From: Aquibium oceanicum
GTDB lineage: Bacteria > Pseudomonadota > Alphaproteobacteria > Rhizobiales > Rhizobiaceae
Assembly: GCF_001889605.1 (NCBI RefSeq)
Contig: NZ_CP018171.1
Span: 1,882,501-1,946,500, forward strand
Reading direction: 5' to 3'
DNA length: 64,000 nucleotides
In this document: piece by piece, positions 1 to 64,000 of the stretch
Position numbering within the stretch: position 1 is the first letter of the stretch
How the letters are laid out: every line of letters begins with the position of its first letter
The notes under the pieces: model-generated
What the model saw: only the letters and a program-made list of their open reading frames with translations
What the model was told of the DNA's origin: nothing
Database searches by the model: none
Made by a program: the position numbers and the translations under genes

Positions 1-123
1 CGCTTCGTCATCAACGCGCAGAACTGCGTGCACTGCAAGACCTGCGACATCAAGGACCCGAACCAGAACATCAACTGGGTGCCCCCGCAGGGCGGCGAGG
101 GGCCGGTCTATCCGAACATGTGA
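1..123 (+). CDS. Electron transfer flavoprotein-ubiquinone oxidoreductase, C-terminal fragment
   Basis: Only the last 40 codons lie in the window. The fragment reads as the ferredoxin-like 4Fe-4S end of ETF-QO, with the cysteine cluster CVHCKTCD followed by [19 protein letters not shown], which is diagnostic of this family. ETF-QO is a membrane-associated flavo/iron-sulfur protein that passes electrons from acyl-CoA dehydrogenases, via ETF, to ubiquinone. The isovaleryl-CoA dehydrogenase at 13645-14805 would be one electron donor to it. The stop codon is TGA at 121-123. The start lies outside the window. Confidence 0.93.
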
Positions 124-131
124 GGACGGCG

Positions 132-155
132 ACGGCGGCGCCATGGCGCCGCCGT
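132..155. terminator. Perfect 24-bp palindrome, probable terminator stem
   Basis: The 24 bases starting 8 bases after the ETF-QO stop form a perfect GC-rich palindrome (ACGGCGGCGCC and its complement around a central AT). It would fold into a very stable stem. There is no long T run, only TTCC, so it is either a weak intrinsic terminator or a repeat-like element. Position just after the stop favours a terminator. Confidence 0.45.
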
Positions 156-254
156 TCCTGCGCGTCCGGCAAGGACCGCGCGTCTACTTTACCCCAGCCT
201 AAAATGCCGCTTGAAAGCGGTCGCGCCGCATGCATTCTATGCAAGCAGGGGTAG

Positions 255-869
255 ATGGGCGGGATGCGATCTCACATGAAGGCATGGATTGTGCTGGCGT
301 CGATGAGCATCGCCGCCTTCGCCACGCAGGCTGATGCGAAACCGAAGATCACCGAGAAGACCGAATACTACCAGATCTCGGGAAAGACTGGCATCGACCT
401 CTTGTGGGACATGAACCGCAAAGGACCGCGCCAGGGGTTTCTGACGAAGGCGATCGCGCAGACGCGCTACGAGGCCGATTTCAAAGGCGATATGGTCTTT
501 GAGAACGGCGTCTGCCGGATCAGCGGCGGCGGCGTCTCGATGAAGATCACCTACATCTACCCCCAGCCGCGCGAGAAACTGAGCGGAGACATGTTGCGGC
601 GCTGGAAGCTCTTCCAAGCCGACAATATCCGCCACGAAAAGGTCCACGGCAAGATCGCCCGAGAGTTGGCAGCGGTGCTGGACAAGAAGATCAGGAGTTT
701 CGCCACCAGGGGTGACCGCCGTTGCGGCAATGCCCTGGCGAAGCTGAAGCGCGAGACCATGGCGATCTACAACGCCTACGAAAAGAAGCAGAACGACTTC
801 GACCGGCAGGAGCACCGTGAAGGCGGTGCAGTGGACAAGAGCGTCGCGGTGCTGGTCGCCAAACGCTGA
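255..869 (+). CDS. DUF922-type secreted Zn-dependent protease-like protein
   Basis: This 204-aa protein has an N-terminal signal peptide (hydrophobic stretch AWIVLASMSIAAFATQADA at residues 9-27). The body resembles DUF922, a family annotated as predicted secreted zinc-dependent proteases. The sequence contains an HExxH-type motif (HEKVH, about residue 131-135), preceded by the IRHEKVHG context typical of the family. It is probably periplasmic. The start is uncertain: an in-frame ATG at 276 (MKAWIVL) would give a tighter signal peptide. It stands alone and converges with the EEP-family gene, whose stop is 4 bases away. Substrate is unknown. Confidence 0.7.
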   Translation: MGGMRSHMKAWIVLASMSIAAFATQADAKPKITEKTEYYQISGKTGIDLLWDMNRKGPRQGFLTKAIAQTRYEADFKGDMVFENGVCRISGGGVSMKITYIYPQPREKLSGDMLRRWKLFQADNIRHEKVHGKIARELAAVLDKKIRSFATRGDRRCGNALAKLKRETMAIYNAYEKKQNDFDRQEHREGGAVDKSVAVLVAKR

Positions 870-873
870 GGTG

Positions 874-1911
874 TCAGGACCCGCCGGGGCGCGCCGCGCC
901 GCTCGTCCGTGCAAAGGCGACCTGCCCGGCCGGAGGCTGGTCGCGGATGGAGAACTCGGTCAGGACCGGCAGGTGATCTGAGCCGGCATCATTGAGGCGC
1001 CGGATGTCGCGCAGCCGCAGCCCCCGCTTGACCAGCACGTGGTCCAGTTCGAGCCCCCCAAGGCGGCGCAACCTCCTCGGCAGCCGTTTGTGGATCCATG
1101 TCGGGCCGAGCCGTACGGGTTCTGCAAACCCGCCGGCCTGAACGAAGGTGCGGAAGACCGCGCTCCACGGAACGGAATTGAAGTCGCCGGCCGCGATCGT
1201 GGCGTCGGAAAGCGCCGAGAGCCGCGGTGCCAGGTCGCGCACTTCCTCGAACTGCGTCTTCGGCCACGGCCAGGCAAGATGGACCGCCGCGACCTCGACC
1301 GCCCGGCCGTCGAAATCGATCGTCGCGACCGCAAATCCCCTGCGCTCGCGGCATCCGGATCCTTCGGCGTCGATCATCGGCCGGCGCGACAGGATCATCA
1401 CGCTGCCGAACTTCGGATCGCCCTGACAGTCGAGTCGGAACGGATAGGCGTCCGAGACTTCCGCGAGCCTCGCGCGCCACGGCTCCGACACCTCGTCCAG
1501 GGTGATGACGTCCGCGTCGGCCTGTGAAATCAACGCCAGCGCCTTTTCGGGGGCCGGACTGTCCCATTGCAGGTTGAGCTGCAACAGCCGGTAGACCGGT
1601 TCGTCCATTGCGGCCGGAAGCACCGCCGCGCTCGCCCGGCTGTCCCAGGACGAAGGAGGATAGGCGGTGACATAGGCGCCGGCCGCGAGCGCCAGTGCGA
1701 CCGCTCCGTGCAGCCGCGCCCGCGTCGCCAGAAGCCACACCGCGCAGATCGCGAGCAGGACGGCCAGATGGACGCGGAAATGCGAAAACGAATCCAGGGC
1801 CGGGTGGAGCCAGCCGAAGAACCCGGCGACCAGCGGCAGCGACACCAGCGAGGTCGCAGCCAGCGCCACGCCCGCCCGCTTCGCTGCATCTGCGTTGCCG
1901 GTGCTCGTCAT
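874..1911 (-). CDS. Endonuclease/exonuclease/phosphatase (EEP) family membrane protein
   Basis: This 345-aa protein starts with three predicted membrane helices (about residues 14-86), followed by an EEP domain. Visible EEP motifs are LLQLNLQW (the first metal-site strand), DVITLDEV with the catalytic Glu, AAGDFNSVPW (Asp/Asn) and GSDHLPV (the terminal Asp-His pair). Proteins of this layout are common in rhizobia and related bacteria and are annotated as endonuclease/exonuclease/phosphatase. The real substrate (nucleic acid, phosphoinositide or sphingolipid) cannot be told from sequence. It lies 59 bases downstream of the AMP nucleosidase gene in the same orientation and may be cotranscribed. 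Confidence 0.82.
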   Translation of the reverse strand: MTSTGNADAAKRAGVALAATSLVSLPLVAGFFGWLHPALDSFSHFRVHLAVLLAICAVWLLATRARLHGAVALALAAGAYVTAYPPSSWDSRASAAVLPAAMDEPVYRLLQLNLQWDSPAPEKALALISQADADVITLDEVSEPWRARLAEVSDAYPFRLDCQGDPKFGSVMILSRRPMIDAEGSGCRERRGFAVATIDFDGRAVEVAAVHLAWPWPKTQFEEVRDLAPRLSALSDATIAAGDFNSVPWSAVFRTFVQAGGFAEPVRLGPTWIHKRLPRRLRRLGGLELDHVLVKRGLRLRDIRRLNDAGSDHLPVLTEFSIRDQPPAGQVAFARTSGAARPGGS

Positions 1912-1969
1912 GGCCGCTCAATAGAGAGGAAAGTGCGGCGCGATCAAGACGCCGGTCTTCTCGATGGGC

Positions 1970-3469
1970 CTATTGGAACGCCGTCTCCGAAAAGCTCCTG
2001 AGCTTGCGCGAATGCAGCCGCTCGACCGGCATGGCCGCCAGCTTCTCCATCGCCTTGATACCGATGATGAGATGCTGATTGACCTGCCGCTTGTAGAAGT
2101 CGGTCGCCATTCCCGGCAGCTTAAGTTCGCCGTGGAGCGGCTTGTCGGAGACGCACAACAGGGTTCCGTAAGGCACGCGGAAGCGAAAACCGTTGGCGGC
2201 GATGGTGGCCGATTCCATGTCGAGGGCGATCGCACGCGACTGCGAGAGCCGTTGCACCGGGCCGCGCTGGTCGCGCAGTTCCCAGTTGCGATTGTCGATC
2301 GTGGCGACGGTCCCCGTGCGCATAATGCGCTTGAGGTCATAGCCCGAAAGCCCGGTGACCTCCGCGACCGCTTCCTGCACGGCGACCTGTACCTCGGCGA
2401 GCGCCGGGATCGGCACCCAGACGGGCAGGTCGTCGTCCAGCACGTGATCCTCGCGGACGTATGCGTGCGCCAGCACGTAGTCGCCGAGCGCCTGTGTGTT
2501 GCGCAGCCCCGCGCAGTGGCCGAGCATGAGCCAGGCGTGTGGCCGCAACACCGCGACATGGTCGGTGATGGTCTTGGCGTTGGATGGGCCGACGCCGATA
2601 TTGACCATGGTGATGCCGCCGTGGCCGGGCTTGATCAGGTGATAGGCCGGCATCTGCGGCAGGCGGGCGATCGTCGTGGGGTTCTCCTCCGGTTCGCCCG
2701 GCAGGGTGACGATGTTTCCCGGCTCCACGAAGCTCGTATAGCCTTCTCCGCCGCGTGCCATCAGGTCGCGTGCCAGCGCCACGAACTCGTCGATGTAGAA
2801 CTGGTAGTTGGTGAACAGGACGAAGTTCTGGAAATGCGACGGGCTCGTCGCCGTGTAATGCGCCAGCCGGTGCAGCGAATAATCGATGCGCTGCGCCGTG
2901 AAGGGCGCCAGCGGCAGCGGTTCGCCGAGTGCTGCCTCGAAGGTGCCGTTGGCGATATGGTCGTCGGTGGCGTTGAGGTCGGGCACGTCGAAGATGTCGC
3001 GCAGCGGCCGCTGGATGCGCTCGGCGATGCCCGCCTCGACATGCGTGCCTTCCAGCAGCGCGAAGTGAAGCGGTATCGGCGTTTCGGATTCGCCGATGGT
3101 GATCGGGATGCCGTGGTTGCGGATGATGAGCCGCAACTGGTCGGTCAGGTAGGGCTCGAACAGGTCGGGCCGGGTGACCGTGGTGGCGTACTGTCCGGGG
3201 GAGGGCATGTGGCCATAGGCCAGCCGCGTATCGATCTGGTCGTAGGACGACACCGTGACGCTGATCTCGGGATAGAAGGCACGGTAGCGCCGGTCCGGCC
3301 TACCAGCCGAGGCCAGGCCGTTGAAGGAATCGCGCAGGAACTGCGTGTTGCGGTCGTAGAGAGCCTGGATGGCTTCTACCGCCTCTCTGGCGTCGGTGAA
3401 GCTCTTGCGCGGGAAGGGTTCCGGTCGTTCGACCGTCTCGATCGGTACGGGATAGATTCGCTTTTCCAT
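1970..3469 (-). CDS. amn: AMP nucleosidase
   Basis: This 499-aa protein matches AMP nucleosidase in length (E. coli Amn is 484 aa) and layout: an N-terminal AMP-nucleosidase domain and a C-terminal PNP/UDP-phosphorylase-like nucleoside-binding domain. It hydrolyses AMP to adenine and ribose 5-phosphate, and so takes part in adenine nucleotide balance. Recognisable stretches are RYRAFYPEISV, HGIPITIGESETPIP, the VNIGVGPSNAKTITDH region and DMESATIAANGFRFRVPYGTLLCVSDKPLHGELKLPG near the end. The start MEKRIYPVPIETVERPEPFPRK is the usual beginning. No Shine-Dalgarno sequence is visible, and a perfect TATAAT lies just 5 bases before the ATG (see findings). Confidence 0.93.
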   Translation of the reverse strand: MEKRIYPVPIETVERPEPFPRKSFTDAREAVEAIQALYDRNTQFLRDSFNGLASAGRPDRRYRAFYPEISVTVSSYDQIDTRLAYGHMPSPGQYATTVTRPDLFEPYLTDQLRLIIRNHGIPITIGESETPIPLHFALLEGTHVEAGIAERIQRPLRDIFDVPDLNATDDHIANGTFEAALGEPLPLAPFTAQRIDYSLHRLAHYTATSPSHFQNFVLFTNYQFYIDEFVALARDLMARGGEGYTSFVEPGNIVTLPGEPEENPTTIARLPQMPAYHLIKPGHGGITMVNIGVGPSNAKTITDHVAVLRPHAWLMLGHCAGLRNTQALGDYVLAHAYVREDHVLDDDLPVWVPIPALAEVQVAVQEAVAEVTGLSGYDLKRIMRTGTVATIDNRNWELRDQRGPVQRLSQSRAIALDMESATIAANGFRFRVPYGTLLCVSDKPLHGELKLPGMATDFYKRQVNQHLIIGIKAMEKLAAMPVERLHSRKLRSFSETAFQ

Positions 3470-3474
3470 GTCCC

Positions 3475-3480
3475 ATTATA
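3475..3480 (-). promoter_or_regulatory. TATAAT immediately upstream of amn
   Basis: On the minus strand a perfect consensus -10 hexamer ends 5 bases before the amn ATG. If used, transcription would begin at or next to the A of the start codon, giving a leaderless mRNA. No good TTGACA lies at 16-18 bases upstream, so the promoter call is tentative. Confidence 0.3.
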
Positions 3481-3528
3481 GAGAGCGAAGTGTGACAGCG
3501 GGAGGGGCTTTTGCCTGCTATTTGAACA

Positions 3529-3726
3529 TTATCGCGCGCGTCGCAGCCCCACGACGATGACGAGCCCGGCGCCGCTCGTGCGCTCCACCTTTCCGCCGAC
3601 CAGGATCCCATCGCCGACGTCGGTTAGGGGCATCGCGAGCACCGGCGCTGCGAGCGCGCCCAGGAGCAGCGCGATACGCGCGGCCGTCGCGGCCATGGAG
3701 GAAAACTGGAAAGGAAAGTCACGCAT
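3529..3726 (-). CDS. Small hypothetical secreted protein
   Basis: A 65-aa reading frame starting at the ATG of MRDFPFQFSSM, with a hydrophobic signal-like segment (ARIALLLGALAAPVLA) and a short polar tail. The tail ends in GLVIVVGLRRAR. No family was recognised. It sits between amn and another small secreted protein, on the same strand. The ribosome binding site is poor (GAAG). It may be a genuine small exported protein or a chance open frame in GC-rich DNA. Confidence 0.3.
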   Translation of the reverse strand: MRDFPFQFSSMAATAARIALLLGALAAPVLAMPLTDVGDGILVGGKVERTSGAGLVIVVGLRRAR

Positions 3727-3769
3727 CTTCAACTCGCTTCTCGTACCTACCGGCCAACCCTGCCGCCAG

Positions 3770-3937
3770 TCAGCGCCTGGGGATCCGGCATTGGAGCCCT
3801 TGCTCGAACACGCAGGGGATGAACATGCCGACTTCCCACGAACGGGCCGGCCGGCTGGTCTCCGCGACCACCATCGAGAAACTCATTCCGAAGATCACGA
3901 CGATCAGGGTGACGATGGTCAATCTGCGGGCGAGCAT
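3770..3937 (-). CDS. Small hypothetical exported protein
   Basis: This 55-aa protein begins at the ATG with an excellent AGGAGG ribosome binding site 7 bases upstream (3945-3950). The open frame extends further upstream, but the RBS decides this start. It begins MLARRLTIVTLIVVIFGMSF, a typical signal or membrane anchor, followed by a short domain with two cysteines (FIPCVFEQGLQCRIPRR). A disulfide in the periplasm is possible. No family was recognised. It is followed by another small signal-bearing frame on the same strand. Confidence 0.55.
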   Translation of the reverse strand: MLARRLTIVTLIVVIFGMSFSMVVAETSRPARSWEVGMFIPCVFEQGLQCRIPRR

Positions 3938-4132
3938 GGGTGGTCCTCCTGCTTCGCCCTCCTTCTCGCACGATCGCGCTGAACCGGTGCTGAGGCGGCC
4001 GTTCATCCGGCGTTCAGGCACATCGGCGAGGAGAGTTGCACAGGCAAGGCGCCGGCGGCGGTCGTGCTTCCCAGGGAATCAAAACGGGCGGCACAAGGCC
4101 GCCCGCGTCGGATCAGAGACGGGAAACTCCGA

Positions 4133-4471
4133 TCAGAGCTTGGACCAGGTCTGGGTCTTGCAGAAGATCGCCGCGACGCAACCCTTCATCTTGAGCGCTC
4201 CCCCGGAGAGCGACGCCGAACCGCTATAGGTCTTGTCGTCCGCAGGATCGGTGATCGAACCCTTGTAGCTCTTTCCGTTTGCGCTCATCTTGCCGATCTG
4301 TTTGCCGGCATATTTGCCGGTCTTGAGCGTGATGCAATAGCTGCCGCCGCAGCTTGCGATCGAGGCGGTCTCTCCGGACTGGGTCTTCCAGTTTCCCTCG
4401 ATCGGATCGGCGAATGCCGCGCCGGCGGACAGGAACAGGGTTGCCGCGGCGATGGCGAGAATGCTCTTCAT
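4133..4471 (-). CDS. DUF2147 family secreted protein
   Basis: This 112-aa protein has a clear signal peptide (MKSILAIAAATLFLSAGAAFA, cleavage before DPIEG). Next comes a DUF2147-type domain: DPIEGNWKTQSGETASIASC matches the usual D-x-x-G-x-W beginning of the family, with four cysteines that may form disulfides. Family members are small periplasmic beta-rich proteins of unknown function, common in rhizobia. A GGGAGG ribosome binding site is visible just upstream of the ATG (4478-4483). It reads as a single-gene unit. Confidence 0.7.
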   Translation of the reverse strand: MKSILAIAAATLFLSAGAAFADPIEGNWKTQSGETASIASCGGSYCITLKTGKYAGKQIGKMSANGKSYKGSITDPADDKTYSGSASLSGGALKMKGCVAAIFCKTQTWSKL

Positions 4472-4903
4472 GAATACCTCCCTTGACGTTCACGGCCGCT
4501 GGTCGCGCGGCCGGTTCTTACGCAAACGTCAAAGTAAACCATCCGTGAGCCGCGCGAAAGCGGTGTCGCTGCGGAAGGCCGCCGCATTTTTTCGCCGCTT
4601 CGAGCAACCCTGCCGGCTTCGGAAGAGGCCCGCGGCTCTGCTCCGACCGCGTGCCGTGGTTAGCGAAGCCTTTCGTTGTCAGGGGCGGATTTTATCGGAA
4701 TTTCGGCCGTTTCCGCGCAGACGCGCGATTCCCATCCTTAATGGAATCTCGCCTTTACTTCTTGTTTTAGTTTTGTTTTCTCCAAATTAAGCACGCAGTT
4801 TAACGACGGATTCAAGGCCGGGTGGCATCCTCGAAGCATCAGAAAGACGGCGGACCTAGGGACAAGAACCGCTGCTTTCGAAGCACAACAGGGGACTGGA
4901 CAC
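4472..4903. other. Intergenic region, about 430 bp, no gene seen
   Basis: Divergent promoter region between the DUF2147 gene and the Sel1-like gene. It holds an AT-richer stretch at about 4680-4800 (cttttacttcttgttttagttttg), unusual against the GC-rich surroundings and likely to contain the promoter of the downstream plus-strand gene. No convincing open frame, RNA gene or terminator was recognised. Confidence 0.4.
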
Positions 4904-5170
4904 ATGGCACGTTTTGAAATGCTCGAAGCCGGTTTCGGCGACATCGGAAACACGGCTCAGGCCGACATTCTCCTCGAACTCGGCATGATGTACGCGACCG
5001 GCCGCGACTGCGAGGTCGACGTCGTCGCCGCGCACAAATGGTTCAACATCGCGGCGATCAAGGGGTCCGAGCGCGCGGCCGAACTGCGCGGCGAGATGGC
5101 GGCGACGATGTCGAAGATGGAACTCGCTCGCGCCCTGCGCGAAGCGCGCGAATGGATGACCATGCACTAA
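4904..5170 (+). CDS. Small Sel1-repeat-like protein
   Basis: This 88-aa protein contains a single Sel1/TPR-like repeat: ILLELGMMYATGRDCEVDVVAAHKWFNIAA fits the pattern LG-x-MY-x-x-G-x-x-V-x-x-D-x-x-x-A-x-KWF-x-x-AA, followed by GSERAAELRGEMAATMS. Such short Sel1 proteins with the ending ALREAREWMTMH are conserved in Hyphomicrobiales. It is cytoplasmic and probably a protein-protein adaptor; a precise role is unknown. It is transcribed away from the DUF2147 gene. GGGG at 4892-4895 is the only RBS-like sequence. Confidence 0.72.
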   Translation: MARFEMLEAGFGDIGNTAQADILLELGMMYATGRDCEVDVVAAHKWFNIAAIKGSERAAELRGEMAATMSKMELARALREAREWMTMH

Positions 5171-5330
5171 AGGCGACGGGCCGCAGAGGCCCGGCGAGGG
5201 ACGGGACACCGGATCGCTTGCGGGGGGAAGGCAGCCGCCGCGGCACGGGGGCGCCGCGAACGCTGCCACCGCAGGAGCCGCGACCGGCCGGGACAAGGCC
5301 GGCGCGGTCTCCGGTTGTCTGTCAGATGGC

Positions 5331-5451
5331 TCAAGCGGCGTTGAGCGGCCGGATCTTCTTCGCGACGCTCGACCAGTCGCCGGCCCGCAGGCGCCGCAGT
5401 TCGTAGTCGTTCTGCAGGTTCAGCCAAAATACGTTCGACACATGGTGTGAC
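5331..5451 (-). pseudogene. HigA-type antitoxin C-terminal remnant
   Basis: On the minus strand this stretch reads HVSNVFWLNLQNDYELRRLR followed by AGDWSSVAKKIRPLNAA and a stop. It matches the C-terminal end of HigA/VapI-type HTH antitoxins, whose hallmark is S-x-x-FWLNLQ-x-x-YDLR. The helix-turn-helix N-terminal part is absent, and upstream lies the end of the biotin carboxylase gene. It is therefore a truncated relic of a toxin-antitoxin gene. No HigB toxin was found beside it. Boundaries are approximate to a base or two. Confidence 0.65.
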
Positions 5452-7407
5452 TCACCCTTCCGCAAACCGCACTAGCACCGTTCCCTCGCTGACCTGCGCG
5501 CCTTCGGCCGCGATTTCTTCGACCTTGCCGTCATGTGGCGCCGAGATGGTGTGCTCCATCTTCATGGCTTCCAGCACCAGGAGCGCGTGGCCCTTCGAGA
5601 CGCTGTCGCCGACGGCCACCCGCGCGATCTTCACCAGCCCCGGCATCGGCGCGCGTAGCGCATCGCCACCGGCTCCCGCTTCCTCCGCTGCCTCGAACGG
5701 GTCGGGAATGGCGAAACTGTGGCCTACGGCGCCTTCGAAGACGGTGACGTGGCCCGGCCAGCGGGCGGTCCGCGCATCCGCCGCCTGGTCGTCCGCTGCC
5801 ATCAACATCGAGCTGTCAGCGCCGGCGATCTCGTAGCGGCCATCCCTCCGCGCCGTGACTGAAAACGACACCTCATCGGGGCCGCTCCGCAGGTCGACAC
5901 GCCGCCGCACCGGGTGGAAATGCGCATAGCCGGACAGCGCGTCCCACGGGTCCTGCGCGGAGATGCGCGGCTTTGCTCCGGATGCTGCGAGCGCGGCGAG
6001 GGCGTCCACATGCGGGGAGGGTGGCGCGATGCGCGTCAGTTCTTCCTGCTTTCGGCCGATCAGGCCGGTATCGACGTCGCCGGACGCGAAATCGTCGTCG
6101 CTGGCGAGCGCGACCAGGAACGGGACGTTGGCGATCGTGCCGGCGATCTCGGTCTCGCCCAGCGCCTCCACCAGCGCCGAAAGCGCTGTGGCCCGGCCCG
6201 AAGCCTTCACCACCAGCTTGGCGATCATTGGATCGTAGAAGGGCGAAATGGCATCGCCCTGGCGCACGCCGGTCTCGACCCGCATCTCGGCACCGCGGGG
6301 AGCGTGGGATGGAAAGCGCAGATGATGCAGCGTACCGGTCGCCGGCAGAAAACCCTTCGCCGCGTCCTCGGCGTAGATGCGGGCCTCGAAGGCGTGGCCG
6401 TCGAGCCGGATCTGGTCCTGTGCCAGCGGCAGCGGCTCGCCAGCGGCCACCCGCAGCTGCCATTCCACCAGATCGACGCCGGTGACCATCTCGGTCACCG
6501 GGTGCTCGACCTGCAGCCGGGTGTTCATCTCCATGAACCAGAAGCGGTCGGGCCGCAGCCCTTCCGAGGCGTCGACGATGAACTCGATCGTTCCCGCGCC
6601 GGAATAGCCGATCGCCAGTGCGGCCTTCACCGCGGCGTCGGTGATCGCCGCGCGCATCTCGGGTGTTATGCCGGGGGCAGGGGCCTCCTCGATCACCTTC
6701 TGGTGGCGGCGCTGGGCCGAGCAGTCGCGCTCGAAGAGATGTACTGCGTTGCCGTGATTGTCGCCGAACACCTGCACCTCGATGTGGCGCGGCTTCTCGA
6801 CATACTTCTCGATCAGCACCGCGTCGTCGCCGAAGGCGGCCTTGGCCTCGCGCTTGGCGCCCGCCAGCGCATCGGCGAAACCATCGGGATCGTCGACGCG
6901 GCGCATGCCCCTGCCGCCGCCGCCCGCGCGCGCCTTGATCAGCACGGGATAGCCGATCTCCCTGGCCTTGCCGGCGAGCAGCACCAGCGCCTGGCCGTCG
7001 CCGTGCCAGCCGGGCACCACCGGCACCCCCGCCTTCTCCATCAGCCGCTTGGCTGCGTCCTTCAGTCCCATGGCACGGATGGAATCGGCCGACGGGCCGA
7101 TGAAGGTCAGCCCGGCCGCCATCACCTGGTCGACGAAATCGGGGTTCTCCGACAGGAAGCCATATCCCGGATGAATCGCCTCCGCTCCGGTCGACAGCGC
7201 AGCCTTTATAATCCGGTCGCCGCGCAGGTAGCTCTCCCCGACGGGCGAGGCGCCGATATGAACCGCTTCGTCCGCCTCCGCGACGTGCATCGACTGCGCG
7301 TCCGCATCGGAAAAGACGGCGACCGTCTTGATGCCCATGCGCCGCGCGGTGCGGATGACGCGGCAGGCGATCTCGCCGCGATTGGCGATCAGGATCTTCG
7401 AAAACAT
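5452..7407 (-). CDS. mccA: 3-methylcrotonyl-CoA carboxylase alpha (biotin-containing) subunit
   Basis: This 651-aa protein has the full acyl-CoA carboxylase alpha layout: biotin carboxylase N-domain (MFSKILIANRGEIACRVIRT), ATP-grasp domain with the glycine-rich loop KARAGGGGRGMRRV, biotin carboxylase C-domain (EMNTRLQVEHPVTEMVTG), and a C-terminal biotinyl domain with the biotin lysine in VLEAMKMEH near residue 614. With the beta subunit at 11777-13384 it would carboxylate 3-methylcrotonyl-CoA in leucine breakdown. The subunit family alone could also be geranyl- or propionyl-CoA specific; isovaleryl-CoA dehydrogenase in the locus favours methylcrotonyl-CoA. The ATG at 7407 has GGGAGGA upstream, so the longer TTG start is rejected. 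Confidence 0.9.
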   Translation of the reverse strand: MFSKILIANRGEIACRVIRTARRMGIKTVAVFSDADAQSMHVAEADEAVHIGASPVGESYLRGDRIIKAALSTGAEAIHPGYGFLSENPDFVDQVMAAGLTFIGPSADSIRAMGLKDAAKRLMEKAGVPVVPGWHGDGQALVLLAGKAREIGYPVLIKARAGGGGRGMRRVDDPDGFADALAGAKREAKAAFGDDAVLIEKYVEKPRHIEVQVFGDNHGNAVHLFERDCSAQRRHQKVIEEAPAPGITPEMRAAITDAAVKAALAIGYSGAGTIEFIVDASEGLRPDRFWFMEMNTRLQVEHPVTEMVTGVDLVEWQLRVAAGEPLPLAQDQIRLDGHAFEARIYAEDAAKGFLPATGTLHHLRFPSHAPRGAEMRVETGVRQGDAISPFYDPMIAKLVVKASGRATALSALVEALGETEIAGTIANVPFLVALASDDDFASGDVDTGLIGRKQEELTRIAPPSPHVDALAALAASGAKPRISAQDPWDALSGYAHFHPVRRRVDLRSGPDEVSFSVTARRDGRYEIAGADSSMLMAADDQAADARTARWPGHVTVFEGAVGHSFAIPDPFEAAEEAGAGGDALRAPMPGLVKIARVAVGDSVSKGHALLVLEAMKMEHTISAPHDGKVEEIAAEGAQVSEGTVLVRFAEG

Positions 7408-7484
7408 CGTTCCTCCCGGCAAGGCTTTGCCACGAGGTTAAGCCATGGGCGGCAGGTGAAGTCCAGCGGGCGCGACGTCCGCCT

Positions 7485-8111
7485 TCAGGAGGGCGGGACG
7501 AAAGGCTGCGACACCGCCTGGAACACCTCCAGCGACTCCAGCCGGGCGGCGTGGGCATGGACTTGCGGATAGCGGGCGGGATCGATCAAGCCTGGCAGAG
7601 AATCTCCGACGTGGCGCAGCGCACAGGCGACCGCGACGTCCGCATGGCCAATGGTCTCGCCGAACCAGTATGGAGTGCTGCGCGCGGCGCGGTCCTCCTC
7701 CAGGGTCCGCAGTGCTCCAAGAACCTGCCCACGCCGCCGCTCGACCAGCATCGCCGAAGGGCTCTGATGCAGGTACGTCTCGTAGAAAAGGCTGACGCCG
7801 TTGTCGGCCATCCCGGTCGCAAGCGCCGCGATCTTCATCGCGCGCCGCCGCTCCGGCTCAGACGCCGGAAACATCCGCCGTTCCGGTTCCACGAGACTAT
7901 CGAGATGATCGATGATCATGTGGCTGTCGATAAGCACCTCGCCGTCATCGAGCACCAGCGTCGGCACCTTCACCAGCGGATTGAATTCCCTCAGCCGTTC
8001 CGCGTCGCCGAAGGTCGACCAGGGGCGATGCTCGAACGGCAGTCCGTAGAGCGTCAGCGCGATCCCCACGCGCCGGACGAAGGATGAGTCATACTGGCCG
8101 ATCAGGATCAT
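7485..8111 (-). CDS. Glutathione S-transferase family protein
   Basis: This 208-aa protein starts at the ATG of MILIGQYDSSFVRRVGIALT, the classical GST thioredoxin-like N-domain beginning, and shows the glutathione-contacting stretch PTLVLDDGEVLIDSHMIIDHLD. A helical C-domain follows (AMKIAALATGMADNGVSLFYE). The open frame continues 69 codons upstream, but that extension is arginine-rich noise. Family members conjugate or isomerise substrates with glutathione. It lies between the two carboxylase subunit genes; whether it works on a leucine-pathway intermediate is not shown by the sequence. Confidence 0.85.
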   Translation of the reverse strand: MILIGQYDSSFVRRVGIALTLYGLPFEHRPWSTFGDAERLREFNPLVKVPTLVLDDGEVLIDSHMIIDHLDSLVEPERRMFPASEPERRRAMKIAALATGMADNGVSLFYETYLHQSPSAMLVERRRGQVLGALRTLEEDRAARSTPYWFGETIGHADVAVACALRHVGDSLPGLIDPARYPQVHAHAARLESLEVFQAVSQPFVPPS

Positions 8112-8232
8112 GCGTCGCTCCGGTGCCGAAGACGGCCCTACCGTCACGCCGCCGCGAGCCGATCGCAAGAGGGTATTCGATCGACTGCCGCCTGCGCTTG
8201 TCAGGAGTGTCGACCGGCGTGTGCCGGATGGC

Positions 8233-9072
8233 TCAGGCCTTCGCGGTCTTTTGCGCGTGGGCGGCAAAATCCGCCAGGAGGGCGTTGAATTTTCCGGGCG
8301 CCTGCAGGAACGGCGCATGTCCGGCGCCTTCGACCCGCACCACGCGCCCGTTCCACAGCGAGCCGTAGGAGAGCGTGTCGAAATAGTCCGCCTTGATGAA
8401 CGGGTCCTCCGCGCCGTTGACGATGGCGAGAGGCACGGTCATCGACGCCACGATCGCCTGTTCGTCGAGCGGTTCGCCGGCTACCACCGAGCCGAACATG
8501 ATCTCGCGCGCGCGCCCATCTGTACGCTTCACCATAGCCAGAAAATGCGAGTCGAGGCCGCCATCCAGTCCGGACGTATGCGTGGCATAGGCGAGCGCGT
8601 CGGCATCGGTGAAATCGCGCTTGCCGGTCAGATTCTCGGCTGAGGGATCGATGTTGAAGGCGCTCATCAGGCATTCGATATTGGCTTGGATCGGCGGCGT
8701 GCCCGAGATGACAACGCCCGCGGCATGGAAGCCGCGGCCGATCATTTCCAAGGCAACGTGGCCGCCGAGCGACCAGCCGACCAGCAACGGCCTCTCCACG
8801 CCGAGCTTGCCCAGAAGCTCCTCCGTCAGCGCTGCGTAGCCGCCGATCTTGTAGCTTTCCAGCGGATCGCGTGCGTCCTCGGAAGCGCCGTGGCCGGGTA
8901 GGTCGAACGCGACGAGCCGGTATCCGGACATTTCGTCCGCGGAGAACTGCTCGCGAAAAACCTCCTTGCAGCCCGAATTGCCGTGGATGAACACAATCGC
9001 CGGCCCGTCCGCGCCGTTGTCCGTAACGGCGATGCCGGCGTGGGAGGTCTCGACGAGATTGTCGTTCGTCAT
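8233..9072 (-). CDS. Alpha/beta hydrolase
   Basis: This 279-aa alpha/beta-hydrolase has the oxyanion strand IVFIHGNSGCKEVFREQ, the nucleophile elbow VGWSLGGHVALE (Ser in GWSLGG, about residue 115), an acid region around VNGAEDPFIKADYF, and the final histidine in VEGAGHAPFLQAP. All catalytic elements are present, so it should be an active esterase, lactonase or related hydrolase. The substrate is unknown. It is transcribed in the same direction as the neighbouring GST, 121 bases apart. Confidence 0.85.
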   Translation of the reverse strand: MTNDNLVETSHAGIAVTDNGADGPAIVFIHGNSGCKEVFREQFSADEMSGYRLVAFDLPGHGASEDARDPLESYKIGGYAALTEELLGKLGVERPLLVGWSLGGHVALEMIGRGFHAAGVVISGTPPIQANIECLMSAFNIDPSAENLTGKRDFTDADALAYATHTSGLDGGLDSHFLAMVKRTDGRAREIMFGSVVAGEPLDEQAIVASMTVPLAIVNGAEDPFIKADYFDTLSYGSLWNGRVVRVEGAGHAPFLQAPGKFNALLADFAAHAQKTAKA

Positions 9073-9113
9073 TGGTGTGTTCCTTTCGGTCTCGGGTTCT
9101 CAGGGTCTCGGAT

Positions 9114-10709
9114 CTATTCGGCGGCCTGTGCGTGGCCGGCTGAAAACTCGCGTTCCGTCGTGGCGAGATGGAGCTCGGCGAAGAATCGCGTGCCGCCTTC
9201 GAATGTGTATTGGTGCTCGTTTCCTCCGAGTTGAACCAGCATGGCGCGGATCAGTCGGCTGCCTAGCCCGGTTGAGACCGCCAAGGGGTCGAAGCCGACG
9301 CCATCGTCGGTCACGGAAAGCGTGGTGGCGCCGTCGGGTCGCGATTTCAACGCGATGCGCAATCTGCCCGTCCGCCCGTCCGGAAAGGCGTATTTCAGGG
9401 CGTTCGTGACCAATTCGTTGATGACGAGAGCGACGGGCGTGGCGTGGTCATGGTGCAGGATGATCGGGTCGATGTCATATTCGATCCTCACCTGCCGCGC
9501 GAATGCGGCGTTGAGCGGCTCTACGATGGCTGGCAAAAGCGACACCGCGTCCACATCGGTGAACTGGTCGAGGCGATAGAGATGCTCGTGCACGGCGGTC
9601 ATCGCGGTGATGCGGCCCTGCAGGTCCGTCTTCAGTTCCTGCGGCAGGCGGTGGAGTCGCACGAGCGACATGATCGCCTGGAGATTGTTCTTGACGCGAT
9701 GATGTGTGTCGCGGACCAGCATGCGGTTGAGATCAATCGTCTCGACCAGTTGCGCGCGGGTGCGTTCGTCGTTTCTAACCAGCCTTACGATCCAGAAGAT
9801 GGCGAGCATCAGTGCAATCGCGGTCGGTACTGCGAAGGCAAGCGTCATGATCGTGTTGCGCCAGAATTGGGCGAAGGCGGCCTGGGTGCTGACGCTGGCG
9901 ATCGCCACCAGCGGTGTGCCGGGCACACGCCGGTAGCCCACGATGCGTGTCACGCCGTCGGCCGGCGATACCGCCGGATAGGTGCCGATTTCGCTGATCT
10001 TCAGATATTCGGTGAAGAGCGCGTAGCCAGACAGGTCGAGCGGCCCATCGGCGAGCGGGTAACGCGCCACCAGCTGTCCGTCGTCGCGAACGATGCTGAC
10101 GGTCGAGGTGTCGTCCATCGACAGCGATTCCCAGATTTCGCGGAACAGCGTTACATCGAACGAGATGAAGGCGGCCCCGGCGAAGGCACCATTCCGGTCG
10201 AGGCGGCGCGAGAACACGAAGACCTGCGATCCGTCGAGGCGGCTCGTCAGCAGCGGCGATACGTGGAAGCGAACGCCCGCCAGGAGCGCGGTGAAATACT
10301 CCCTGTTGGCAACCGAGATGGGGCGGAATGCTGGGTCGGTGGAAAACAGAAGGTCGCCCTTCGCGTCGGCCACATAAGTCTTCACGTTGCCTGGCAGGCG
10401 TGCCACCGCCTCCTGCACGCGCTGGCGCGTCGTCACCGCGTCCTGGCTGTCGATTTCGGCACCCAGTGCCTCGTCGATGCGGCCGAGCGCCTGTCGCGAG
10501 AGTTCGGTGATCCAGCGCGCGTTGGTGGCGACGACCTGCGAAGCGGCCGCGGCGCGGCTTTCCGCGGCGTCGCGAGCAAGCTCCCGCTCGCGCAGGATGA
10601 GCACCGCGAGCACAGCTACGAACAGGAGGAACATCAGTCCGATGAGGCCAGTGGCGGCTCGCAGCGCCAGCGAGCCGGTGCGGGCCGGAGCCCTATCGCC
10701 TGTGTTCAA
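9114..10709 (-). CDS. Membrane sensor histidine kinase (HisKA_2/HWE-like)
   Basis: This protein of about 531 aa begins with a membrane helix (ATGLIGLMFLLFVAVLAVLIL). An extracytoplasmic Cache-like sensor region of about 230 residues (typical FSTDPAFRPISVANREYF and FSRRLDRNGAFAGAAFISFD stretches) is followed by a second helix (IMTLAFAVPTAIALMLAIFWIVRLV). The cytoplasmic kinase has a HisKA_2-type phosphoacceptor DTHHRVKNNLQAIMSLVRLH near residue 330 and an HATPase with VINELVTNALKYAFPDG and DDGVGFD. Such kinases often feed the alphaproteobacterial general stress (PhyR) network, but no response regulator is adjacent. The start is chosen as the TTG at 10709 behind GGGAGAACGGGGC; a more upstream ATG cannot be excluded. 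Confidence 0.85.
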   Translation of the reverse strand: MNTGDRAPARTGSLALRAATGLIGLMFLLFVAVLAVLILRERELARDAAESRAAAASQVVATNARWITELSRQALGRIDEALGAEIDSQDAVTTRQRVQEAVARLPGNVKTYVADAKGDLLFSTDPAFRPISVANREYFTALLAGVRFHVSPLLTSRLDGSQVFVFSRRLDRNGAFAGAAFISFDVTLFREIWESLSMDDTSTVSIVRDDGQLVARYPLADGPLDLSGYALFTEYLKISEIGTYPAVSPADGVTRIVGYRRVPGTPLVAIASVSTQAAFAQFWRNTIMTLAFAVPTAIALMLAIFWIVRLVRNDERTRAQLVETIDLNRMLVRDTHHRVKNNLQAIMSLVRLHRLPQELKTDLQGRITAMTAVHEHLYRLDQFTDVDAVSLLPAIVEPLNAAFARQVRIEYDIDPIILHHDHATPVALVINELVTNALKYAFPDGRTGRLRIALKSRPDGATTLSVTDDGVGFDPLAVSTGLGSRLIRAMLVQLGGNEHQYTFEGGTRFFAELHLATTEREFSAGHAQAAE

Positions 10710-10954
10710 GCCCCGTTCTCCCGAAGATTCGACCCGTAGGAGCTTATTTAAGTTGACGACGATTAGACAGGGGGCTTGGTCGACGAAGATGGACGTGTCG
10801 CCCGCGGCAGATGCGACCACCCTTTTGAACGAGGGTAGCGAGCGTTCTGGACGATCCATCAGGCCGGCTTCTAGGACCGCGTTGCGCGGAAATCTGCGGC
10901 GGCCCCCTTCCTGACATGGCGGGATACACGCGGACGCTGGCTTGCATGCGCCGA

Positions 10955-11308
10955 TCACTCCGACCGAAGAATCTTCTCCATCTTCCTGCCCTTGGCCAGC
11001 TCGTCCACCAGTTTGTCGAGGTAGCGTATCTCGCGCATCAGGGGCTCCTCGATCTCCTCGACGCGCACGCCGCAGATCACCCCCTTGACCAGCGCGCGCA
11101 ACGGGTTGAGGGGGGGGGCTTGCGCGAAGAAGGTCTCGAAGTCGGTCTTCTCCCCCAGCACGGTCTCGATTTCGGCGGGGCCGTAGCCGGTCAGCCAGGC
11201 GATGATCTGGTCGACTTCGGCCTTCGAGCGGCCCTTTTTCTCGGCCTTCGCTACGTAATGCGGATAGACGCTCGCAAAACTTATCGAATAGATGCGATGG
11301 GTGGGCAT
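10955..11308 (-). CDS. DUF2200 family protein
   Basis: This 117-aa protein begins [20 protein letters not shown] and continues with [20 protein letters not shown] and [20 protein letters not shown], the characteristic blocks of DUF2200. The function of the family is unknown; it is cytoplasmic and strongly conserved in Gram-negative bacteria and some Gram-positives. A strong RBS (GGAGGTTTTC) precedes the ATG at 11308, so the 19-codon longer frame is rejected. It lies 47 bases downstream of the next gene upstream, on the same strand. Confidence 0.85.
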
Positions 11309-11355
11309 GAAAACCTCCGGACCCTCGGTTCGTCGGTTACCTCCGAACGAATTGA

Positions 11356-11772
11356 TCAAGTGCACGTCGCCGACGCTTCTTCGGGACGCGACTGAGTGTT
11401 GTATTCTCCATCATCCGGCTTCCAGAACAGGAAACGGCTCGTGAGATCGAAATGGGGGACAAGGCCCTTCGCTTCTAATGCCTTCGCAATGTCCGCGCGT
11501 TCTTCGGTACCTTCGATCTCGACCCGGACCTCGGCGACGGTAATGTCCGCAAAGTTCCTGCGCGTGCTGGCAAGCGCATCCTCGCTTGGGAAACCGACCA
11601 CCCGAAAGATATGAACGTCATGGTCGAGACCGAATGTCCGGATACGCCATGCCTCGTTTTCGACGAACCACCACTGGACGGTGTCGGGCACATGTCCGAT
11701 GGCGTCGACTTCCGTGTTGCACGCGTAGCTGCTGCTGACGCGAAGCAACGTGATCAGAAGCAAGCCCTTCAT
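11356..11772 (-). CDS. Hypothetical protein with N-terminal signal
   Basis: A 138-aa protein beginning [19 protein letters not shown], which looks like a short signal peptide with a cysteine close after the hydrophobic core. The rest is a soluble alpha/beta-looking sequence ([52 protein letters not shown]). No family was recognised with confidence. Its base composition is visibly less GC-rich than that of the carboxylase gene just upstream, from which it is separated by only 4 bases. It may be a later insertion into the carboxylase operon. Confidence 0.55.
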
Positions 11773-11776
11773 CGCC

Positions 11777-13384
<1,608 letters not shown>

Positions 13385-13644
13385 GGACTGTCCTAGCGGA
13401 TGAGGGCGACTTTACACGGCAGGTCGAGGTTCGCCCAGACCCGGCTGGCGGTCAGGATCGTGGCACCCAGCGCCCTGCGCCATTCGTTTGCCTCGTCGAG
13501 TTCTCTTCTTGTTTCTCACCGGCGTTCGGAAGTGGGTTCTTGACAAGATCATGGCCTGAGCCGCGCTCCCCGCAGCGCGCAACCCCGGCGAAGGGAGGCG
13601 TTCGCGAAGCAGACCTTGAAGGTTCCCGTGCCCGCCCGCCGGCG

Positions 13645-14805
13645 TCACCCCTCCGCCATCATCTCCCGCCCGATCAGCCAGCGCCGGATCTCGCTCGTGC
13701 CCGCGCCGATCTCGTAGAGCTTGGAGTCGCGCAGCAGGCGGCCCGTGGGGTAGTCGTTGATGTAGCCGTTGCCGCCCAGAAGCTGGATGGCGTCGAGCGC
13801 GGTCTGCGTGGCGCGTTCGGAGGCATAGAGGATGCAGCCGGCGGCGTCCTTGCGGGTGGTCTCGCCGCGGTCGCAGGCGCCAGCCACCGCATAGACGTAG
13901 GCGCGGCAGGCGTTCATGGTCGTGTACATGTCGGCGAGCTTTGCCTGGACAAGCTGGAATTCGCCGATCGGCTGGCCGAACTGCTTTCGCTCGTGCACGT
14001 AGGGGACCGCGACGTCCATGGCCGCCGCCATGATGCCAAGCGGGCCGCCGGCCAGCACCACGCGCTCGTAGTCCAGCCCCGACATCAAAACCTCGACGCC
14101 CTTGCCTTCCTCGTGCAGCACGTTCTCGAAGGGCACCTCGACGTTCTCGAACACGAGTTCGCCGGTGTTGGAGCCGCGCATGCCGAGCTTGTCGAGCTTC
14201 TGGGCCACCGAGAAACCGGTGAAAGTCTTCTCGACGATGAAGGCGGTGATGCCGCGCGATCCGCGCTCCGGGTCGGTCTTGGCGTAGACGACGAGCGTGT
14301 CGGCGTCCGGGCCGTTGGTGATCCACATCTTGGTACCGTTGAGAACGAAGCTGTCGTTGCGCTTTTCGGCCCTGAGCCGCATCGACACCACGTCGGAGCC
14401 CGAGCCGCTCTCCGACATCGCGAGCGCGCCGACGGCCTCGCCGGCACAGAGCCGCGGCAGGTAGCGTGCCTTCTGCTCGGCCGTGCCCCAGCGGCTGATC
14501 TGATTGACGCAGAGGTTAGAGTGCGCGCCGTAGGAGAGCCCGACGGAGGCCGAGGCGCGGGAAATCTCCTCCATCGCCACGACATGGGCGAGATAGCCCA
14601 TGCCCGAGCCGCCGTGGTCGGGATCGGCGGTGACGCCGAGCAGGCCAAGCGCTCCAAGTTCGGCCCACAGCCAGGCGGGGAACTCGTTCGAGGCGTCGAT
14701 CGCCGCCGCGGCCGGCGCGATCTTTTCCTGTGCGAAGCGGCGCGCCATGTCGCGCAGCGCGTCGATTTCCTCGCCGAGCCCGAAATTCATCACGTGGTCG
14801 TACAT
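13645..14805 (-). CDS. ivd: Isovaleryl-CoA dehydrogenase
   Basis: This 386-aa acyl-CoA dehydrogenase oxidises isovaleryl-CoA to 3-methylcrotonyl-CoA, handing electrons to ETF. It shows acyl-CoA dehydrogenase signatures [16 protein letters not shown] and [20 protein letters not shown], and has the catalytic Glu in the isovaleryl-specific position, in [16 protein letters not shown], rather than in the C-terminal QxxGGxGY position used by other family members. That residue, plus MccB next door, supports the assignment. The ATG at 14805 overlaps the stop of the TetR gene by one base (TGATG), so translation is probably coupled. The open frame reads through upstream, but that part is the antisense-like shadow of the regulator. 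Confidence 0.93.
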
Positions 14806-15416
14806 CAGCCTGCCTCCGTCCGGGCTCGCGCTCCCGCCAGCCGCATTGTCATTGCCAGATATCGTTCCGCGACCTCCTCGACCGAGAGCCGCTCGTCCGG
14901 ACGGAACCAGACGATCACGCCAGTGATCATCTGGATGATCGCCATGGCCGTCAGCCCTGGATCGTCGATTGCGAATTCGCCGTTCGCCGCGCCCTCCCGA
15001 AGGATCTGGCGCAGTTCCTTCTCGTAGGAAGAGCGCAGCTTCAGGATCGCGGTGAGCCTGGCCGGCGAGAGGCTGCGCAACTCCATGTTGGACACGTGGG
15101 TGGAGTGACGCCGCTCGACGTGGAAAACGATGTGGTTTCTCACGAAGGCGGCAAGCCGCCGCGTCTGGTCGTTCCCGCCGGGGTCCGCGGCCTGCCAGGC
15201 TGCGACAAGTCCTTCCATGTGCTCGCGCAGGAGCGTGAACAGCAGGTCTTCCTTGGTCGGAAAATACTTGTAGAGCGCCGCCGCCTGCAACCCGATCTCG
15301 GCGGCGAGCCGGCGCATGGAGACGGCCTCGTAGCCGTGCCGCGCCATCAGCGCCACCGCCGCTTCCCGCAGCGCCGCCTCCGTCTTCTCGCCGAATGATC
15401 CAGCCGTGCGCGCCAA
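14805..15416 (-). CDS. TetR/AcrR family regulator of the isovalerate locus
   Basis: This 203-aa regulator has an N-terminal TetR helix-turn-helix ([20 protein letters not shown], then [24 protein letters not shown]) and an all-helical ligand-binding C-domain. It is the first gene of the ivd-mccB unit and overlaps ivd by one base, so it almost certainly controls this operon and itself. Acyl-CoA-responsive TetR regulators of leucine/isovalerate genes (LiuQ-like) are known; identity with LiuQ is inferred from context only. A 19-bp inverted repeat 31 bases upstream of its start is the likely operator. Confidence 0.85.
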
Positions 15417-15446
15417 AGGGGTTCTCCTCCGGTTGGATCAATAAAA

Positions 15447-15465
15447 TGAATGACCGTTTCATTCA
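15447..15465. promoter_or_regulatory. TetR operator candidate upstream of the ivd operon
   Basis: TGAATGACCGTTTCATTCA: a 19-bp inverted repeat with two perfect 7-base arms around CCGTT. It lies 30 bases upstream of the TetR gene start, where an autoregulatory operator would be expected. The size and symmetry suit a TetR dimer. Confidence 0.65.
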
Positions 15466-15677
15466 AGGATCGATAGGCGGAGATTGGTTGGGAGATGCGT
15501 CAGACGCCCCCGTGAAGGCCGTCGTCGATTTTCTCAGGTGAACGCGGTCCAGTCGCGTCGAATGCTTCCTTATGAAGACAGGAAGAGAGACGCCTTTCCA
15601 CTACACAGCAGTTCGCGGCCGTCTTCCCGCGCGGGCCGGCCCGCCACCACGACTGGTCCGGCATCGGACCCGCCGTT

Positions 15678-16787
15678 TCAGCCGCGAGCGTCCTCCAGTG
15701 CCTTCGGCAGTTCTTCCTCGAAGATCGCGAGTTCCTCCTCCGGTCCGACGCTGACGCGGATGCAGCGGTCGAGCACGGGCGCTATCGGCTTGCGGATGAA
15801 GACGCCGCGCGAAAGCATTCCCTGCAGCACCCTCAGTGCGAAGGCGCCGTCGCTGCCGCAATCGATCGTCACGAAGTTGGTGGCCGAGGCGAGCGGCGCC
15901 AGACCGTTGTCGCGGGCGATGCCGGCGATGCGCTCCCGCCCGGCTGCGACGCGCGCGACCACCCACCGCAGATAGTCCTGGTCCGCCAGCGCGGCTTCCG
16001 CCGCCACTTGCGCCATCTTGTTGATGCCGTAGTGGTTGCGGACCTTCTCGAAGCCGCGGATTACCTCGGCGTCGCCGAAGGCATAGCCGCAGCGCAGGCC
16101 CGCGAGTCCGTAGGCTTTGGAGAAAGTCCGCAGGCGAACGAGGTTCGGCCGCGAGAAGTCGATTGAAGGCTGCGCGGAGACCGGACCGGTCTCCCCGTAG
16201 GCCTCGTCGAGAAGGATCAGGGTCGTCTCGGGTATGGCGGCCACGAACGCCTCGATGTCTGCGGCCTCCCACCATGTCCCCATCGGGTTGTCCGGGTTCG
16301 ACAGGTAGACAACACGCGCGCCTTCGCGCTTCACGGCATCGGCCAAACCGTCGAGGTCCTCCCGGTCGTTGCGGTAGGGGACAGTGACCAGCCGGGCGCC
16401 GAAGCCTGCCACGTGAAAGTTGAAGGTCGGATAGGCACCGAGCGAGGTGACCACCACGTCCCCCGGGCCGGCGTAGAGACGCACGGCGAGGCCGAGCAGC
16501 CCGTCTATGCCTTCGCCGATGACGATGTTCCTCGCCGGGATGGCGAGATGTCGCGCGAGCGCCGCCTTCAGGTCGAAATTGTCCGGGTCGCAGTATTTCC
16601 ACATGTCGCCCGCGGCCTGGGCCATGGCTTCGATGACGGAAGGAGCGGGACCGAACCCGCTTTCGTTGGCGCCGAGCCGCGCACGAAACGCCGATCCCCG
16701 CTGCCGCTCCTGATTCTCCGGCCCGACGAAGGGAACGGTCGAGGGCAGGGCTTCCGCGAGCGGGGTGAGGGGAGGACGTTGGTGCAT
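15678..16787 (-). CDS. Histidinol-phosphate aminotransferase-like PLP enzyme (class I/II)
   Basis: This protein of about 369 aa is a fold-type I aminotransferase of the HisC group: substrate/PLP stretches LGANESGFGPAPSVIEA, YLSNPDNPMGTWW, ILLDEAYGE and the PLP lysine in RTFSKAYGLAGLRCGYA. The C-terminal part SATNFVTIDCG and RVSVGPEEELAIFEEELP also fits HisC. It is not in a histidine operon, so it may serve another amino acid (aromatic transamination, or a secondary HisC copy). The start is taken at MHQRPPLTPLAEALP (16787); a GTG at 16874 in the same frame is possible, and neither has a strong ribosome binding site. Confidence 0.8.
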   Translation of the reverse strand: MHQRPPLTPLAEALPSTVPFVGPENQERQRGSAFRARLGANESGFGPAPSVIEAMAQAAGDMWKYCDPDNFDLKAALARHLAIPARNIVIGEGIDGLLGLAVRLYAGPGDVVVTSLGAYPTFNFHVAGFGARLVTVPYRNDREDLDGLADAVKREGARVVYLSNPDNPMGTWWEAADIEAFVAAIPETTLILLDEAYGETGPVSAQPSIDFSRPNLVRLRTFSKAYGLAGLRCGYAFGDAEVIRGFEKVRNHYGINKMAQVAAEAALADQDYLRWVVARVAAGRERIAGIARDNGLAPLASATNFVTIDCGSDGAFALRVLQGMLSRGVFIRKPIAPVLDRCIRVSVGPEEELAIFEEELPKALEDARG

Positions 16788-16973
16788 GGAGTAAGAATCC
16801 GTGTGGGGCAAGCGGCAGGACGCTAAGGCATCTGGCCCGAAAGTGGCAACCGGTTTGGGGGCGATGGCATTCACCGGAAAGAAAGGCGAAGGCGCTCTAG
16901 GCGGATTCCTTTGACTGCGTCTTACATCAGACCGAAACCCGTTCCCCGACGATCGTCGTCACGACCGTGCGCT

Positions 16974-18131
16974 TCAGATTGCACGCGCGATCTGGCCGAG
17001 CGCGGCGATCTCGCGCCGCGTGGCGTCGTCGTCGGTTGGTTCAGGGCGGGACGAGAGTTTCACCAGCACGACGTCGCGCACCGGGTCGATCCAGATCCAC
17101 TGCTCATGGATGCCGATCGCCGCGAGGCTGCCGTGGTCGTCGCCGGTGGCATACCAGCAAGAGCGGTAGTGGCCATTGGGGAAGGATCCGTCCTCCCGCG
17201 CGAAGAGGCGGCGGTCCCCATTCGCGGCGATGTCGTCGATCCAGGCGCGCGGAACGACCTGATGCCCGTCGGCAATGCCGCCGCGCAGAACGATCTGGCC
17301 CAGGCGGGCGAGGTCGCGCGCGGTGGCGCAGATGCCGCCCGCCGCGCGCGCCGTGCCCTCGCGGTCGAGGGTCACGTAGGCGGAACCCCGCGCACCCATC
17401 TGCCGCCAGAGTTTCTCGGCGAGGTATGCGTGATAGCGCCGGCCGGCGGCGCGTTCGACGACGAGCCCGAGCATGTCTGTCACCGGCGAGGCGTAGTGAT
17501 AGCGCTCCCCGTGTTCGTAATCATCTTTCGGCAGCGATAAGAGCACCTCCTCGAGCGTCTCTGTCTTGCCGCCATCGCGTTCGGGGTTCCACAGCATGGC
17601 GCGGCGATAGCGATCGAAATCGCTCTGCCGATCGAGATAGTTCTCCTCGAACCGGAGGCTGACCGTCATGTCCAGCAGGTGCCGGACAGTTGCATCGGAA
17701 AAGGCTCCACACTGGGGAACGGGAACGTATTCTGTTACCGGCGCGTCCGGATCGAGCAATCCTTCCTCCGCTGCGATGCCGGCGAGAAGACCTGCCACGG
17801 ACTTGGAGACTGAAAAGATGAGATGCGGCGCGTCGGGAGCGCTGTGCGGCGCATACCACTCGGCAATCAGATGGCCACCGCGCATGGCGACGAAGGCATC
17901 GCCGTGGGATTGCGTCAGATGTTCCAGCGCACTGGTCTGCAAGCCTCCAGGAAGCCGCAGCGGCATATCCCGGATCCGGTCCGAACCGGGTGACGCCTCG
18001 TCCTCGCCGCGCGGCCAGCTGATCGGAGCGACCGGTACGAGTTCGCTCACGTTCTGGAAGGTCCAGCGGCTGTAGGGATATTCGCGCCAGTTCGACAGCC
18101 GCACGTCGCGGCGCGTGAACTCGGTAGTCAT
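16974..18131 (-). CDS. Serine hydrolase of the beta-lactamase/class C fold
   Basis: This 385-aa protein has the class C beta-lactamase/esterase fold, with the nucleophile motif SVSK (in LIFSVSKSVAGLLAGIAAE, about residue 104) and the second motif tyrosine in YHYASPVTDMLG. A W-x-x-x-A-x-GSAYVTLDREG stretch follows. No signal peptide is seen, so it is probably cytoplasmic and more likely an esterase or 6-aminohexanoate-dimer-hydrolase-like enzyme than an antibiotic-resistance beta-lactamase. The ATG at 18131 has GGGGAGTGAC upstream, so the longer frame is rejected. It appears monocistronic. Confidence 0.82.
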   Translation of the reverse strand: MTTEFTRRDVRLSNWREYPYSRWTFQNVSELVPVAPISWPRGEDEASPGSDRIRDMPLRLPGGLQTSALEHLTQSHGDAFVAMRGGHLIAEWYAPHSAPDAPHLIFSVSKSVAGLLAGIAAEEGLLDPDAPVTEYVPVPQCGAFSDATVRHLLDMTVSLRFEENYLDRQSDFDRYRRAMLWNPERDGGKTETLEEVLLSLPKDDYEHGERYHYASPVTDMLGLVVERAAGRRYHAYLAEKLWRQMGARGSAYVTLDREGTARAAGGICATARDLARLGQIVLRGGIADGHQVVPRAWIDDIAANGDRRLFAREDGSFPNGHYRSCWYATGDDHGSLAAIGIHEQWIWIDPVRDVVLVKLSSRPEPTDDDATRREIAALGQIARAI

Positions 18132-18191
18132 GTCACTCCCCGGATCGGACAACTCGCATTGCGTAGTCGCCATGGCTCCGTTCGGCAAACG

Positions 18192-18222
18192 AAAAAACCC
18201 GGCGGTTGCCCGCCGGGTTTTC
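18192..18222 (-). terminator. Rho-independent terminator of the first porin gene
   Basis: A strong stem (AACCCGGCGG / CCGCCGGGTT with a short loop) is followed on the minus strand by TTTTTTC, 20 bases after the porin stop. On the plus strand it is followed by TTTTCC, so it may act in both directions. Confidence 0.85.
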
Positions 18223-18242
18223 CTCATCAGCTCGTAAGCCGA

Positions 18243-19394
18243 TTAGAAGTAACGCGTGAAGCGCAGGTAACCGGAGACGGTGCCATCCGGATCGTAGCCA
18301 CCGGCTACGCCCTGGAACTCGCCGCGGTCGGTGTAGACCACCTCGGTGCGCACTTCGAAGTTCTCGACCGGAACCCAGACGAAGCCGACTTCAGCCGCCC
18401 ATGCATCGGTGCCAGTGGAGACGTCCGTGCCTGCTACGTAGAGGTCGCTGAAATACTGAGCACCAACCTGAATGCCGAGGGTCGGGTTGATCTGGTAGTT
18501 CAGCGAACCCAGGATGCTCCACTCGGCACCGCCGGTCACGCAACCGGGCGAGCAGCTCGGAGCGCCGACGTTGTAGGAGTGGTCACCGTCAGCGTAGAAG
18601 CCGAGGACGCGGATCGAGGTGCCGGGCATGCTCGCGATGTTGTACTGAAGGCCGAGCTGAGCAGCGAAGCCACCATCCACGCCGACGATGTCGTCGAAGC
18701 TCTCGTCATAGGCCGCACGAGCCCACACGGCGCCCCAACCCTGAGCGATACCAATCTTGCCGACCAGGTCGGGCATGTAGCCCTCGCCGCCGAGCGTATC
18801 GTCTTCGAGAGCCACCGCGGCGAAGAAGCCGTTGGAGCCATTGAAGCGGTAACCGATCAGGTGACGCTGCTGGTAGCCGTAGTAGAGACCACCCCAGGTG
18901 TGCGAACCGTAGTTGGACGGACCGCCGTTCTTGGAGTCAGCCCAGAACGATTCGGAGTAACCCATCATCAGGCCGCCGAGCTGGATGTAGCCCTGGTCGA
19001 CCGACACCGGACCGTCGCCGATACCTGAACCGAAAGTGGCCTGCAGACGGATGAAGGCGCGCAGCGTGCCCCACTCGGTGTCCGAACGCGCGTCGAAGTT
19101 CAGGCGCGTGCGGACCTGCTTCATGAAGCCATCGCCCAGCGTGGTGTCGTAGTAGCCGAACGTGTCGTTCACGTTGTCGTAGCTGCCGGCACCGATCTGA
19201 TACCAGACGTAGCCCGAGATCGACAGGCAGGTTTCCGTGCCCGGGATGTAGAAGAAGCCTGCACCGTAGGCGTCGCAGACGCGCACGTATTCAACAGGCT
19301 CCGGCTCCGGGATGACGATTGCATCGGCGGCTTTCGCGCCGGTCGCCGCGACCAGGACCGCGGCAGAGCCGAGAAGCAGGCTCTTGATGTTCAT
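18243..19394 (-). CDS. Outer-membrane porin (Omp2/rhizobial porin family)
   Basis: This 383-aa porin has a signal peptide (MNIKSLLLGSAAVLVAATGA, cleavage after AKA), then the rhizobial/Brucella porin start ADAIVIPEPEPVEYVRVCDA and the motif GAGFFYIPGTETCLSISGYV with two conserved cysteines. The C-terminus ends in an aromatic residue (LRFTRYF), as needed for BAM-dependent insertion. It forms general diffusion channels in the outer membrane. A good RBS (GGAGGTC) precedes the ATG. It is a tandem paralogue of the gene at 19815-20960, and each has its own terminator. Confidence 0.94.
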   Translation of the reverse strand: MNIKSLLLGSAAVLVAATGAKAADAIVIPEPEPVEYVRVCDAYGAGFFYIPGTETCLSISGYVWYQIGAGSYDNVNDTFGYYDTTLGDGFMKQVRTRLNFDARSDTEWGTLRAFIRLQATFGSGIGDGPVSVDQGYIQLGGLMMGYSESFWADSKNGGPSNYGSHTWGGLYYGYQQRHLIGYRFNGSNGFFAAVALEDDTLGGEGYMPDLVGKIGIAQGWGAVWARAAYDESFDDIVGVDGGFAAQLGLQYNIASMPGTSIRVLGFYADGDHSYNVGAPSCSPGCVTGGAEWSILGSLNYQINPTLGIQVGAQYFSDLYVAGTDVSTGTDAWAAEVGFVWVPVENFEVRTEVVYTDRGEFQGVAGGYDPDGTVSGYLRFTRYF

Positions 19395-19731
19395 GGTTGA
19401 CCTCCAGTCAAAGTTTCAAAGCAGGTTTGGGTTTCTGGCTGAAGATCGCGTCCCCGCCCCCATTCCCAATGTCGAAAAAAAGATGCACGTCGGCGCCCCT
19501 TTCTTCGAGACTGACCATACTCGTGTCGTTTGCGGGTTCAACATCGAACGTCGTGCTGGCGCCGTCTTGCCATTCCATTGCCCAACCTGTGTTGCACAAA
19601 GGACACGAAGTTGGCGACCTGAAGGTGCTGCCCGGTGCTGATGGTGGTGCATCGCCGGGCGGAGATCGGGCTTCGTCAGGCGACAGAAAGTCGTATCAGG
19701 GGAAATCCCGCTGCATTGCCGGGGAAGAATC
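19395..19731. other. Intergenic region between tandem porins, about 340 bp
   Basis: Promoter and long 5' leader for the first porin. On the minus strand an open frame of about 56-63 codons ends 14 bases before the porin start, but it has no good start or family match and is more likely untranslated leader. The GGAGG of the porin RBS lies at its downstream end. Nothing else was recognised. Confidence 0.4.
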
Positions 19732-19767
19732 AAAAAAGAGACCCGGCGATCGCCCGCCGGGTCTCTT
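19732..19767 (-). terminator. Rho-independent terminator of the second porin gene
   Basis: The stem AAGAGACCCGGCG / CGCCGGGTCTCTT is followed on the minus strand by a T run (TTTTTTG). It lies about 50 bases beyond the stop of the second porin gene and separates it from the next porin. Confidence 0.85.
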
Positions 19768-19814
19768 GGATTTTCTTTCCCGCCGGATCCCGGCGAGCGA
19801 TTCGCAAGCCGCTT

Positions 19815-20960
19815 CTAGAAGAAGCGCGTGAAGCGCAGGAAGCCGGAGACGGTCCCGTCCAGCGTCTCGATCTTGTCGTAGTAGACCTCCGACCGGACCT
19901 CGAAGTTCTCGATCGGAACCCACACGAGCGCCAGCTCCGCTTCGTAACCGTCGAGGCCCGTCGAGTCGTCTGTCAGGCCCTGATAGAAGTCGCTGAAGTA
20001 CTGCGCGCCGACGGATGCGCCGAAGGTCGGAGTGAACTGGTGGTAATAGGATCCGAGCACCGACCATTCCGAGTTGCCGAATCCGCCCACGGGCGCCACG
20101 AGCGCGCTTGCCAATGCCGGGCTGCCGACACCGTAGGCATTGTCGCTGTCGGAGTAGTAGCCGATTACGCGCAGCGACGATCCCTCGAAGCCGGGGATGT
20201 TGTAGTGGACACCAGCTGTTACGCCCCATCCGTCATCGCTCAACGAGTCGATCGCACTCCGATCTTCATCGTAGCCGACCTTGGCCCAGATAGCGCCCCA
20301 GCTCTGATTGTAGCTCACGGCACCGACCACGTCGGGCATGTAGCCTTCACCACCAAGCGTATCGTCTTCGAGCGACAGCGTCGCCGCGAACCCCTGGTCC
20401 GAACCGAAGGAGTAAGAGATCTGGTGGCGCTGCTGGTACCCGTAGCTCAGGCCACCCCAGGAATGCGAACCGTAGGAGGCCACGCCGGCGCCGATGGAAT
20501 CGTTCCAGACCGTTTCGGTGTAGCCCATGCGCAGGCCGCCGAGCTGGATGATTCCCTGATCGATGCCGACCGGCCCGTCACCAGGTGTGCCCCAATCCGC
20601 CTGAAGCCGGATATTGGCGCGCAACGTGCCCCACTCGGTGTCCGATCGCGCGTCGAATTCCACGCGGGTGCGCACGCCCTTTATGAAGCCTTCATCCGCA
20701 GGATAACTGCCATAGGTCTGAAAATCAGGGCTGTCGTTGCCGTCATAGCTCTCGGCAGCGATCTGATACCAGACGTAGCCGGAAATCTTCAGGCACGTCT
20801 CGGTGCCGGGGATGTAGAAGTAGCCTGCGCCGTATGCATCGCAGACGCGCACGTATTCGACGGGTTCCGGCTCGGGGATGACGATTGCGTCCGCCGCGCG
20901 CGCGCCGGTCGCCGCGACGAGGGTCGCCGCCGACGCCAGAAGGAGACTCTTGATAGCCAT
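19815..20960 (-). CDS. Outer-membrane porin (Omp2/rhizobial porin family), second copy
   Basis: This 381-aa porin is closely related to the one at 18243-19394: the signal peptide MAIKSLLLASAATLVAATGA is followed by the same mature start ADAIVIPEPEPVEYVRVCDA and the cysteine-bearing loop GTETCLKISGYVWYQIAAES. It ends in LRFTRFF. The exposed loops differ between copies (for example DGNDSPDFQTYGSYPADE here against DNVNDTFGYYDTTLGD in the other), as expected for surface-exposed porin loops. The start is MAIKSLL; an in-frame codon 8 residues earlier is discounted because the signal peptide then becomes normal. Confidence 0.93.
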   Translation of the reverse strand: MAIKSLLLASAATLVAATGARAADAIVIPEPEPVEYVRVCDAYGAGYFYIPGTETCLKISGYVWYQIAAESYDGNDSPDFQTYGSYPADEGFIKGVRTRVEFDARSDTEWGTLRANIRLQADWGTPGDGPVGIDQGIIQLGGLRMGYTETVWNDSIGAGVASYGSHSWGGLSYGYQQRHQISYSFGSDQGFAATLSLEDDTLGGEGYMPDVVGAVSYNQSWGAIWAKVGYDEDRSAIDSLSDDGWGVTAGVHYNIPGFEGSSLRVIGYYSDSDNAYGVGSPALASALVAPVGGFGNSEWSVLGSYYHQFTPTFGASVGAQYFSDFYQGLTDDSTGLDGYEAELALVWVPIENFEVRSEVYYDKIETLDGTVSGFLRFTRFF

Positions 20961-21504
20961 GTGATGGTTCCTGATTTCGCCCACTTCGAAAGCAGACGGT
21001 CAGTCGCCGTATGCGTGATTGCCCCCGCGTCGGTCAGGCGTCGCTTTCTGGCGAAAAATCTGCCGGAACTCGTTTGCCGGTTCAACAGGAGTTTTAGGTT
21101 ATTGCGCGGCGCAAAATCGATTGCGGCTAGGTGTTGCGGAAAAGCGACGAAATCGAAGCCAAAAATCAGGCATTCCCGGGGCTGGCGCCGGATTGTGCAG
21201 TGCAAAAGAAGCAGTCGCTCAAAATGTGGGCGCAGCGCAGAGGGCGCGGCACACCTTGCAACCCACAGTACCGCCTCTGAGGCTGGCTCGGGAACGGATA
21301 CGGGCGCAACGCGCCAGGCCCGATTTTCCGATTGGAAAATTTCGCTTGGCAGCCGCCCAGCCTCTGTTACGGTTCCGAGGATCGGTTTCGAGGGGTGATG
21401 GTGCCGGGATTGGTGTCAGACGGGGAAGTCGCAGGGGGGCGGGTTATCGCCTGCCATTCGTCGCTGAAGACGAAGCCCGTCGCGCTGGCTTGCGGAGCGC
21501 GTCG
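20961..21504. other. Divergent intergenic region, about 545 bp, between porin and TRAP operon
   Basis: It separates the second porin (minus) from the TRAP-peptidase operon (plus). It contains an 18-bp inverted repeat with perfect 7-base arms (ATTTTCC GATT GGAAAAT, 21323-21340), a plausible regulator site for the operon, and a short open frame at 21398-21508 that overlaps the dctM GTG start. No RNA gene was recognised. The larger plus-strand open frame running through it has arginine-rich, low-complexity translation and is not believed. Confidence 0.45.
21323..21340. promoter_or_regulatory. 18-bp inverted repeat, operator candidate for the TRAP-M81 operon
   Basis: ATTTTCC and GGAAAAT are perfect 7-base arms with a 4-base centre, in a locally AT-rich patch about 165 bases before the dctM start. 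No regulator gene is adjacent, so the binding protein is unknown. Confidence 0.4.
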
Positions 21505-21508
21505 GTGA
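21398..21508 (+). CDS. Possible 36-aa upstream peptide coupled to dctM
   Basis: A short frame beginning MVPGLVSDGEVAGGRVIACH, preceded by GAGGGGTG, ends with a TGA that overlaps the GTG start of dctM (GTGA). The arrangement is that of a translationally coupled leader peptide. No family was recognised, and codon-by-codon evidence is too little to be sure. Confidence 0.25.
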   Translation: MVPGLVSDGEVAGGRVIACHSSLKTKPVALACGARR

Positions 21509-22794
21509 TCTGGCTGGCGCCGGCCGCGGGTATCGCGCTGTTGGTCTCCGGGCTGGCTTTGGCCTACGTCGTCGGCGCGGCTTCCGTCGTCGCCTATCTC
21601 GCCAGCGGCAACGGCCGCTATCTGGCGGTCCTGCCGCAGCAGATCTTCTCGCGCATCGACGTCTTCGCGCTGATGGCGATGCCGCTTTTCATCCTGTCGG
21701 GCGAGATCATGAACAGGGGAGGGGTGACACGCGCGCTGATCCGCCTCTCGATGGCGATCGTCGGGCGGCTGCCCGGCGGGCTCGGACACGTCAACATCAT
21801 GACCAGCGTCTTCTTCGCCGGCATTTCCGGGTCCGCGGTCGCCGACGCGGCGGCGTTATCGAACACGCTGGTGCCCTCCATGCGCGAGCAGGGCTATACC
21901 AACAGCTACGCCAGCGCGATTACGGCGGCTTCGTCCATCATCGGGCCGATCATCCCTCCGTCGATCATCCTGATCTTCTATGGCGCACTGATGAGCACCT
22001 CTGTCACCGCGCTGTTCCTCGCGGGTATCGTGCCGGGGCTGCTGCTCGCCTGCGCGCTCTTCGCCGTCAATGCCTTCTATGCCTGGCGCGACGACCATCC
22101 CCGACTGACGCGCGAGGAGGCGCCGCCGCTCGTCGCCACATTCTGGCAGACCGCGCCCGCACTCCTCCTGCCGCTCATCATCGTCGGCGGCATCGTCTTC
22201 GGGCTGGCGACGCCGACGGAGGCGGCGGCGGTCGCGGTCTTCGCGGCGCTCGGCGTCGGCGCTCTCTACGACGGGCTGAGCCGCAAGGACATCCTGGAGG
22301 GACTTCGGCGCACCGCCGTGCTCTCCGGCTCCATCTTCATGCTGATCACTGCGGTAGCGGCCCTCGGCCATCTCGGCGCTCTCGAGCGCCTGCCGGAGGC
22401 GATCGCGGCCCTGGTCGCGGAACTGGGGCTTGGGCCGATCCAGTACCTGATCGTGCTCAACGTCGTCTTCCTGCTCGCCGGCATGGTGCTCGACGTGCCC
22501 GTGGCTCTGGCGCTGCTGGTGCCGCTTCTGGCGCCGGTGGCGCTCGCCCAGGGTGCCGATCCCGTCCATCTCGGCATCGTTTTGAGTTTCAACCTGTGCA
22601 TCGGCCTGATCTCGCCGCCGCTCGGCGGCTGCCTGCTGGTCGTCTCGGCGGTCGCCAGGATCGATTATTGGGAATTGGCCCGCGCGATCGTCCCGTTCGT
22701 CATCGTCGAGATAGTCGTGCTGGGGCTGCTCGTGGCTTTTCCCGAGATCAGCCTCGCCCTGCCACGCGCCTTCGGCTTCGTCGGCGGGGGGTAA
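21505..22794 (+). CDS. TRAP transporter large membrane subunit (DctM)
   Basis: This 429-aa DctM protein has about 12 hydrophobic helices and family stretches MPLFILSGEIMNRGGVTRAL, GGLGHVNIMTSVFFAGISGS, IIGPIIPPSIILIFYGALM and GLATPTEAAAVAVFAALGVG. It forms the sodium-driven transport channel of a TRAP system. The GTG start at 21505 sits 8 bases after GGAG; the open frame continues far upstream as noise. It is the first gene of a six-gene operon. The order M, P, Q differs from the usual P, Q, M. Confidence 0.93.
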   Translation: MIWLAPAAGIALLVSGLALAYVVGAASVVAYLASGNGRYLAVLPQQIFSRIDVFALMAMPLFILSGEIMNRGGVTRALIRLSMAIVGRLPGGLGHVNIMTSVFFAGISGSAVADAAALSNTLVPSMREQGYTNSYASAITAASSIIGPIIPPSIILIFYGALMSTSVTALFLAGIVPGLLLACALFAVNAFYAWRDDHPRLTREEAPPLVATFWQTAPALLLPLIIVGGIVFGLATPTEAAAVAVFAALGVGALYDGLSRKDILEGLRRTAVLSGSIFMLITAVAALGHLGALERLPEAIAALVAELGLGPIQYLIVLNVVFLLAGMVLDVPVALALLVPLLAPVALAQGADPVHLGIVLSFNLCIGLISPPLGGCLLVVSAVARIDYWELARAIVPFVIVEIVVLGLLVAFPEISLALPRAFGFVGGG

Positions 22795-22839
22795 GTGCCT
22801 GCAAGAAAGACAAAGCGCAACCAACAGGAGGTTAGGACC

Positions 22840-23817
22840 ATGAACATCTCGAAATATGCGTATGCGGCGGCGTTCGCCGCGGCGCTCGCCTTCACCGGGG
22901 CGGCGTCGGCTCAGGTCAAGGTGGCGCTCGACAGCCCACCCGACCTGCAGGGCTCGGGCAGCTACGTCTGGGCCCACACCTTCGTGGAGGAGCTGAAGAA
23001 GGCCGGCATTGAGGCCGAGGAATACCAGCGCGGCGCGCTCGGCGGCGACGACGAACTCTTCGACCAGGTCAGCCAGGGCCTGCTGGAGGTATCCATGTCG
23101 CCGCTCGGCATCGTCGGCTCGCTGGACAACACGATCTACGGCCTGCGCCTGCCATACTTCTTCCAGGACATGGGCGAGGTCGACAAGGCGCTCTACGAGG
23201 GCGGCATGCTGGAGAAGATCAACGAGGGCACGACCTCTCACGGCGTGCGCGTGCTGGCCGTCAACACCGTCGGCCAGGGCTCGGGCATCTTCAACACCAA
23301 GAAACCGGTCGAGAAGGTCGCCGACATGCAGGGCCTGCGCATGCGCGCGCTGGACGAGAGCCAGATCGACCTGTTCGAGGCCTGGGGCGCTTCCGGCACC
23401 ATCGTCAGCTGGGCCGAGGTGCCGAACGCGCTGCAGACAGGCGTCGCCGAGGGCTATCTGAACCCCCCGATCGTTCCGCTGCTCTTCGGCCACACCGACT
23501 TCATCAAGTTCTTCACCGACGCCGAGATCACACCGTCGCTGCGCATCACCATCGTCTCGGAGGACTGGTACCAGGGGCTCTCGGACGAAGACCGCGCTAA
23601 GGTGGACGCCGCGGCCGAAGCCGCCAACAAGGCCAACCGCGACTGGCTCGCCTCGCAGGATTCGGTCTATGGCAAGCTGAAGGAAGCGGGCGTGCAGATC
23701 TCCGAACTCGGCGACGATGCGCGCGCCGCCTTTCGGGAGGCCTCGCAGCCGGTCTACGACAGCGGCCTGGTGACGCCGGAACAGCTTGCCGCCTGGAAGA
23801 CGGCGAAGGGCGAATAG
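22840..23817 (+). CDS. TRAP transporter solute-binding protein (DctP)
   Basis: This 325-aa periplasmic protein has a signal peptide (MNISKYAYAAAFAAALAFTG, cleavage after ASA). Then come DctP-family blocks: VWAHTFVEELKKAG, GLRLPYFFQDMGEVDKALYE, VEKVADMQGLRMRALDESQI (with the R that contacts substrate carboxylate in the family) and WAEVPNALQTGVAEGYLNPP. A strong AGGAGG RBS precedes the ATG. It captures the substrate for the DctQM permease. The pocket cannot be assigned, but the downstream metallopeptidase and ornithine-cyclodeaminase-like protein hint at an amino-acid-derived ligand. Confidence 0.92.
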   Translation: MNISKYAYAAAFAAALAFTGAASAQVKVALDSPPDLQGSGSYVWAHTFVEELKKAGIEAEEYQRGALGGDDELFDQVSQGLLEVSMSPLGIVGSLDNTIYGLRLPYFFQDMGEVDKALYEGGMLEKINEGTTSHGVRVLAVNTVGQGSGIFNTKKPVEKVADMQGLRMRALDESQIDLFEAWGASGTIVSWAEVPNALQTGVAEGYLNPPIVPLLFGHTDFIKFFTDAEITPSLRITIVSEDWYQGLSDEDRAKVDAAAEAANKANRDWLASQDSVYGKLKEAGVQISELGDDARAAFREASQPVYDSGLVTPEQLAAWKTAKGE

Positions 23818-23821
23818 CGCC

Positions 23822-24349
23822 TTGCGGGCGGCGGCATTCCTGATCCGGCTTTCGGCCGGCCTCAACCGGATCGCGCTCTGGGGCGCGGTGCTGGCAGTGG
23901 CCGTCATGGCCTTTTCCGCCGGATATCAGGTCGTCGCCCGCTACGTCTTCGACGCTCCGCCGGTCTGGACCGAAGAACTTGCCCGCCGGGCGATGGTCTG
24001 GGCCGGCATGCTCGGCGCCTCGGTCGCCTTCCACGAGCGTTCGGACCCGAACCTCTTTCCGCACATGGTCTCCGTCCGCGGATCCCGCGGCGCGGCCTTG
24101 GCCCTGCTGCGCGCGGCCGGCGCCGCGGTCTTCGTCCTGCCGGTGCTCTACTACTCCCTGCTCGGACCGAGTTTCAGCCTGGCGCGGGGTTTCATCGGGC
24201 GGACGCTGGAACGCAAGGCGGAGATGATGGGCATCTCCATGGCCTGGTTCACCGCGGCGATCCCCGTCGCTTTCACGCTCATCCTCATCCACTTGCTTGC
24301 GCAGCTAGCGCGCCATTTCACGCAGCCGCCGGAATCGACACCCGCATGA
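23822..24349 (+). CDS. TRAP transporter small membrane subunit (DctQ)
   Basis: This 175-aa protein has four hydrophobic helices and the DctQ hallmark VVARYVFDAPPVWTEELARR plus AMVWAGMLGASVAFHE. The start is taken as TTG at 23822, 4 bases after the dctP stop; the RBS is weak and overlaps the end of dctP, suggesting translational coupling. Its stop overlaps the MlrC start by 4 bases (ATGA). It completes the TRAP permease with DctM. Confidence 0.9.
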   Translation: MRAAAFLIRLSAGLNRIALWGAVLAVAVMAFSAGYQVVARYVFDAPPVWTEELARRAMVWAGMLGASVAFHERSDPNLFPHMVSVRGSRGAALALLRAAGAAVFVLPVLYYSLLGPSFSLARGFIGRTLERKAEMMGISMAWFTAAIPVAFTLILIHLLAQLARHFTQPPESTPA

Positions 24350-25800
24350 AGATCTTCATCGCCAGCATCTCCACCGAAACCAACTCCTTCTCGCCCCTGC
24401 CGACGGGGCGGCTGAGCTTCGAGGAAGGCGTCGTCGCCCATGGCGACGCGACCAAGGGGCCGGTCGAATACTGGTCGGCGCCGCTGCACATCTGGCGAAA
24501 CCGGGCCGAAGCGGAAGGCTGGGAGGTCGTGGAAAGCCTGACCGCCCACGCCCAGCCGGCCGGGCCGACCGTGCGGGAGGTCTACGAGGAGTTCCGCGAC
24601 GAAATCCTGGCAGACCTGCGGGCCGCCGGACCCGTTGACGTGATCCTGCTCTCCCTTCACGGCGCCATGATCGCGGACGGTTACGACGATTGCGAGGGCG
24701 ACCTGATCCGGCACTGCCGCGACATTGCCGGGCCGAAGACGGTGATCGGCGGGCTGCTTGATCCGCATTGCCACCTGACGGAAGAGATGCTGGGCAACGC
24801 GACGCTGCTCGTCGCCTACAAGGAATATCCGCACGTCGACATTCCCGAACGTGCGGAAGACCTGTTCACGCTCGCCGCCGACGCCGCCCAAGGTAGGACG
24901 AAGCCGGTCATGCGCGAGTTCGACTGCCGCATGATCTGTGCCATGCACACGCCCTACGCGCCGATGCGCGGCTTTATCGACATGCTTCTCGAGCGCGAGA
25001 AGGAGGAGGGCATCCTGTCGCTCTCGCTCGCCGCGGGCTTTCCCTGGGGCGACCATCCCCGCGTCGGCGCGCGCATGCTGGCGATCACCGACGGCGATCC
25101 CGACATGGCGGCAGCACTTGCCGAGGAGATCGGCCGGCACCTGTTCTCGCTGCGCCACGAGATCATGCGGCCTTATCCGGACATCCAGGGCGCGCTCGAC
25201 CGGGCAGTTGCGGCGGCCTCGGGCCCGGTGGTGCTGGCCGACGTCTCCGACAATGCCGGCGGCGGTGCGCCGTCCGACGCCACTTTCCTGCTGGAGGCGA
25301 TCCTCGAACGCGGCATCACCAATGTCGCGACCGGCATCTACTGGGATCCCGTCGCGGTGCGCATCTGCCGCGAGGCGGGCAAGGGCGCGACGCTTAACCT
25401 GCGGCTCGGCGGCAAGTGCGGGCCGATGTCCGGCAATCCGCTCGACCTCGAGGTGACGGTACGCGGCATCGCCAGCGGTCTGACGCAGCGATTCGGCTCG
25501 CTCCCCGCGCCGCTCGGCAACCTGGTCTGGCTGGAGGCGAACGGCGTCGATATCCTCGTCAACGACAACCGCACCCAGACCTTCCACCCCGAAGCCTTCA
25601 CTGGCATCGGGATCGATCTGTCGACGAAGAAGATCGTCTGCGTGAAGTCCTCCAACCATTTCCATGCCGGCTTCGCGCCGATCGCCTCGGAGGTTATCCA
25701 CGTCGCGACACCGGGTTCGATCACACCCGACTACGGCAACATCCCCTTCACCAAACGCGCCCCGAACTACTGGCCGAAGACCGAGGACCCTTTCGCATGA
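24346..25800 (+). CDS. M81/MlrC-family metallopeptidase
   Basis: This 484-aa protein belongs to the MlrC (microcystinase C, peptidase M81, DUF1485) family. The N-terminal domain shows IASISTETNSFSPLPTGRLS, LSLHGAMIADGYDDCEGDL and GLLDPHCHLTEEMLGNAT with candidate metal-binding His and Asp residues; the C-terminal MlrC domain contains VLADVSDNAGGGAPSDATFL. MlrC itself cleaves the linear tetrapeptide of microcystin, but most family members occur with peptide or amino-acid uptake genes and have unknown substrates. Here it is coupled by 4-base overlaps to dctQ before it and a hydrolase after it. It has no signal peptide, so it acts in the cytoplasm on the imported solute. Confidence 0.88.
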   Translation: MKIFIASISTETNSFSPLPTGRLSFEEGVVAHGDATKGPVEYWSAPLHIWRNRAEAEGWEVVESLTAHAQPAGPTVREVYEEFRDEILADLRAAGPVDVILLSLHGAMIADGYDDCEGDLIRHCRDIAGPKTVIGGLLDPHCHLTEEMLGNATLLVAYKEYPHVDIPERAEDLFTLAADAAQGRTKPVMREFDCRMICAMHTPYAPMRGFIDMLLEREKEEGILSLSLAAGFPWGDHPRVGARMLAITDGDPDMAAALAEEIGRHLFSLRHEIMRPYPDIQGALDRAVAAASGPVVLADVSDNAGGGAPSDATFLLEAILERGITNVATGIYWDPVAVRICREAGKGATLNLRLGGKCGPMSGNPLDLEVTVRGIASGLTQRFGSLPAPLGNLVWLEANGVDILVNDNRTQTFHPEAFTGIGIDLSTKKIVCVKSSNHFHAGFAPIASEVIHVATPGSITPDYGNIPFTKRAPNYWPKTEDPFA

Positions 25801-26651
25801 CCAACCGACTGATCGCCGACCGCGACCGTTTCGCGGCCGAAAATCCGGAGCGGCGGATCGACCTGAACGGGCGCGACTGGGGTTATCTCGACGTCGGCAC
25901 CGGCGGGCCGGTCCTGCTCCTGGTCCCCGGCACACTCGGTCGCTGCGACATCTTCTGGCAGCAGATCGAGGCCCTGAAAGACCGCGCGCGGGTCGTCGCG
26001 CTGTCCTATCCTGTGTCGGGCGGGGTGGCGGATTGGTCGGACGACATCGCCGCGCTCTGCGAAAAGCTGGACCTCGGCAAGGTGACCCTGCTCGGCTCGT
26101 CCCTCGGCGGCTATCTTGTCCAGCATTTCGCGGCAACCCATCCGGAGCGGGTCGAGCGGCTGATCGCGGCCAACACGCTGCATTCGGTCGCCGAGATTGC
26201 GACGAAGCCGCCCTACAGCTCCGATCTCGACAACGGCCCGATCGAGGAACTGCGTGCAGGCTTCGGCACCGGGTTGAAGGCCTGGGCTGAGATGCATCCC
26301 GACCAGTCGGAGCTCGTCGAACTGCTCCTGATGGAGGTCGGCGGACGCATTCCCGAGGCGGAACTGCGCAACCGGCTGAACGCGCTGAAGCGGGGTCCGG
26401 AACTGCCGCCGGTGGAACTTCCGAACGAACGCACCGCCACCATCGAAGGTGCCGACGATCCGCTGATCCCGCCGCCCATGCGCGAGGCTGTGCGGGCGCG
26501 GCTGAAGCCGGGCGTGGCCTATCGCTTCGAGAGCGGCGGGCATTTTCCCTACGTGGTGCGTCCCGCGCTCTACACCGCGCTGCTGGAAGAACAGCTTGGA
26601 CTTCCCCTGACCGGCGAGGGCTGGGGCAAGGGCGCGGTGCGCGCACGATGA
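25797..26651 (+). CDS. Alpha/beta hydrolase (maspardin-like)
   Basis: This 284-aa hydrolase starts at the ATG overlapping the MlrC stop (ATGA). It has the strand VLLLVPGTLGRCDIFWQQIE, a nucleophile elbow LLGSSLGGYLVQHFA (Ser in GSSLGG), the segment EGADDPLIPPPMREAVRARL and the catalytic histidine in FESGGHFPYVVRP. The candidate Ser and His are present; an acid residue probably lies in GADDP. The open frame extends 127 codons upstream inside mlrC, but there it is the shadow of another frame. It is expected to hydrolyse an ester or amide in the same pathway as the peptidase. Confidence 0.85.
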   Translation: MTNRLIADRDRFAAENPERRIDLNGRDWGYLDVGTGGPVLLLVPGTLGRCDIFWQQIEALKDRARVVALSYPVSGGVADWSDDIAALCEKLDLGKVTLLGSSLGGYLVQHFAATHPERVERLIAANTLHSVAEIATKPPYSSDLDNGPIEELRAGFGTGLKAWAEMHPDQSELVELLLMEVGGRIPEAELRNRLNALKRGPELPPVELPNERTATIEGADDPLIPPPMREAVRARLKPGVAYRFESGGHFPYVVRPALYTALLEEQLGLPLTGEGWGKGAVRAR

Positions 26652-27640
26652 TCGTCCTTTCCGATGCCGACGTCGCCGCGCTTCTGCCCATGCGGGATGC
26701 CATCGAGGTGGTGGCGGGCGCCATGAAGGAGGTTTCGGCGGGCAACGCGAACCTGCCGCTGCGCTCGATCGTGGACGTTGGCAGGCCGAACATGATGGGC
26801 GTCATGCCGGGCGCCTTCATGCCCGGATCGGAAGCGACGGCGCCCTGCTACGGCATCAAGCTGGTCAGCCTTTTCCCCGGCAATCCGGATGCGGGCTACT
26901 CCTCGCACCAGGGCGCGATCGTTCTGTTCGAATCGCAGCACGGTTCGGCGATCGCCATGATGAATGCCGGGCTGCTCACGGCGATTCGCACGGCGGCTGC
27001 GAGTGCAGTGGCGACGCGTGCGCTGGCGCGCGAGGATGCGGGCGTACTCGCCATCATCGGCGCGGGCGAACAGGCCGAGCATCACCTGGAGGCGATGGTG
27101 GCGGTCAGGCCCGTGCGGGAGGTTCGTATCGTGGGCCGCCGCCGGGAAAAGGCGGAGCGATTCGCAGCGCATGCGCGGGAAATGCACCCGGCGCTCAAGA
27201 TCGACGTGCTGGACGACGTCCGCGCGGCCGTCGATGGGGCCGATCTCGTCTGCACGGTCACGTCCTCTGCCGAGCCGTTGCTGTCTGGCGACTGGATCGC
27301 GCCCGGAACGCATCTCAACGTGGTCGGGGCATCCATTCCTTCCAAGCGCGAGATCGACGAGGAGATGGTGGCCCGCGCCGCGCTCTATGTCGACTACCGC
27401 CCCTCCACCTTCGCCCAGGCCGGCGAGGTGATCGGCGCGATTGAAAGTGGCAGGATCGGCAAGGACCATGTCCGCGCCGAGATCGGCGAGGTGCTGGGCG
27501 GCTCGAAACCTGGCCGAGCGGGCCCCGAAGAGATCACGCTCTACCGCTCGCTCGGCATCGCCGCGCAGGATCTCGCCTGTGCCATGCATTGCCTCACCCG
27601 CGCCAGGGCCGAAGGCCGCGGCGTGGAAGCCCCGCTCTGA
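26648..27640 (+). CDS. Ornithine cyclodeaminase/mu-crystallin family dehydrogenase
   Basis: This 330-aa NAD(P)-dependent protein begins at the ATG that overlaps the previous stop. It has family blocks GVMPGAFMPG, YGIKLVSLFPGNP, LLTAIRTAAASAVATRALA, the nucleotide-binding IIGAGEQAEHHLEA and a Lys in the KLVSLFP strand that fits the catalytic lysine. Family members cyclise ornithine to proline, reduce ketimines or make opine-like imino acids. With a metallopeptidase and TRAP transporter in the same operon, an imine- or ornithine-related catabolic role is plausible; the exact reaction is open. It is the last gene of the operon. Confidence 0.87.
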   Translation: MIVLSDADVAALLPMRDAIEVVAGAMKEVSAGNANLPLRSIVDVGRPNMMGVMPGAFMPGSEATAPCYGIKLVSLFPGNPDAGYSSHQGAIVLFESQHGSAIAMMNAGLLTAIRTAAASAVATRALAREDAGVLAIIGAGEQAEHHLEAMVAVRPVREVRIVGRRREKAERFAAHAREMHPALKIDVLDDVRAAVDGADLVCTVTSSAEPLLSGDWIAPGTHLNVVGASIPSKREIDEEMVARAALYVDYRPSTFAQAGEVIGAIESGRIGKDHVRAEIGEVLGGSKPGRAGPEEITLYRSLGIAAQDLACAMHCLTRARAEGRGVEAPL

Positions 27641-27661
27641 GCAGGCGAGTCGCGTTCCGGG

Positions 27662-28327
27662 TCAGTCCTTCGCGCTTTCCGTCTTCCTGCGCCGCGCCGC
27701 CTCGTGCAGCGCCTGCGTTACCTCATCGTCGGAGAGCTGCCGGAAATCGCGATAGTGCTGGCTCAGCGCCCGGAAACTCGGGGGCTGGCTGAGGCAGACG
27801 ACGGCGTCCGCCTCCGGCTCGAGTTCGATGCAGGTATCCGGCGGCGCGACCGGCAGCGCCACGACGATGCGGCGCGGCTGGCGACGCTTGAGTGCGCGCA
27901 ACGCGACCTTCATTGTCGTTCCCGTCGCCGCGCCGTCGTCGACGACGATAGCCGTCCTGTCCCTGATCGACATCACCTTCCGATTGCCTCGATATGCGCC
28001 GCGACGGCGCTCCAGTTCCGGGCGTTCTTCCTTCACGAGCGCGTCGAGTTCCGCCTCGCCCAGGCCGTAGGCTTCGATGATTTCGCGGTTCAGCACCACG
28101 TCGGGCGGGTTGCCGTCGACGATGGCCGCCACCGCGAGTTCGGGGTTCCCCGGCGCGCCCACCTTGCGGACGATGACCAGATCGAGCGGCGCATGGAGCA
28201 GATCGGCGATCTCGGCCGCGACGGGAACGCCGCCGCGCGGCAGGGCGAGCACGATCGGATCGTGCAGATCCATCTTCGCCAATTCGGAACCGAGAGCCTT
28301 TCCTGCTTCTGCCCGATCGTTGAACAT
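27662..28327 (-). CDS. Phosphoribosyltransferase family protein
   Basis: This 221-aa protein has the type I phosphoribosyltransferase core, with the PRPP-binding motif TAIVVDDGAATGTTMKVALR near residue 123-143, and an N-terminal hood region (FNDRAEAGKALGSELAKMDL, then VLALPRGGVPVAAEIA). It resembles stand-alone phosphoribosyltransferases of the type found in oxygen-limitation regulons (such as those near Anr/FixK or DosR targets). The base substrate is not identifiable. It is divergent from the SDR gene; the shared promoter region has two FNR/FixK-type boxes. Confidence 0.85.
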   Translation of the reverse strand: MFNDRAEAGKALGSELAKMDLHDPIVLALPRGGVPVAAEIADLLHAPLDLVIVRKVGAPGNPELAVAAIVDGNPPDVVLNREIIEAYGLGEAELDALVKEERPELERRRGAYRGNRKVMSIRDRTAIVVDDGAATGTTMKVALRALKRRQPRRIVVALPVAPPDTCIELEPEADAVVCLSQPPSFRALSQHYRDFRQLSDDEVTQALHEAARRRKTESAKD

Positions 28328-28431
28328 TGTCGCACTGCCGCGGATGCGGTCCTCCCGTTTCGTCGTGTCCCGTCCGAGGTCGTCCTTGCCCCGTCCGATT
28401 AGACGTCTGACGGCTTCGTCCGGTTCCGTAG

Positions 28432-28445
28432 TTGATGCACGTCAA
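28432..28445. promoter_or_regulatory. FNR/FixK-type box 1
   Basis: TTGATGCACGTCAA: matches TTGAT-N4-GTCAA, a close variant of the CRP/FNR-family (FixK, FnrL, Anr) recognition site TTGAT-N4-ATCAA. It lies between the divergent phosphoribosyltransferase and SDR genes, 105 bases before the phosphoribosyltransferase start. Confidence 0.6.
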
Positions 28446-28455
28446 CCGCGCAGGA

Positions 28456-28469
28456 TTGACCTCCATCAA
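28456..28469. promoter_or_regulatory. FNR/FixK-type box 2
   Basis: TTGACCTCCATCAA: matches TTGAC-N4-ATCAA, one base away from the consensus FNR/FixK site. It lies 24 bases from the first box (start to start), 69 bases before the SDR start. Confidence 0.55.
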
Positions 28470-28537
28470 GGAGCGGCGGCGCTCGACACGGTACTCATCG
28501 TCCGACGCCAGAAACCCACTCGTTCCGGAGAATTCCC

Positions 28538-29308
28538 ATGGCAATCATATCAGGCAAGATCGCACTCGTGACCGGCGCGGCTGCCGGCATCGGCCGCGCC
28601 GCGGCGCTGAAATTCGCACAGGAGGGGGCCAAGGTCGTCCTGTCCGACGTCAACGTGGACGGCGGCGAGGAGACCGCCACGATGATCCGCGACAATGGCG
28701 GCGAGGCGGTCTTCATGAAGGCCGACGTATCGGTTCCCGAAGAGGTCGATGCGCTCATCGCCAAGGCCGTCGACACCTACGGGCGCCTCGACTGCGCCTG
28801 CAACAATGCCGGTATCGAGGGCCGCATCGCACCGATCGTCGAACAGCCGCTAGACAACTACGACCGCATCATGGCGGTGAACGCGCGCGGCACGTTCCTG
28901 TGCATGAAGGCGGAACTGACCCAGATGCTGAAGACCGGCGGCGGCGCCATCGTCAATCTCGCCTCCGTCGCCGGCCTGATCGGCTTTCCCGGTCTGTCGC
29001 CTTATGTCGCGTCCAAGCACGCCGTGAACGGCATGACCAAGAACGCTGCGCTCGAATATGGCAAGCAGGGCATCCGGGTGAATTCGATCTGCCCCGGCGG
29101 GGTCGATACCCGCATGCTCGATTCGCTGGCCGAGCAGGCGACGGGAGGCGCCCAGTCGAGCGCGCAGATGATGGACCCGCTGCATCCGATCGGTCGTATC
29201 GGTACCCCTGAAGAGATCGCCGAACTGATCGTCTGGCTCTGCTCGGATCGGGCGTCCTTCGTCACCGGCACGAACATCCCGATCGATGGCGGCTTCGTCG
29301 CGCAGTAG
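28538..29308 (+). CDS. SDR-family oxidoreductase (glucose 1-dehydrogenase-like)
   Basis: This 256-aa classical short-chain dehydrogenase has TGAAAGIGRAA (nucleotide-binding glycines), the NNAGIEGRIAPI block, Ser in VNLASVAGLIGFPGLSPY, and the catalytic Tyr-x-x-x-Lys in YVASKHAVNGM. The Asp in VLSDVNVDGG suggests NAD+ preference. The ending VTGTNIPIDGGFVAQ is typical. The substrate is unknown. The divergent promoter with two FNR-like boxes suggests it may respond to oxygen or redox state together with the phosphoribosyltransferase. Confidence 0.85.
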   Translation: MAIISGKIALVTGAAAGIGRAAALKFAQEGAKVVLSDVNVDGGEETATMIRDNGGEAVFMKADVSVPEEVDALIAKAVDTYGRLDCACNNAGIEGRIAPIVEQPLDNYDRIMAVNARGTFLCMKAELTQMLKTGGGAIVNLASVAGLIGFPGLSPYVASKHAVNGMTKNAALEYGKQGIRVNSICPGGVDTRMLDSLAEQATGGAQSSAQMMDPLHPIGRIGTPEEIAELIVWLCSDRASFVTGTNIPIDGGFVAQ

Positions 29309-29354
29309 GTTCCATCCAGGCAAAAATGTGCGGCCCCCTTTCCGGCGGTTATCG

Positions 29355-29858
29355 TCATTCGAAGATCAGCACACCGGCCTGCTGCGCCGCCTCGATGAAG
29401 CGGTCGCGCGCATCCGAAGCGGAAAGCAGGCCGTCCAGCGCCGCCTGCGCAGTGTTCAATGCGTCTTCCTGGTTGCCACCGCTCGGCCAGTCGGCGCTCT
29501 GCAGGTAGTCGCGTGCCTGACGCGCCGAGCCGATCTCGACCCTGCCGACGGGATCGGACACGGTGACGACGCGGTCGAACGGCAGGTCTTGGTTCTCGGC
29601 CATCTCAAGATCCTCCTTCAGGATGTCGGCTTCGCGCGCGGCGGCTGCGAAGGCTTCGCGCGCCAGCGTCGGTTCCCGCGTCCCCTTGAGGACGGCCAGG
29701 CACGCCGAGCGCGCCGCGTAGTGCTGCCGGCCCCATTCGCGCGGCCAGCGATGCAGCAGAAAATCCGCCGCGTCGCGCGCATTCGCGACGCTCTGCACGG
29801 CGTTCGGTTGCTGCGCAGCCACCTTCACCGGGACGTCGAACCAGCCTGTCTGCATCAC
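29355..29858 (-). CDS. Tandem DUF982 protein
   Basis: This 167-aa protein contains two DUF982 units. Unit 1 (about residues 6-78) shows ARDAADFLLHRWPREWGRQH and ACLAVLKGTREPTLAREAFA. Unit 2 (about residues 90-162) shows IGSARQARDYLQSADWPSGG and TAQAALDGLLSASDARDRFI. DUF982 is a small rhizobial domain of unknown function, normally present singly in proteins of about 80-100 aa. It is cytoplasmic. There is a good match to the family rhythm (A-x-x-x-L-x-x-x-WP, then A-x-x-x-C/A-x-x-A-L-x-G) in both halves, although the second is more diverged. Confidence 0.75.
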   Translation of the reverse strand: MMQTGWFDVPVKVAAQQPNAVQSVANARDAADFLLHRWPREWGRQHYAARSACLAVLKGTREPTLAREAFAAAAREADILKEDLEMAENQDLPFDRVVTVSDPVGRVEIGSARQARDYLQSADWPSGGNQEDALNTAQAALDGLLSASDARDRFIEAAQQAGVLIFE

Positions 29859-29926
29859 GCACCTCCAGAGCGAGGTCGAACGGCCCAGCGGTTGGAATGT
29901 TCCGGGGCCGGCCGGGCGATTGCCAC

Positions 29927-32812
29927 CTATTCGGCCGCGTTCAGCGCCCTGATCTTCTCGGACACCTGGATCTGCAGCTTCGCCAGTTCGATCTGCGCGA
30001 GCAGCGCTTCGAAATAGGTCTCGTACTGCGCCTGGCCCGCTTCTCGGTAAACCGCGCGCGACGCTTCGAGCGCGGCGGCGGCCTCGTCGAGCGCGGGCAG
30101 CGAGGGCGCAAGCTTGCCAATCTCGGTCAGCGTCTGACCGAGATTGTGCATCGCCAGCGCCCAGTCGAGCGGCATGCGGTCGCGCGTGTTCTCCAGGAGC
30201 GAGAGCCGGTAGTGCGCCGCGGCCTTCTCGAAACCTGCCAGCGAACCGCCGCGAGAGGCCAGCGCGTAGTGCAGGTTCCCGAGATTGTTCTGTGTCTTAG
30301 CCCATTCCAGTGGTGCGCGGTCGCGTGACTGCTGCGGCAGCGCGGCCTCGAACGCGGCTTCGGCCTCTGCATATGCACGCTCGGGTCCGCCGGCCTTTGC
30401 CAGCGACAGGAGTGCGCTGCCGAGATTGTTCTGCAGATTGCCCCATTCGCCGGGAACGCGGTCGCGGGTCCGCTCCGTCAGAGAGTTGCGCAGGGCAGCA
30501 ACGGCCGCCTCCATCACCGACCGGTCGCTCCGGCGCTCGCCGATGTTGCGCAGCACGATGCCGAGGTTCTCCTGCACCGCCGCCCATTTCAGCGGCGAAC
30601 GCTCGCGCGTAATCTCCTGGAGCGCGAGCCGGAGCGCGGCCTCCGCCTCTTCGTAGCGTTCGGTGCTGCTCTCCCGCTCCGCCAGCCGGTGCAGGGCCGT
30701 CGCCACGTTGTTCTGCGATTCCGCCCAGAGCAGGGGCGTCCTGTCGCGCGTATTCAGCTTCAGGACCTCGAGATAGGCCGCGACGGCTTCGGCCAGCTTG
30801 TCGTTGCCGGTCTCCATCTCGCCGAGTGCGCCGAGCGCAATCGCCAGGTTGTTCTGCATCGACGCCCAGTCCGACGCAGCGGCCTCGCGGCTGGTAATGG
30901 CGAGCGAGGCGCGGAAGAGGTCCGCGGCCTCCAACAGGCGTGTCCGGTCGCCCGTGCGCTGGCCGAGATACATCAGCGCAGTCCCTAGCCGGTTCGTAAC
31001 CCGCGCGACGAGTTCCGCGTTCTCGACCTCCCCGGCCTTTGCCCGCGCCGTTCGAAGCACGGCTTCGGCCTCCCGGAGCCGCTCCGTGCCGTCGTCGCGC
31101 CAGCCGAGGGTGAACAGCACCAGCCCGAGGTCGCTGCCGAGCCGAAGCTCCGCCTCTGCCGGCCCGTCGGCAGGCAGTTCCGCCAGCGTTTCGCGCAGGA
31201 TCGAGGCAGATGACTCCAGCGTCGCGGCTCCGCTCTCGTGTTCGCCGGCGGTAAACAGAGCCATGGCGAGGCCGGAACGCGCCTTCGCCCACCGGGGCGA
31301 GCGGTCGTCGGCCGGAAGATTGTCGAGCGCCTCGCGATAGGCCTCCACAGCGCGCTCCAGGCTGCCGGCATCCACCTTGTAGTATCCGTGGTCGGCCAGG
31401 GCCTCGGCCATGGCCATCAGGTAGTCCACCGCGCGGTCGTCGTCCGACCGCTTCACCTCATCGTAGGCGCGGCCGTAGTCTTCCGCCGCGTGCAGATGAT
31501 CGAAGGAGAGCGCGTAGGTCTCCGCACTCCGGGCATAGACGGCGGCGAACTCGCGCCGCCGCGTCGCGATTTCTCCCTCCGCCCGGTCGACGGACGCGTG
31601 CAGTTCCTCGACGCGCGCCTTGGCCTTCCCGTTGATTGCGATAGCGGCCTTGAGCGCGCCTTCCCGGAGCGCCGTCTCTGCGAGCCCGCCGAGCCGTGCG
31701 ATTTCGGGATCACTGGGGGCGAGCGCCCGCCGTTCGGCCAGCATCGACTTCAGTCGCTCGGCTTGGTCGCGCAGGACGGCGTCGAGTTGCGCCGGGTCGG
31801 CGACAGCTTCCGCGCCCAGCGCCTGGAGCATGGCGAAAAGTGCGTCCATCGGCACGCCGGCCTTTTCCGCCCGCGCCTCGACCTGCCGGCGCTCCGCTTG
31901 CCCGATGGCCGAGATGCCGAGCAGGAGCCGCCGCCGCTCGCCGCGGATGGCGGCCTCCTCGCCGTTCGCCGGATCGGCGGCGCCGAAGCGCAATTCGCGG
32001 CGAAGGCTGGTGTTCATCCACGGCGTCTGCCGTCCGCCGGTCCTGAGATAGACCTCCTCGGAGATCATGGTCATGACGTCGCCGAACGGGTAGCCGCCGG
32101 CGGAAAGGTGCTTCAGGAGCGCGGCCGCATACGGGCTGTGTTCGCCTGGCGCCCCGTCGAGCGCCGCCGCGCCGGGTTCGGCGGCGAAACCGAGCACGAT
32201 CCCGAGATTTTCCGGGGCGGGCTCTCCACCGGCGGGCGCGAGCCTCCGGGCGCCACGTGCGGGCGGCGGCGCCAGGCCCTCGGGCGCCATCGCCACGGGT
32301 TCGGCTTCCGGCGCGACGCGCACCATCGCGCCCGGCGGGAAGGGATTGTCGCGACAGGCGTCGAGCAGCACGATCACCACGGGCACGGTTTGGCGCAGGC
32401 GCGCGATCAACTGCGAGGTCGGCACCAGCCTCTCGGATGCGGCGTCCAGCGCGGACAGGTCGGCATCAACCGGAACCATGAAGTTTTCGCCGCCGGCCTC
32501 GATGCCGTGCCCGGCGTAGTAGAGGATGGCGACGTCGGCGTGCGCGGCATCCTCGGCGAAGTCCTCCAGGTCGCGCGCGAGCCGCCGCGCGTCCCGGTCG
32601 GACGAAAGGTCGGTCTCGAAGCCAAGATCATCGAGCAGGTCCTCCACTGCGCGGGCGTCGTCCTTGGGATTGGCAAGCGGCGGCAGGTGTTCGTAGCCGG
32701 AGTTGCCGATCACCAGCGCCACGCCCTGCAGCGCGTCCTCGACGGCAAACGCCATCCGGCCGCCTGCGGCCAGCGATACGAGGCACAGCACTGCGCTGAG
32801 GAGGCGGTACAT
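29927..32812 (-). CDS. Secreted caspase-fold (peptidase C14) protein with TPR repeats
   Basis: This protein of about 961 aa has a signal peptide or N-terminal anchor (MYRLLSAVLCLVSLAAGGRM). A caspase p20 domain follows at about residues 28-270: the start is GVALVIGNSGYEHLPPLANP, the catalytic His is in LYYAGHGIEAG (His102) and the catalytic Cys is in VIVLLDACRDNPFPPGA (Cys153). An intermediate helical/coiled-coil region (about 370-500) is followed by many TPR-like repeats (about residues 500-950). Each repeat carries variants of WA-x-x-QNNLG-x-AL followed by ER-R-DRTPLLWA and T-R-D-R-P. The architecture resembles bacterial metacaspase-like/CHAT-TPR proteins; target protein unknown. The shorter ATG start (32812) gives a proper signal peptide. 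It is divergent from the SbcD/SbcC-like pair. Confidence 0.85.
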   Translation of the reverse strand: MYRLLSAVLCLVSLAAGGRMAFAVEDALQGVALVIGNSGYEHLPPLANPKDDARAVEDLLDDLGFETDLSSDRDARRLARDLEDFAEDAAHADVAILYYAGHGIEAGGENFMVPVDADLSALDAASERLVPTSQLIARLRQTVPVVIVLLDACRDNPFPPGAMVRVAPEAEPVAMAPEGLAPPPARGARRLAPAGGEPAPENLGIVLGFAAEPGAAALDGAPGEHSPYAAALLKHLSAGGYPFGDVMTMISEEVYLRTGGRQTPWMNTSLRRELRFGAADPANGEEAAIRGERRRLLLGISAIGQAERRQVEARAEKAGVPMDALFAMLQALGAEAVADPAQLDAVLRDQAERLKSMLAERRALAPSDPEIARLGGLAETALREGALKAAIAINGKAKARVEELHASVDRAEGEIATRRREFAAVYARSAETYALSFDHLHAAEDYGRAYDEVKRSDDDRAVDYLMAMAEALADHGYYKVDAGSLERAVEAYREALDNLPADDRSPRWAKARSGLAMALFTAGEHESGAATLESSASILRETLAELPADGPAEAELRLGSDLGLVLFTLGWRDDGTERLREAEAVLRTARAKAGEVENAELVARVTNRLGTALMYLGQRTGDRTRLLEAADLFRASLAITSREAAASDWASMQNNLAIALGALGEMETGNDKLAEAVAAYLEVLKLNTRDRTPLLWAESQNNVATALHRLAERESSTERYEEAEAALRLALQEITRERSPLKWAAVQENLGIVLRNIGERRSDRSVMEAAVAALRNSLTERTRDRVPGEWGNLQNNLGSALLSLAKAGGPERAYAEAEAAFEAALPQQSRDRAPLEWAKTQNNLGNLHYALASRGGSLAGFEKAAAHYRLSLLENTRDRMPLDWALAMHNLGQTLTEIGKLAPSLPALDEAAAALEASRAVYREAGQAQYETYFEALLAQIELAKLQIQVSEKIRALNAAE

Positions 32813-33037
32813 GGCGAAAACCAATAGCCGAGTCCGCGGCGGTATCAAGATGGTCTGCAGGGCGACGCGAACGGGGTGTGCCGTCCGTGCAGGCCGCCTC
32901 CGCGAACGCAACGGGTGTGTCGACAGCCCTGCGGTCTCTTGAACCGCGCGGGCAGGGGAACGGCGGGGGAGGGCGATGGTTGTCGCCGGTGCAACCGCTG
33001 CTTTACATGTGCGGCGGACGATGGAAGGTAACGCCGG

Positions 33038-34165
33038 ATGACGTTCCGATTCGTCCATTCCAGCGACCTCCATCTCGGCAAGCGCTTCGGACGGTTTTCA
33101 GGCGACCTGCCCGGCGCCCTGCGCGAGGCGCGCCACGCTGCGATCGGCCGACTGGCAGAACACGCGCGGGAGCACGGCGCCTCCACGGTTCTCCTGGCTG
33201 GCGATACGTTCGACACCGAGACGCCCGCGCCTCAGGTGCGGCGCCAGGCGCTGGCGGAGATGAGCCATCATACCGACATCCGCTTCGTGATCCTGCCGGG
33301 CAACCATGATTCGCTGCAGACGACGCAACTCTGGACGACGCTGCGGGCCGAGGCGCCGCAGAACGTCTCGCTCGCGGTCGAGCCGCATGCGATGGAACTT
33401 GCCCCCGGCGTCCTCCTCTTTCCCGCGCCCTGCACGACCCGGCGGGCCGGCCGCGACCTCACCGAATGGATGGACGGCGCACCGTCCGCGGACGGGACGT
33501 TGCGAATCGGGCTCGCGCACGGCGCGGTTCGGAGCTTTTCGGAAGAGGGCGATGGGCTCGAGGTGATCGCGCCGGATCGTGCCCGTCGCGCCGGCCTGTC
33601 ATACCTCGCGCTCGGCGACTGGCACGGCGGCGTGGAGATCGATCCGCGCACCCGCTACAGCGGCACGCCCGAACAGGACCGCTTCAAGCATGGTCGTCCC
33701 GGCGAGGCGCTGTTGGTGTCGCTAGAGGGACCGGACGCGCTGCCCGAGGTGACGGCGCTTCCGACCGGCCGCTTCGCCTGGCGCACGCTGACCCTCGAAC
33801 TGCTCGACCGTGACGACGCCGTCGCAGGCCTGGAAGCGCTCCTGCCGGAGACGCGGCAGCGGCGCCAGTCGCTCCTGCGGATCGCCGCGACCGGCCGGGC
33901 GCGGCTGGCGGACCGCACGGCGCTCTCCGATGCGATAGACCACGCGCGACCTGACTTCGCCTATCTCGACTTCGACGACCGGGGGTTGGCGACCGAATGC
34001 GAGGCGGGAGATCTGGACCGGATCGACCGCGCGGGCGCGCTGCGCGAGGCGGCCGATGCGCTGCTCGCCGAATCGGAGGACGCGGCCCGCTCGGCGGAGG
34101 AGCGCGCGATCGCCGGTGCGGCTCTTGCCCGGCTCTATGCCTATGCGCAGGCGGTAAACCCTTGA
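33038..34165 (+). CDS. DNA repair metallophosphoesterase (SbcD/YhaO-like)
   Basis: This 375-aa protein has all calcineurin-like nuclease motifs: HSSDLHLGKRFG (metal Asp/His), LLAGDTFDTETP, VILPGNHDS and LGDWHGG. It resembles the exonuclease partner of an SMC-like ATPase, as in SbcD, Mre11 and B. subtilis YhaO. It would process DNA ends in the cytoplasm with the ATPase encoded immediately downstream. The downstream gene starts by overlapping its stop (TTGA), indicating coupled translation. There is a plausible RBS (GGAAGG) upstream of the ATG. Confidence 0.9.
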   Translation: MTFRFVHSSDLHLGKRFGRFSGDLPGALREARHAAIGRLAEHAREHGASTVLLAGDTFDTETPAPQVRRQALAEMSHHTDIRFVILPGNHDSLQTTQLWTTLRAEAPQNVSLAVEPHAMELAPGVLLFPAPCTTRRAGRDLTEWMDGAPSADGTLRIGLAHGAVRSFSEEGDGLEVIAPDRARRAGLSYLALGDWHGGVEIDPRTRYSGTPEQDRFKHGRPGEALLVSLEGPDALPEVTALPTGRFAWRTLTLELLDRDDAVAGLEALLPETRQRRQSLLRIAATGRARLADRTALSDAIDHARPDFAYLDFDDRGLATECEAGDLDRIDRAGALREAADALLAESEDAARSAEERAIAGAALARLYAYAQAVNP

Positions 34166-36786
34166 AGATCGCCGCTTTCCGCCTGTTCAACGTCAAGCGT
34201 TTCGCCAATCGCGGTGTCGCGGTCGAAGGCATCGGCGACGGCGTCAACGTGCTGTGCGCCGCCAACGAGTTCGGCAAGTCGACCAGCTTCGAGGCGCTGC
34301 ACGCGCTGTTCTTCCAGCCACATTCGAGCACGGCCGCCGATGTTCGTAGCTTGCGCCCCTATTCGGGCGGCAATCCGCGCGTCGAGGCCGACATCGAGAC
34401 TGAGGCGGGACGGTACCGCGTCGCCAAGCAGTTCTACGGCGGCCGCTCGGCGCAGGTGACCGACCTCGCCACGGGACGGCTGATCGCCCAGGCCGACGAG
34501 GCGGAAATCTTCATCGAAGGCCTTGTCAGAGGCGGCACGGCGGGACCTGCCGGTTTGCTGTGGGTTCGCCAAGGCGTGACGGGCATCGAGAGGCGCTCGA
34601 AGTCCGAGGAGGACAGCGAGAAGCAGGTACGCGCCAGCCTGCTCGAATCGGTTCAGGGAGAGGTCGAGGCGGTGACCGGCGGACGCCGCATGGCCGAGAT
34701 CATGGCGGCGGCGGAGGAAGAACTCGGCCGGCTTGTGACCCCGACAGGACGTCCCAAAGCCGGCGAGCGCTATGCCGCCGCCGTCGAGGAGCGTGCGCGC
34801 CTTGAGGTCGAGGAGCGCCGGCTCGAAGGCGAGGTTACGGCTTTGCGTCAAGCGCTCGACGCGCGGGCCGTTGCGACGAAGCGGCTGGCCGAACTCGACC
34901 GCGCCGAGGACCGGCAGGAGCGGAGGCAGGCGGTCGAGACCGCGCAGGCCGCCCTCGAGGCGGCGAAGTCGAAGGCCGCGGTTCTGCGAGCGGCGGAAAC
35001 GGACCTGACGCTGACGCGGGAACGGCGCGATGCAGCGGACAAAAAACTCGCCACGTTCCGGGCGGCCCTGCGGAAGGCCGAGACGCTGCGGAGCCAGCTC
35101 GCCGAGGCCGCCCACAGGCGCGCGGAAGCGTTGGCCCGGCGCGACGAGGCGGCAGCAACGGTCACACAGGCCCGTGCCGAAAGCGAAGCGGCGGAGGCGG
35201 GCGAACAGGAGGCGCGTGCCCTGCTCGCCCGGCTCGACGCCGCCTTGCGGTCGCGCGAGGCGGCGGAGCGACTGGCGGAACTGGAGCAGCGGCTTGCGGC
35301 GGCGGATACCGCCCGCGGCGGGATCGAGGAAGGCGAGGCGGCCATTGCTCCGCTGCGGCTTTCGGACAAGAGCGTGGCGGAACTCGAATCCGTCGAGATC
35401 GAGATTGCGAAACTCCGCGCGGTCGCCCAGGCCGGCCGTCCGTCGCTTACTGTCGCCTACGAGCCGGGTGCGCCGGCCGTGATGCTGGACGGCAAGGCGC
35501 TGACGGACGGCGAGCCGCTATCCTACGACGGGCAAGCCCAGCTCTCGATTCCCGGCATCGGCATCGCGACCTTGAGAGCTGGGCGGACTACCGGCGACGG
35601 CGACGGCTTGCACAGGGTCGAGGAGCGCCGCCGCGTCCTTCTCGCCTCGCTGGGCGTCGAGGATCTCGCCGCCGCGCGCGGGCGGCAAATGGAGGTACAG
35701 CGCCGGGAGAGCGACCTGCGCGAACTGAAGGCGCGCTTGTCTGCGCTCGCACCCGACGGGCTGGCGAAGCTGCGCGAAGACGTTGTGGCGCGAAGGGCGG
35801 TCGCCGGCGACGCGCTGGAGCTGAAGGAGGATCCGGCACAAGTCCGCGCCGCGCATGAGGCGGCGGAGGCGCGGCGTCTGGCGGCACGGCAGGCGTTGCG
35901 CGAGGCGGAGCCCATGCAGGGGGGCGCCGGAGACGCCGTCGTCGCGGCCGAGACCGCGCTCGCCGCGCTCCAGGCCGAACGTGCGCAGGCCGAGGCCGTT
36001 CTCGGGCCGGAGGAAACGCGGGCTGAGCAGGAAAACCGCTTCGCGGGCGAGTTGGCTGAGCTCGACGCCAAGCTGGCGGAGCAGCAGGCCGTGGTGGCCG
36101 GGCTGCGCGAGAGCGCCGTCGATCTCGCCTCGGCGGAGGCGACGCTCAGGCGCGTCCGCTCGGTGGCCGACGCTGCCGAGAAGGAGGCCGGTTCGCTGCG
36201 CGAGCGGATGGCCGGCCTCAATGCCGAAATCCGCGCCCGTTCCGACGACGCCGTCGAGGAAAACTGGCGGGAGACGGTCGAGGCGCTCGCTGCCGCAAAC
36301 TCCCGCGTCGCGGCCTACGAGAAGGAAGTCGCCGTCCTGCAGAAGCTGCGCGCCGCGCTGGAGACGGCACGCAGCCGTGCCCGCGACGCCTATCTGAAGC
36401 CGGTGATGACCGAACTTCGCCCGTTGCTCGGGCTCCTGTTCGATGATGTCTCGATCACCTTCGACGAAAAAACGCTGCTCCCCCACAAGATCCTGCGGAA
36501 CGGCCAGGAAGAGGAGGTCGAGCGCCTGAGCGGCGGCATGCGCGAGCAGCTGTCTGTGCTGACGCGACTCGCTTTCGCCCGCCTGCTCGCGAAGGACGGC
36601 CGCCCCGCCCCGGTGATTCTCGACGACGCCCTGGTCTATTCCGACGACGACCGCATCGAGAAGATGTTCGACGCGCTGCACCGGCAGTCGCTCGACCAGC
36701 AGATCATCGTCTTTTCCTGCCGGCAGCGCGCCTTCCAGAAGCTTGGCGGACACGTGCTTCAGGTGACCGACTGGCATCCGGGCTGA
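34162..36786 (+). CDS. SMC-like ATPase (SbcC/YhaN-like), DNA repair
   Basis: This 874-aa protein has the Rad50/SbcC layout: N-terminal ATPase half with Walker A in VLCAANEFGKSTSFEALHAL, two long coiled coils (about residues 190-440 and 500-780, rich in A/E/R heptads), and a C-terminal half with the ABC signature LSGGMREQLSVLTRLAFARL and Walker B VILDDALVY. No CxxC zinc hook was seen in the middle, which fits YhaN more than canonical SbcC. It starts with TTG at 34162, overlapping the SbcD-like stop. The pair probably forms an end-processing complex. Confidence 0.88.
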   Translation: MKIAAFRLFNVKRFANRGVAVEGIGDGVNVLCAANEFGKSTSFEALHALFFQPHSSTAADVRSLRPYSGGNPRVEADIETEAGRYRVAKQFYGGRSAQVTDLATGRLIAQADEAEIFIEGLVRGGTAGPAGLLWVRQGVTGIERRSKSEEDSEKQVRASLLESVQGEVEAVTGGRRMAEIMAAAEEELGRLVTPTGRPKAGERYAAAVEERARLEVEERRLEGEVTALRQALDARAVATKRLAELDRAEDRQERRQAVETAQAALEAAKSKAAVLRAAETDLTLTRERRDAADKKLATFRAALRKAETLRSQLAEAAHRRAEALARRDEAAATVTQARAESEAAEAGEQEARALLARLDAALRSREAAERLAELEQRLAAADTARGGIEEGEAAIAPLRLSDKSVAELESVEIEIAKLRAVAQAGRPSLTVAYEPGAPAVMLDGKALTDGEPLSYDGQAQLSIPGIGIATLRAGRTTGDGDGLHRVEERRRVLLASLGVEDLAAARGRQMEVQRRESDLRELKARLSALAPDGLAKLREDVVARRAVAGDALELKEDPAQVRAAHEAAEARRLAARQALREAEPMQGGAGDAVVAAETALAALQAERAQAEAVLGPEETRAEQENRFAGELAELDAKLAEQQAVVAGLRESAVDLASAEATLRRVRSVADAAEKEAGSLRERMAGLNAEIRARSDDAVEENWRETVEALAAANSRVAAYEKEVAVLQKLRAALETARSRARDAYLKPVMTELRPLLGLLFDDVSITFDEKTLLPHKILRNGQEEEVERLSGGMREQLSVLTRLAFARLLAKDGRPAPVILDDALVYSDDDRIEKMFDALHRQSLDQQIIVFSCRQRAFQKLGGHVLQVTDWHPG

Positions 36787-36862
36787 GCAGCCGCGCGGCT
36801 CCGCCATCCGGGCCGGTTGCCGGCCCTCCCGGTGGCAACGGTTTTTTCCCTGCTTCGATCAA

Positions 36863-36890
36863 TGAACTCAAAGACTAGTCTTTCGGTTCA
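36863..36890. promoter_or_regulatory. 28-bp inverted repeat in the GntR promoter region, autoregulatory operator candidate
   Basis: An inner perfect 14-bp palindrome AAAGACTAGTCTTT is flanked by further arms TGAAC and GTTCA (12 of 14 bases in each arm match). It lies 62 bases before the assumed GTG start of the GntR gene, so it may be where that regulator binds its own promoter. It does not match the repeats seen in the 13-gene operon promoters. Confidence 0.5.
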
Positions 36891-36951
36891 CCTGATACAC
36901 CTCGCCGTGCTAGCAGAGATCTACAGAGGGAAATCAGGGACGAGAGCATAC

Positions 36952-37671
36952 GTGAGCCTCAACAAGAGCAACATATCGCGCTACGTGCAGCTTGCGACGC
37001 TCTTCCGGCGCAAGATCGAGATCGGCACGTGGCAACTGGGTCAGCAGATCCCCACGGTCGACATGCTCGCGGCGGAATTCGACGTGGCGCGCGCGACCAT
37101 CCGCCAGGCGCTGTCCATCCTGGAAAGCGACGGTCTCATCGAACGCCACCGGGCCAAGGGTACCTTCGTGACCTTCCGCCCACAGGAAGCGCTCTGGTGC
37201 CAGGTCGAGACGAACTGGGCGGGACTGCTCAACGCGCGCGAAGGAGCCACGATCGAGGTGCTGGCGCGTGGCGAATCGGCCGACGTGCAGGGCCTGGTGC
37301 ACCAGATCGGCGAACGCGCGCCGTCTTACCTGCACTTCCGGCGCCGCCATTGGCGCAACGATTCGCCCTTCATGATCGGCGAGGTCTACATCGACAAACG
37401 GCTCGAGCAGCGCATAACGGACGAGGCTCTGCGCACGAAGACCTCGATGCGCCTCATCGCCGACGTGGCAGGCGTGGAGGTGACGGACGCGCGCCAGACG
37501 CTGACCATCGGGACGGCGGACGCCGAGATCGCCGAACTCCTCCATCTTCCCTTCAACGCGCCGGTCGCCGTGGTGCACCGCTCGGCCATCGACGCCAGCG
37601 GCACGCTGGTGTTCGTCGGCGTCGCAACCTATCGCGGCGACGTGGTCCGGCTCGACTTCAAACTTCGCTGA
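36952..37671 (+). CDS. GntR-family (HutC/UTRA) transcriptional regulator
   Basis: This 239-aa regulator has the winged helix-turn-helix (LATLFRRKIEIGTWQLGQQI, DMLAAEFDVARATIRQALSI, LESDGLIERHRAKGTFVTFRP) and a C-terminal UTRA ligand-binding domain (SYLHFRRRHWRNDSPFMIGE). It is convergent with the TRAP/hydratase cluster, only 17 bases between stops, and is the only regulator near it, so it is the likely controller of that cluster. GTG at 36952 (VSLNKSNISRYVQLA) is the chosen start, as family members have about 240 aa; the longer frame from 36817 would add 45 implausible residues, part of which overlaps the operator region. Confidence 0.85.
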   Translation: MSLNKSNISRYVQLATLFRRKIEIGTWQLGQQIPTVDMLAAEFDVARATIRQALSILESDGLIERHRAKGTFVTFRPQEALWCQVETNWAGLLNAREGATIEVLARGESADVQGLVHQIGERAPSYLHFRRRHWRNDSPFMIGEVYIDKRLEQRITDEALRTKTSMRLIADVAGVEVTDARQTLTIGTADAEIAELLHLPFNAPVAVVHRSAIDASGTLVFVGVATYRGDVVRLDFKLR

Positions 37672-37688
37672 GCTCCCGTCCGAAGCGT

Positions 37689-38189
37689 CTATTCCTCGCG
37701 GATGACGGCCGGCTTGCGGAAGCGTGCGCCGGCGACAAGGTCCACCACGCAGCTCACGGCCGCGAGCGTGCATCCCGCCGCGAGCGCGATCTTGGCCGGG
37801 TAGACCGGAAACTGCACGATGCCCGAGGTGTACTCACCGACCCGCCAGGACTGCATGGCATTGCCCCAGCCGCGCCATGCCAGCGCCGTGAAGAAGCAGA
37901 GCATGAGAAGCAGCGTCAGCGTGTCGCTCAGCCGCTGCCCGAAGCGCGGCATGGCATCGTAGGCGATGTCGACGCTGATGTAGGAGCGGTTCAGGTGTAC
38001 CATGCCCAGCCCAAGGAAGACCGCCACCACCATCAGGGTCTGGGTCGCCTCGAACACGCCGGCGATGGGTCGCTGGAAGATGAGGGTGACGATGATGTCT
38101 GCCCCGCCGAGCAGCGTGATCGCCAGGATGGCGAGCCCGCCGATGAAGAGGGTTACCCTGTTGATGCCGACATAGAGCTTCCGGAGCAC
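37689..38189 (-). CDS. TRAP transporter small membrane subunit (DctQ)
   Basis: This 166-aa DctQ protein has four hydrophobic helices (for example LFIGGLAILAITLLGGADII and FEATQTLMVVAVFLGLGMVH). It belongs to the second TRAP system in this window and is the last gene of the operon, after DctM. It stabilises the DctM channel. Its stop is 17 bases from the stop of the convergent GntR gene, with no obvious terminator in between, so readthrough between the two transcripts is possible. Confidence 0.9.
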   Translation of the reverse strand: MLRKLYVGINRVTLFIGGLAILAITLLGGADIIVTLIFQRPIAGVFEATQTLMVVAVFLGLGMVHLNRSYISVDIAYDAMPRFGQRLSDTLTLLLMLCFFTALAWRGWGNAMQSWRVGEYTSGIVQFPVYPAKIALAAGCTLAAVSCVVDLVAGARFRKPAVIREE

Positions 38190-38199
38190 CGGCGCCTCC

Positions 38200-39513
38200 C
38201 TAGTAGCGCATGTTGTTGGGGATCCACATCACGATGTCCGGGAACATGATGAAGGTGATCAGGATCGCCACGTTGAGCAGCACGAACGGCAGGATGCCGC
38301 GCACGATGTCCTCGATCCGGAGCATGCCCTCGGACGCCCCGACGGTGGCGAAGAGGTTGAGGCCCACCGGCGGCGTGATCGCGCCGATCTCGATGATGAT
38401 GATGACCAGGATACCGAAGAAGATCGGGTCGATACCGGCTGCCACGATGATCGGATAGACGAAGGGGATGGTCACGAGCTGCAGCGACAGGCCTTCCATG
38501 AAGCAGCCCAGAACGACGTAGATCATGCCCAGGATGATGAGCAGCATCGTTGGCGACAGCTGCAGCGCCTCGGTAAAGTCGACGACGCCGGTGACGAAGC
38601 CGCTCAACACCAGCATGCGCGAATAGATCATGCCGCCGATCACGATGATGAAGAGCATCGCCGTTGTTTCGGCCGAGCGCATGAGCGTCATGCCCAGCAT
38701 GCTCATGGTGAGGCGGCGGCGGAGGGCGATGATCACCAGCGCGCCGAAGGCGCCGGCGGCCCCGGCAGCGGACGGCGAGAAGTAGCCGCCATAGATGCCG
38801 GTCATGATGAACAGGAAGAGGAGCAGGATCGACCAGGTGTTTCCGAGCGCGCCCCACCGTTCGGCGCGTGACGCCTTCGGGCGGTCCGCCGGCGCGAGCT
38901 TCGGATTGAACCGCACCATCGCCCAGACCATGATGCAGTAGCCGAGCGCGGTGATGATGCCCGGTACGATTCCGGCGATCATCAGCTTGCCGATCGATTG
39001 CTCGGTGAGGATGCCGTAGACCACCATGCCGATGCTCGGCGGAATGAGGGCGGCCAGCGTTCCCGCCGAGGCGATGCACGCTCCCGAAAGCGAACGCGAG
39101 TAGCCGAGCCTCAGCATCTCGGGCAGCGACAACCGAGTGAACACCGTGGCGTTCACCAGCGGCGAGCCGGAGATGGCGGCAAAGCCCGTGGCGCCGCTGA
39201 TGGTGGCGAGGTAGAGGCCGCCGCGCAGGTGGCCGAGCCAACGGTCGGCGGCCGTGTAGAGTTCCGTCGCCATGCCGCTCGCCATGGCCAGGTTGCCCAT
39301 GAACAGGAATGTGGGAAGCACCGCGAAGGCGTAGTTGGCCGTGATGGAGTAGGAGACGCTGTAGAGCTGGCCCAGCGCGAGCATCTCCCCGCCGATCAGG
39401 TAGAGCCCGGCAATTCCGGCCGTCGCCAGCGCGATCGCGACTGGAACGCCAAGGATCATCAGCACGAGCATCACGAGCGTGAATCCCGCGGCGATGGACA
39501 GCGGATCTGACAT
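38200..39513 (-). CDS. TRAP transporter large membrane subunit (DctM)
   Basis: This 437-aa DctM protein has about 12 membrane helices and blocks PTFLFMGNLAMASGMATELY, GATGFAAISGSPLVNATVFT, LAALIPPSIGMVVYGILTEQ and ITPPVGLNLFATVGASEGML. It lies 10 bases before dctQ and about 110 bases after dctP on the minus strand. Order in the operon is P-M-Q. It would carry the solute captured by the DctP at 39624-40634 across the inner membrane with sodium. Confidence 0.93.
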   Translation of the reverse strand: MSDPLSIAAGFTLVMLVLMILGVPVAIALATAGIAGLYLIGGEMLALGQLYSVSYSITANYAFAVLPTFLFMGNLAMASGMATELYTAADRWLGHLRGGLYLATISGATGFAAISGSPLVNATVFTRLSLPEMLRLGYSRSLSGACIASAGTLAALIPPSIGMVVYGILTEQSIGKLMIAGIVPGIITALGYCIMVWAMVRFNPKLAPADRPKASRAERWGALGNTWSILLLFLFIMTGIYGGYFSPSAAGAAGAFGALVIIALRRRLTMSMLGMTLMRSAETTAMLFIIVIGGMIYSRMLVLSGFVTGVVDFTEALQLSPTMLLIILGMIYVVLGCFMEGLSLQLVTIPFVYPIIVAAGIDPIFFGILVIIIIEIGAITPPVGLNLFATVGASEGMLRIEDIVRGILPFVLLNVAILITFIMFPDIVMWIPNNMRY

Positions 39514-39623
39514 CGACGGTTCCCGGATCTTCGAAACAACGGCGGGCAGCGCGCGGCGCGCTGCCCGGCACCAGGCTGGGCGTCAGGGCGTCCGGACGGA
39601 GCCGGGCGCCGTGACGGTCACGC

Positions 39624-40634
39624 TCAACGAAGCTCTTTCCACTTCGCCACGACCGAGGAGGCCTCGTCGCCCATGCCCTTGTCGGCCATCATCTTCGACC
39701 AGACGTCGAGCATGTCGGGCATCATCTCCTCGAGCTTGTCCTGCTCGGGGAAGGGAAGCACCTCCACGCCGTTTTCCTTCAGCGTGGCGAGCGACTTGTC
39801 GTTGGCTGCGGATGTCACTTCTTCGTCAAAGGCCTCGGCTTCCTTCTGAACGTCGGTGATGAGCTTCTGCACCGACGGGTCTAGGCTGTTCCACTTGTCG
39901 AGGTTCATGACGCTCATATGCGCCACGATGGGTCCGAAGGTGATCTCGGAGGCGTACTTGGCGACCTCATACAGGCGGTTCGACACCAGGAAGTCGTAGG
40001 GCAGGATGATGCAGTCGATCGTGCCGCGCTGCATGGACTCGTAGAACTCGCCCGGAAGCACGGTCACGGGCGTTGCGCCCAGCGTGTTGAGCACGATGGG
40101 GAAGTAGTCTCCCTGGCTGCGGATCTTGCGGCCCTTGAAATCCTCGATGGTACGCAGGGGCTGCGTGCACAGCATGTGGTATTCGTTGAACTGCGCGAAC
40201 CGCATGACGTGGAGCTTGTTCTCGTCGGCTTCTTCCTTCAGCGCCGGAATGTCGGCGAGCAGGGCGTTGCCGATCTGAATCGCCGCGGACGAGTTCGGAT
40301 AGGAGAACGGCGCCGAGCTCAGCGGTGCGAAGAAGGGCAGGTTGGCCGCGTACCAGCTCGGCGTCAGCGCGCCGGCATCGAGGGCGCCGGTCGAGATCAG
40401 GTCGAACAGCTCGGCGGGCGATCCCGCCGCGCCGGCCCAGAACATCTGGAATGTCACCTTGCCGTCTGAGCGCTTGGCGATTTCCTTCGCGGCCCAGTCA
40501 TCGGCCAGCGAACTGGTCGATGTCTGCGAAACGGAATGCCCGAACCGGATGTTGGTCTCCGGATAGTCCTGTGCCTGGGCGGCCGCCGTCCACACGACGG
40601 TTCCCGCGAGTATCATTGTCAGTTTCGTCAGCAT
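39624..40634 (-). CDS. TRAP transporter solute-binding protein (DctP)
   Basis: This 336-aa periplasmic binding protein has a signal peptide (MLTKLTMILAGTVVWTAAAQ, cleavage after AQA) and the DctP family blocks RSDGKVTFQMFWAGAAGSPA, FKGRKIRSQGDYFPIVLNTL (with the Arg expected to bind the substrate carboxylate), ESMQRGTIDCIILPYDFLVS and the C-terminal helical region ending in VVAKWKELR. RBS GGGAGG precedes the ATG. Upstream lies a promoter with an inverted repeat in the spacer. The substrate is likely an organic acid, possibly a dicarboxylate. Confidence 0.92.
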   Translation of the reverse strand: MLTKLTMILAGTVVWTAAAQAQDYPETNIRFGHSVSQTSTSSLADDWAAKEIAKRSDGKVTFQMFWAGAAGSPAELFDLISTGALDAGALTPSWYAANLPFFAPLSSAPFSYPNSSAAIQIGNALLADIPALKEEADENKLHVMRFAQFNEYHMLCTQPLRTIEDFKGRKIRSQGDYFPIVLNTLGATPVTVLPGEFYESMQRGTIDCIILPYDFLVSNRLYEVAKYASEITFGPIVAHMSVMNLDKWNSLDPSVQKLITDVQKEAEAFDEEVTSAANDKSLATLKENGVEVLPFPEQDKLEEMMPDMLDVWSKMMADKGMGDEASSVVAKWKELR

Positions 40635-40745
40635 GTATTCCTCCCGATGCTGAGTTGCGAATTAACGGTCCATGTTTGCGTAGCGTGTCGGGGATCGCCC
40701 GCCAATCGCCTGCTCTATGCGCCGACTGCAAAGGTTCTTTGCAGC

Positions 40746-40774
40746 GAATAGGTTAGTTTTATAACCTTTATCAA
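40746..40774 (-). promoter_or_regulatory. Promoter with 18-bp operator in the spacer, upstream of the TRAP genes
   Basis: On the minus strand TTGATA (40769-40774) and CTATTC (40746-40751) are 17 bases apart, a standard sigma-70-type spacing. The spacer and edges hold the inverted repeat AGGTTAGTTTTATAACCT (40750-40767), with perfect 6-base arms. A bound protein would block polymerase. The repeat resembles one upstream of the GST gene (50550-50567): 12 of 18 bases are the same. Confidence 0.6.
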
Positions 40775-40800
40775 TCGGTAACATGACCTTTTCACCACCG

Positions 40801-41454
40801 TCAAGCAGCGGGGTCGGAACCGCCGCCAGCGGCGGCACTTTCCCGTGCCGCCCGAAGCTCTTCCATCAGGGCCGGAAGCCGCTCCCTGGCCCTGGCTTCC
40901 AGCTGGTCGTAGCCATTGTTGCCATGCGCATCGATGCCCACGGTGAGCGGCCCCAGGCCCTCCACCCGCATTTTCACCAGCCGATAGTGCGTGACGAGAT
41001 CGGACCAGCCGACGCCGGTCACCTCTTTGATCGCGTCCGTGTGGAGCGTCGCGCCTCCGCCGAGAATGGATAGGTAGACGCAGCCTACCTCCTGCATGGC
41101 GCGGGCGCATTCGGCGTCGAGCCCGCCCTTGCCGCACACGATGCGCAGGCCGTAATGCCGGATGATCTTCGGCATCAGGGGGTTGAAGCGGGTGCTGGTC
41201 GTGGGATTGATGTAGACGATCTCGAAGCCGTGGTCTGTGTCCCGGCTGTAGCTCGGCAGGTGAAAGAAGCCGGCGCCTTCGAGAGGGAAGGGCAACTCGC
41301 GCTTTCCTTCCATCGCCTCGATGATGCGCTTGTGCGTCGGCAGTCCGCCCGTCGCGACGATCTCGCCGTCCACGGTGACGAGGTCGCCAAGCCGCAGCCC
41401 GCGGATCGCTTCCACGTCGACCGGCAGTGTCAGGTGATGCGTCGCCATCGTCAC
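40801..41454 (-). CDS. Class I fumarase/tartrate-dehydratase-like beta subunit
   Basis: This 217-aa protein is the C-terminal-half/beta-type subunit of iron-sulfur class I hydro-lyases (FumA/B C-domain, TtdB). Blocks: LRLGDLVTVDGEIVATGGLP, GFEIVYINPTTSTRFNPLMP, RIVCGKGGLDAECARAMQEV, LGPLTVGIDAHGNNGY. It is divergent from fumarase at the RDAAH motif (here GGLPTHKR), so the substrate may differ from fumarate. It overlaps the alpha subunit by 4 bases (ATGA), forming a split two-gene enzyme. The reaction is expected to be addition or removal of water on a dicarboxylate or tartrate-like acid. Confidence 0.85.
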   Translation of the reverse strand: MTMATHHLTLPVDVEAIRGLRLGDLVTVDGEIVATGGLPTHKRIIEAMEGKRELPFPLEGAGFFHLPSYSRDTDHGFEIVYINPTTSTRFNPLMPKIIRHYGLRIVCGKGGLDAECARAMQEVGCVYLSILGGGATLHTDAIKEVTGVGWSDLVTHYRLVKMRVEGLGPLTVGIDAHGNNGYDQLEARARERLPALMEELRAARESAAAGGGSDPAA

Positions 41455-42320
41455 TCGATCCGCTCGATGCGTCCGTCATTGTAGAGACGGGCGCGGGTTC
41501 GCCGGTTGATCCAGCAGTTGAAACACACTGCCACGGGCGTGAAGCCGTGACCGGAGGCATATTCGATGTGGATGGCGAGCGCGGTGGTGTCGCCGCCAGT
41601 GCCCATCGGGCCGAAGCCGAGCTTGTTCGTGGCCTTGAGGAGCCGCTCCTCCATCGCCGCCAGCACGGGCTCCGAACTCGGTGTGCCAAGTGGCCGCAGC
41701 GTCGCGAGCTTGGCGATCTTGGTGCAGTAGTCGAAGGTCCCGCCGATGCCGACGCCGATCGTGACCGGAGGGCACTGCTGTGCGGCGGTCTTGACGATGA
41801 CGTCGAGGACGTAGGCCTCGATCTCCTCCAGCGTCGGGAAGCTGAAGATTTCCAGCGACGCCCAGCGGCCCGACCCAAGCGCCTTGGGCGCGCAGGTGAT
41901 GTCGATGTAGTCGGCACCGTCGATCATGTCCCAGCTCACCACCGGCATGTCCTTGCCGGCGTAGCTCCGCTCGTTGGTCAACGGGTTGGTGACGTGCTTC
42001 AGGAGCGGCGGCTGGATGGTCTCGACCAGATGCGCGAATCCGTCGCTGATCGCCCGCTTCACGTCGCCCTCGAAGCGCGCCTGGGTACCCACCTTGATGA
42101 AGTAGACCGGCACGCCGGAGTCCGAGCAGACGAATCGATCCGTATTCTCGGCCCGGTCGGCACTGCGCCGCATCATCGAGAGCACCTTGCGCGCGCTCTC
42201 GTTGGTCTCGGCCGCGGCCGCACGGTCCAGCGCCTCCTTTGCGTCGTCCGGGATGCGCTTCAGCGACCATTCGTAGAGGTCGGCGGTGAGTGTCTTCACG
42301 GCCTCGTAAGTGATTGCCAT
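41451..42320 (-). CDS. Class I fumarase/tartrate-dehydratase-like alpha subunit
   Basis: This 289-aa protein is the alpha or N-terminal-half subunit with the 4Fe-4S cluster. The three conserved cysteine contexts are present: VCSDSGVPVYFIKVG (matching CxDTG), QQCPPVTIGVGIGG, and CFNCWINRR after GPMGTGGDTTALAIHIEYAS. The cluster is therefore probably intact, unlike many paralogues that have lost it. With the beta subunit it would hydrate or dehydrate a dicarboxylate (fumarate, tartrate, mesaconate and dimethylmaleate-type acids are processed in this superfamily). It is coupled to its neighbours: the dehydrogenase upstream ends 3 bases before its ATG. Confidence 0.88.
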   Translation of the reverse strand: MAITYEAVKTLTADLYEWSLKRIPDDAKEALDRAAAAETNESARKVLSMMRRSADRAENTDRFVCSDSGVPVYFIKVGTQARFEGDVKRAISDGFAHLVETIQPPLLKHVTNPLTNERSYAGKDMPVVSWDMIDGADYIDITCAPKALGSGRWASLEIFSFPTLEEIEAYVLDVIVKTAAQQCPPVTIGVGIGGTFDYCTKIAKLATLRPLGTPSSEPVLAAMEERLLKATNKLGFGPMGTGGDTTALAIHIEYASGHGFTPVAVCFNCWINRRTRARLYNDGRIERIE

Positions 42321-42323
42321 GTC

Positions 42324-43259
42324 TCAGCCCTTCCCGGAATCGACCGCTGCGTCGCGCACGGGCCGGCCGGCCCGCAGGTCGTCGGCGGCCTGCGCCAGCG
42401 TGTTGGCGATGCCGTAGCGCGTCTCGCGCGTCACGGCCGCGTAGTGCGGTGCGAGCACCACGGTCTCGAAGCCCGCGAAGCGCGGATCGATAGACGGCTC
42501 GGCATCGAAGACGTCGAGCCCCGCACCGCCGATCGCCTTCTTTTCCAGCGCCGCGATCAGGGCTTCCTGGTCCACCACGCTGCCGCGCGATACGTTGATC
42601 AGGATGCCGTCCGGACCCAGACGTTCGAGCACGGACTGGCCGACGATGCGGTGCGTATCCGGCCCGCCCGGACAGGACAGAACCAGCACGTCGCACCGTT
42701 CGGCGAGATCGCCGATCGCCGGCACGTAGCCGTAGGGCAGGTCCGGCTTCTCGCGCGGCCCGGTATAGAGCACGCTCATGCCGATGCCGGCGGAGCGCCG
42801 CGCGATCGTCTGGCCGATCTTGCCGAGCCCGACGATGCCGAGCGTGCGGTCGAAGACGCGTCGGGACGGGGTCATGCGTTCCGTCGCCCAGCGCCCGGCG
42901 CGTACGAACCGGTCCGCCTCCGCGATCCGCCGCGACACGGCGTAGATCAGGCCGATGGCGAAATCGGCGGTGTCGTCGGTCACCTCGTCGGGCGTATGCC
43001 GCACCACGATGCCGCGGCGCCTGGCTTCCGCAAGGTCGATGTTCTCGAGCCCGGTGCCGTTGCACAGCAGCAGGCGCAGGTCGGGAAACTGGTCGTAGAG
43101 CGCGGTATCGGCGCCGGCGATGCTCGTGGTCACCGCGACGTCGAACCCGTCGCGGGCGTCTTCGCCGCGCTTCACCTCGACCAGCTCGTTGCCGCGCGAC
43201 AGCACCTCGCGCAGTTCCGGCGGAATGGCCGCGACGACGGCGATACGGTTGGTACTCAT
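42324..43259 (-). CDS. D-isomer-specific 2-hydroxyacid dehydrogenase
   Basis: This 311-aa NAD(P)-dependent dehydrogenase has the Rossmann fingerprint LGIVGLGKIGQTIARRSAGI and the catalytic triad of the family: Arg in INVSRGSVVDQEALIAAL, Glu in FDAEPSIDP, and His in VVLAPHYAAVT. It would reduce a 2-keto acid to a D-2-hydroxy acid or oxidise the reverse. In this operon it may supply the keto/hydroxy acid exchange next to the two dehydratases. It is one of two such dehydrogenases in the island (the other at 52228-53196). Confidence 0.9.
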   Translation of the reverse strand: MSTNRIAVVAAIPPELREVLSRGNELVEVKRGEDARDGFDVAVTTSIAGADTALYDQFPDLRLLLCNGTGLENIDLAEARRRGIVVRHTPDEVTDDTADFAIGLIYAVSRRIAEADRFVRAGRWATERMTPSRRVFDRTLGIVGLGKIGQTIARRSAGIGMSVLYTGPREKPDLPYGYVPAIGDLAERCDVLVLSCPGGPDTHRIVGQSVLERLGPDGILINVSRGSVVDQEALIAALEKKAIGGAGLDVFDAEPSIDPRFAGFETVVLAPHYAAVTRETRYGIANTLAQAADDLRAGRPVRDAAVDSGKG

Positions 43260-43269
43260 CTTACGTTCC

Positions 43270-43782
43270 TCACAGACCGGCCGCCGAAACGCGTTCCTTC
43301 AGCGCCGGCGCCAGGCCGCCCAGCCGCCACACCTGCAGCATGCTTTCGGCATAGGGCCGGAACCGCCGCTCCTCGCCGGTCGCCAGATTGCGCGCCACGC
43401 CCGACACGAGATCGACCTCCAGCTGGTCACCCGTTCCTGCGATCTGCGTGATGCCGGGGCAGGGCACGATTGGCAGGCCGTTGTTCAACCCCTTGCGGAT
43501 GAAGGCGGAATCCGTCGATTCCACCACGCAGGCGCGGATGCCGGATTCGCGCATGGCCACGCAGGCATGCGGATGGCTGTGGTGGCCGAAATTGCGCCCC
43601 GCCACGACGATGTCTCCTTCGCCGACCTTCTGCGGGAAATCCGGGTCCAGCAGCACGAAGAGCATCGCCTTCAGCGCCGGGATGTCGAAGCTGCCGAGGT
43701 CGGGCACCTGCGAATACTGGATGATGCCGTTGTCGGCGCTGACATTGTCGCCGAAAGCCCACACGCGTCCGGTGATCGTCAT
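43270..43782 (-). CDS. Isopropylmalate-dehydratase small-subunit-like (aconitase swivel) protein with altered active-site loop
   Basis: This 170-aa protein is the swivelling-domain subunit of the aconitase superfamily (LeuD-like). It keeps the general pattern TGRVWAFGDNVSADNGIIQY near the start and GDIVVAGRNFG in the middle. The usual IPMD loop, which reads N-F-G-C-G-S-S-R-E-H-A, is here NFGHHSHPHACVAM, one residue shorter and lacking the Ser-Arg pair used for substrate binding. Thus this is an aconitase-type hydro-lyase of changed specificity, not a leucine enzyme. It overlaps the large subunit gene by 4 bases (ATGA), giving a two-gene enzyme. Confidence 0.82.
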   Translation of the reverse strand: MTITGRVWAFGDNVSADNGIIQYSQVPDLGSFDIPALKAMLFVLLDPDFPQKVGEGDIVVAGRNFGHHSHPHACVAMRESGIRACVVESTDSAFIRKGLNNGLPIVPCPGITQIAGTGDQLEVDLVSGVARNLATGEERRFRPYAESMLQVWRLGGLAPALKERVSAAGL

Positions 43783-45068
43783 GCCGCGTCCCTCCGCAGC
43801 GCGGGATCGCCGCGCGGGTCGACGATCGCGCCGGCGAGCGCCGACGCGGCGACGGTGATCGGGCTGGCGAGATAGGCGCGCGCCAGCCGGCTGCCGTTGC
43901 GGCCGTGATAGTTCATCTGGTGCGTCGAGATCGACACCTCACCGTCGTTCAGCACGCCCTCGTAACCCCAGCAGGTGGTGCAGCCGGGCGCCAGGATGGT
44001 CGCGCCGGCTTCGGCGAGGATCGAGAGAAGGCCCTCGCGGCCCGCCTGCGCGTAAATCTCGCGGCTGCCGGGCGTGACGTAGAAGGTGACGTGACTGGCG
44101 ATGCGCCGTCCGCGCAGGATCGCCGCTGCCGCGCGAAGATCGTCCATGCGCCCGTTGGCGCAGGTGCCGATCGCCGCCTGGTCGATGCGCAGGCCCGCCA
44201 CTTCGCCGACCGGCGACACCGTGTGGAGCTCCGGCGGCACGGTGACCAGCGGCTCGAGCGCGCCGAGGTCGAACGATGCCTCGTAGGCATATTCGGCATC
44301 TGCGTCCGCCTCGAAAACCTCGAAAGGCCGGCCGTCCGCGCGCGACCGCGCATAGGCGAGTGCCGCCTCGTCCACCGGCATCAACGCGGTGTCGGGCCCG
44401 GCGTGGTAGGTGCAGGCGAGAAGCGTCTGGCGCTCGTCCAGCGACAGTCCCGCAACGCCATCGCCGCCATATTCGATGCAGCCCTGGCTGAGCAGGTCCG
44501 TTTCGGCATAGTCGCGTATGATCGCCTGGGCGAGATCGCGGATGTGTACGCCTTCGGCGAGCCTGCCCGTCAGGGTGAAGCGGATCGGCCGCGGCACCAC
44601 CATCCAGTTCTCGTTCAGCACCGATGTGACGACGACCTCGGTGGAAATCGCGATGTTCAGCGCGCCCACCACGCCGATCGAGGCGATGTTGGGCTCGTCG
44701 GAAAAGACCAGCGTGCCGGGGCGCGCGAATCCCTGCTCCACAAGCACCTGATGGCGCAGGCCCGAGCCGGGCCCGAAATAGTTGGCGCCGTGCTTTTCGG
44801 CGAAGTCGCGCATCTCGCCGTGGTTGCGGTGGTAGGCCGACCCCATGCCGGCGGCGGTGGTGTGGTCGACGACGAGCACCAGCTTTTCGGGATGCGCCAG
44901 CCGCGTCACGCCGGCCTGTTCCATGATGCGCTTGCGCGCTGGCCAGGAAATGTCCTGGCAGCACGTGTAGTCCGGCGTCACCGTCACGTATTCGCCAGGC
45001 TCGACGGTTTCCCGTCCGGCGGCGCGCGCGATGATCTTCTGGACGACAGACTGTCCCATTCTCATCAT
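43779..45068 (-). CDS. Isopropylmalate-dehydratase large-subunit-like (aconitase-family) hydro-lyase
   Basis: This 429-aa protein is a LeuC/aconitase-like catalytic subunit. The Fe-S cysteines are present: one in GTCANGRMDDLRAAAAILR and two in ILAPGCTTCWGY (CxxC). The start QSVVQKIIARAAGRETVEPG and HTTAAGMGSAYHRNHGEMRD with FGPGSGLRHQVLVEQGFARP are typical of the single-subunit-type 3-isopropylmalate/homoaconitate/dimethylmaleate hydratases. Function: reversible hydration of a branched or alkyl-substituted dicarboxylic acid. The ATG overlaps the aldehyde dehydrogenase stop (ATGA). Confidence 0.88.
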   Translation of the reverse strand: MMRMGQSVVQKIIARAAGRETVEPGEYVTVTPDYTCCQDISWPARKRIMEQAGVTRLAHPEKLVLVVDHTTAAGMGSAYHRNHGEMRDFAEKHGANYFGPGSGLRHQVLVEQGFARPGTLVFSDEPNIASIGVVGALNIAISTEVVVTSVLNENWMVVPRPIRFTLTGRLAEGVHIRDLAQAIIRDYAETDLLSQGCIEYGGDGVAGLSLDERQTLLACTYHAGPDTALMPVDEAALAYARSRADGRPFEVFEADADAEYAYEASFDLGALEPLVTVPPELHTVSPVGEVAGLRIDQAAIGTCANGRMDDLRAAAAILRGRRIASHVTFYVTPGSREIYAQAGREGLLSILAEAGATILAPGCTTCWGYEGVLNDGEVSISTHQMNYHGRNGSRLARAYLASPITVAASALAGAIVDPRGDPALRRDAA

Positions 45069-46498
45069 GCCATCGTGTGGGAGACGAACTTGGTGACGAG
45101 GAAGGCGTCCATCGCCTCGATGCCGCCCTCCGAGCCGTAGCCGCTGTCCTTCACCCCGCCATAGGGGATCTCGGGGAAGGCGATGCCGACCGCGTTGATC
45201 GACATCATTCCGGTCTCGACGTTCGCCGCGATCCGGCTCGCCAGTTTTGCGGACTTTGTGAAGGCGTAGGCCGCGAGGCCGTAGTCGAGGCGGTTGGCCT
45301 CCTCGATCGCCTCGTCGATGCCGGAAACCGGCCGCATCAGGGCAAGCGGTCCGAACGGCTCCTCGTTCATGACGCGCGCCTCCAGCGGCACGTCGGTCAT
45401 CACCGTCGGTTCGAAGAAGTTGCCGACATTGCCGATGCGCTTGCCGCCGGTGCGGATCTTGCCGCCGTGGGAGACCGCGTCCGCGATCAGCCCTTCCATG
45501 GCTTCCAGCCGTCGCACGTTGGCGAGCGGCCCCATGACCGTGCCTTCCTTCGAACCGTCGCCGACCTTCACCGCCGCGGCCAGCTGCGTGAACGTCTCCA
45601 CGAAGGGCTCGTAGATTTCCTCTTCGATCAGGAATCGCGTCGGCGAGGTGCAGACCTGGCCGACGTTGCGGTACTTCACGCCCACCATCAGCTTGGCCAC
45701 CGGCTCGATGTCGACATCCTTTGCGACGATGACCGGCGCGTGGCCACCGAGCTCCATGGTGATCGGCTTCATGTGGCGGCCCGCCATGGCCGCGAGATGC
45801 TTGCCCACCGCGGTTGAGCCGGTGAAGGAGATTTTGCGGATCGTCGGGTGCGGTATCAGGTATTCCGAGATTTCCGACGGAACGCCGAAGACAAGCGACA
45901 GGACGCCCGTCGGCAGCCCCGCGTCGGCCAGCGCCTGCACCAGGAAGGCGCAGGAACTCGGCGTCTCCTCCGGTCCCTTCAGGATCACCGTGCAGCCCGC
46001 CGCGAGCGCGGCGCCCACCTTGCGGGCTGCCTGGCCCATGCCGAAATTCCACGGCACGAAGCCGGCGACGGGGCCGATCGCCTCCTTGAAGGCGAGCTGG
46101 TGCACGCCTTCGGCGCGGGCCGGGACGATGCGTCCGTAGGCGCGGCGCGCCTCCTCGGCGAACCAGTCGAAGGATTCGGCGGTGGCATTCACCTCGTAGC
46201 GCGCCTCGAAAAGCGTCTTGCCCTGCTGTTCCGTCAGGACCGGCGCGATCTCGTCGATGCGCTCGCGAAGGAGCTCTGCGGCGCGGCGAAGCACGCGGCC
46301 GCGCTCGACCGGCGAGGTGTTCTTCCAGCTCCTGAAGGTGGAGCCAGCGCCCTTGAGTGCGATGTCGAGATCGGCGGTCTCGGCGACAGCAACCGAGCCG
46401 GCCGTCTCGCCGGTCGCCGGGTTGGTCAGCGGAAGGCTCCGTCCGCCGGAGCCCGCGACCCATTTGCCATCGAGAAAAAGAAGGACGTCGGCGGTCAT
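45065..46498 (-). CDS. NAD(P)-dependent aldehyde dehydrogenase
   Basis: This 477-aa aldehyde dehydrogenase has the catalytic Cys in NVGQVCTSPTRFLIEEE, the Glu in MELGGHAPVIVAKDVDIEP, cofactor blocks VAGFVPWNFGMGQAARKVGA and SFTGSTAVGKHLA, and a normal overall length (about 480 aa). The family type is that of succinate-semialdehyde/glutarate-semialdehyde dehydrogenases (NAD-ALDH), so it likely oxidises a carboxy-aldehyde to a dicarboxylate. RBS GGAGACC is upstream of the ATG, inside the end of the GMC gene. It lies between a GMC oxidoreductase and the hydratases, as the step after alcohol oxidation would require. Confidence 0.92.
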   Translation of the reverse strand: MTADVLLFLDGKWVAGSGGRSLPLTNPATGETAGSVAVAETADLDIALKGAGSTFRSWKNTSPVERGRVLRRAAELLRERIDEIAPVLTEQQGKTLFEARYEVNATAESFDWFAEEARRAYGRIVPARAEGVHQLAFKEAIGPVAGFVPWNFGMGQAARKVGAALAAGCTVILKGPEETPSSCAFLVQALADAGLPTGVLSLVFGVPSEISEYLIPHPTIRKISFTGSTAVGKHLAAMAGRHMKPITMELGGHAPVIVAKDVDIEPVAKLMVGVKYRNVGQVCTSPTRFLIEEEIYEPFVETFTQLAAAVKVGDGSKEGTVMGPLANVRRLEAMEGLIADAVSHGGKIRTGGKRIGNVGNFFEPTVMTDVPLEARVMNEEPFGPLALMRPVSGIDEAIEEANRLDYGLAAYAFTKSAKLASRIAANVETGMMSINAVGIAFPEIPYGGVKDSGYGSEGGIEAMDAFLVTKFVSHTMA

Positions 46499-48264
46499 GG
46501 CATGGTCTCCTGCTGCAGGCCGGCCGGCGCGGCGCGGCTTTCCGACCGGATGAGGTCGGCGATGCGCTCGGCCAGCATGAATGTCGGTATGTTCGTATTG
46601 GCGCACGGAACGGTCGGCATCAGCGATGCATCGCCGATACGCAGTCCCGGAACGCCGTGGACGCGGCCGTCGCTCGCGGTGACCGCGGCGGGATCGTCCG
46701 CGCGGCCCATGCGGCAGGTGCCCACGCAGTGCCAGACCCCCACGATCGCCTTGTGAAGATAGGCGTCGAGCGCCGCGTCGTCGGCAAGCAGTTCGCGGAT
46801 GTCGTAGGGGGCTATGAACCTGCGGATCAGCGCGCCGCGCGCGAATCCGGCGAAGTCGAGGACGCGAGCGAACACCGCCGTCTGAAAGGCGTTCCACTGT
46901 CCGGGCCGCGAAACCTGCCGCACCCGGTCGGAAAAGATGGTCGGGAAGACCTCGGCACGAACGGCGTCGAGCGCCGGGTCGAGCGCCACGCTCGCCACCC
47001 GGCGGAAGCCGTCGCGCATGCGCTGCAGGTCGCGCTGGTCCGAGAGCAGCCGGAAATCGACATCCGGCAGCTTGTCCGCCTCGGGCGAGGCGATCGCCAC
47101 ATGCCCGGTGGAATAGGACTTGTTGATCCACAGATAATAGGTGCCCAACTGCTCGCCGACGTCGTGCCAGGCGGAGCGGGCGAGCACGGCCATGTGCATG
47201 TCCGTTTCCGGACATCCCTCAAGGCCCGAGGAAAAGCGGTAATGCACCTGCGTGTGATGCCGGCGCGAATCCGAGTGCCGGTTGCCCGGCCGGATGAAGC
47301 AGGAGATGCCGAGCGCCGGATGTTCCTGAAGGTTTTGTCCAACGCCGGCGATGTCGCGCACGACGGGCACACCGGTGCGCGTCAGCAAATCGGCGGGGCC
47401 GAAGCCGGAGCGCTGTAGCAACGCCGGCGTGTTGATCGCGCCGCAACAGACGATCGTCTCGCGCGCCGCGATCCTGACGGGGCCGTCGGGTCCGGCGATC
47501 TCCGCGCCCGTCACCGTGCCTGCGTCCTGCATCAGCCGGTTGACGCTTCTGCCGGTCACCACGACCAGATTGGGACGGCGGCGAACCTCCGGCGTCAGGT
47601 AGCACACTGCCGCCGAGGCACGTTCGGCGCGCTCGCTGATGGTTGTCGTCACACGCATGACGCCGTCGCCCCAGTCGCCGTTCTGGTCCTCCACGGTGGG
47701 AACGCCACGGGCGAGCAGCATGTCGCGCGTGCCGCGCACGAAGCCGCAGAAGGTCGCCGGGTCCGGCCGGCTGATCGGCACCGGCCCGTCGGCACCGTGC
47801 AGATCGCCCGAGACGTCGAGGTCGCGTTCGAGCTTGCGGAAATAGGGCAGGGTGGAGGCCCAGTTCCATCCTTCCGCGCCGAGCGCTTCCCACTCGTCGT
47901 AATCGGCCGGCGCGCCGCGGTTGCCGAGCATGCCGTTGATCGCCGAGCCGCCGCCCAGCACGCGCGCCTGCTCGTACTTCGCCGCCGGGCGCGGCGCGTC
48001 GGGAACGGTCGGCACCGCGCCAAACCGCGCCATCAGGCCGTCGAAGAAGAATTCGCGCGTGAAGAATGCCCGGCTCGGATTTCCCGAGCGGATGTCGGCC
48101 GGCTGGCTCTCCTCGGTCAGGTCCGGGCCAGCTTCCACGAGCAGTACCCGCACGTCCGGGCTTTCGGTCAACCGCGCCGCAAGCACGCAGCCCGACGTGC
48201 CGCCGCCGACGATCAGGTAGTCCGGCAGGCCGCCCTGGACGAGCATGTCGGCCGCGGTCGTCAT
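46495..48264 (-). CDS. GMC-family FAD oxidoreductase (choline dehydrogenase/alcohol dehydrogenase-like)
   Basis: This 589-aa flavoprotein has the GMC dinucleotide motif DYLIVGGGTSGCVLAARLTE near residue 16-35, the second motif (YEQARVLGGGSAINGMLGNR), and the C-terminal active site HCVGTCRMG and DASLMPTVPCANTNIPTF with the catalytic His/Asn positions. It probably oxidises a primary alcohol or similar group to an aldehyde, the step before the ALDH next in the operon. Overlaps of 4 bases (ATGA) on both sides tie it into the operon. A second GMC gene lies at 50579-52201. Confidence 0.92.
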   Translation of the reverse strand: MTTAADMLVQGGLPDYLIVGGGTSGCVLAARLTESPDVRVLLVEAGPDLTEESQPADIRSGNPSRAFFTREFFFDGLMARFGAVPTVPDAPRPAAKYEQARVLGGGSAINGMLGNRGAPADYDEWEALGAEGWNWASTLPYFRKLERDLDVSGDLHGADGPVPISRPDPATFCGFVRGTRDMLLARGVPTVEDQNGDWGDGVMRVTTTISERAERASAAVCYLTPEVRRRPNLVVVTGRSVNRLMQDAGTVTGAEIAGPDGPVRIAARETIVCCGAINTPALLQRSGFGPADLLTRTGVPVVRDIAGVGQNLQEHPALGISCFIRPGNRHSDSRRHHTQVHYRFSSGLEGCPETDMHMAVLARSAWHDVGEQLGTYYLWINKSYSTGHVAIASPEADKLPDVDFRLLSDQRDLQRMRDGFRRVASVALDPALDAVRAEVFPTIFSDRVRQVSRPGQWNAFQTAVFARVLDFAGFARGALIRRFIAPYDIRELLADDAALDAYLHKAIVGVWHCVGTCRMGRADDPAAVTASDGRVHGVPGLRIGDASLMPTVPCANTNIPTFMLAERIADLIRSESRAAPAGLQQETMP

Positions 48265-49160
48265 GCCGTCGCCCCGAAACCGTAGAGGGATGCCGGATTG
48301 TCCACCAGGATGCGACGCCGCAGCGCCGCGTCCGGTGTCCATTCGGCGAAGACGTCGAGCAGATGCCCGACGTCGGGCGACTTGTCGTACATGCGCACGA
48401 ACGGCCAGTCCGAGCCCCACATCAACCTGTCGGGGTTCGCCTCAGTCAGCGCCTCGTGGAATGGCCGCTGGCTTTCGTATCCCGGCGTATCGGTCGAGTT
48501 GCGGCACAGCGACAGCTTTATCCAGATCAGCCCGTCCTTCAGCAGGTCGACCAGCGTCCGGAAGTCCGGATCGGCGGTGCCTTTCTCGATGTCGATGCCG
48601 GCCAGATGGTCGATGACGAAGGGCTGCCCCGCCTCGCGGATTGCCGACGGTAGCAGCTCGGCGAGCGTCGCGCACTTCGCCCAGACATGCGGCACGAAGC
48701 CGTGCTCCTTCATCCGGGGCGCCAGAAGCAGGTACTGGTCGAGCCCGATGCTTCCCTTATAGCGGCCGCCGCCGCGCGGGTCGCGCATCTCGTTGAAGCG
48801 CAATCCCTTGATGTTGGCGGTGGCCAGCCGCTCGAAGTCGGCGTCGTCCGCTTCGGCCGAAAGCACGCCGACCCCGCGCGTCGTCTCCGGCCGCTGGCCG
48901 AGCGCCTCCAGAAGGGCGGAATTGTCCGTGCCGTACGGGGCAGGCTGGATCAGCACCGCGCGTGACAGGCCGGCGCGGTCGAGCATCTCCTGATGCACCG
49001 GCGGCGGCGCGATCGGCGGCGCATAGCTCGACGGAGCGGGAACCGGAAAGCGGTCGAACGGCCCGAAGACGTGGGTGTGGGTATCGCAGGCACCGTCCGG
49101 CAGGGGCGAGGCGGGCGCCTCCGGCATGCGTGCCGCGACCGGCTCGAGGACGTCGCTCAC
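48261..49160 (-). CDS. Amidohydrolase_2 family, 2-pyrone-4,6-dicarboxylate lactonase-like
   Basis: This 299-aa TIM-barrel hydrolase has the metal motif CDTHTHVFGPFDRFPVPAPS near residue 25-44, very close in form to 2-pyrone-4,6-dicarboxylate lactonase (LigI), and later FVIDHLAGIDIEKGTADP and LMWGSDWPFVRMYD with the expected Asp. Members hydrolyse cyclic dicarboxylic lactones such as 2-pyrone-4,6-dicarboxylate or galactarolactone. Here it could open a lactone to a linear dicarboxylic acid before the dehydratases. The GTG start at 49160 overlaps the previous stop (GTGA). Confidence 0.85.
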   Translation of the reverse strand: MSDVLEPVAARMPEAPASPLPDGACDTHTHVFGPFDRFPVPAPSSYAPPIAPPPVHQEMLDRAGLSRAVLIQPAPYGTDNSALLEALGQRPETTRGVGVLSAEADDADFERLATANIKGLRFNEMRDPRGGGRYKGSIGLDQYLLLAPRMKEHGFVPHVWAKCATLAELLPSAIREAGQPFVIDHLAGIDIEKGTADPDFRTLVDLLKDGLIWIKLSLCRNSTDTPGYESQRPFHEALTEANPDRLMWGSDWPFVRMYDKSPDVGHLLDVFAEWTPDAALRRRILVDNPASLYGFGATA

Positions 49161-49825
49161 GAGGCGCTCCCGTCGGCCCGGCTCGTCGAGGCGGGGATCG
49201 CCGCCAGCCTCACGGGCAGACTGCCGTCCTCGGGGCAGGGGCCACCGAGTTCGAGCGGGGATTCGGCCCCGTCGGGCAGCGGAATGTGATGCGCGTTGAG
49301 CGTCATCGACACCAGCGTGTAGTAGCCGATCAGCGTGGTGAGCTCGACGACGCCGACTGCACCCCAACGGTTGCGGATCTTCCTGTAGGTCTCTTCCCCG
49401 ACCTGGCCGCAGATCTGCAGCTCGCGCGAGAACTCGTAGACCTCGGCATCGGCCTCGTCGTCGAAGTGCGGCGTCTCGCCGACCCGCAGGCTCTCCATGG
49501 CGGAGACGGGGAGGCCGGCCTTTTCCGCCGCGGCGGCATGCACGTGCCATTCGAGCTGGCTGTTCCAGCGCCGCGCGGTCACCAGGATCGCCAGTTCCGA
49601 CAGCCGGGGCGGCAGGCTGGTGTCGTAGCGCAGCATCGCGCCGAAGCGCTGCCAGGCGTCCGCGAGGTCGGGGCGGTGGAGCGCGGCGCGCAACGGGCCG
49701 ACCAGCACCCCGCGCGGTCCGGCGACGACGGCGTCGACAACCCGCCGCTGTTCGGGCGTCAGCCCCTCCTCGTCGGGAAAGGGAATTCGGCCCACGGTCG
49801 CGCCTTCGGGAGCCATGGAGGTCAC
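49157..49825 (-). CDS. Carboxymuconolactone decarboxylase-like protein
   Basis: This 222-aa protein has a CMD/AhpD-type helical domain with LPPRLSELAILVTARRWNSQ and LEWHVHAAAAEKAGLPVSAM. The CxxC needed for peroxidase activity is absent, so it is closer to decarboxylase-like members. Its length exceeds the classic 130-aa PcaC. It may act on a lactone or muconolactone-like intermediate, but many CMD-domain proteins are of unknown function. The start GTG (49825) overlaps the GST stop (GTGA); an ATG four codons further in is also possible. Confidence 0.75.
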   Translation of the reverse strand: MTSMAPEGATVGRIPFPDEEGLTPEQRRVVDAVVAGPRGVLVGPLRAALHRPDLADAWQRFGAMLRYDTSLPPRLSELAILVTARRWNSQLEWHVHAAAAEKAGLPVSAMESLRVGETPHFDDEADAEVYEFSRELQICGQVGEETYRKIRNRWGAVGVVELTTLIGYYTLVSMTLNAHHIPLPDGAESPLELGGPCPEDGSLPVRLAAIPASTSRADGSAS

Positions 49826-50493
49826 GCGAAGACCAGAGCCGGCCCGGCCGCCCACGGCACGTCGGGCGGTCCCTTGCCGTCGTCCCTGATGGCGGTGGCG
49901 TCGACCGAAGGACGGGTCTGGACCTCCTCGTACCACCGGGCGAGGTTCGGATTTCCCTCACGCCAGCGGCTTTCGGCAAAGCGGAAGTCCATCTGCCCGA
50001 GCGTGCAGACGAGCGAGACCTGGCCGATGCCGAACGGCTCGCTCGAAAGCGCGCCGGCTTCCTTGTCAAACATGGCGAAAGCGTGCCGCACCTTGGTGTC
50101 GAAGGCGTCGGTGAGCTTCTTGTACTGCGTGCCCTCGGGCCGGATGCGTTCGTTGCGCCACAGGAGAAGCACGTCCGTCAGCCCGTCGGCGAGCGCCTGC
50201 CAGCGCAACTGCCGGAAGCGGGCTTCCGTCTCGGCCGGGAACAGCCGGTGGCCGTCGTGCAGCCCGTCAAGGTACTCGCACACGACGCGCGAATCCGGCA
50301 GCGCGGTGCCGTCGTCCAGCACCAGCGTCGGAATCTTGCCGATCGGATTGTCGGGCAGCAGGTCCGGGTTTGGCGGACCGGCCATTGCCACGACCGTGCG
50401 GACGCATTCGACGCGGTCCAGAAGGCCGGTCTCGTGCAGGACGATCATGACCTTTCGCACGAAGGGCGATCGCGGCGACCAGTGCAGTTTCAT
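49822..50493 (-). CDS. Glutathione S-transferase family protein
   Basis: This 223-aa GST starts MKLHWSPRSPFVRKVMIVLH and shows IGKIPTLVLDDGTALPDSRV and VCEYLDGLHDGHRLFPAETE in the N-domain, followed by an all-helical C-domain (FRQLRWQALADGLTDVLLLW). It is the first gene of the 10-gene stretch down to fumarase beta. Plausible roles: isomerisation of a ring-cleavage product (maleylacetoacetate-isomerase-like) or detoxification of a reactive aldehyde. No further specificity is visible. The promoter region just upstream carries an inverted repeat. Confidence 0.87.
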   Translation of the reverse strand: MKLHWSPRSPFVRKVMIVLHETGLLDRVECVRTVVAMAGPPNPDLLPDNPIGKIPTLVLDDGTALPDSRVVCEYLDGLHDGHRLFPAETEARFRQLRWQALADGLTDVLLLWRNERIRPEGTQYKKLTDAFDTKVRHAFAMFDKEAGALSSEPFGIGQVSLVCTLGQMDFRFAESRWREGNPNLARWYEEVQTRPSVDATAIRDDGKGPPDVPWAAGPALVFA

Positions 50494-50546
50494 TCAAGGC
50501 TCCTCCCTCGGGACGCCTCACTGGTAATTTCAAAAGGTCATAAAGT

Positions 50547-50570
50547 CAAATGTTAGAGCTATAGCATTTG
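50547..50570 (-). promoter_or_regulatory. 24-bp inverted repeat, operator candidate upstream of the GST-led operon
   Basis: The outer arms are CAAATG/CATTTG; the inner 18 bases read ATGTTAGAGCTATAGCAT (50550-50567). On the minus strand the right arm runs into TTTGACT, a possible -35 element. The inner 18 bases share 12 positions with the repeat upstream of dctP (40750-40767). It lies 54 bases before the GST start and is the strongest candidate site for the cluster's GntR regulator. Confidence 0.55.
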
Positions 50571-50578
50571 TGGATTTT

Positions 50579-52201
50579 TCAGGGCCTATCCTGGAGGATC
50601 ATTCCGGCACCCTTTTCGGCGATCATGATGGTCGGCGAGTTGGTGTTTCCGGAGGTGATCGTCGGCATCACGGACGCGTCCACCACGCGCAGGCCGCGGA
50701 CGCCACGCACGCGCAGGCGCTCGTCGAGGACGGCGCGCTCGTCGCCGTCGATTCCCATGCGGGCCGTGCCCACGGGATGGAAGATCGTCGTGCCCAGATC
50801 GCCGGCCGATACCAGCATCTCCTCGTCCGAGCTTATGTGGGCGCCGGGCTTGTATTCCTCGGGGTGGTAGGGCTCCAGCGCCTTCTGCGACACAATCCGG
50901 CGCGCCCATTTGAGCGAATCGACCGCTACCCGCTTGTCCTCCTCGGTGGAAAGATAGTTCGGCTGGATGGCCGGAGCGTCGGCGGCGGCCGGTCCCGACA
51001 CATGGATCGAGCCGCGGCTCGACGGCCGCAGGTTGCACACGCTCGCGGTGAAGGCTGCGAAGGGGTGGAGCCCCTGGCCCCAATTGTCGAGCGACAGCGG
51101 CTGGAAGTGGAATTCGAGGTTGGCCGTCTCGTACTCCGGCGAGGAGCGCACGAAGGCGCCGACCTGAGAGGGCGCCATGGTTAGCGGGCCGCGCCGCCGG
51201 AAGGCATAGTCCAGCCCCATCAGCCCGCGCCGGAAGAGGTTGGCGTAGACGTCGTTGAGCGTCTTGATGCCGGTGACCTTGTAGATTGGGCGGATCTGGA
51301 GATGGTCCTGCAAATTCTCGCCGACGCCGGGCGAATGCAGCATCGGCTCGATGCCGTGACCCTTCAGTCGCTCCGCGTCGCCGATGCCGGACCGTTCCAG
51401 GATGCCGGGCGAGGCCACCGCGCCGGCCGACAGCACGATCTCGCCCTTCGCCTTCGCCCGGACCAGCCGTCCGTCCTTGCGGTAGAGGATCGCGACCGCC
51501 TTCCCGTCCTCGATCTCGACCTTTTCGACCAGGGCGGCGGTTTCCACCCTCAGGTTTGGCCGCTTCAGCGCCGGGCGCAGGAAGCCGCGCGCCGCGCTCC
51601 AGCGCCGTCCGCGCTTCTGGTTGACCTGGAAATAGGACGAGCCGGTGTTGTCGCCCGCGTTGAAGTCGTCGATCTTGGCGATGCCGGCTTCCTCTGCAGC
51701 GTCGCGCACTCGGTCGAGGATGTCCCAGCGCAGGCGCGGATACTCCACGCGCCACTCGCCGCCCTGGCCATGCAACTTGTTCGGAGGCCGCTCGTGGTCC
51801 TCATGCTTCATGAACACCGGCAGCACGTCGTCCCAGCCCCAGCCGGTCAGCCCCATCTGACGCCAGCCGTCATAGTCGCGCGCCTGTCCGCGCATGTAGA
51901 TCATGGCGTTGATCGCCGAGGAGCCGCCCAGAACCTTGCCCCGCGGATAAGCGAGCTTGCGGCCGTTCAGCCCCGGCTCGGCCTGCGTGGTGAACAGCCA
52001 GTCCGACCGGGGATTGCCGATGGCGAAGAGGTAGCCGACCGGTATGTGGAACCATATCCAGTTGTCGCGCCCGCCGCCCTCGAGCAGCAGGACACGGTTC
52101 TTCGGATCGGCGGAAAGCCGGTTCGCCAGCACGCATCCGGCCGACCCGGCGCCTGCGATGATGTAGTCGTACTCGCCTTCAAGCGTGTGGTCGTCGGTCA
52201 C
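50579..52201 (-). CDS. GMC-family FAD oxidoreductase, second copy
   Basis: This 540-aa flavoprotein has the FAD motif DYIIAGAGSAGCVLANRLSA near residue 11-30, the second motif KLAYPRGKVLGGSSAINAMI and the active-site C-terminus HPVGTARMGIDGDERA with ITSGNTNSPTIMIAEKGAGM. It is longer in similarity to choline dehydrogenases (BetA/AlkJ type). The start is GTG at 52201, preceded by GGGAGG 8 bases upstream. It ends the Liv-type operon. It differs considerably from the first GMC (46495-48264) and is probably a parallel enzyme for another substrate. Confidence 0.92.
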   Translation of the reverse strand: MTDDHTLEGEYDYIIAGAGSAGCVLANRLSADPKNRVLLLEGGGRDNWIWFHIPVGYLFAIGNPRSDWLFTTQAEPGLNGRKLAYPRGKVLGGSSAINAMIYMRGQARDYDGWRQMGLTGWGWDDVLPVFMKHEDHERPPNKLHGQGGEWRVEYPRLRWDILDRVRDAAEEAGIAKIDDFNAGDNTGSSYFQVNQKRGRRWSAARGFLRPALKRPNLRVETAALVEKVEIEDGKAVAILYRKDGRLVRAKAKGEIVLSAGAVASPGILERSGIGDAERLKGHGIEPMLHSPGVGENLQDHLQIRPIYKVTGIKTLNDVYANLFRRGLMGLDYAFRRRGPLTMAPSQVGAFVRSSPEYETANLEFHFQPLSLDNWGQGLHPFAAFTASVCNLRPSSRGSIHVSGPAAADAPAIQPNYLSTEEDKRVAVDSLKWARRIVSQKALEPYHPEEYKPGAHISSDEEMLVSAGDLGTTIFHPVGTARMGIDGDERAVLDERLRVRGVRGLRVVDASVMPTITSGNTNSPTIMIAEKGAGMILQDRP

Positions 52202-52227
52202 CGTCGAAGCCTCCCGTAACGATACGA

Positions 52228-53196
52228 TCAGGCATTCAACACCCGCACCGGCGATCCTGCCAACCAGGCGGCAATGTCCTCGACGGCGTCGCCGTAGTAA
52301 ATGGCATACGTCTCTGCCGTGACGTAGCCGAGGTGCGGCGTGGCGACGACGTTTGCCATGCCGCGCAACGTATGTCCGGCTGGCAGCGGTTCCTGGTCGA
52401 ACGTGTCGAGGCCGGCGCCGCCGAGACGCCCTTCGCGCAGGGCCGCGGCGAGCGCCCCCTCGTCGATCAGCGGCCCACGCGAGGTGTTGACGATCACCGC
52501 GTCCCGTTTCATCGCGGCAAGCTCGCGCTCGCCGATGATCCCGCGCGTCTCGGCATTCAGCGTCAGGTGGAGCGAAACCGCGTCCGACTGGCCGAGAAGT
52601 TCGTCGAGCGTCGCCGCGTAGCCGATGCCAAGCGCCTCGCAGCGCTCCGGCGTCACGTTCTTCGACCAACCGACCACGTCCATGCCGAAGGCCTGGCCGT
52701 AGCGCGCGACGCGCTGGCCGAGTTTGCCGATACCGACGAGGCCCAGCGTCTTGCCGTTGAGATCACGGCCGACGCTGAGCTGCCACTGGCCGCCGCCCGC
52801 GTGAAAGTTGGCGTTCTCCGCCGGGATGTTGCGCATCACCGAAAGCAGAAGGCCGAAGGCGAGTTCCGCCGCCGGTCCCACCGATCCCCGCGTGCCGCAG
52901 ACCATCACTCCGTGCCGCTTCGCGGCATCGAGGTCGATCGAGGCGTTCACCATGCCGGTGGTGATGAGGAGCTTGAGGTTCGGCAACCGCGAGAACAGGT
53001 CGTCGTCGAATGCGGTACGCTCCCGCATCGCCACGATCACCTCGAACTTCGCCAGCCGCTCGGCCAGCGTCGCGCGGTCGGCGATGTGGTCGGCGAAACG
53101 CTCGATGCCGACGTCTTCCTCGAGCTTGCTCCAGTCCGCCGCCGTACGGGCGGCGTCCTGGTAGTCGTCGAGGATCGCGCAGTTGGTCTTCGTCAT
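52228..53196 (-). CDS. D-2-hydroxyacid dehydrogenase family, second copy
   Basis: This 322-aa dehydrogenase has the Rossmann motif LGLVGIGKLGQRVARYGQAF and the triad Arg (NTSRGPLIDEGALAAALR), Glu (FDQEPLPAGH) and His (VVATPHLGYVT). It is closer to the D-3-phosphoglycerate dehydrogenase/hydroxypyruvate reductase-like members. ATG at 53196, preceded by GAGG, is chosen over a TTG two codons earlier. The gene is flanked by GMC downstream and the crotonase-like gene upstream, with gaps of 26 and 9 bases. Confidence 0.88.
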   Translation of the reverse strand: MTKTNCAILDDYQDAARTAADWSKLEEDVGIERFADHIADRATLAERLAKFEVIVAMRERTAFDDDLFSRLPNLKLLITTGMVNASIDLDAAKRHGVMVCGTRGSVGPAAELAFGLLLSVMRNIPAENANFHAGGGQWQLSVGRDLNGKTLGLVGIGKLGQRVARYGQAFGMDVVGWSKNVTPERCEALGIGYAATLDELLGQSDAVSLHLTLNAETRGIIGERELAAMKRDAVIVNTSRGPLIDEGALAAALREGRLGGAGLDTFDQEPLPAGHTLRGMANVVATPHLGYVTAETYAIYYGDAVEDIAAWLAGSPVRVLNA

Positions 53197-53205
53197 CGGC
53201 AAACC

Positions 53206-53979
53206 TCAGGTGGCGGAGTAGTCCGCCTTGCGCTTTTCCACGAACGCGGTCTGCGCCTCGCGCGTCGCCGCACTGGTGGAGAGCGCATGGGTGATCGTCT
53301 GCTCGTAGCGATAGGCGTCGCGCATCGGCATCTGCTCCACCGCCTGGAAACCTCGCTTGATCTCCCTCACGACGTAGGGGCTCTTGGCCGCGATTTCACG
53401 CGCGATCGTCATCGCCTCCTCCATCAGCTTGTCGCCGGGGACGCAGGCGCTGATGATTCCCAGCCGGGCGAGTTCCGCCGCCGAGATTCGCCGTCCGGTG
53501 AAGTAGAGCAGGCGCCCCCAGGAGCGGCCCATATGCTCCATCATCATCTTGCCGCCGCCGGCCAGCCCCACGTCGATCTCCGGCATGGTGAACCATGCGT
53601 CTTCGGACGCGATCATGATGTCGCTGTAGAGCATGGTGACGAAGCCGGCGCCGATCGCCGGTCCGTTGACGGCGCAGATCACGGGCTTGGTGCAGTCGGA
53701 GATCGCATAGAAGCATTCGCGCGTCACGCGGTTGTGGCTAATGTAGTCGCCCGGCTGCTTCACCATGGTGCGCCGCTCCTTGATGTCGGCGCCGGCGCAG
53801 AAGGTCTTGCCATCGGCGGTCAGGACCACGACCCGCACGTCGTCGCGGTCGGACAGGGCGTCGAACGTTTGGATAATCTCCTCGCGCATGCGGCGGTTCT
53901 GGGCGTTGACGGGCGCGCGCGCGAGCGTCACGACGGCGATACCGTCCGTCACCTCGAGCCGGAGGGTTTCAAGTTCCAT
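53206..53979 (-). CDS. Enoyl-CoA hydratase/isomerase-like protein
   Basis: This 257-aa crotonase-fold protein has the oxyanion and CoA-binding stretch FCAGADIKERR and the block AVNGPAIGAGFVTMLYSDIM followed by FTMPEIDVGLAGGGKMMMEH. In canonical enoyl-CoA hydratase the first catalytic Glu sits in GGGCELAMMCD; here the equivalent position (about 114) is Val, whereas the second Glu (PEI) remains. It may be an isomerase, lyase or hydrolase rather than a normal hydratase. It follows LivF by 14 bases in the operon. Confidence 0.8.
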   Translation of the reverse strand: MELETLRLEVTDGIAVVTLARAPVNAQNRRMREEIIQTFDALSDRDDVRVVVLTADGKTFCAGADIKERRTMVKQPGDYISHNRVTRECFYAISDCTKPVICAVNGPAIGAGFVTMLYSDIMIASEDAWFTMPEIDVGLAGGGKMMMEHMGRSWGRLLYFTGRRISAAELARLGIISACVPGDKLMEEAMTIAREIAAKSPYVVREIKRGFQAVEQMPMRDAYRYEQTITHALSTSAATREAQTAFVEKRKADYSAT

Positions 53980-53993
53980 GGTGCTGTCCTTCT

Positions 53994-54749
53994 TCAGTGA
54001 GCGTTCGCGCCACCGCCAAGGTAGCGGCGTGAAAGGGAATCGCGATCGAGAAGCTTTTGGGATTCGCCCTCGCTGACGATGCGGCCGTTTTCCAGCACGT
54101 ATCCATAGGCGGCGTGGCGAAGTGCCAGCGTGACGTTCTGCTCCACCACGAGGATGGACAGCTTGCGGTCGTTGCTGATCTTGTCGAGGATCGTGAAGAT
54201 ATCCGCCGCAATCTTCGGCGCGAGACCCAGCGAGGCCTCGTCGACCATCAACAGTTCGGGCTGCGCAAACAGCGCGCGGCCGATCGCGAGCATCTGCTGC
54301 TCGCCGCCGGAGAGATATCCGGCCTGCGATTTCGCGCGCTCCTTGAGCGCCGGGAAATAGTGGAACACCTCTTCGTAGACGCGGCGCGCCAGCGCCGGGC
54401 CGCGCTTGCCGCGCGCGAACAGCGACGCCTCGAGGTTTTCCTCGACCGTCATCGTCGGAAAGACGAAGCGGCCTTCGCGCACGTGCAGGATGCCGCGCCG
54501 CGCGAGCTGGTAGGAGGGTATCGCGGCGATGTCCTCGCCGCGATACTTGATCGTTCCCTCTGCGATCCGACCGTTTTCGAAGCGCAGCAGGCCGGAGATC
54601 GCCTTCAGGGTCGTCGACTTGCCGGCGCCGTTGGCGCCGAGCAGGGCGACGAAGCCGCCGTCCGGGACGGTGATCGAAACGCCGTCCAGCGCCTCGATCG
54701 CCTGCCCGTAGAGCACCTTCAGACCGGATATCTCCAGCGCTGCAACCAT
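53994..54749 (-). CDS. livF: Branched-chain-type ABC transporter ATP-binding protein LivF
   Basis: This 251-aa ATPase has Walker A GANGAGKSTTLKAISGLL, the Liv signature (YLSGGEQQMLAIGRALFAQP), Walker B (LLMVDEASLGLAPKIAADIF) and the H-loop region (LSILVVEQNVTLALRHAAYG). It pairs with LivG (57910-58683) to power the importer. It is the fifth gene of the eight-gene operon, 4 bases after the binding-protein gene. The DNA-level order G-H-M-K-F is unusual only in that the binding protein lies between the permeases and LivF. Confidence 0.93.
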   Translation of the reverse strand: MVAALEISGLKVLYGQAIEALDGVSITVPDGGFVALLGANGAGKSTTLKAISGLLRFENGRIAEGTIKYRGEDIAAIPSYQLARRGILHVREGRFVFPTMTVEENLEASLFARGKRGPALARRVYEEVFHYFPALKERAKSQAGYLSGGEQQMLAIGRALFAQPELLMVDEASLGLAPKIAADIFTILDKISNDRKLSILVVEQNVTLALRHAAYGYVLENGRIVSEGESQKLLDRDSLSRRYLGGGANAH

Positions 54750-54753
54750 CGGA

Positions 54754-55953
54754 CTACTCGATCTTGCCCCAGGGGGTTTCTTCGGTGACGGTCAGCTTCC
54801 CGTCTTCGATGTTGTAGCGATAGAGAACACCGTAGGGGATACGGTTCTTCTCGAACGCGATGGGCGTGCCGAAGACGCCGTCGCCGCCGAAGTCCTTGAT
54901 GGCGGACATCTCGGCGATGAGGTTCGGGCCGTTCAGTTCGACGCCCTTGTCGATAGCCGATCCGATCGCCTCGCGCAGCAGCAGCGCCGCGGCCCAGCTC
55001 TGCATGTAGCCGATATTGGCGTAGCCGGTGTAAGGCTTGTCGGTCCAGGTCTTCAGGTACTCCTCGATGGTGTTGATCATCGGGGTGTCCGTCTGGTCGA
55101 TCAGGAGATTGACCGTCACCGTGCCGAGATAGCCGTCGGCGGCCTCGCCCACGGTCGAGACCACGTCCGGGTGCGACCCGAAGATGGTGCCCATCATCTG
55201 CGCTTCGACGCCGTAGTCGCGCAGGAGCTTGACGATCTCGGGCCAGACGTTGGCCGCGTAGCCGTGGAAGATCACGTAGTCGGGATCGGCCTGGCGCACC
55301 TTGATCGCATGCGCGGTCACGTCGACCTCGACGAACTTCGTCTCCTGCTCGAGGACGATGTCGATGCCCATCTCCTCGGCGTACTTGCGGGCGTTCTCCA
55401 GCGGATCGCGGCCGAACTCGGAGGCCGAGTAGACGATCGCCACCTTGTTCCCGGCATCCTTGCTCTTGATGTAGTTGAAGAGCTGCTTCACCTGGTCGGA
55501 ATAATTCGACCCGACGAGGAAGTGCAGCGGGTACTTGTCGGTCTCGACGAGGTCGGACGCCGCGCCCGTGGAGGACATCAGCACCTTGTAGGTCTCGTTG
55601 TTCTCGGGCGAGATCGCGCGCACGAAGGGCGTGCCGTCACCGCCGGAGAACACGATGTCGCCACCGGCAACCGCCTTCTTGAAGCCGGCGACGCCGAGCT
55701 CGACCTTGTACTCGTCGTCGTAGAACTCGATGTCGATGTTGCGGCCCTTGATGCCGCCGTCCTTGTTGATCCAGTCGACGGCATGCTGCCAGCCGACCTG
55801 CTGTGCCTGGCCGGTCACCGCCAGCGGTCCGGTCAGCGGCAGCGGAACCCAGAACTTGAGGTCTTCTTCCTGTGCCTGGACCATTCCGGCGGTGCCCGCG
55901 AGCATCGCCGCGCCCGCCAGGGCGAGGACCTGTCTTCTTATGAGTCTCATCAT
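54754..55953 (-). CDS. Branched-chain-type ABC transporter substrate-binding protein (LivK-like)
   Basis: This 399-aa periplasmic protein has a signal peptide (MMRLIRRQVLALAGAAMLAG, cleavage after VQA). Blocks include FWVPLPLTGPLAVTGQAQQV, NIDIEFYDDEYKVELGVAGF and DPDYVIFHGYAANVWPEIVK, typical of Peripla_BP_6/Leu-Ile-Val binding proteins. Members of this family bind amino acids, but also urea, aromatic acids and other organic solutes, so the substrate is not assigned. The RBS AGGAGG just precedes the ATG. Confidence 0.92.
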   Translation of the reverse strand: MMRLIRRQVLALAGAAMLAGTAGMVQAQEEDLKFWVPLPLTGPLAVTGQAQQVGWQHAVDWINKDGGIKGRNIDIEFYDDEYKVELGVAGFKKAVAGGDIVFSGGDGTPFVRAISPENNETYKVLMSSTGAASDLVETDKYPLHFLVGSNYSDQVKQLFNYIKSKDAGNKVAIVYSASEFGRDPLENARKYAEEMGIDIVLEQETKFVEVDVTAHAIKVRQADPDYVIFHGYAANVWPEIVKLLRDYGVEAQMMGTIFGSHPDVVSTVGEAADGYLGTVTVNLLIDQTDTPMINTIEEYLKTWTDKPYTGYANIGYMQSWAAALLLREAIGSAIDKGVELNGPNLIAEMSAIKDFGGDGVFGTPIAFEKNRIPYGVLYRYNIEDGKLTVTEETPWGKIE

Positions 55954-55990
55954 GTCATGCTCCTCCTGTTTCGTTGTCGTTTTCGGACTT

Positions 55991-57034
55991 CTAGTGCTCC
56001 TGCCGCGCCTCGACGTTCTCGGAACGGCCGAGCGCGCGGTCGACGAAGCCCACAAGGCCGCGCGGCTCGAAGATAAGGAATAGGACGATCAGCGATCCGA
56101 AGATGATCTCGCGCAGCGGCGACAGCAGGCTGGCCAGGTCGGCGCCTTCGATGCTGACCAGCGCGATGATCTCGCGCAGGAATTCCGGCATGAGCGTCAT
56201 GAAAAGCGCGCCCAGGATCGAACCCAGGATCGATCCGCGACCACCCACGACGACCGCGGCGAGGAAGAACACCGACGATACCAGAGTGAACTGATCCGGG
56301 TTGACGATACGCAGGAAGGCGGCAAGCAATGCTCCGGCGATGCCGGCATAGGCGGCACCGATCCCGAATGCGATGAGTTTGGTCGACACGACGTTGATGC
56401 CAAGCACCTGTGCGGCATAGTCCTTCTCGCGCACGGCGATGAAGGAGCGGCCGATGCGTGTGCGGAACAGGTTGCGCGCCGCAAGCGTGGCGATCAGCGC
56501 CACGAAGGCAACCACGTAGTAGAAGCCCGTGTCGCCGAAGCCGAACACGTCGATCTTTGGCAGCGACAGGCCGCGGTCGCCACCGGTCACCGACGTCCAC
56601 TGCTGGAATACGAAATAGAGGGAATACTGCGCCGCCAGCGTGGCGATGGCGAGATAGACGCCCTTGATGCGAAGGGCGGGGATACCGAACACCAGCCCGA
56701 TGGCGAACGCCGCGACCGCTCCGACCACGAGGTTGACCGCCAGCGGCGTCCCCAGATGCAGCCACATCAGCGCGCTGGCGTAGGCTCCGACCCCCAGGAA
56801 GGCGGAATGCCCGATCGAAAGCAGCCCGGCATAGCCGACCGTGATGTTCAGGCCCACTGTCGCGATGACGTTGATGGCGATCAGACATGCCATGTAGACG
56901 GCATAGATCGATCCCCAGATCGGGACCGAGATCATGACGAGCACGAGCAGGATCCACGAGATCGTCTCGATCCGCGGGCTGAGCGGCTTGTTGCCGGAGG
57001 CGGACGCGGGGAGGGATTGGGTCGGAGCGGTCAT
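55991..57034 (-). CDS. livM: Branched-chain-type ABC transporter permease LivM
   Basis: This 347-aa permease has about nine hydrophobic helices and LivM family blocks VGLNITVGYAGLLSIGHSAF, GIPALRIKGVYLAIATLAAQ, and GGRGSILGSILGALFMTLMP with a typical EAA-type loop. It overlaps LivH by 4 bases (stop of livH at 57031 and start of livM at 57034). It forms the membrane channel with LivH and is preceded by the ATPase LivG in the operon. Confidence 0.92.
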   Translation of the reverse strand: MTAPTQSLPASASGNKPLSPRIETISWILLVLVMISVPIWGSIYAVYMACLIAINVIATVGLNITVGYAGLLSIGHSAFLGVGAYASALMWLHLGTPLAVNLVVGAVAAFAIGLVFGIPALRIKGVYLAIATLAAQYSLYFVFQQWTSVTGGDRGLSLPKIDVFGFGDTGFYYVVAFVALIATLAARNLFRTRIGRSFIAVREKDYAAQVLGINVVSTKLIAFGIGAAYAGIAGALLAAFLRIVNPDQFTLVSSVFFLAAVVVGGRGSILGSILGALFMTLMPEFLREIIALVSIEGADLASLLSPLREIIFGSLIVLFLIFEPRGLVGFVDRALGRSENVEARQEH

Positions 57035-57903
57035 ATGCGTTCCACCCTTTGCTCGCCGAACAATCCGTACGGCTTCACGATCATGACGACGAGCACCACG
57101 AGATAGGGGATGAAGCTCTGCCAGGCGGCGCCGAGGTAGGCACCGACAATCGTCTCCATCCAGCCGACGAAAAGGCCCGCGATGATGACGCCGCCGATAC
57201 TGGTCATTCCCGCCAGCATGACGACGGCCAGCACGTTCAGCGCGACGAGGCCGAGCTGCGGAGTGACGCCGTTGACTGAGGCGGTGATGATGCCGGAGGC
57301 AGCCGTAAGCAGCCCCGCCAGCGCCCAGGCGAGCAGAAACACCGCGCGGATGTTGATGCCCAGGCTTTCGGCCGTGATCTGGTCGGTCGAGGTGGCGCGG
57401 ATCGCCGTGCCGGCGCGCGAAAACTTGTAATAGATCATGAACAGGGCAGCGATCACGCCCGCGGTCACGAAGCCCCAGGCAAGCTTGCCGGGCACCAGGA
57501 TGTCGCCGAGGAAGATCGGCTTGCGCGGCAGGGTCTCGGGGAGCTGGCGAACGTTCGGACCCCAGATAAGCCCGGCGAAGCCACGCAGGATCGATCCGAC
57601 ACCGAACGTCACCATGACCAGAATGATGTGGGGCCGTCCGATCAGCGGCCGCAGCATCACCCGCTCGATGACGATGGCGAGGAGCGCGGCTGAAGCCAGC
57701 CCCATGCCCAGGCCGACGATCCAGCCGAATCCGAGCTGCGTGTCGAACAGGTAGAAGAAATAGGTGCCGAGCATCATCATCTCGCCGGTCGCGAAGTTGA
57801 AGATGTTCGTCGCCTTGTAGACGATCACGAAGGACAGCGCTGCCAGGACGTAGATGCCGCCGGACGCCAGGCCTATCAGGCTGAATTCGAGGAAGAGGGC
57901 CAT
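57031..57903 (-). CDS. livH: Branched-chain-type ABC transporter permease LivH
   Basis: This 290-aa permease has about eight helices and LivH family features LIGLASGGIYVLAALSFVIV, TNIFNFATGEMMMLGTYFFY, RPLIGRPHIILVMVTFGVGS and MTSIGGVIIAGLFVGWMETI. It follows LivG by 6 bases. Together with LivM it forms the transmembrane pore. Confidence 0.92.
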   Translation of the reverse strand: MALFLEFSLIGLASGGIYVLAALSFVIVYKATNIFNFATGEMMMLGTYFFYLFDTQLGFGWIVGLGMGLASAALLAIVIERVMLRPLIGRPHIILVMVTFGVGSILRGFAGLIWGPNVRQLPETLPRKPIFLGDILVPGKLAWGFVTAGVIAALFMIYYKFSRAGTAIRATSTDQITAESLGINIRAVFLLAWALAGLLTAASGIITASVNGVTPQLGLVALNVLAVVMLAGMTSIGGVIIAGLFVGWMETIVGAYLGAAWQSFIPYLVVLVVMIVKPYGLFGEQRVERI

Positions 57904-57909
57904 CGCTCT

Positions 57910-58683
57910 CTAGGCCTCCGCGCCGAGATAGGCTTCGATGACCGCCGGGTTGGCCTGCACCTCCGCCGGAGCGCCGGCTGCGATCACCTCGCCGAAGTTC
58001 AGCACCACCACCTGGTCGGACATGCCCATGATCGATTCCATGTCGTGGTCGATGAGCAGCACTGTCACGCCGCGTTCGTCCACGACCTTTCGGATTTGCG
58101 CCGCCATGGTTGCCTTCTCCGTCGTCGGCAGCCCCGCGAATGGCTCGTCCAGCATCAGGAGACGCGGTGCGGAGATGAGGGCGCGGGCGAGCTCGATTCG
58201 CTTCTGGGTTCCGTAGGGAAGCCCGGAGACCGAGCTGTCGCGGCTGTCTTCCAATCCGAGCAATTCGATGACCGTTTCGTCCATCCGTTGCTCCAGCTCG
58301 CGTTCCTCGCGAGCGGCGGGTCCCAGATAGAGCCCGGCCGTGAACAGCCCGGTGCGCAGCTGCGCATGCGCGCCGAGCTTGATGTTTTCGGCCACCGTCA
58401 TGCCCGGAAACAGCGCGATGTTCTGAAAGGTGCGCGAGATGCCGTTTGCAGAGCGGGTGTGGGCCGGCTGCGACAGGAGGTCGGCTCCGGCGAACGTGAC
58501 GCTGCCGGAATTCGCCTTGTAGAACCCGGAGATGACGTTGAAGAGCGTCGTCTTGCCCGCACCGTTCGGGCCGATCACCGCGGTGATCTTCCGCTCGGGT
58601 ACGCTGAGAGACACGTCGGAGAGCGCCCGGATCCCGCCGAACGTCACATCGACACCGCTCACGTCCAGAATGTCGGAAGTCAT
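57910..58683 (-). CDS. livG: Branched-chain-type ABC transporter ATP-binding protein LivG
   Basis: This 257-aa ATPase has Walker A IGPNGAGKTTLFNVISGFYK, the family insert (GISRTFQNIALFPGMTVAEN), a signature region SGLPYGTQKRIELARALISA and Walker B LLMLDEPFAGLPTTEKATMA. The ATG at 58683 is chosen, because the longer frame adds an unrelated 54-residue lead. It is the first gene of the operon; its upstream region is shared with the divergent MBL gene. Confidence 0.92.
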   Translation of the reverse strand: MTSDILDVSGVDVTFGGIRALSDVSLSVPERKITAVIGPNGAGKTTLFNVISGFYKANSGSVTFAGADLLSQPAHTRSANGISRTFQNIALFPGMTVAENIKLGAHAQLRTGLFTAGLYLGPAAREERELEQRMDETVIELLGLEDSRDSSVSGLPYGTQKRIELARALISAPRLLMLDEPFAGLPTTEKATMAAQIRKVVDERGVTVLLIDHDMESIMGMSDQVVVLNFGEVIAAGAPAEVQANPAVIEAYLGAEA

Positions 58684-58852
58684 TCCACCCTGTCTGCCTG
58701 TCGCCCGGCCTGCGCCGCGATAAGATCGGCCAGGCCGATCGATATCGAGTTTGACGATGCCGGCATCCTCCCTTGGGCCGTCACCGACCCGGTCGATGTC
58801 GACATTATCGAAGGCGACGAATACGGATAACCGGCGGGTCTGCAAACCATCG

Positions 58853-58867
58853 TTGCAAAATATGCAA
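58853..58867. promoter_or_regulatory. TTGCA-N5-TGCAA inverted repeat with further TGCAAA repeats
   Basis: Between the divergent livG and MBL genes the sequence TTGCAAAATATGCAA is an inverted repeat with perfect 5-base arms. TGCAAA occurs four times in the 75 bases around it (about 58841, 58854, 58863, 58904). A regulator site is likely, but no regulator gene lies beside it. Confidence 0.45.
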
Positions 58868-58920
58868 ACTGCGACCCGAATACGGGCGTTATATTGCCAG
58901 CAGATGCAAAAGGAGGATGC

Positions 58921-59799
58921 ATGTTAGAGATCGGCGATTTCAGGATTTCGCGCGTCGAGGAGGTGGTGCTGGACGAGCCGGTCGATCTCTTCGCCGGACT
59001 GGACGAAACCATCATCGCGCAGAACCGCGAATGGATGGAGCCGCACTACTATAACGGCGAGCGCAACGTCCTCCAGTCGATGATCCATGTCTGGATCCTG
59101 CGCCGGGGCGACCGCACCATCATCATCGACACCGGAGGCGGCGACGATCGCGACCGTCCGCTGTCGCCCCGCTTCCACATGCAGAAGCGTCATCTGGACC
59201 GCGGCCTGATCGCGGCCGGCGTCGATCCGGAAGCGGTGGACACCGTTTTCCTGACCCATCTCCACGTCGACCATGTCGGCTGGAACACGAAGCGCGAGGG
59301 CGACCGTTGGGTCCCGATGTTCCCGAATGCCCGCTACATCATGTCGGCGAAGGAACTCGAAGCCCGCGATCCCGAGCGTGGCGCCGCCTCGAAGCCGCCG
59401 GCGTCCTGGAACACCTATCTGGATACGGTCAAGCCGGTGCTCGACGCCGGGCTCGTCGACGTCGTCGAGGGCACCGAAAGCCTGGGCGACGGCCTCGACA
59501 TGGTTCCCATTCCGGGCCACGCACCGGGGATGACCGGCCTGCGCGTTCGGTCGAAGGGACAGGAAGCCTTCTTCATCACCGACGTGATGCACCAGCCGAT
59601 CCAGATCCTGTATCCGGAGTGGAACAGCAAATACTGCGAGAACCAGGACATGGCCCGCGAGACCCGCGCCAAGGTGCTGAAGCACGCGGCCGACGAGGGC
59701 GCGTTGCTCTTGCCGTCGCATTTCGGCAGGCCGTTCGGCGGCTACGCGCGTCGCGACGGCGGCGGCTATCGCTTCGAGCCCGCTCCGGACGTGATGTGA
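58921..59799 (+). CDS. Metallo-beta-lactamase-fold hydrolase (lactonase-like)
   Basis: This 292-aa protein has the metal motif TVFLTHLHVDHVGWNTKREG (HxHxDH), further His in PIPGHAPGMTGLRVRSKG and the terminal SHFGRPFGGYARR. The pattern is that of N-acyl-homoserine-lactonase (AttM/AiiA-like) or related lactonases, but with no evidence for quorum-signal specificity. RBS AGGAGG lies 3 bases before the ATG (58921). It is divergent from the Liv operon and coupled to the hydrolase gene downstream by TGATG. Confidence 0.85.
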   Translation: MLEIGDFRISRVEEVVLDEPVDLFAGLDETIIAQNREWMEPHYYNGERNVLQSMIHVWILRRGDRTIIIDTGGGDDRDRPLSPRFHMQKRHLDRGLIAAGVDPEAVDTVFLTHLHVDHVGWNTKREGDRWVPMFPNARYIMSAKELEARDPERGAASKPPASWNTYLDTVKPVLDAGLVDVVEGTESLGDGLDMVPIPGHAPGMTGLRVRSKGQEAFFITDVMHQPIQILYPEWNSKYCENQDMARETRAKVLKHAADEGALLLPSHFGRPFGGYARRDGGGYRFEPAPDVM

Positions 59800-60575
59800 T
59801 GTCAAATCCTGTCGAACTGAAGGTCGAGACGCACGGGCGTCCCGACGCCCCCGCGCTCCTACTGGTCCATGCGCTCGGCACCGATGGCCGCTTCTGGGAC
59901 GAGGCGGTAGCGGATCTTTCGAAGGACTTCCGCTGCATCGTGCCCGACCTCCAGGCGTCGGGCCGCATGCCCAATCCACCTCAGCCGGTGACCGCACAGA
60001 AGCACGCGGCCGATCTGATCGCGTTGCTGGACAGGCTCGGCATCGAGCGTGCCATTTTCGCGGGTTGCGCCATCGGCGGCATGGTGGCCGCCGTCGCGGC
60101 AGCCTCAGCTCCCGACCGCTGCGCCGGACTGGTCATGACCAATCCGGGCGTACGCAACGCCGACGCGGTGAAGGACATGCTGCGCGCGCGCGTCGGCGAG
60201 GTTCGCGCGAAAGGCATGCAGGTTCTGCTGCCGGCAGCCGCGGAAAAGACCTTCCAGGGCATGCCGCACGACGCCCGCTTCGAGCGTTACCTCGAACGCT
60301 ACGCCGCGCAGGACCCGGAAGCCTATGCGCTGTCGGTGCTGGGATTCCTCGACATCGACATCCGGCCGATCCTGCCCGGTATCGCCTGCCCGGTCCTGCT
60401 CATCCCGGGTGGCCAGGACGTGCTGATGCCGGCCGACAGCGCCGAGGTGATCTCCTCGCTCGTGCCGCAGGCCGAGGTGGTGCGCTTCGAGGAGGTGGCC
60501 CATTTCATCCCGTTCCAGGCGCCGGAACGCTTCGTCGCCGAACTGCGGCGGTTCGCGGCGAAACTGGCGGCTTGA
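59799..60575 (+). CDS. Alpha/beta hydrolase (PcaD-like fold) with Ala at the nucleophile position
   Basis: This 258-aa protein has the fold of 3-oxoadipate enol-lactonase (PcaD) and related hydrolases: LLLVHALGTDGRFWDEAVAD, VLLIPGGQDVLMPADSAEVI and a histidine in FEEVAHFIPFQAPERF. The nucleophile elbow reads IFAGCAIGGMVAAVA, so where GxSxGG is expected there is G-C-A-I-G-G. Ala replaces the Ser (codon 60069-60071), while the acid and His are present. It may be inactive as an esterase, or use the neighbouring Cys. It starts at 59799, overlapping the MBL stop. Confidence 0.82.
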   Translation: MSNPVELKVETHGRPDAPALLLVHALGTDGRFWDEAVADLSKDFRCIVPDLQASGRMPNPPQPVTAQKHAADLIALLDRLGIERAIFAGCAIGGMVAAVAAASAPDRCAGLVMTNPGVRNADAVKDMLRARVGEVRAKGMQVLLPAAAEKTFQGMPHDARFERYLERYAAQDPEAYALSVLGFLDIDIRPILPGIACPVLLIPGGQDVLMPADSAEVISSLVPQAEVVRFEEVAHFIPFQAPERFVAELRRFAAKLAA

Positions 60576-60642
60576 GCCTCGAGGCGGTTGAGCCGAAGCC
60601 CGGCGTGGGCTCTTCGGCCGTCCGCCGAGACATTCGGCCGGT

Positions 60643-61176
60643 CTACGCCGGTACGTAGGTCAGCCGAATCACGTCGGGGCCGATACGTTCGCTGGACGTG
60701 AGGCGTAACCGGGGTCGTGCCCTGGCGAAGTAAGGCTTGCCGCTGCCGAGAACGACCGGGTGAATGTACAGGCGATACTCGTCCACGAGGCCGAGGTCGG
60801 TCAGGCTTGCCGCCAACTCCGGTCCGGAAACTTCCATCTCTCCATCGAGCTGGCGTTTCAGCTCACGGACCTTCGCTTCGACGTCACCCGCGACAAGAGT
60901 GGCGTTCGGACCGACCGATTCCAGGGAGCGTGACACGACCCACTTCGGCTGGTTGCGCCAGACCCTCGCATAGGCGCGCTCTGCTTCTTCCCACTCGGGA
61001 CGATCTTCGTCCCAATACCGCATCACCTCGTACATGCGCCGTCCATACAAGGTGCCGGCCATGCTGCCCACGTCGTCGATGAAATGACGAAAAAGCACGG
61101 GATCGGGGGCGAAGGCCATGTGATCGACGTAGCCGTCCAGCGACACGTTCAATGCGTAAATGAGCCTCGCCACCAT
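60643..61176 (-). CDS. Dihydrofolate-reductase-like (RibD C-terminal) family protein
   Basis: This 177-aa protein begins MVARLIYALNVSLDGYVDHM and contains TLYGRRMYEVMRYWDEDRPE and YIHPVVLGSGKPYFARARPR, the main blocks of the RibD-C/DHFR-like domain (COG0262). Members reduce small substrates with NADPH or bind them; function is generally uncharacterised. RBS GGAGAAAA lies upstream. It stands alone, 119 bases from the LysR gene and on the same strand. Confidence 0.85.
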   Translation of the reverse strand: MVARLIYALNVSLDGYVDHMAFAPDPVLFRHFIDDVGSMAGTLYGRRMYEVMRYWDEDRPEWEEAERAYARVWRNQPKWVVSRSLESVGPNATLVAGDVEAKVRELKRQLDGEMEVSGPELAASLTDLGLVDEYRLYIHPVVLGSGKPYFARARPRLRLTSSERIGPDVIRLTYVPA

Positions 61177-61295
61177 ATGGATTTTCTCCTCGCCGGCCTA
61201 CGGGCACCAGGAGGGTAGGTGGAAACGGCGGTGGCCACAATCCGGCCCCTGCCTACGGTCAACGCCGCGGGGCAACGATCAACAAGCCCCTGGGG

Positions 61296-62210
61296 CTAGA
61301 GGTTCGCCAGTTCCCGCTTGAAGACCTGCGCGAGGAAATCGACGAACAACCGCAGCTTGAAGGACGTCTGGCGGCTGGCCGGAAACACCGCATAGACGCC
61401 GTTCTCGAAGTCCACGTGGCTGACCTTGTAGCCGGGCAAAAGCCGCACGAGCCGGCCGTCGGCGAGTTCGCGGTGCACGGCCCAGTCCGGAAGCAGCGCT
61501 ATTCCAACATCGGACTTGGCCAGTTCCACCAGCGCGTATCCGAAATCCGTCTGCACGGAGCCGCGCACCGGCACCTCGTCGATGCGCTTTTCGGCATCCA
61601 TGAAGCGCCAGACCGTCGTCCCGAGATTGATCCGGTAAGTCAGGCAGTTGTGGTTGCGCAGGTCCTGCGGCGAATAGATCGGCGGCCGGTCCTTGAGGTA
61701 GGCCGGCGTCGCCACCGCCACGCGCTCGCTGCCAGTGAGCTTTCGCGCGATCAGCGAAGAGTCTTCGAGCTTGCCGATCCTGATGTCGACGTCGACGCCC
61801 TGGTCCATCACCGGGGCGATGTTGTTGGACAGTACGATGTCGATCCGGATGTCGGGATATTGCGCCATGAATTCGGGGAGATACGGCAGGATGATCAATT
61901 GTCCCACGAGCATGCGGGTGTGGACCCGCAGCACCCCTTCCGGCTTGGTCTGCAGCTGGTTGACGCTGCGGTTGGCCTCCGCCAGTTGCTGCAGGATCTG
62001 CTCGACCTGCGCATAGTAGAGTTCGCCTGCCTCCGTCAGCGCAAGCGCGCGGCTCGAGCGCTTCAGGAGCTGCGTGCCGAGCTGCTCCTCGAGCGAGGTG
62101 ATGTGGCGCGAGATCGAGGCCGGGGAACTCCCGAGCAGCCGACCGGCGCCCGAGAGGCTGCCCTGCTGGACGGCGCTGACGAAGGACCGCAAGGTCTGTA
62201 CCCATTCCAT
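61296..62210 (-). CDS. LysR-family transcriptional regulator
   Basis: This 304-aa regulator has the N-terminal winged helix-turn-helix of LysR (LRSFVSAVQQGSLSGAGRLL and SPASISRHITSLEEQLGTQL), the linker helix and a substrate-binding C-domain. It is divergent from the MaoC-CoA-transferase genes, the classic arrangement for a LysR activator, with a 31-bp inverted repeat between them. It belongs to the group that regulates organic-acid or aromatic catabolism; the coinducer is likely the substrate of the neighbouring CoA-transferase. Confidence 0.88.
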   Translation of the reverse strand: MEWVQTLRSFVSAVQQGSLSGAGRLLGSSPASISRHITSLEEQLGTQLLKRSSRALALTEAGELYYAQVEQILQQLAEANRSVNQLQTKPEGVLRVHTRMLVGQLIILPYLPEFMAQYPDIRIDIVLSNNIAPVMDQGVDVDIRIGKLEDSSLIARKLTGSERVAVATPAYLKDRPPIYSPQDLRNHNCLTYRINLGTTVWRFMDAEKRIDEVPVRGSVQTDFGYALVELAKSDVGIALLPDWAVHRELADGRLVRLLPGYKVSHVDFENGVYAVFPASRQTSFKLRLFVDFLAQVFKRELANL

Positions 62211-62259
62211 ATCAGCCGTCCGAAGCCTGCATTCCGTTTGAGGTCAGGTACAATATCTC

Positions 62260-62290
62260 GGTTATCTTTTCAATTTCCGAAAAGATAGCC
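62260..62290. promoter_or_regulatory. 31-bp inverted repeat, LysR operator candidate
   Basis: The arms GGTTATCTTTTC and GAAAAGATAGCC match in 11 of 12 positions around AATTTCC. It lies 50 bases before the LysR start and 92 before the first MaoC-like gene, as expected for a recognition-binding site of a divergent LysR regulator. Confidence 0.6.
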
Positions 62291-62381
62291 TGTGCCCGCT
62301 GTGCGTTCAGACGCCGTTGGCAGCGTGTTAGGTCTGCGTGCGCAGGCCGCCGGGGAGTGGCGGCGAAGTGGAGGATACGGA

Positions 62382-62825
62382 ATGGCGACTGGCGGCGTGG
62401 TGAGCGATCTCGACAAGGGCGACGTCCTCGGTCCGGTCGAATACACCCTCAGCCCCTTCGTGGTCCGCGAGTATTCGCACGCGGTCGAGATGCACCACCC
62501 CTGCTTCCAGGGGCGCGAGGGCGATCTGGTCATGCCGCCCACGCTGATCCATCTCGACAAGCTGCGCCTCTACAAGGACGCCTGTCCGGGCGGAACGGGC
62601 CCGAGCGCCCGCATCCATTTCGAGTACGACGTCGAGGTGTTCGAGCCGGTTCGCGTCGGCGACCGCCTGAGCGTCCGCGGCGACATCACCGATCGCTACC
62701 AGAAGAACGGCCGCGACTACGTGGTGCTTCAGATGGAACTCACCAACGTCGCCACCGGTCGTCTGGTGGTCCGCTACGTCGACCGGGTCATCCTGGCCTA
62801 TCGCTCCGCCGAAAAAGCTGCCTGA
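62382..62825 (+). CDS. MaoC-like hydratase (FAS1-like dehydratase domain), first copy
   Basis: This 147-aa protein is a hot-dog-fold dehydratase/hydratase: VEYTLSPFVVREYSHAVEMH with the conserved H, EGDLVMPPTLIHLDKLRLYK, and FEPVRVGDRLSVRGDITDRY. It starts at ATG 62382 behind GGAGGATACGG. Together with the next, similar-sized gene it may form a heterodimeric CoA-ester hydratase. Mesaconyl-CoA or itaconyl-CoA hydratase-like function is possible given the CoA-transferase that follows. Confidence 0.8.
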   Translation: MATGGVVSDLDKGDVLGPVEYTLSPFVVREYSHAVEMHHPCFQGREGDLVMPPTLIHLDKLRLYKDACPGGTGPSARIHFEYDVEVFEPVRVGDRLSVRGDITDRYQKNGRDYVVLQMELTNVATGRLVVRYVDRVILAYRSAEKAA

Positions 62826-62836
62826 GGAGAACGGGG

Positions 62837-63280
62837 ATGAACGCCGAAAAGCTCGAACCCGGTTCGGAATTCTCGCTGGCGCCGCGTCCGATGACGCGCG
62901 AGCGCATGCGCTGGTACGTCGATGCGCAGCCAACCATCGCCGCAGACGACGGACGTATCCACACCCAGGAACCCACCATTCACGACGACGACGAGTATGC
63001 GCGCAAGCAGGGTCTGCCGGGCATCATCGCCGATGGCATGATCTCCACCAACTGGATCCTCGGCCTGCTGATCGACGTGTACGGCCCCGCCGTGGCCGGG
63101 CGCTGCAAGCTTCGTACGAAGTACGTCGCGCCGATCTATGAGGACCAGATCGTGATCACGCGCGCCCGCGTCACCGGCGTGGAGCCTTCGGGCGACGGCA
63201 AGGCCTGCCGGCTGGACGTCTGGTGCGAGGACGACGCCGGCACCAAGCTGACGACGGGCGAAGCCACGGTGTTCGTCTGA
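62837..63280 (+). CDS. MaoC-like dehydratase, second copy
   Basis: This 147-aa hot-dog protein has RPMTRERMRWYVDAQPTIAA, QGLPGIIADGMISTNWILGL and KLRTKYVAPIYEDQIVITRA, matching the MaoC-like dehydratase pattern of GLPG-I-x-x-G-M. It is 11 bases after the first MaoC copy and of equal length; the two sequences differ, so they are probably complementary subunits rather than a recent duplication. RBS GAGAACGGGG precedes the ATG. Confidence 0.82.
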   Translation: MNAEKLEPGSEFSLAPRPMTRERMRWYVDAQPTIAADDGRIHTQEPTIHDDDEYARKQGLPGIIADGMISTNWILGLLIDVYGPAVAGRCKLRTKYVAPIYEDQIVITRARVTGVEPSGDGKACRLDVWCEDDAGTKLTTGEATVFV

Positions 63281-63328
63281 TGCCGCGCACCGGCACGAGC
63301 GAATGACGACTGTCGCCGGGAAAGCAGC

Positions 63329-64000
63329 ATGAGCGAGGTTCTTCAGGGTATCCGCGTCCTCGACCTGTCGCGCATCTTCGCGGGACCGGATTCCGCCCAG
63401 ATGCTGGGCGATCTGGGCGCGGACGTGATCAAGGTCGAAAGCCCCAAGGGCGGCGACGAATGCCGCTATCTCGGCGTGACCAAGGCCGAACTGGAAAAGA
63501 TCGGCGCGCCGAGCCCCTCTTTCCGATCCTTCAATCGCAACAAGCGCTCGATCGTGCTCGATCTGGCGACCGATGCCGGGCGCGACGCGGTGCGCCGCCT
63601 GATGCTGCGGTCCGACGTTGTCCTCAACAATTTCCGCCCGGGAACAATGGAGCGCTGGGGCATCGGCTACGACGATCTCTGCACCGAGCATCCCGGCATG
63701 ATCTACTGCGACTTCCACGCCTACGGGCCGGTCGGGCCGCTCGCCGACATCGGCGCCAACGACCTCGCGCTGCAGGCGCATTCCGGCCTGATGAGCATAA
63801 CCGGCGAGGAGGGCGGGCCGCCGGCGCGCGCTGGCAGCGCCATCGTCGACCTGCACGCGAGCCTCGCGATCGTCAGCGGCGTGCTCGCCGCGCTGTTCCA
63901 CCGCGAACGTACGGGTGAGGGGCAGCGGCTAGACACGTCGCTACTTCTCTCCTCGGCGCACCTGATGAGCTATTTCTACCAGGACTACTGGCTGACCGGG
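63329..64000 (+). CDS. Class III CoA-transferase (CaiB/BaiF family), N-terminal part
   Basis: The first 224 codons are in the window and the gene continues beyond. It begins SEVLQGIRVLDLSRIFAGPD and shows LGDLGADVIKVESPKGGDEC, FNRNKRSIVLDLATDAGRDA and GANDLALQAHSGLMSITGEE, where the Asp is at the usual catalytic position. Class III transferases move CoA between carboxylic acids (for example succinyl-CoA to itaconate, mesaconate or formate). RBS AAAGCAGC is weak. It is the third gene of the LysR-linked unit. Confidence 0.9.
   Translation, partial: MSEVLQGIRVLDLSRIFAGPDSAQMLGDLGADVIKVESPKGGDECRYLGVTKAELEKIGAPSPSFRSFNRNKRSIVLDLATDAGRDAVRRLMLRSDVVLNNFRPGTMERWGIGYDDLCTEHPGMIYCDFHAYGPVGPLADIGANDLALQAHSGLMSITGEEGGPPARAGSAIVDLHASLAIVSGVLAALFHRERTGEGQRLDTSLLLSSAHLMSYFYQDYWLTG

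Follow-up and report, generated by a model that had tools for sequence, protein, structure and literature searches.

A conserved, probably catabolic gene cluster of Alphaproteobacteria with two iron-sulfur hydro-lyases of altered active site

Thirteen open reading frames (ORFs), all on the minus strand, run from position 50493 down to 37689 of the window, by which we mean the whole 64-kb stretch of DNA that was analysed, from a relative of Mesorhizobium. All 13 genes named in the initial annotation were recovered, and profile searches agree with the families given there:

49822..50493, minus strand: GST, glutathione S-transferase family, 223 aa (Pfam GST_N/GST_C)
49157..49825, minus strand: CMD, carboxymuconolactone-decarboxylase-family protein, 222 aa (PF02627, 25.6 bits against a cut-off of 23)
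48261..49160, minus strand: AH, lactonase-like Amidohydro_2 protein, 299 aa (PF04909, 130.1 bits)
46495..48264, minus strand: GMC oxidoreductase, 589 aa (PF00732/PF05199)
45065..46498, minus strand: ALDH, aldehyde dehydrogenase, 477 aa (PF00171, 484 bits)
43779..45068, minus strand: ACNL, aconitase-superfamily large subunit with changed active site (PF00330, 232 bits)
43270..43782, minus strand: ACNS, aconitase-superfamily small subunit, domain 4 (TIGR02087, 105 against a cut-off of 108.95)
42324..43259, minus strand: DHDH, D-2-hydroxyacid dehydrogenase, 311 aa (PF02826, 164 bits)
41451..42320, minus strand: FUMA, fumarase/tartrate-dehydratase-type alpha subunit (PF05681, 220 bits; TIGR00722, 197.7 against 100.65)
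40801..41454, minus strand: FUMB, fumarase-type beta subunit (PF05683, 76.5 bits; TIGR00723, 120.7 against 145.15)
39624..40634, minus strand: DctP, TRAP solute-binding protein (NF037995, 118.7 against 50)
38200..39513, minus strand: DctM, TRAP large permease (TIGR00786, 286.1 against 268.45)
37689..38189, minus strand: DctQ, TRAP small permease (weak NF007374 match and position)

With the start codons chosen, neighbouring genes overlap by four bases at exactly seven of the 12 junctions, as had been counted before (GST/CMD, CMD/AH, AH/GMC, GMC/ALDH, ALDH/ACNL, ACNL/ACNS and FUMA/FUMB), four of these overlaps hinging on the choice of start for CMD, AH, ACNL and FUMB; the other five junctions are gaps of 10, 3, 166, 110 and 10 bases. 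A simple GC3 coding filter was passed by 11 of the 13 ORFs, AH and ACNL being absent from its list because their ORFs run far 5' of the likely starts. The last three genes make up a complete TRAP transporter set, counting DctQ by its weak match and position. DctP is preceded by the 166-base gap and followed by the 110-base gap, which contains a strong hairpin at 39543-39567, so that the TRAP genes may form a unit of their own or be attenuated. Scans for promoters and terminators found no more than in shuffled sequences. Purifying selection is seen in the 11 genes that could be compared with the Mesorhizobium MAG L004, whose contig ends before DctM and DctQ (dN/dS 0.023-0.141).

The initial annotation took 37689-50493 as the full set. 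Its 13 genes are real but its boundary is too narrow: the cluster should be extended to include a GntR regulator, and an upstream operon is probably also part of the system. The additional features are:

36817..37671, plus strand: GntR/HutC-type regulator, convergent with the operon (profile match and homologues)
50547..50570, no strand assigned: 24-base palindrome 5' of GST, candidate operator (12+12 bases, 83% complementary)
50579..52201, minus strand: GMC2, second GMC oxidoreductase, upstream operon (profile match)
52228..53196, minus strand: HADH2, second D-2-hydroxyacid dehydrogenase, upstream operon (profile match)
53206..53979, minus strand: ECH, enoyl-CoA hydratase family, upstream operon (NF005073, 359.3 against a cut-off of 296)
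53994..58845, minus strand: Liv-type ABC transporter, upstream operon (LivG and LivH by profile scan; LivF, LivK-like binding protein and LivM named by eye from translations)

The true start of the GntR gene probably lies later than the TTG of its ORF, since homologues align only from about 36930-36955. Such homologues, at 43-57%, occur in seven of the nine other clusters with an aconitase-type pair (hereafter ACN clusters; none was found in L031, and L004 ends short) and at 50% in a Paracoccus cluster. As regards the upstream operon, homologues at 39-53% to the window's ECH occur in L005, G056, L007, L008, L009, L031, L032, L066 and L069, a 47% HADH2 homologue lies in a Comamonas cluster with GST, CMD, AH and ECH, and GMC2 adjoins GST in L004 too; whether the ABC transporter belongs to the catabolic system is uncertain. 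The palindrome is only a candidate for the GntR operator. A search at 16 other loci gave nothing above 16/24 matches outside the close relative L004; of the matches at 16/24, one precedes GntR in L006, one precedes ECH in L066 and two others fall inside genes. Shuffling the window three times produced 0, 2 and 0 matches at this level, and no clear common consensus was found among palindromes of 38 chosen upstream regions.

A gene-neighbourhood comparison starting from the aconitase-type pair (the initial annotation had proposed one with this pair plus the amidohydrolase) covered 10 clusters picked through their ACN genes, several from near relatives and together representing only about five lineages (Hyphomicrobiales and Roseomonas plasmids). 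The core, namely the aconitase-type pair, the fumarase-type pair and the D-2-hydroxyacid dehydrogenase, is complete in all 10, DHDH being present in each of the nine others; for DHDH and ECH, window and Devosia proteins both served as queries and the higher score was taken. GST and CMD accompany it in nine of the 10: GST is found in eight of the nine other clusters (95% in L004, 49-62% in seven) and a CMD homologue likewise in eight, neither being detected in the 21 kb covered of the Aurantimonas cluster L006. This absence, together with that of the ACN pair from the 29 kb covered of the Paracoccus cluster, indicates that the parts are not all obligatory. TRAP, GMC and ALDH genes adjoin the core in a second, distant lineage, G056, in a different order (GMC 57%, ALDH 68%, DctP 62%, DctM 78%, DctQ 62%), the GMC homologue lying next to the TRAP genes and the ALDH homologue close to the ACN large-subunit gene; these three functions form a separable upper module. 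AH stands alongside the core only in the window cluster and L004. The eight clusters that lack AH all carry CaiB and a flavin reductase, and seven of them a PcaD-like hydrolase, none of which was found beside the core in the window; relatives also carry a hydratase/dehydrogenase fusion, and TTT or ABC carriers occur among them, which fits an anionic substrate. Four-base overlaps, from which a single pathway had earlier been deduced, are a weak argument by themselves; recurrence of the core in all 10 clusters and of GMC, ALDH and TRAP genes in G056 supports the conclusion that the genes act together in one pathway. Within the open-access literature, most subscription journals being outside our coverage, we found no description of this gene set.

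ACNL scores below the NCBIfam cut-offs listed for isopropylmalate isomerase (IPMI)/homoaconitase (best 351.7 against 385), and ACNS had no match in a Pfam scan at E 0.001. The Fe-S cysteines C303, C363 and C366 of ACNL (equivalent to C358, C421 and C424) are invariant in all 10 large subunits, and a tree that included nine of the ACN large subunits places them together, set apart by a branch supported at 100/100. For non-AcnX members of the aconitase superfamily, PMC8184944 describes the 20 active-site residues as conserved in a figure legend and, in its text, as identical at more than 15 of the 20 positions; ACNL/ACNS keep about 10 of 20. Changes include D165E, S166P, H167N, N258A, E262H, N446Q and R447M, with R580, R644 and one of S642/S643 lost. 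At the level of motifs, DEPNIA replaces DSHTxx and HQMN replaces xNRN in ACNL, while in ACNS HHSHPHA, also present in the small subunit of L005, replaces (C)GSSREHA, and the SADNGIIQYSQ loop has a two-residue insertion and no Arg. The catalytic loop of ACNS has a one-residue deletion, so that retention of S642 depends on gap placement; S69 could stand in for it, but the residue there is Asn in both Roseomonas copies. The replacement residues are themselves conserved across relatives. An AlphaFold2 model of ACNS (pLDDT 92.1) superimposes on chains of 3vba, the IPMI small subunit, at TM 0.84-0.88 and so shows the domain 4 fold. The ACNL model, built on 8 rows, is poor (pLDDT 55.6) and for this reason was not used beyond its fold match to 4kp1 (TM 0.43).

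A comparable pattern is seen in the second hydro-lyase, for which the 13 active-site residues of L. major FH, as given in PMC10602362, served as the class I fumarase reference. The aligned subfamily members share Q134S, R173L and R421G, and the other 10 of the 13 positions match by eye; in terms of motifs, CSDSG replaces CQDTG and LLKH replaces LRxN in FUMA, and GLPTHKR replaces the ARD(x)AH region in FUMB. R173L alone is not decisive against fumarase activity, because the same source records a characterised class I fumarase with this change. The pair also misses the L-tartrate dehydratase equivalog cut-offs (alpha 142.3 against 365, beta 112.6 against 264). A second fumarase-type pair of the same genome (L011) was considered as a duplicate of the cluster and ruled out, since it lacks an aconitase-type partner and its surroundings differ.

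The remaining enzymes are less specifically placed. AH has as its best NCBIfam model NF042924 (4-sulfomuconolactone hydrolase; 154 bits against an equivalog cut-off of 500) and as its nearest structure PDB 4d8l (2-pyrone-4,6-dicarboxylate hydrolase; 122.1 bits), and its translation shows the family's HxH, His and Asp. CMD had no match in an NCBIfam scan, and a CxxC motif was not seen by eye. ALDH is best matched by the SSADH model TIGR01780, at 432.5 against a cut-off of 646. The Paracoccus cluster prompted a search for a link to intradiol dioxygenases, which proved not to be general: cluster and intradiol genes stand at 1.93 against 3.62-3.96 Mb in G000, at 3.07 against 1.17 Mb in G056, and 116 kb apart on one contig in G878. 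Five further genomes have the intradiol genes on contigs other than that of the cluster.

In the earlier reading, the two hydro-lyases would handle opposite stereoisomers of branched C4-C6 dicarboxylates: the aconitase-type pair would take the cis form, as in citraconate, and the fumarase-type pair the trans form, as in mesaconate. Family membership of both enzymes agrees with this, di-acids suit TRAP/TTT carriers, most iron-dependent fumarases can hydrate mesaconate according to PMC4682846, and the Devosia CaiB matches the succinyl-CoA:mesaconate CoA-transferase model, albeit at 288.8 bits against a cut-off of 700. However, residues that bind the dicarboxylate in characterised members are changed in both enzymes, with canonical-site Arg residues replaced in each in every cluster read; among the genes of the window cluster no citramalate/methylmalate lyase could be recognised, and the lactonase, CMD and GMC are left unexplained. 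An ordinary citraconate, mesaconate or fumarate pathway is doubtful because most carboxylate-binding arginines are missing, the replacements are conserved and dN/dS is 0.02-0.14, and we consider this reading improbable. Slightly more probable, though still unlikely, is a route resembling the lower part of the beta-ketoadipate pathway and acting on a muconolactone that bears a hydroxyl or carboxyl group, with CMD as a PcaC analogue, AH (PcaD-like in relatives) as lactonase, the Fe-S enzymes and D-2-hydroxyacid dehydrogenase handling the extra hydroxyl, and CoA transfer and thiolysis to follow. Its support comes from the likeness of AH to the two ring hydrolases named above, two Devosia proteins, one PcaD-like (214.8 bits against 255.85) and the other CaiB, an enolase-superfamily gene added in the Comamonas cluster, an intradiol dioxygenase gene about 22 kb from ACNS in Roseomonas haemaphysalidis, and the Paracoccus cluster, where FUM, DHDH, GST, CMD, GntR, ECH, CaiB and PcaD-like genes lie near annotated pcaF, pcaG and protocatechuate 3,4-dioxygenase beta genes. 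Yet intradiol genes are not near the cluster in G000, G056 or G878 and none was found on the R. marmotae plasmid, and the window operon has neither a PcaD-like gene nor a thiolase, its nearest CaiB being about 36% alike over its length. Least likely, finally, is that two or three small pathways with no relation to one another (TRAP-GMC-ALDH, AH-CMD-GST and ACN-FUM-DHDH) came to lie side by side by chance: the modularity of gene sets across clusters, the gaps on either side of DctP and the restriction of AH to the window and L004 would fit it, but the seven overlaps between GST and FUMB, the upper module beside the core in a distant lineage and the GST and CMD companions in nine of 10 clusters speak against it.

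We therefore prefer to read the region, with a probability of roughly 0.55, as a modular locus for the breakdown of a small, water-soluble compound, either a hydroxy acid or a lactone, in which the hydro-lyases would act on substrates other than ordinary dicarboxylates. Most likely the cluster degrades such a compound via intermediates like those of the beta-ketoadipate pathway, and the earlier suggestion of lactone chemistry is supported by AH here and the PcaD-like hydrolases of its relatives. To judge from the alignments, the hydro-lyase substrates would in our reading carry a neutral or differently placed group at one end, such as a lactone, an aldehyde or a keto group. Gene content, core conservation, module linkage, retained Fe-S ligands and conserved active-site changes are direct observations; the reactions and their order are what we infer from them. 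On the basis of gene families and recurrence in G056, the TRAP transporter would import the compound, GMC would oxidize an alcohol to an aldehyde and ALDH the aldehyde to an acid. AH would open a lactone ring, a step for which most relatives would use the PcaD-like hydrolase. In the core, the two Fe-S hydro-lyases may remove or add water at hydroxyls, and the dehydrogenase may turn the resulting D-2-hydroxy acid into a 2-oxo acid. GST and CMD could serve as auxiliary isomerase- or decarboxylase-type enzymes ahead of CoA-dependent steps (ECH, in relatives also CaiB and the hydratase/dehydrogenase fusion) leading to central metabolism. More tentatively, ACNL/ACNS and FUMA/FUMB might be two new hydro-lyase subfamilies acting in series, on substrates without the usual second carboxylate, in an undescribed alphaproteobacterial catabolic pathway, the former pair using a His-rich loop (HHSHPHA/HHNHVEV) in place of the canonical SSRE.

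The aconitase superfamily is a textbook example of enzyme recruitment in which the active site stays almost unchanged. PMC8184944 treats AcnX as the exceptional branch. If our proposal is true, a further functional branch would stand beside Acn/AcnD/IPMI/HACN and AcnX, and such a second exception, occurring together with a modified fumarase-type enzyme in one conserved operon, would reveal how these active sites are remodelled. With both Fe-S hydro-lyases having rebuilt active sites, the chemistry may be new, and the cluster would supply a defined gene set for finding the substrate. Annotations such as those in both Roseomonas records (aconitase family protein, hypothetical protein, fumarate hydratase) could mislead metabolic models.

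Among known systems, ACNL/ACNS resemble the archaeal-type IPMI/homoaconitase (PDB 4kp1, 4nqy, 4kp2, 3vba) in having large and small subunits as separate proteins, in the three Fe-S cysteines, in the equivalents of D100, H101, H147 and R452 and in the small-subunit fold, but differ in lacking R447, R580 and R644, in the changed S166 and H167 and in the HHSHPHA loop. Aconitase X (cis-3-hydroxyproline/mevalonate-5-phosphate dehydratase) offers, according to PMC8184944, a precedent for a superfamily member with a different substrate site and likewise has Glu in place of Asp165; however, ACNL keeps the three canonical cysteines and lies much nearer to LeuC (the AcnX model of Pfam gives only 19.6 bits), and the catalytic serine, kept in AcnX, is uncertain in ACNS. 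FUMA/FUMB share with class I fumarase and L-tartrate dehydratase (FumA, TtdAB) the alpha and beta subunits, the Fe-S cysteines and the equivalents of D135, T467, T468, R471 and K491, whereas Q134, R173 and R421 are changed here but retained both in TtdAB of E. coli and in the single-chain fumarase that the genome also encodes. The models and structures nearest to AH are 4-sulfomuconolactone hydrolase, which its score shows not to be the same enzyme, and 2-pyrone-4,6-dicarboxylate hydrolase (LigI). Of the beta-ketoadipate set of PcaC, PcaD, CoA-transferase and thiolase (PcaF), the window operon has only the CMD-family protein, the lactonase, CoA-transferase and, in Paracoccus, thiolase being found in relatives, with Paracoccus the only one seen to have an adjacent dioxygenase; beyond that pathway, the cluster adds two Fe-S hydro-lyases, a D-2-hydroxyacid dehydrogenase and a GST.

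Thirteen catabolic genes of the window form a minus-strand set, flanked by a regulator gene and an upstream operon:

36817-37671, plus strand: GntR-family gene with homologues in related clusters
50493 to 37689, minus strand: 13 genes in the order GST (glutathione S-transferase family), CMD (carboxymuconolactone-decarboxylase family), AH (Amidohydro_2 lactonase-like protein), GMC, ALDH, ACNL and ACNS (aconitase-type large and small subunits), DHDH (D-2-hydroxyacid dehydrogenase), FUMA and FUMB (fumarase-type alpha and beta), DctP, DctM, DctQ
58845 to 50579, minus strand: upstream operon with a Liv-type ABC transporter, ECH (enoyl-CoA hydratase) and the second copies HADH2 and GMC2

The initial annotation of the 13-gene set is borne out, both in the genes present and in the 4-base overlaps, which occur at seven of the 12 junctions with the starts chosen here, four of them hinging on that choice of start codon. 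The remaining five junctions are gaps of 10, 3, 166, 110 and 10 bases, and an 85-base gap lies upstream of GST. Within the 110-base gap between DctP and DctM is a perfect 12-base inverted repeat (39543-39567), possibly an attenuator favouring the binding protein. Compared with a near relative in a Mesorhizobium MAG (L004), 11 genes have dN/dS values of 0.023-0.141, the lowest being those of FUMA, FUMB, ALDH and ACNL.

A pattern-based scan of a species-genome collection, which detects close relatives only, recovered seven loci. Six of them (L004-L009) share the aconitase type, at 63-98% identity; L010, the seventh, at 33%, is of the ordinary LeuCD type. At an E-value of 1e-20, ACNS has 12 matches among 397 genomes of the order, namely the window's own, one close match (G056, 63%), seven with a GHPHYP loop and three with SSREQA; among 398 genomes of the phylum it has four, one from the own genome and three of the GHPHYP kind. 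A more distant form is found on two Roseomonas plasmids (L031 and L032; ACNS 49-52%, ACNL 60%). This amounts to ten clusters with this aconitase type from about five lineages, some being near relatives. As they were located via the aconitase-type genes, only the presence of partners counts, and the core of ACNL, ACNS, FUMA, FUMB and DHDH is complete in all ten. GST and CMD are present in nine of the ten, neither being found in the 21 kb covered of the Aurantimonas locus (L006). AH accompanies the core in just two of these clusters, those of the window and L004. Because the L004 contig is short, the absence of genes from it carries little weight.

Since the Roseomonas small subunits (L031:13989-14528, L032:13980-14513) are annotated as hypothetical proteins, the pair is unrecognised there as a dehydratase. 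A Paraburkholderia plasmid encodes an ACNS-like protein (L033:11977-12519, 36%), also annotated as hypothetical, with the loop GKAHTNA and a 3-keto-5-aminohexanoate cleavage protein as neighbour. A second divergent aconitase-type pair, with the GHPHYP loop (L025:8485-10291, L026:8421-10195, L027:9921-11725), adjoins Liv ABC transporter genes and a metallo-beta-lactamase-fold protein 37-41% identical to that at window 58894-59799; L025, the only GHPHYP locus scanned, also has FAD_binding_4 and PEP-mutase/isocitrate-lyase-family proteins.

Apart from the general base and cluster ligands, the positions of the 20-residue aconitase active-site list are those that we take to constitute it, mapped here through alignments. 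By these alignments the window pair keeps Q72, D100, H101, H147, C358, C421, C424, R452, D568 and one of S642/S643, has the changes D165E, S166P, H167N, N258A, E262H, N446Q and R447M, and lacks Arg at the R580 and R644 positions. PMC8184944 names Ser642 as the general base and Cys358, Cys421 and Cys424 as the cluster ligands; by its legend non-AcnX aconitase enzymes conserve all 20 residues, and by its text they share more than 15 of the 20. All eight close copies have HHSHPHA as the small-subunit loop, and the two from Roseomonas have HHNHVEV. A class survey with a LeuD-type model (the 30 top-scoring loci out of far more matches, spread over 121 of 142 genomes) gave 29 loci other than the window's own, 23 with SSREHA or SSREQA and six with other loops, none being that of the window. 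The replacement residues do not vary: nine small subunits share H67, H68 and H70, and ten large subunits share E125, N127, H222 and Q384. When 43 large subunits are placed in a tree, the nine members of this type make up one side of a branch supported at 100/100; a programme warning points to possible mutual attraction between the long stems of this and the GHPHYP group. For the small subunit, the structure model has a pLDDT of 92.1 and matches 3vba, the small subunit of IPMI, at TM scores of 0.84-0.88; that of the large subunit is of poor quality.

The fumarase-type pair departs at three of the 13 Leishmania fumarase residues given in PMC10602362, having Ser for Q134, Leu for R173 and Gly for R421, and none of the aligned subfamily members (11 alpha rows, one partial, and 10 beta rows) has the canonical residue at these positions, which E. 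coli TtdAB and the own genome's single-chain fumarase retain. The R173L change alone proves nothing, because PMC10602362 also reports a characterised fumarase bearing it. This subfamily is wider than the cluster and has other partners at a second site of the own genome, as well as on plasmids of Parasedimentitalea, Martelella, Mameliella and Paracoccus; the alpha motifs recur unchanged on all four plasmids, as does the beta motif on the three for which it was read. The second own-genome pair (L011:8553-10026, 60%/46%), 17 kb past the window, is likewise unusual, and its surroundings differ, including genes for MaoC, AMP-binding, FAA hydrolase and TRAP proteins.

In aconitase the Asp100/His101 pair serves the leaving hydroxide, and for His101 this role is described in PMC8184944. 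Judged by residue conservation, both hydro-lyases retain the metal site, and the aconitase-type pair this Asp/His pair too. Most groups that hold the carboxylates of the classical substrates are lost in both enzymes, with the replacements conserved, which argues against plain dicarboxylate chemistry on citraconate, mesaconate or fumarate and for a substrate that would bear a neutral or differently placed group.

The modules around the core vary. Carrier genes of the tripartite tricarboxylate type (TTT) occur in the clusters of Devosia, Oryzicola, Rhizobiaceae and G056, ABC transporter genes near that of Aurantimonas, and TctC-type binding proteins in those of Roseomonas. A class III CoA-transferase and a flavin-reductase-like protein are encoded in each of the eight clusters besides those of the window and L004, and an alpha/beta hydrolase in all of these eight but L006. 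The Devosia CoA-transferase scores 484.8 bits on succinate-glutarate CoA-transferase (cut-off 750), and the Devosia hydrolase 214.8 bits on 3-oxoadipate enol-lactonase PcaD (cut-off 255.85). The own genome's best homologues are elsewhere, that of the flavin reductase (53%) at 2.98 Mb and that of the CoA-transferase (52%) at 3.41 Mb; a weaker flavin reductase (43%) lies 6 kb past the window. G056, the second lineage, has near ACNL a window-type ALDH (68%), DctQ, DctM and DctP (62-78%) and GMC (57%), and about 10 kb off ACNS, TctA, DHDH and the flavin reductase of the TTT version. Hence TRAP, GMC and ALDH are one upper module, linked with the core in two lineages in differing gene order. It is plausible that some strains take up the acid directly and others produce it from an alcohol.

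Seven of the nine other clusters have a regulator with 43-57% identity to the GntR protein (no homologue was found in L031, and the L004 contig ends before that position), and the Paracoccus cluster has one at 50%; the GntR gene is part of the system. ECH homologues (39-53%) occur in nine related clusters (L005, G056, L007-L009, L031, L032, L066, L069), a Comamonas plasmid cluster without aconitase- or fumarase-type genes combines GST, CMD, AH (41%), ECH (48%) and HADH2 (47%) inside 25 kb, and GMC2 adjoins GST in L004 too. Because ECH, HADH2 and GMC2 recur in this way, the upstream operon probably works in one pathway with the 13-gene set, the Liv-type transporter less surely than the rest. 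Divergent from this operon is a lactonase-like metallo-beta-lactamase-fold gene (58894-59799; NF047979, 83.3 bits vs 360).

Elsewhere in the window, a 1048-aa ORF with a caspase-like domain (29927-33073; Peptidase_C14, 119.7 bits) adjoins two genes at 33038-36786, for a metallophosphatase and an AAA_23 protein, which resemble SbcD/SbcC. The gene for biotin carboxylase (5452-7422) and that for carboxyltransferase (11777-13384) are set apart within 5452-13384, a Cache-domain histidine kinase (9114-10958) being among the genes between them. The stretch 21019-25800 holds a further TRAP set, with DctM (21019-22794) and DctP (22795-23817), and after it a gene for an MlrC-type M81 peptidase (24346-25800).

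In the NCBIfam matches listed (up to 25 each for ALDH and ECH), no equivalog cut-off is reached by any of the 13 proteins, and FUMA, DctP, DctM and the upstream ECH pass subfamily-level ones. We found no paper describing this gene set in a literature largely without subscription journals. The folds and families are known, the subfamilies are apparently new, and the pathway, whose order of reactions we infer, was not matched to a described one. Outside the Paracoccus cluster, intradiol dioxygenase genes are far off, on other contigs or absent, and in R. haemaphysalidis they are about 22 kb away; a link to such dioxygenases and the beta-ketoadipate pathway is therefore unproven. The likeness to that pathway lies in the lactonases, CMD protein and CoA-transferase that accompany the core across clusters, and in the Paracoccus genes annotated as pcaF, pcaG and protocatechuate 3,4-dioxygenase beta.
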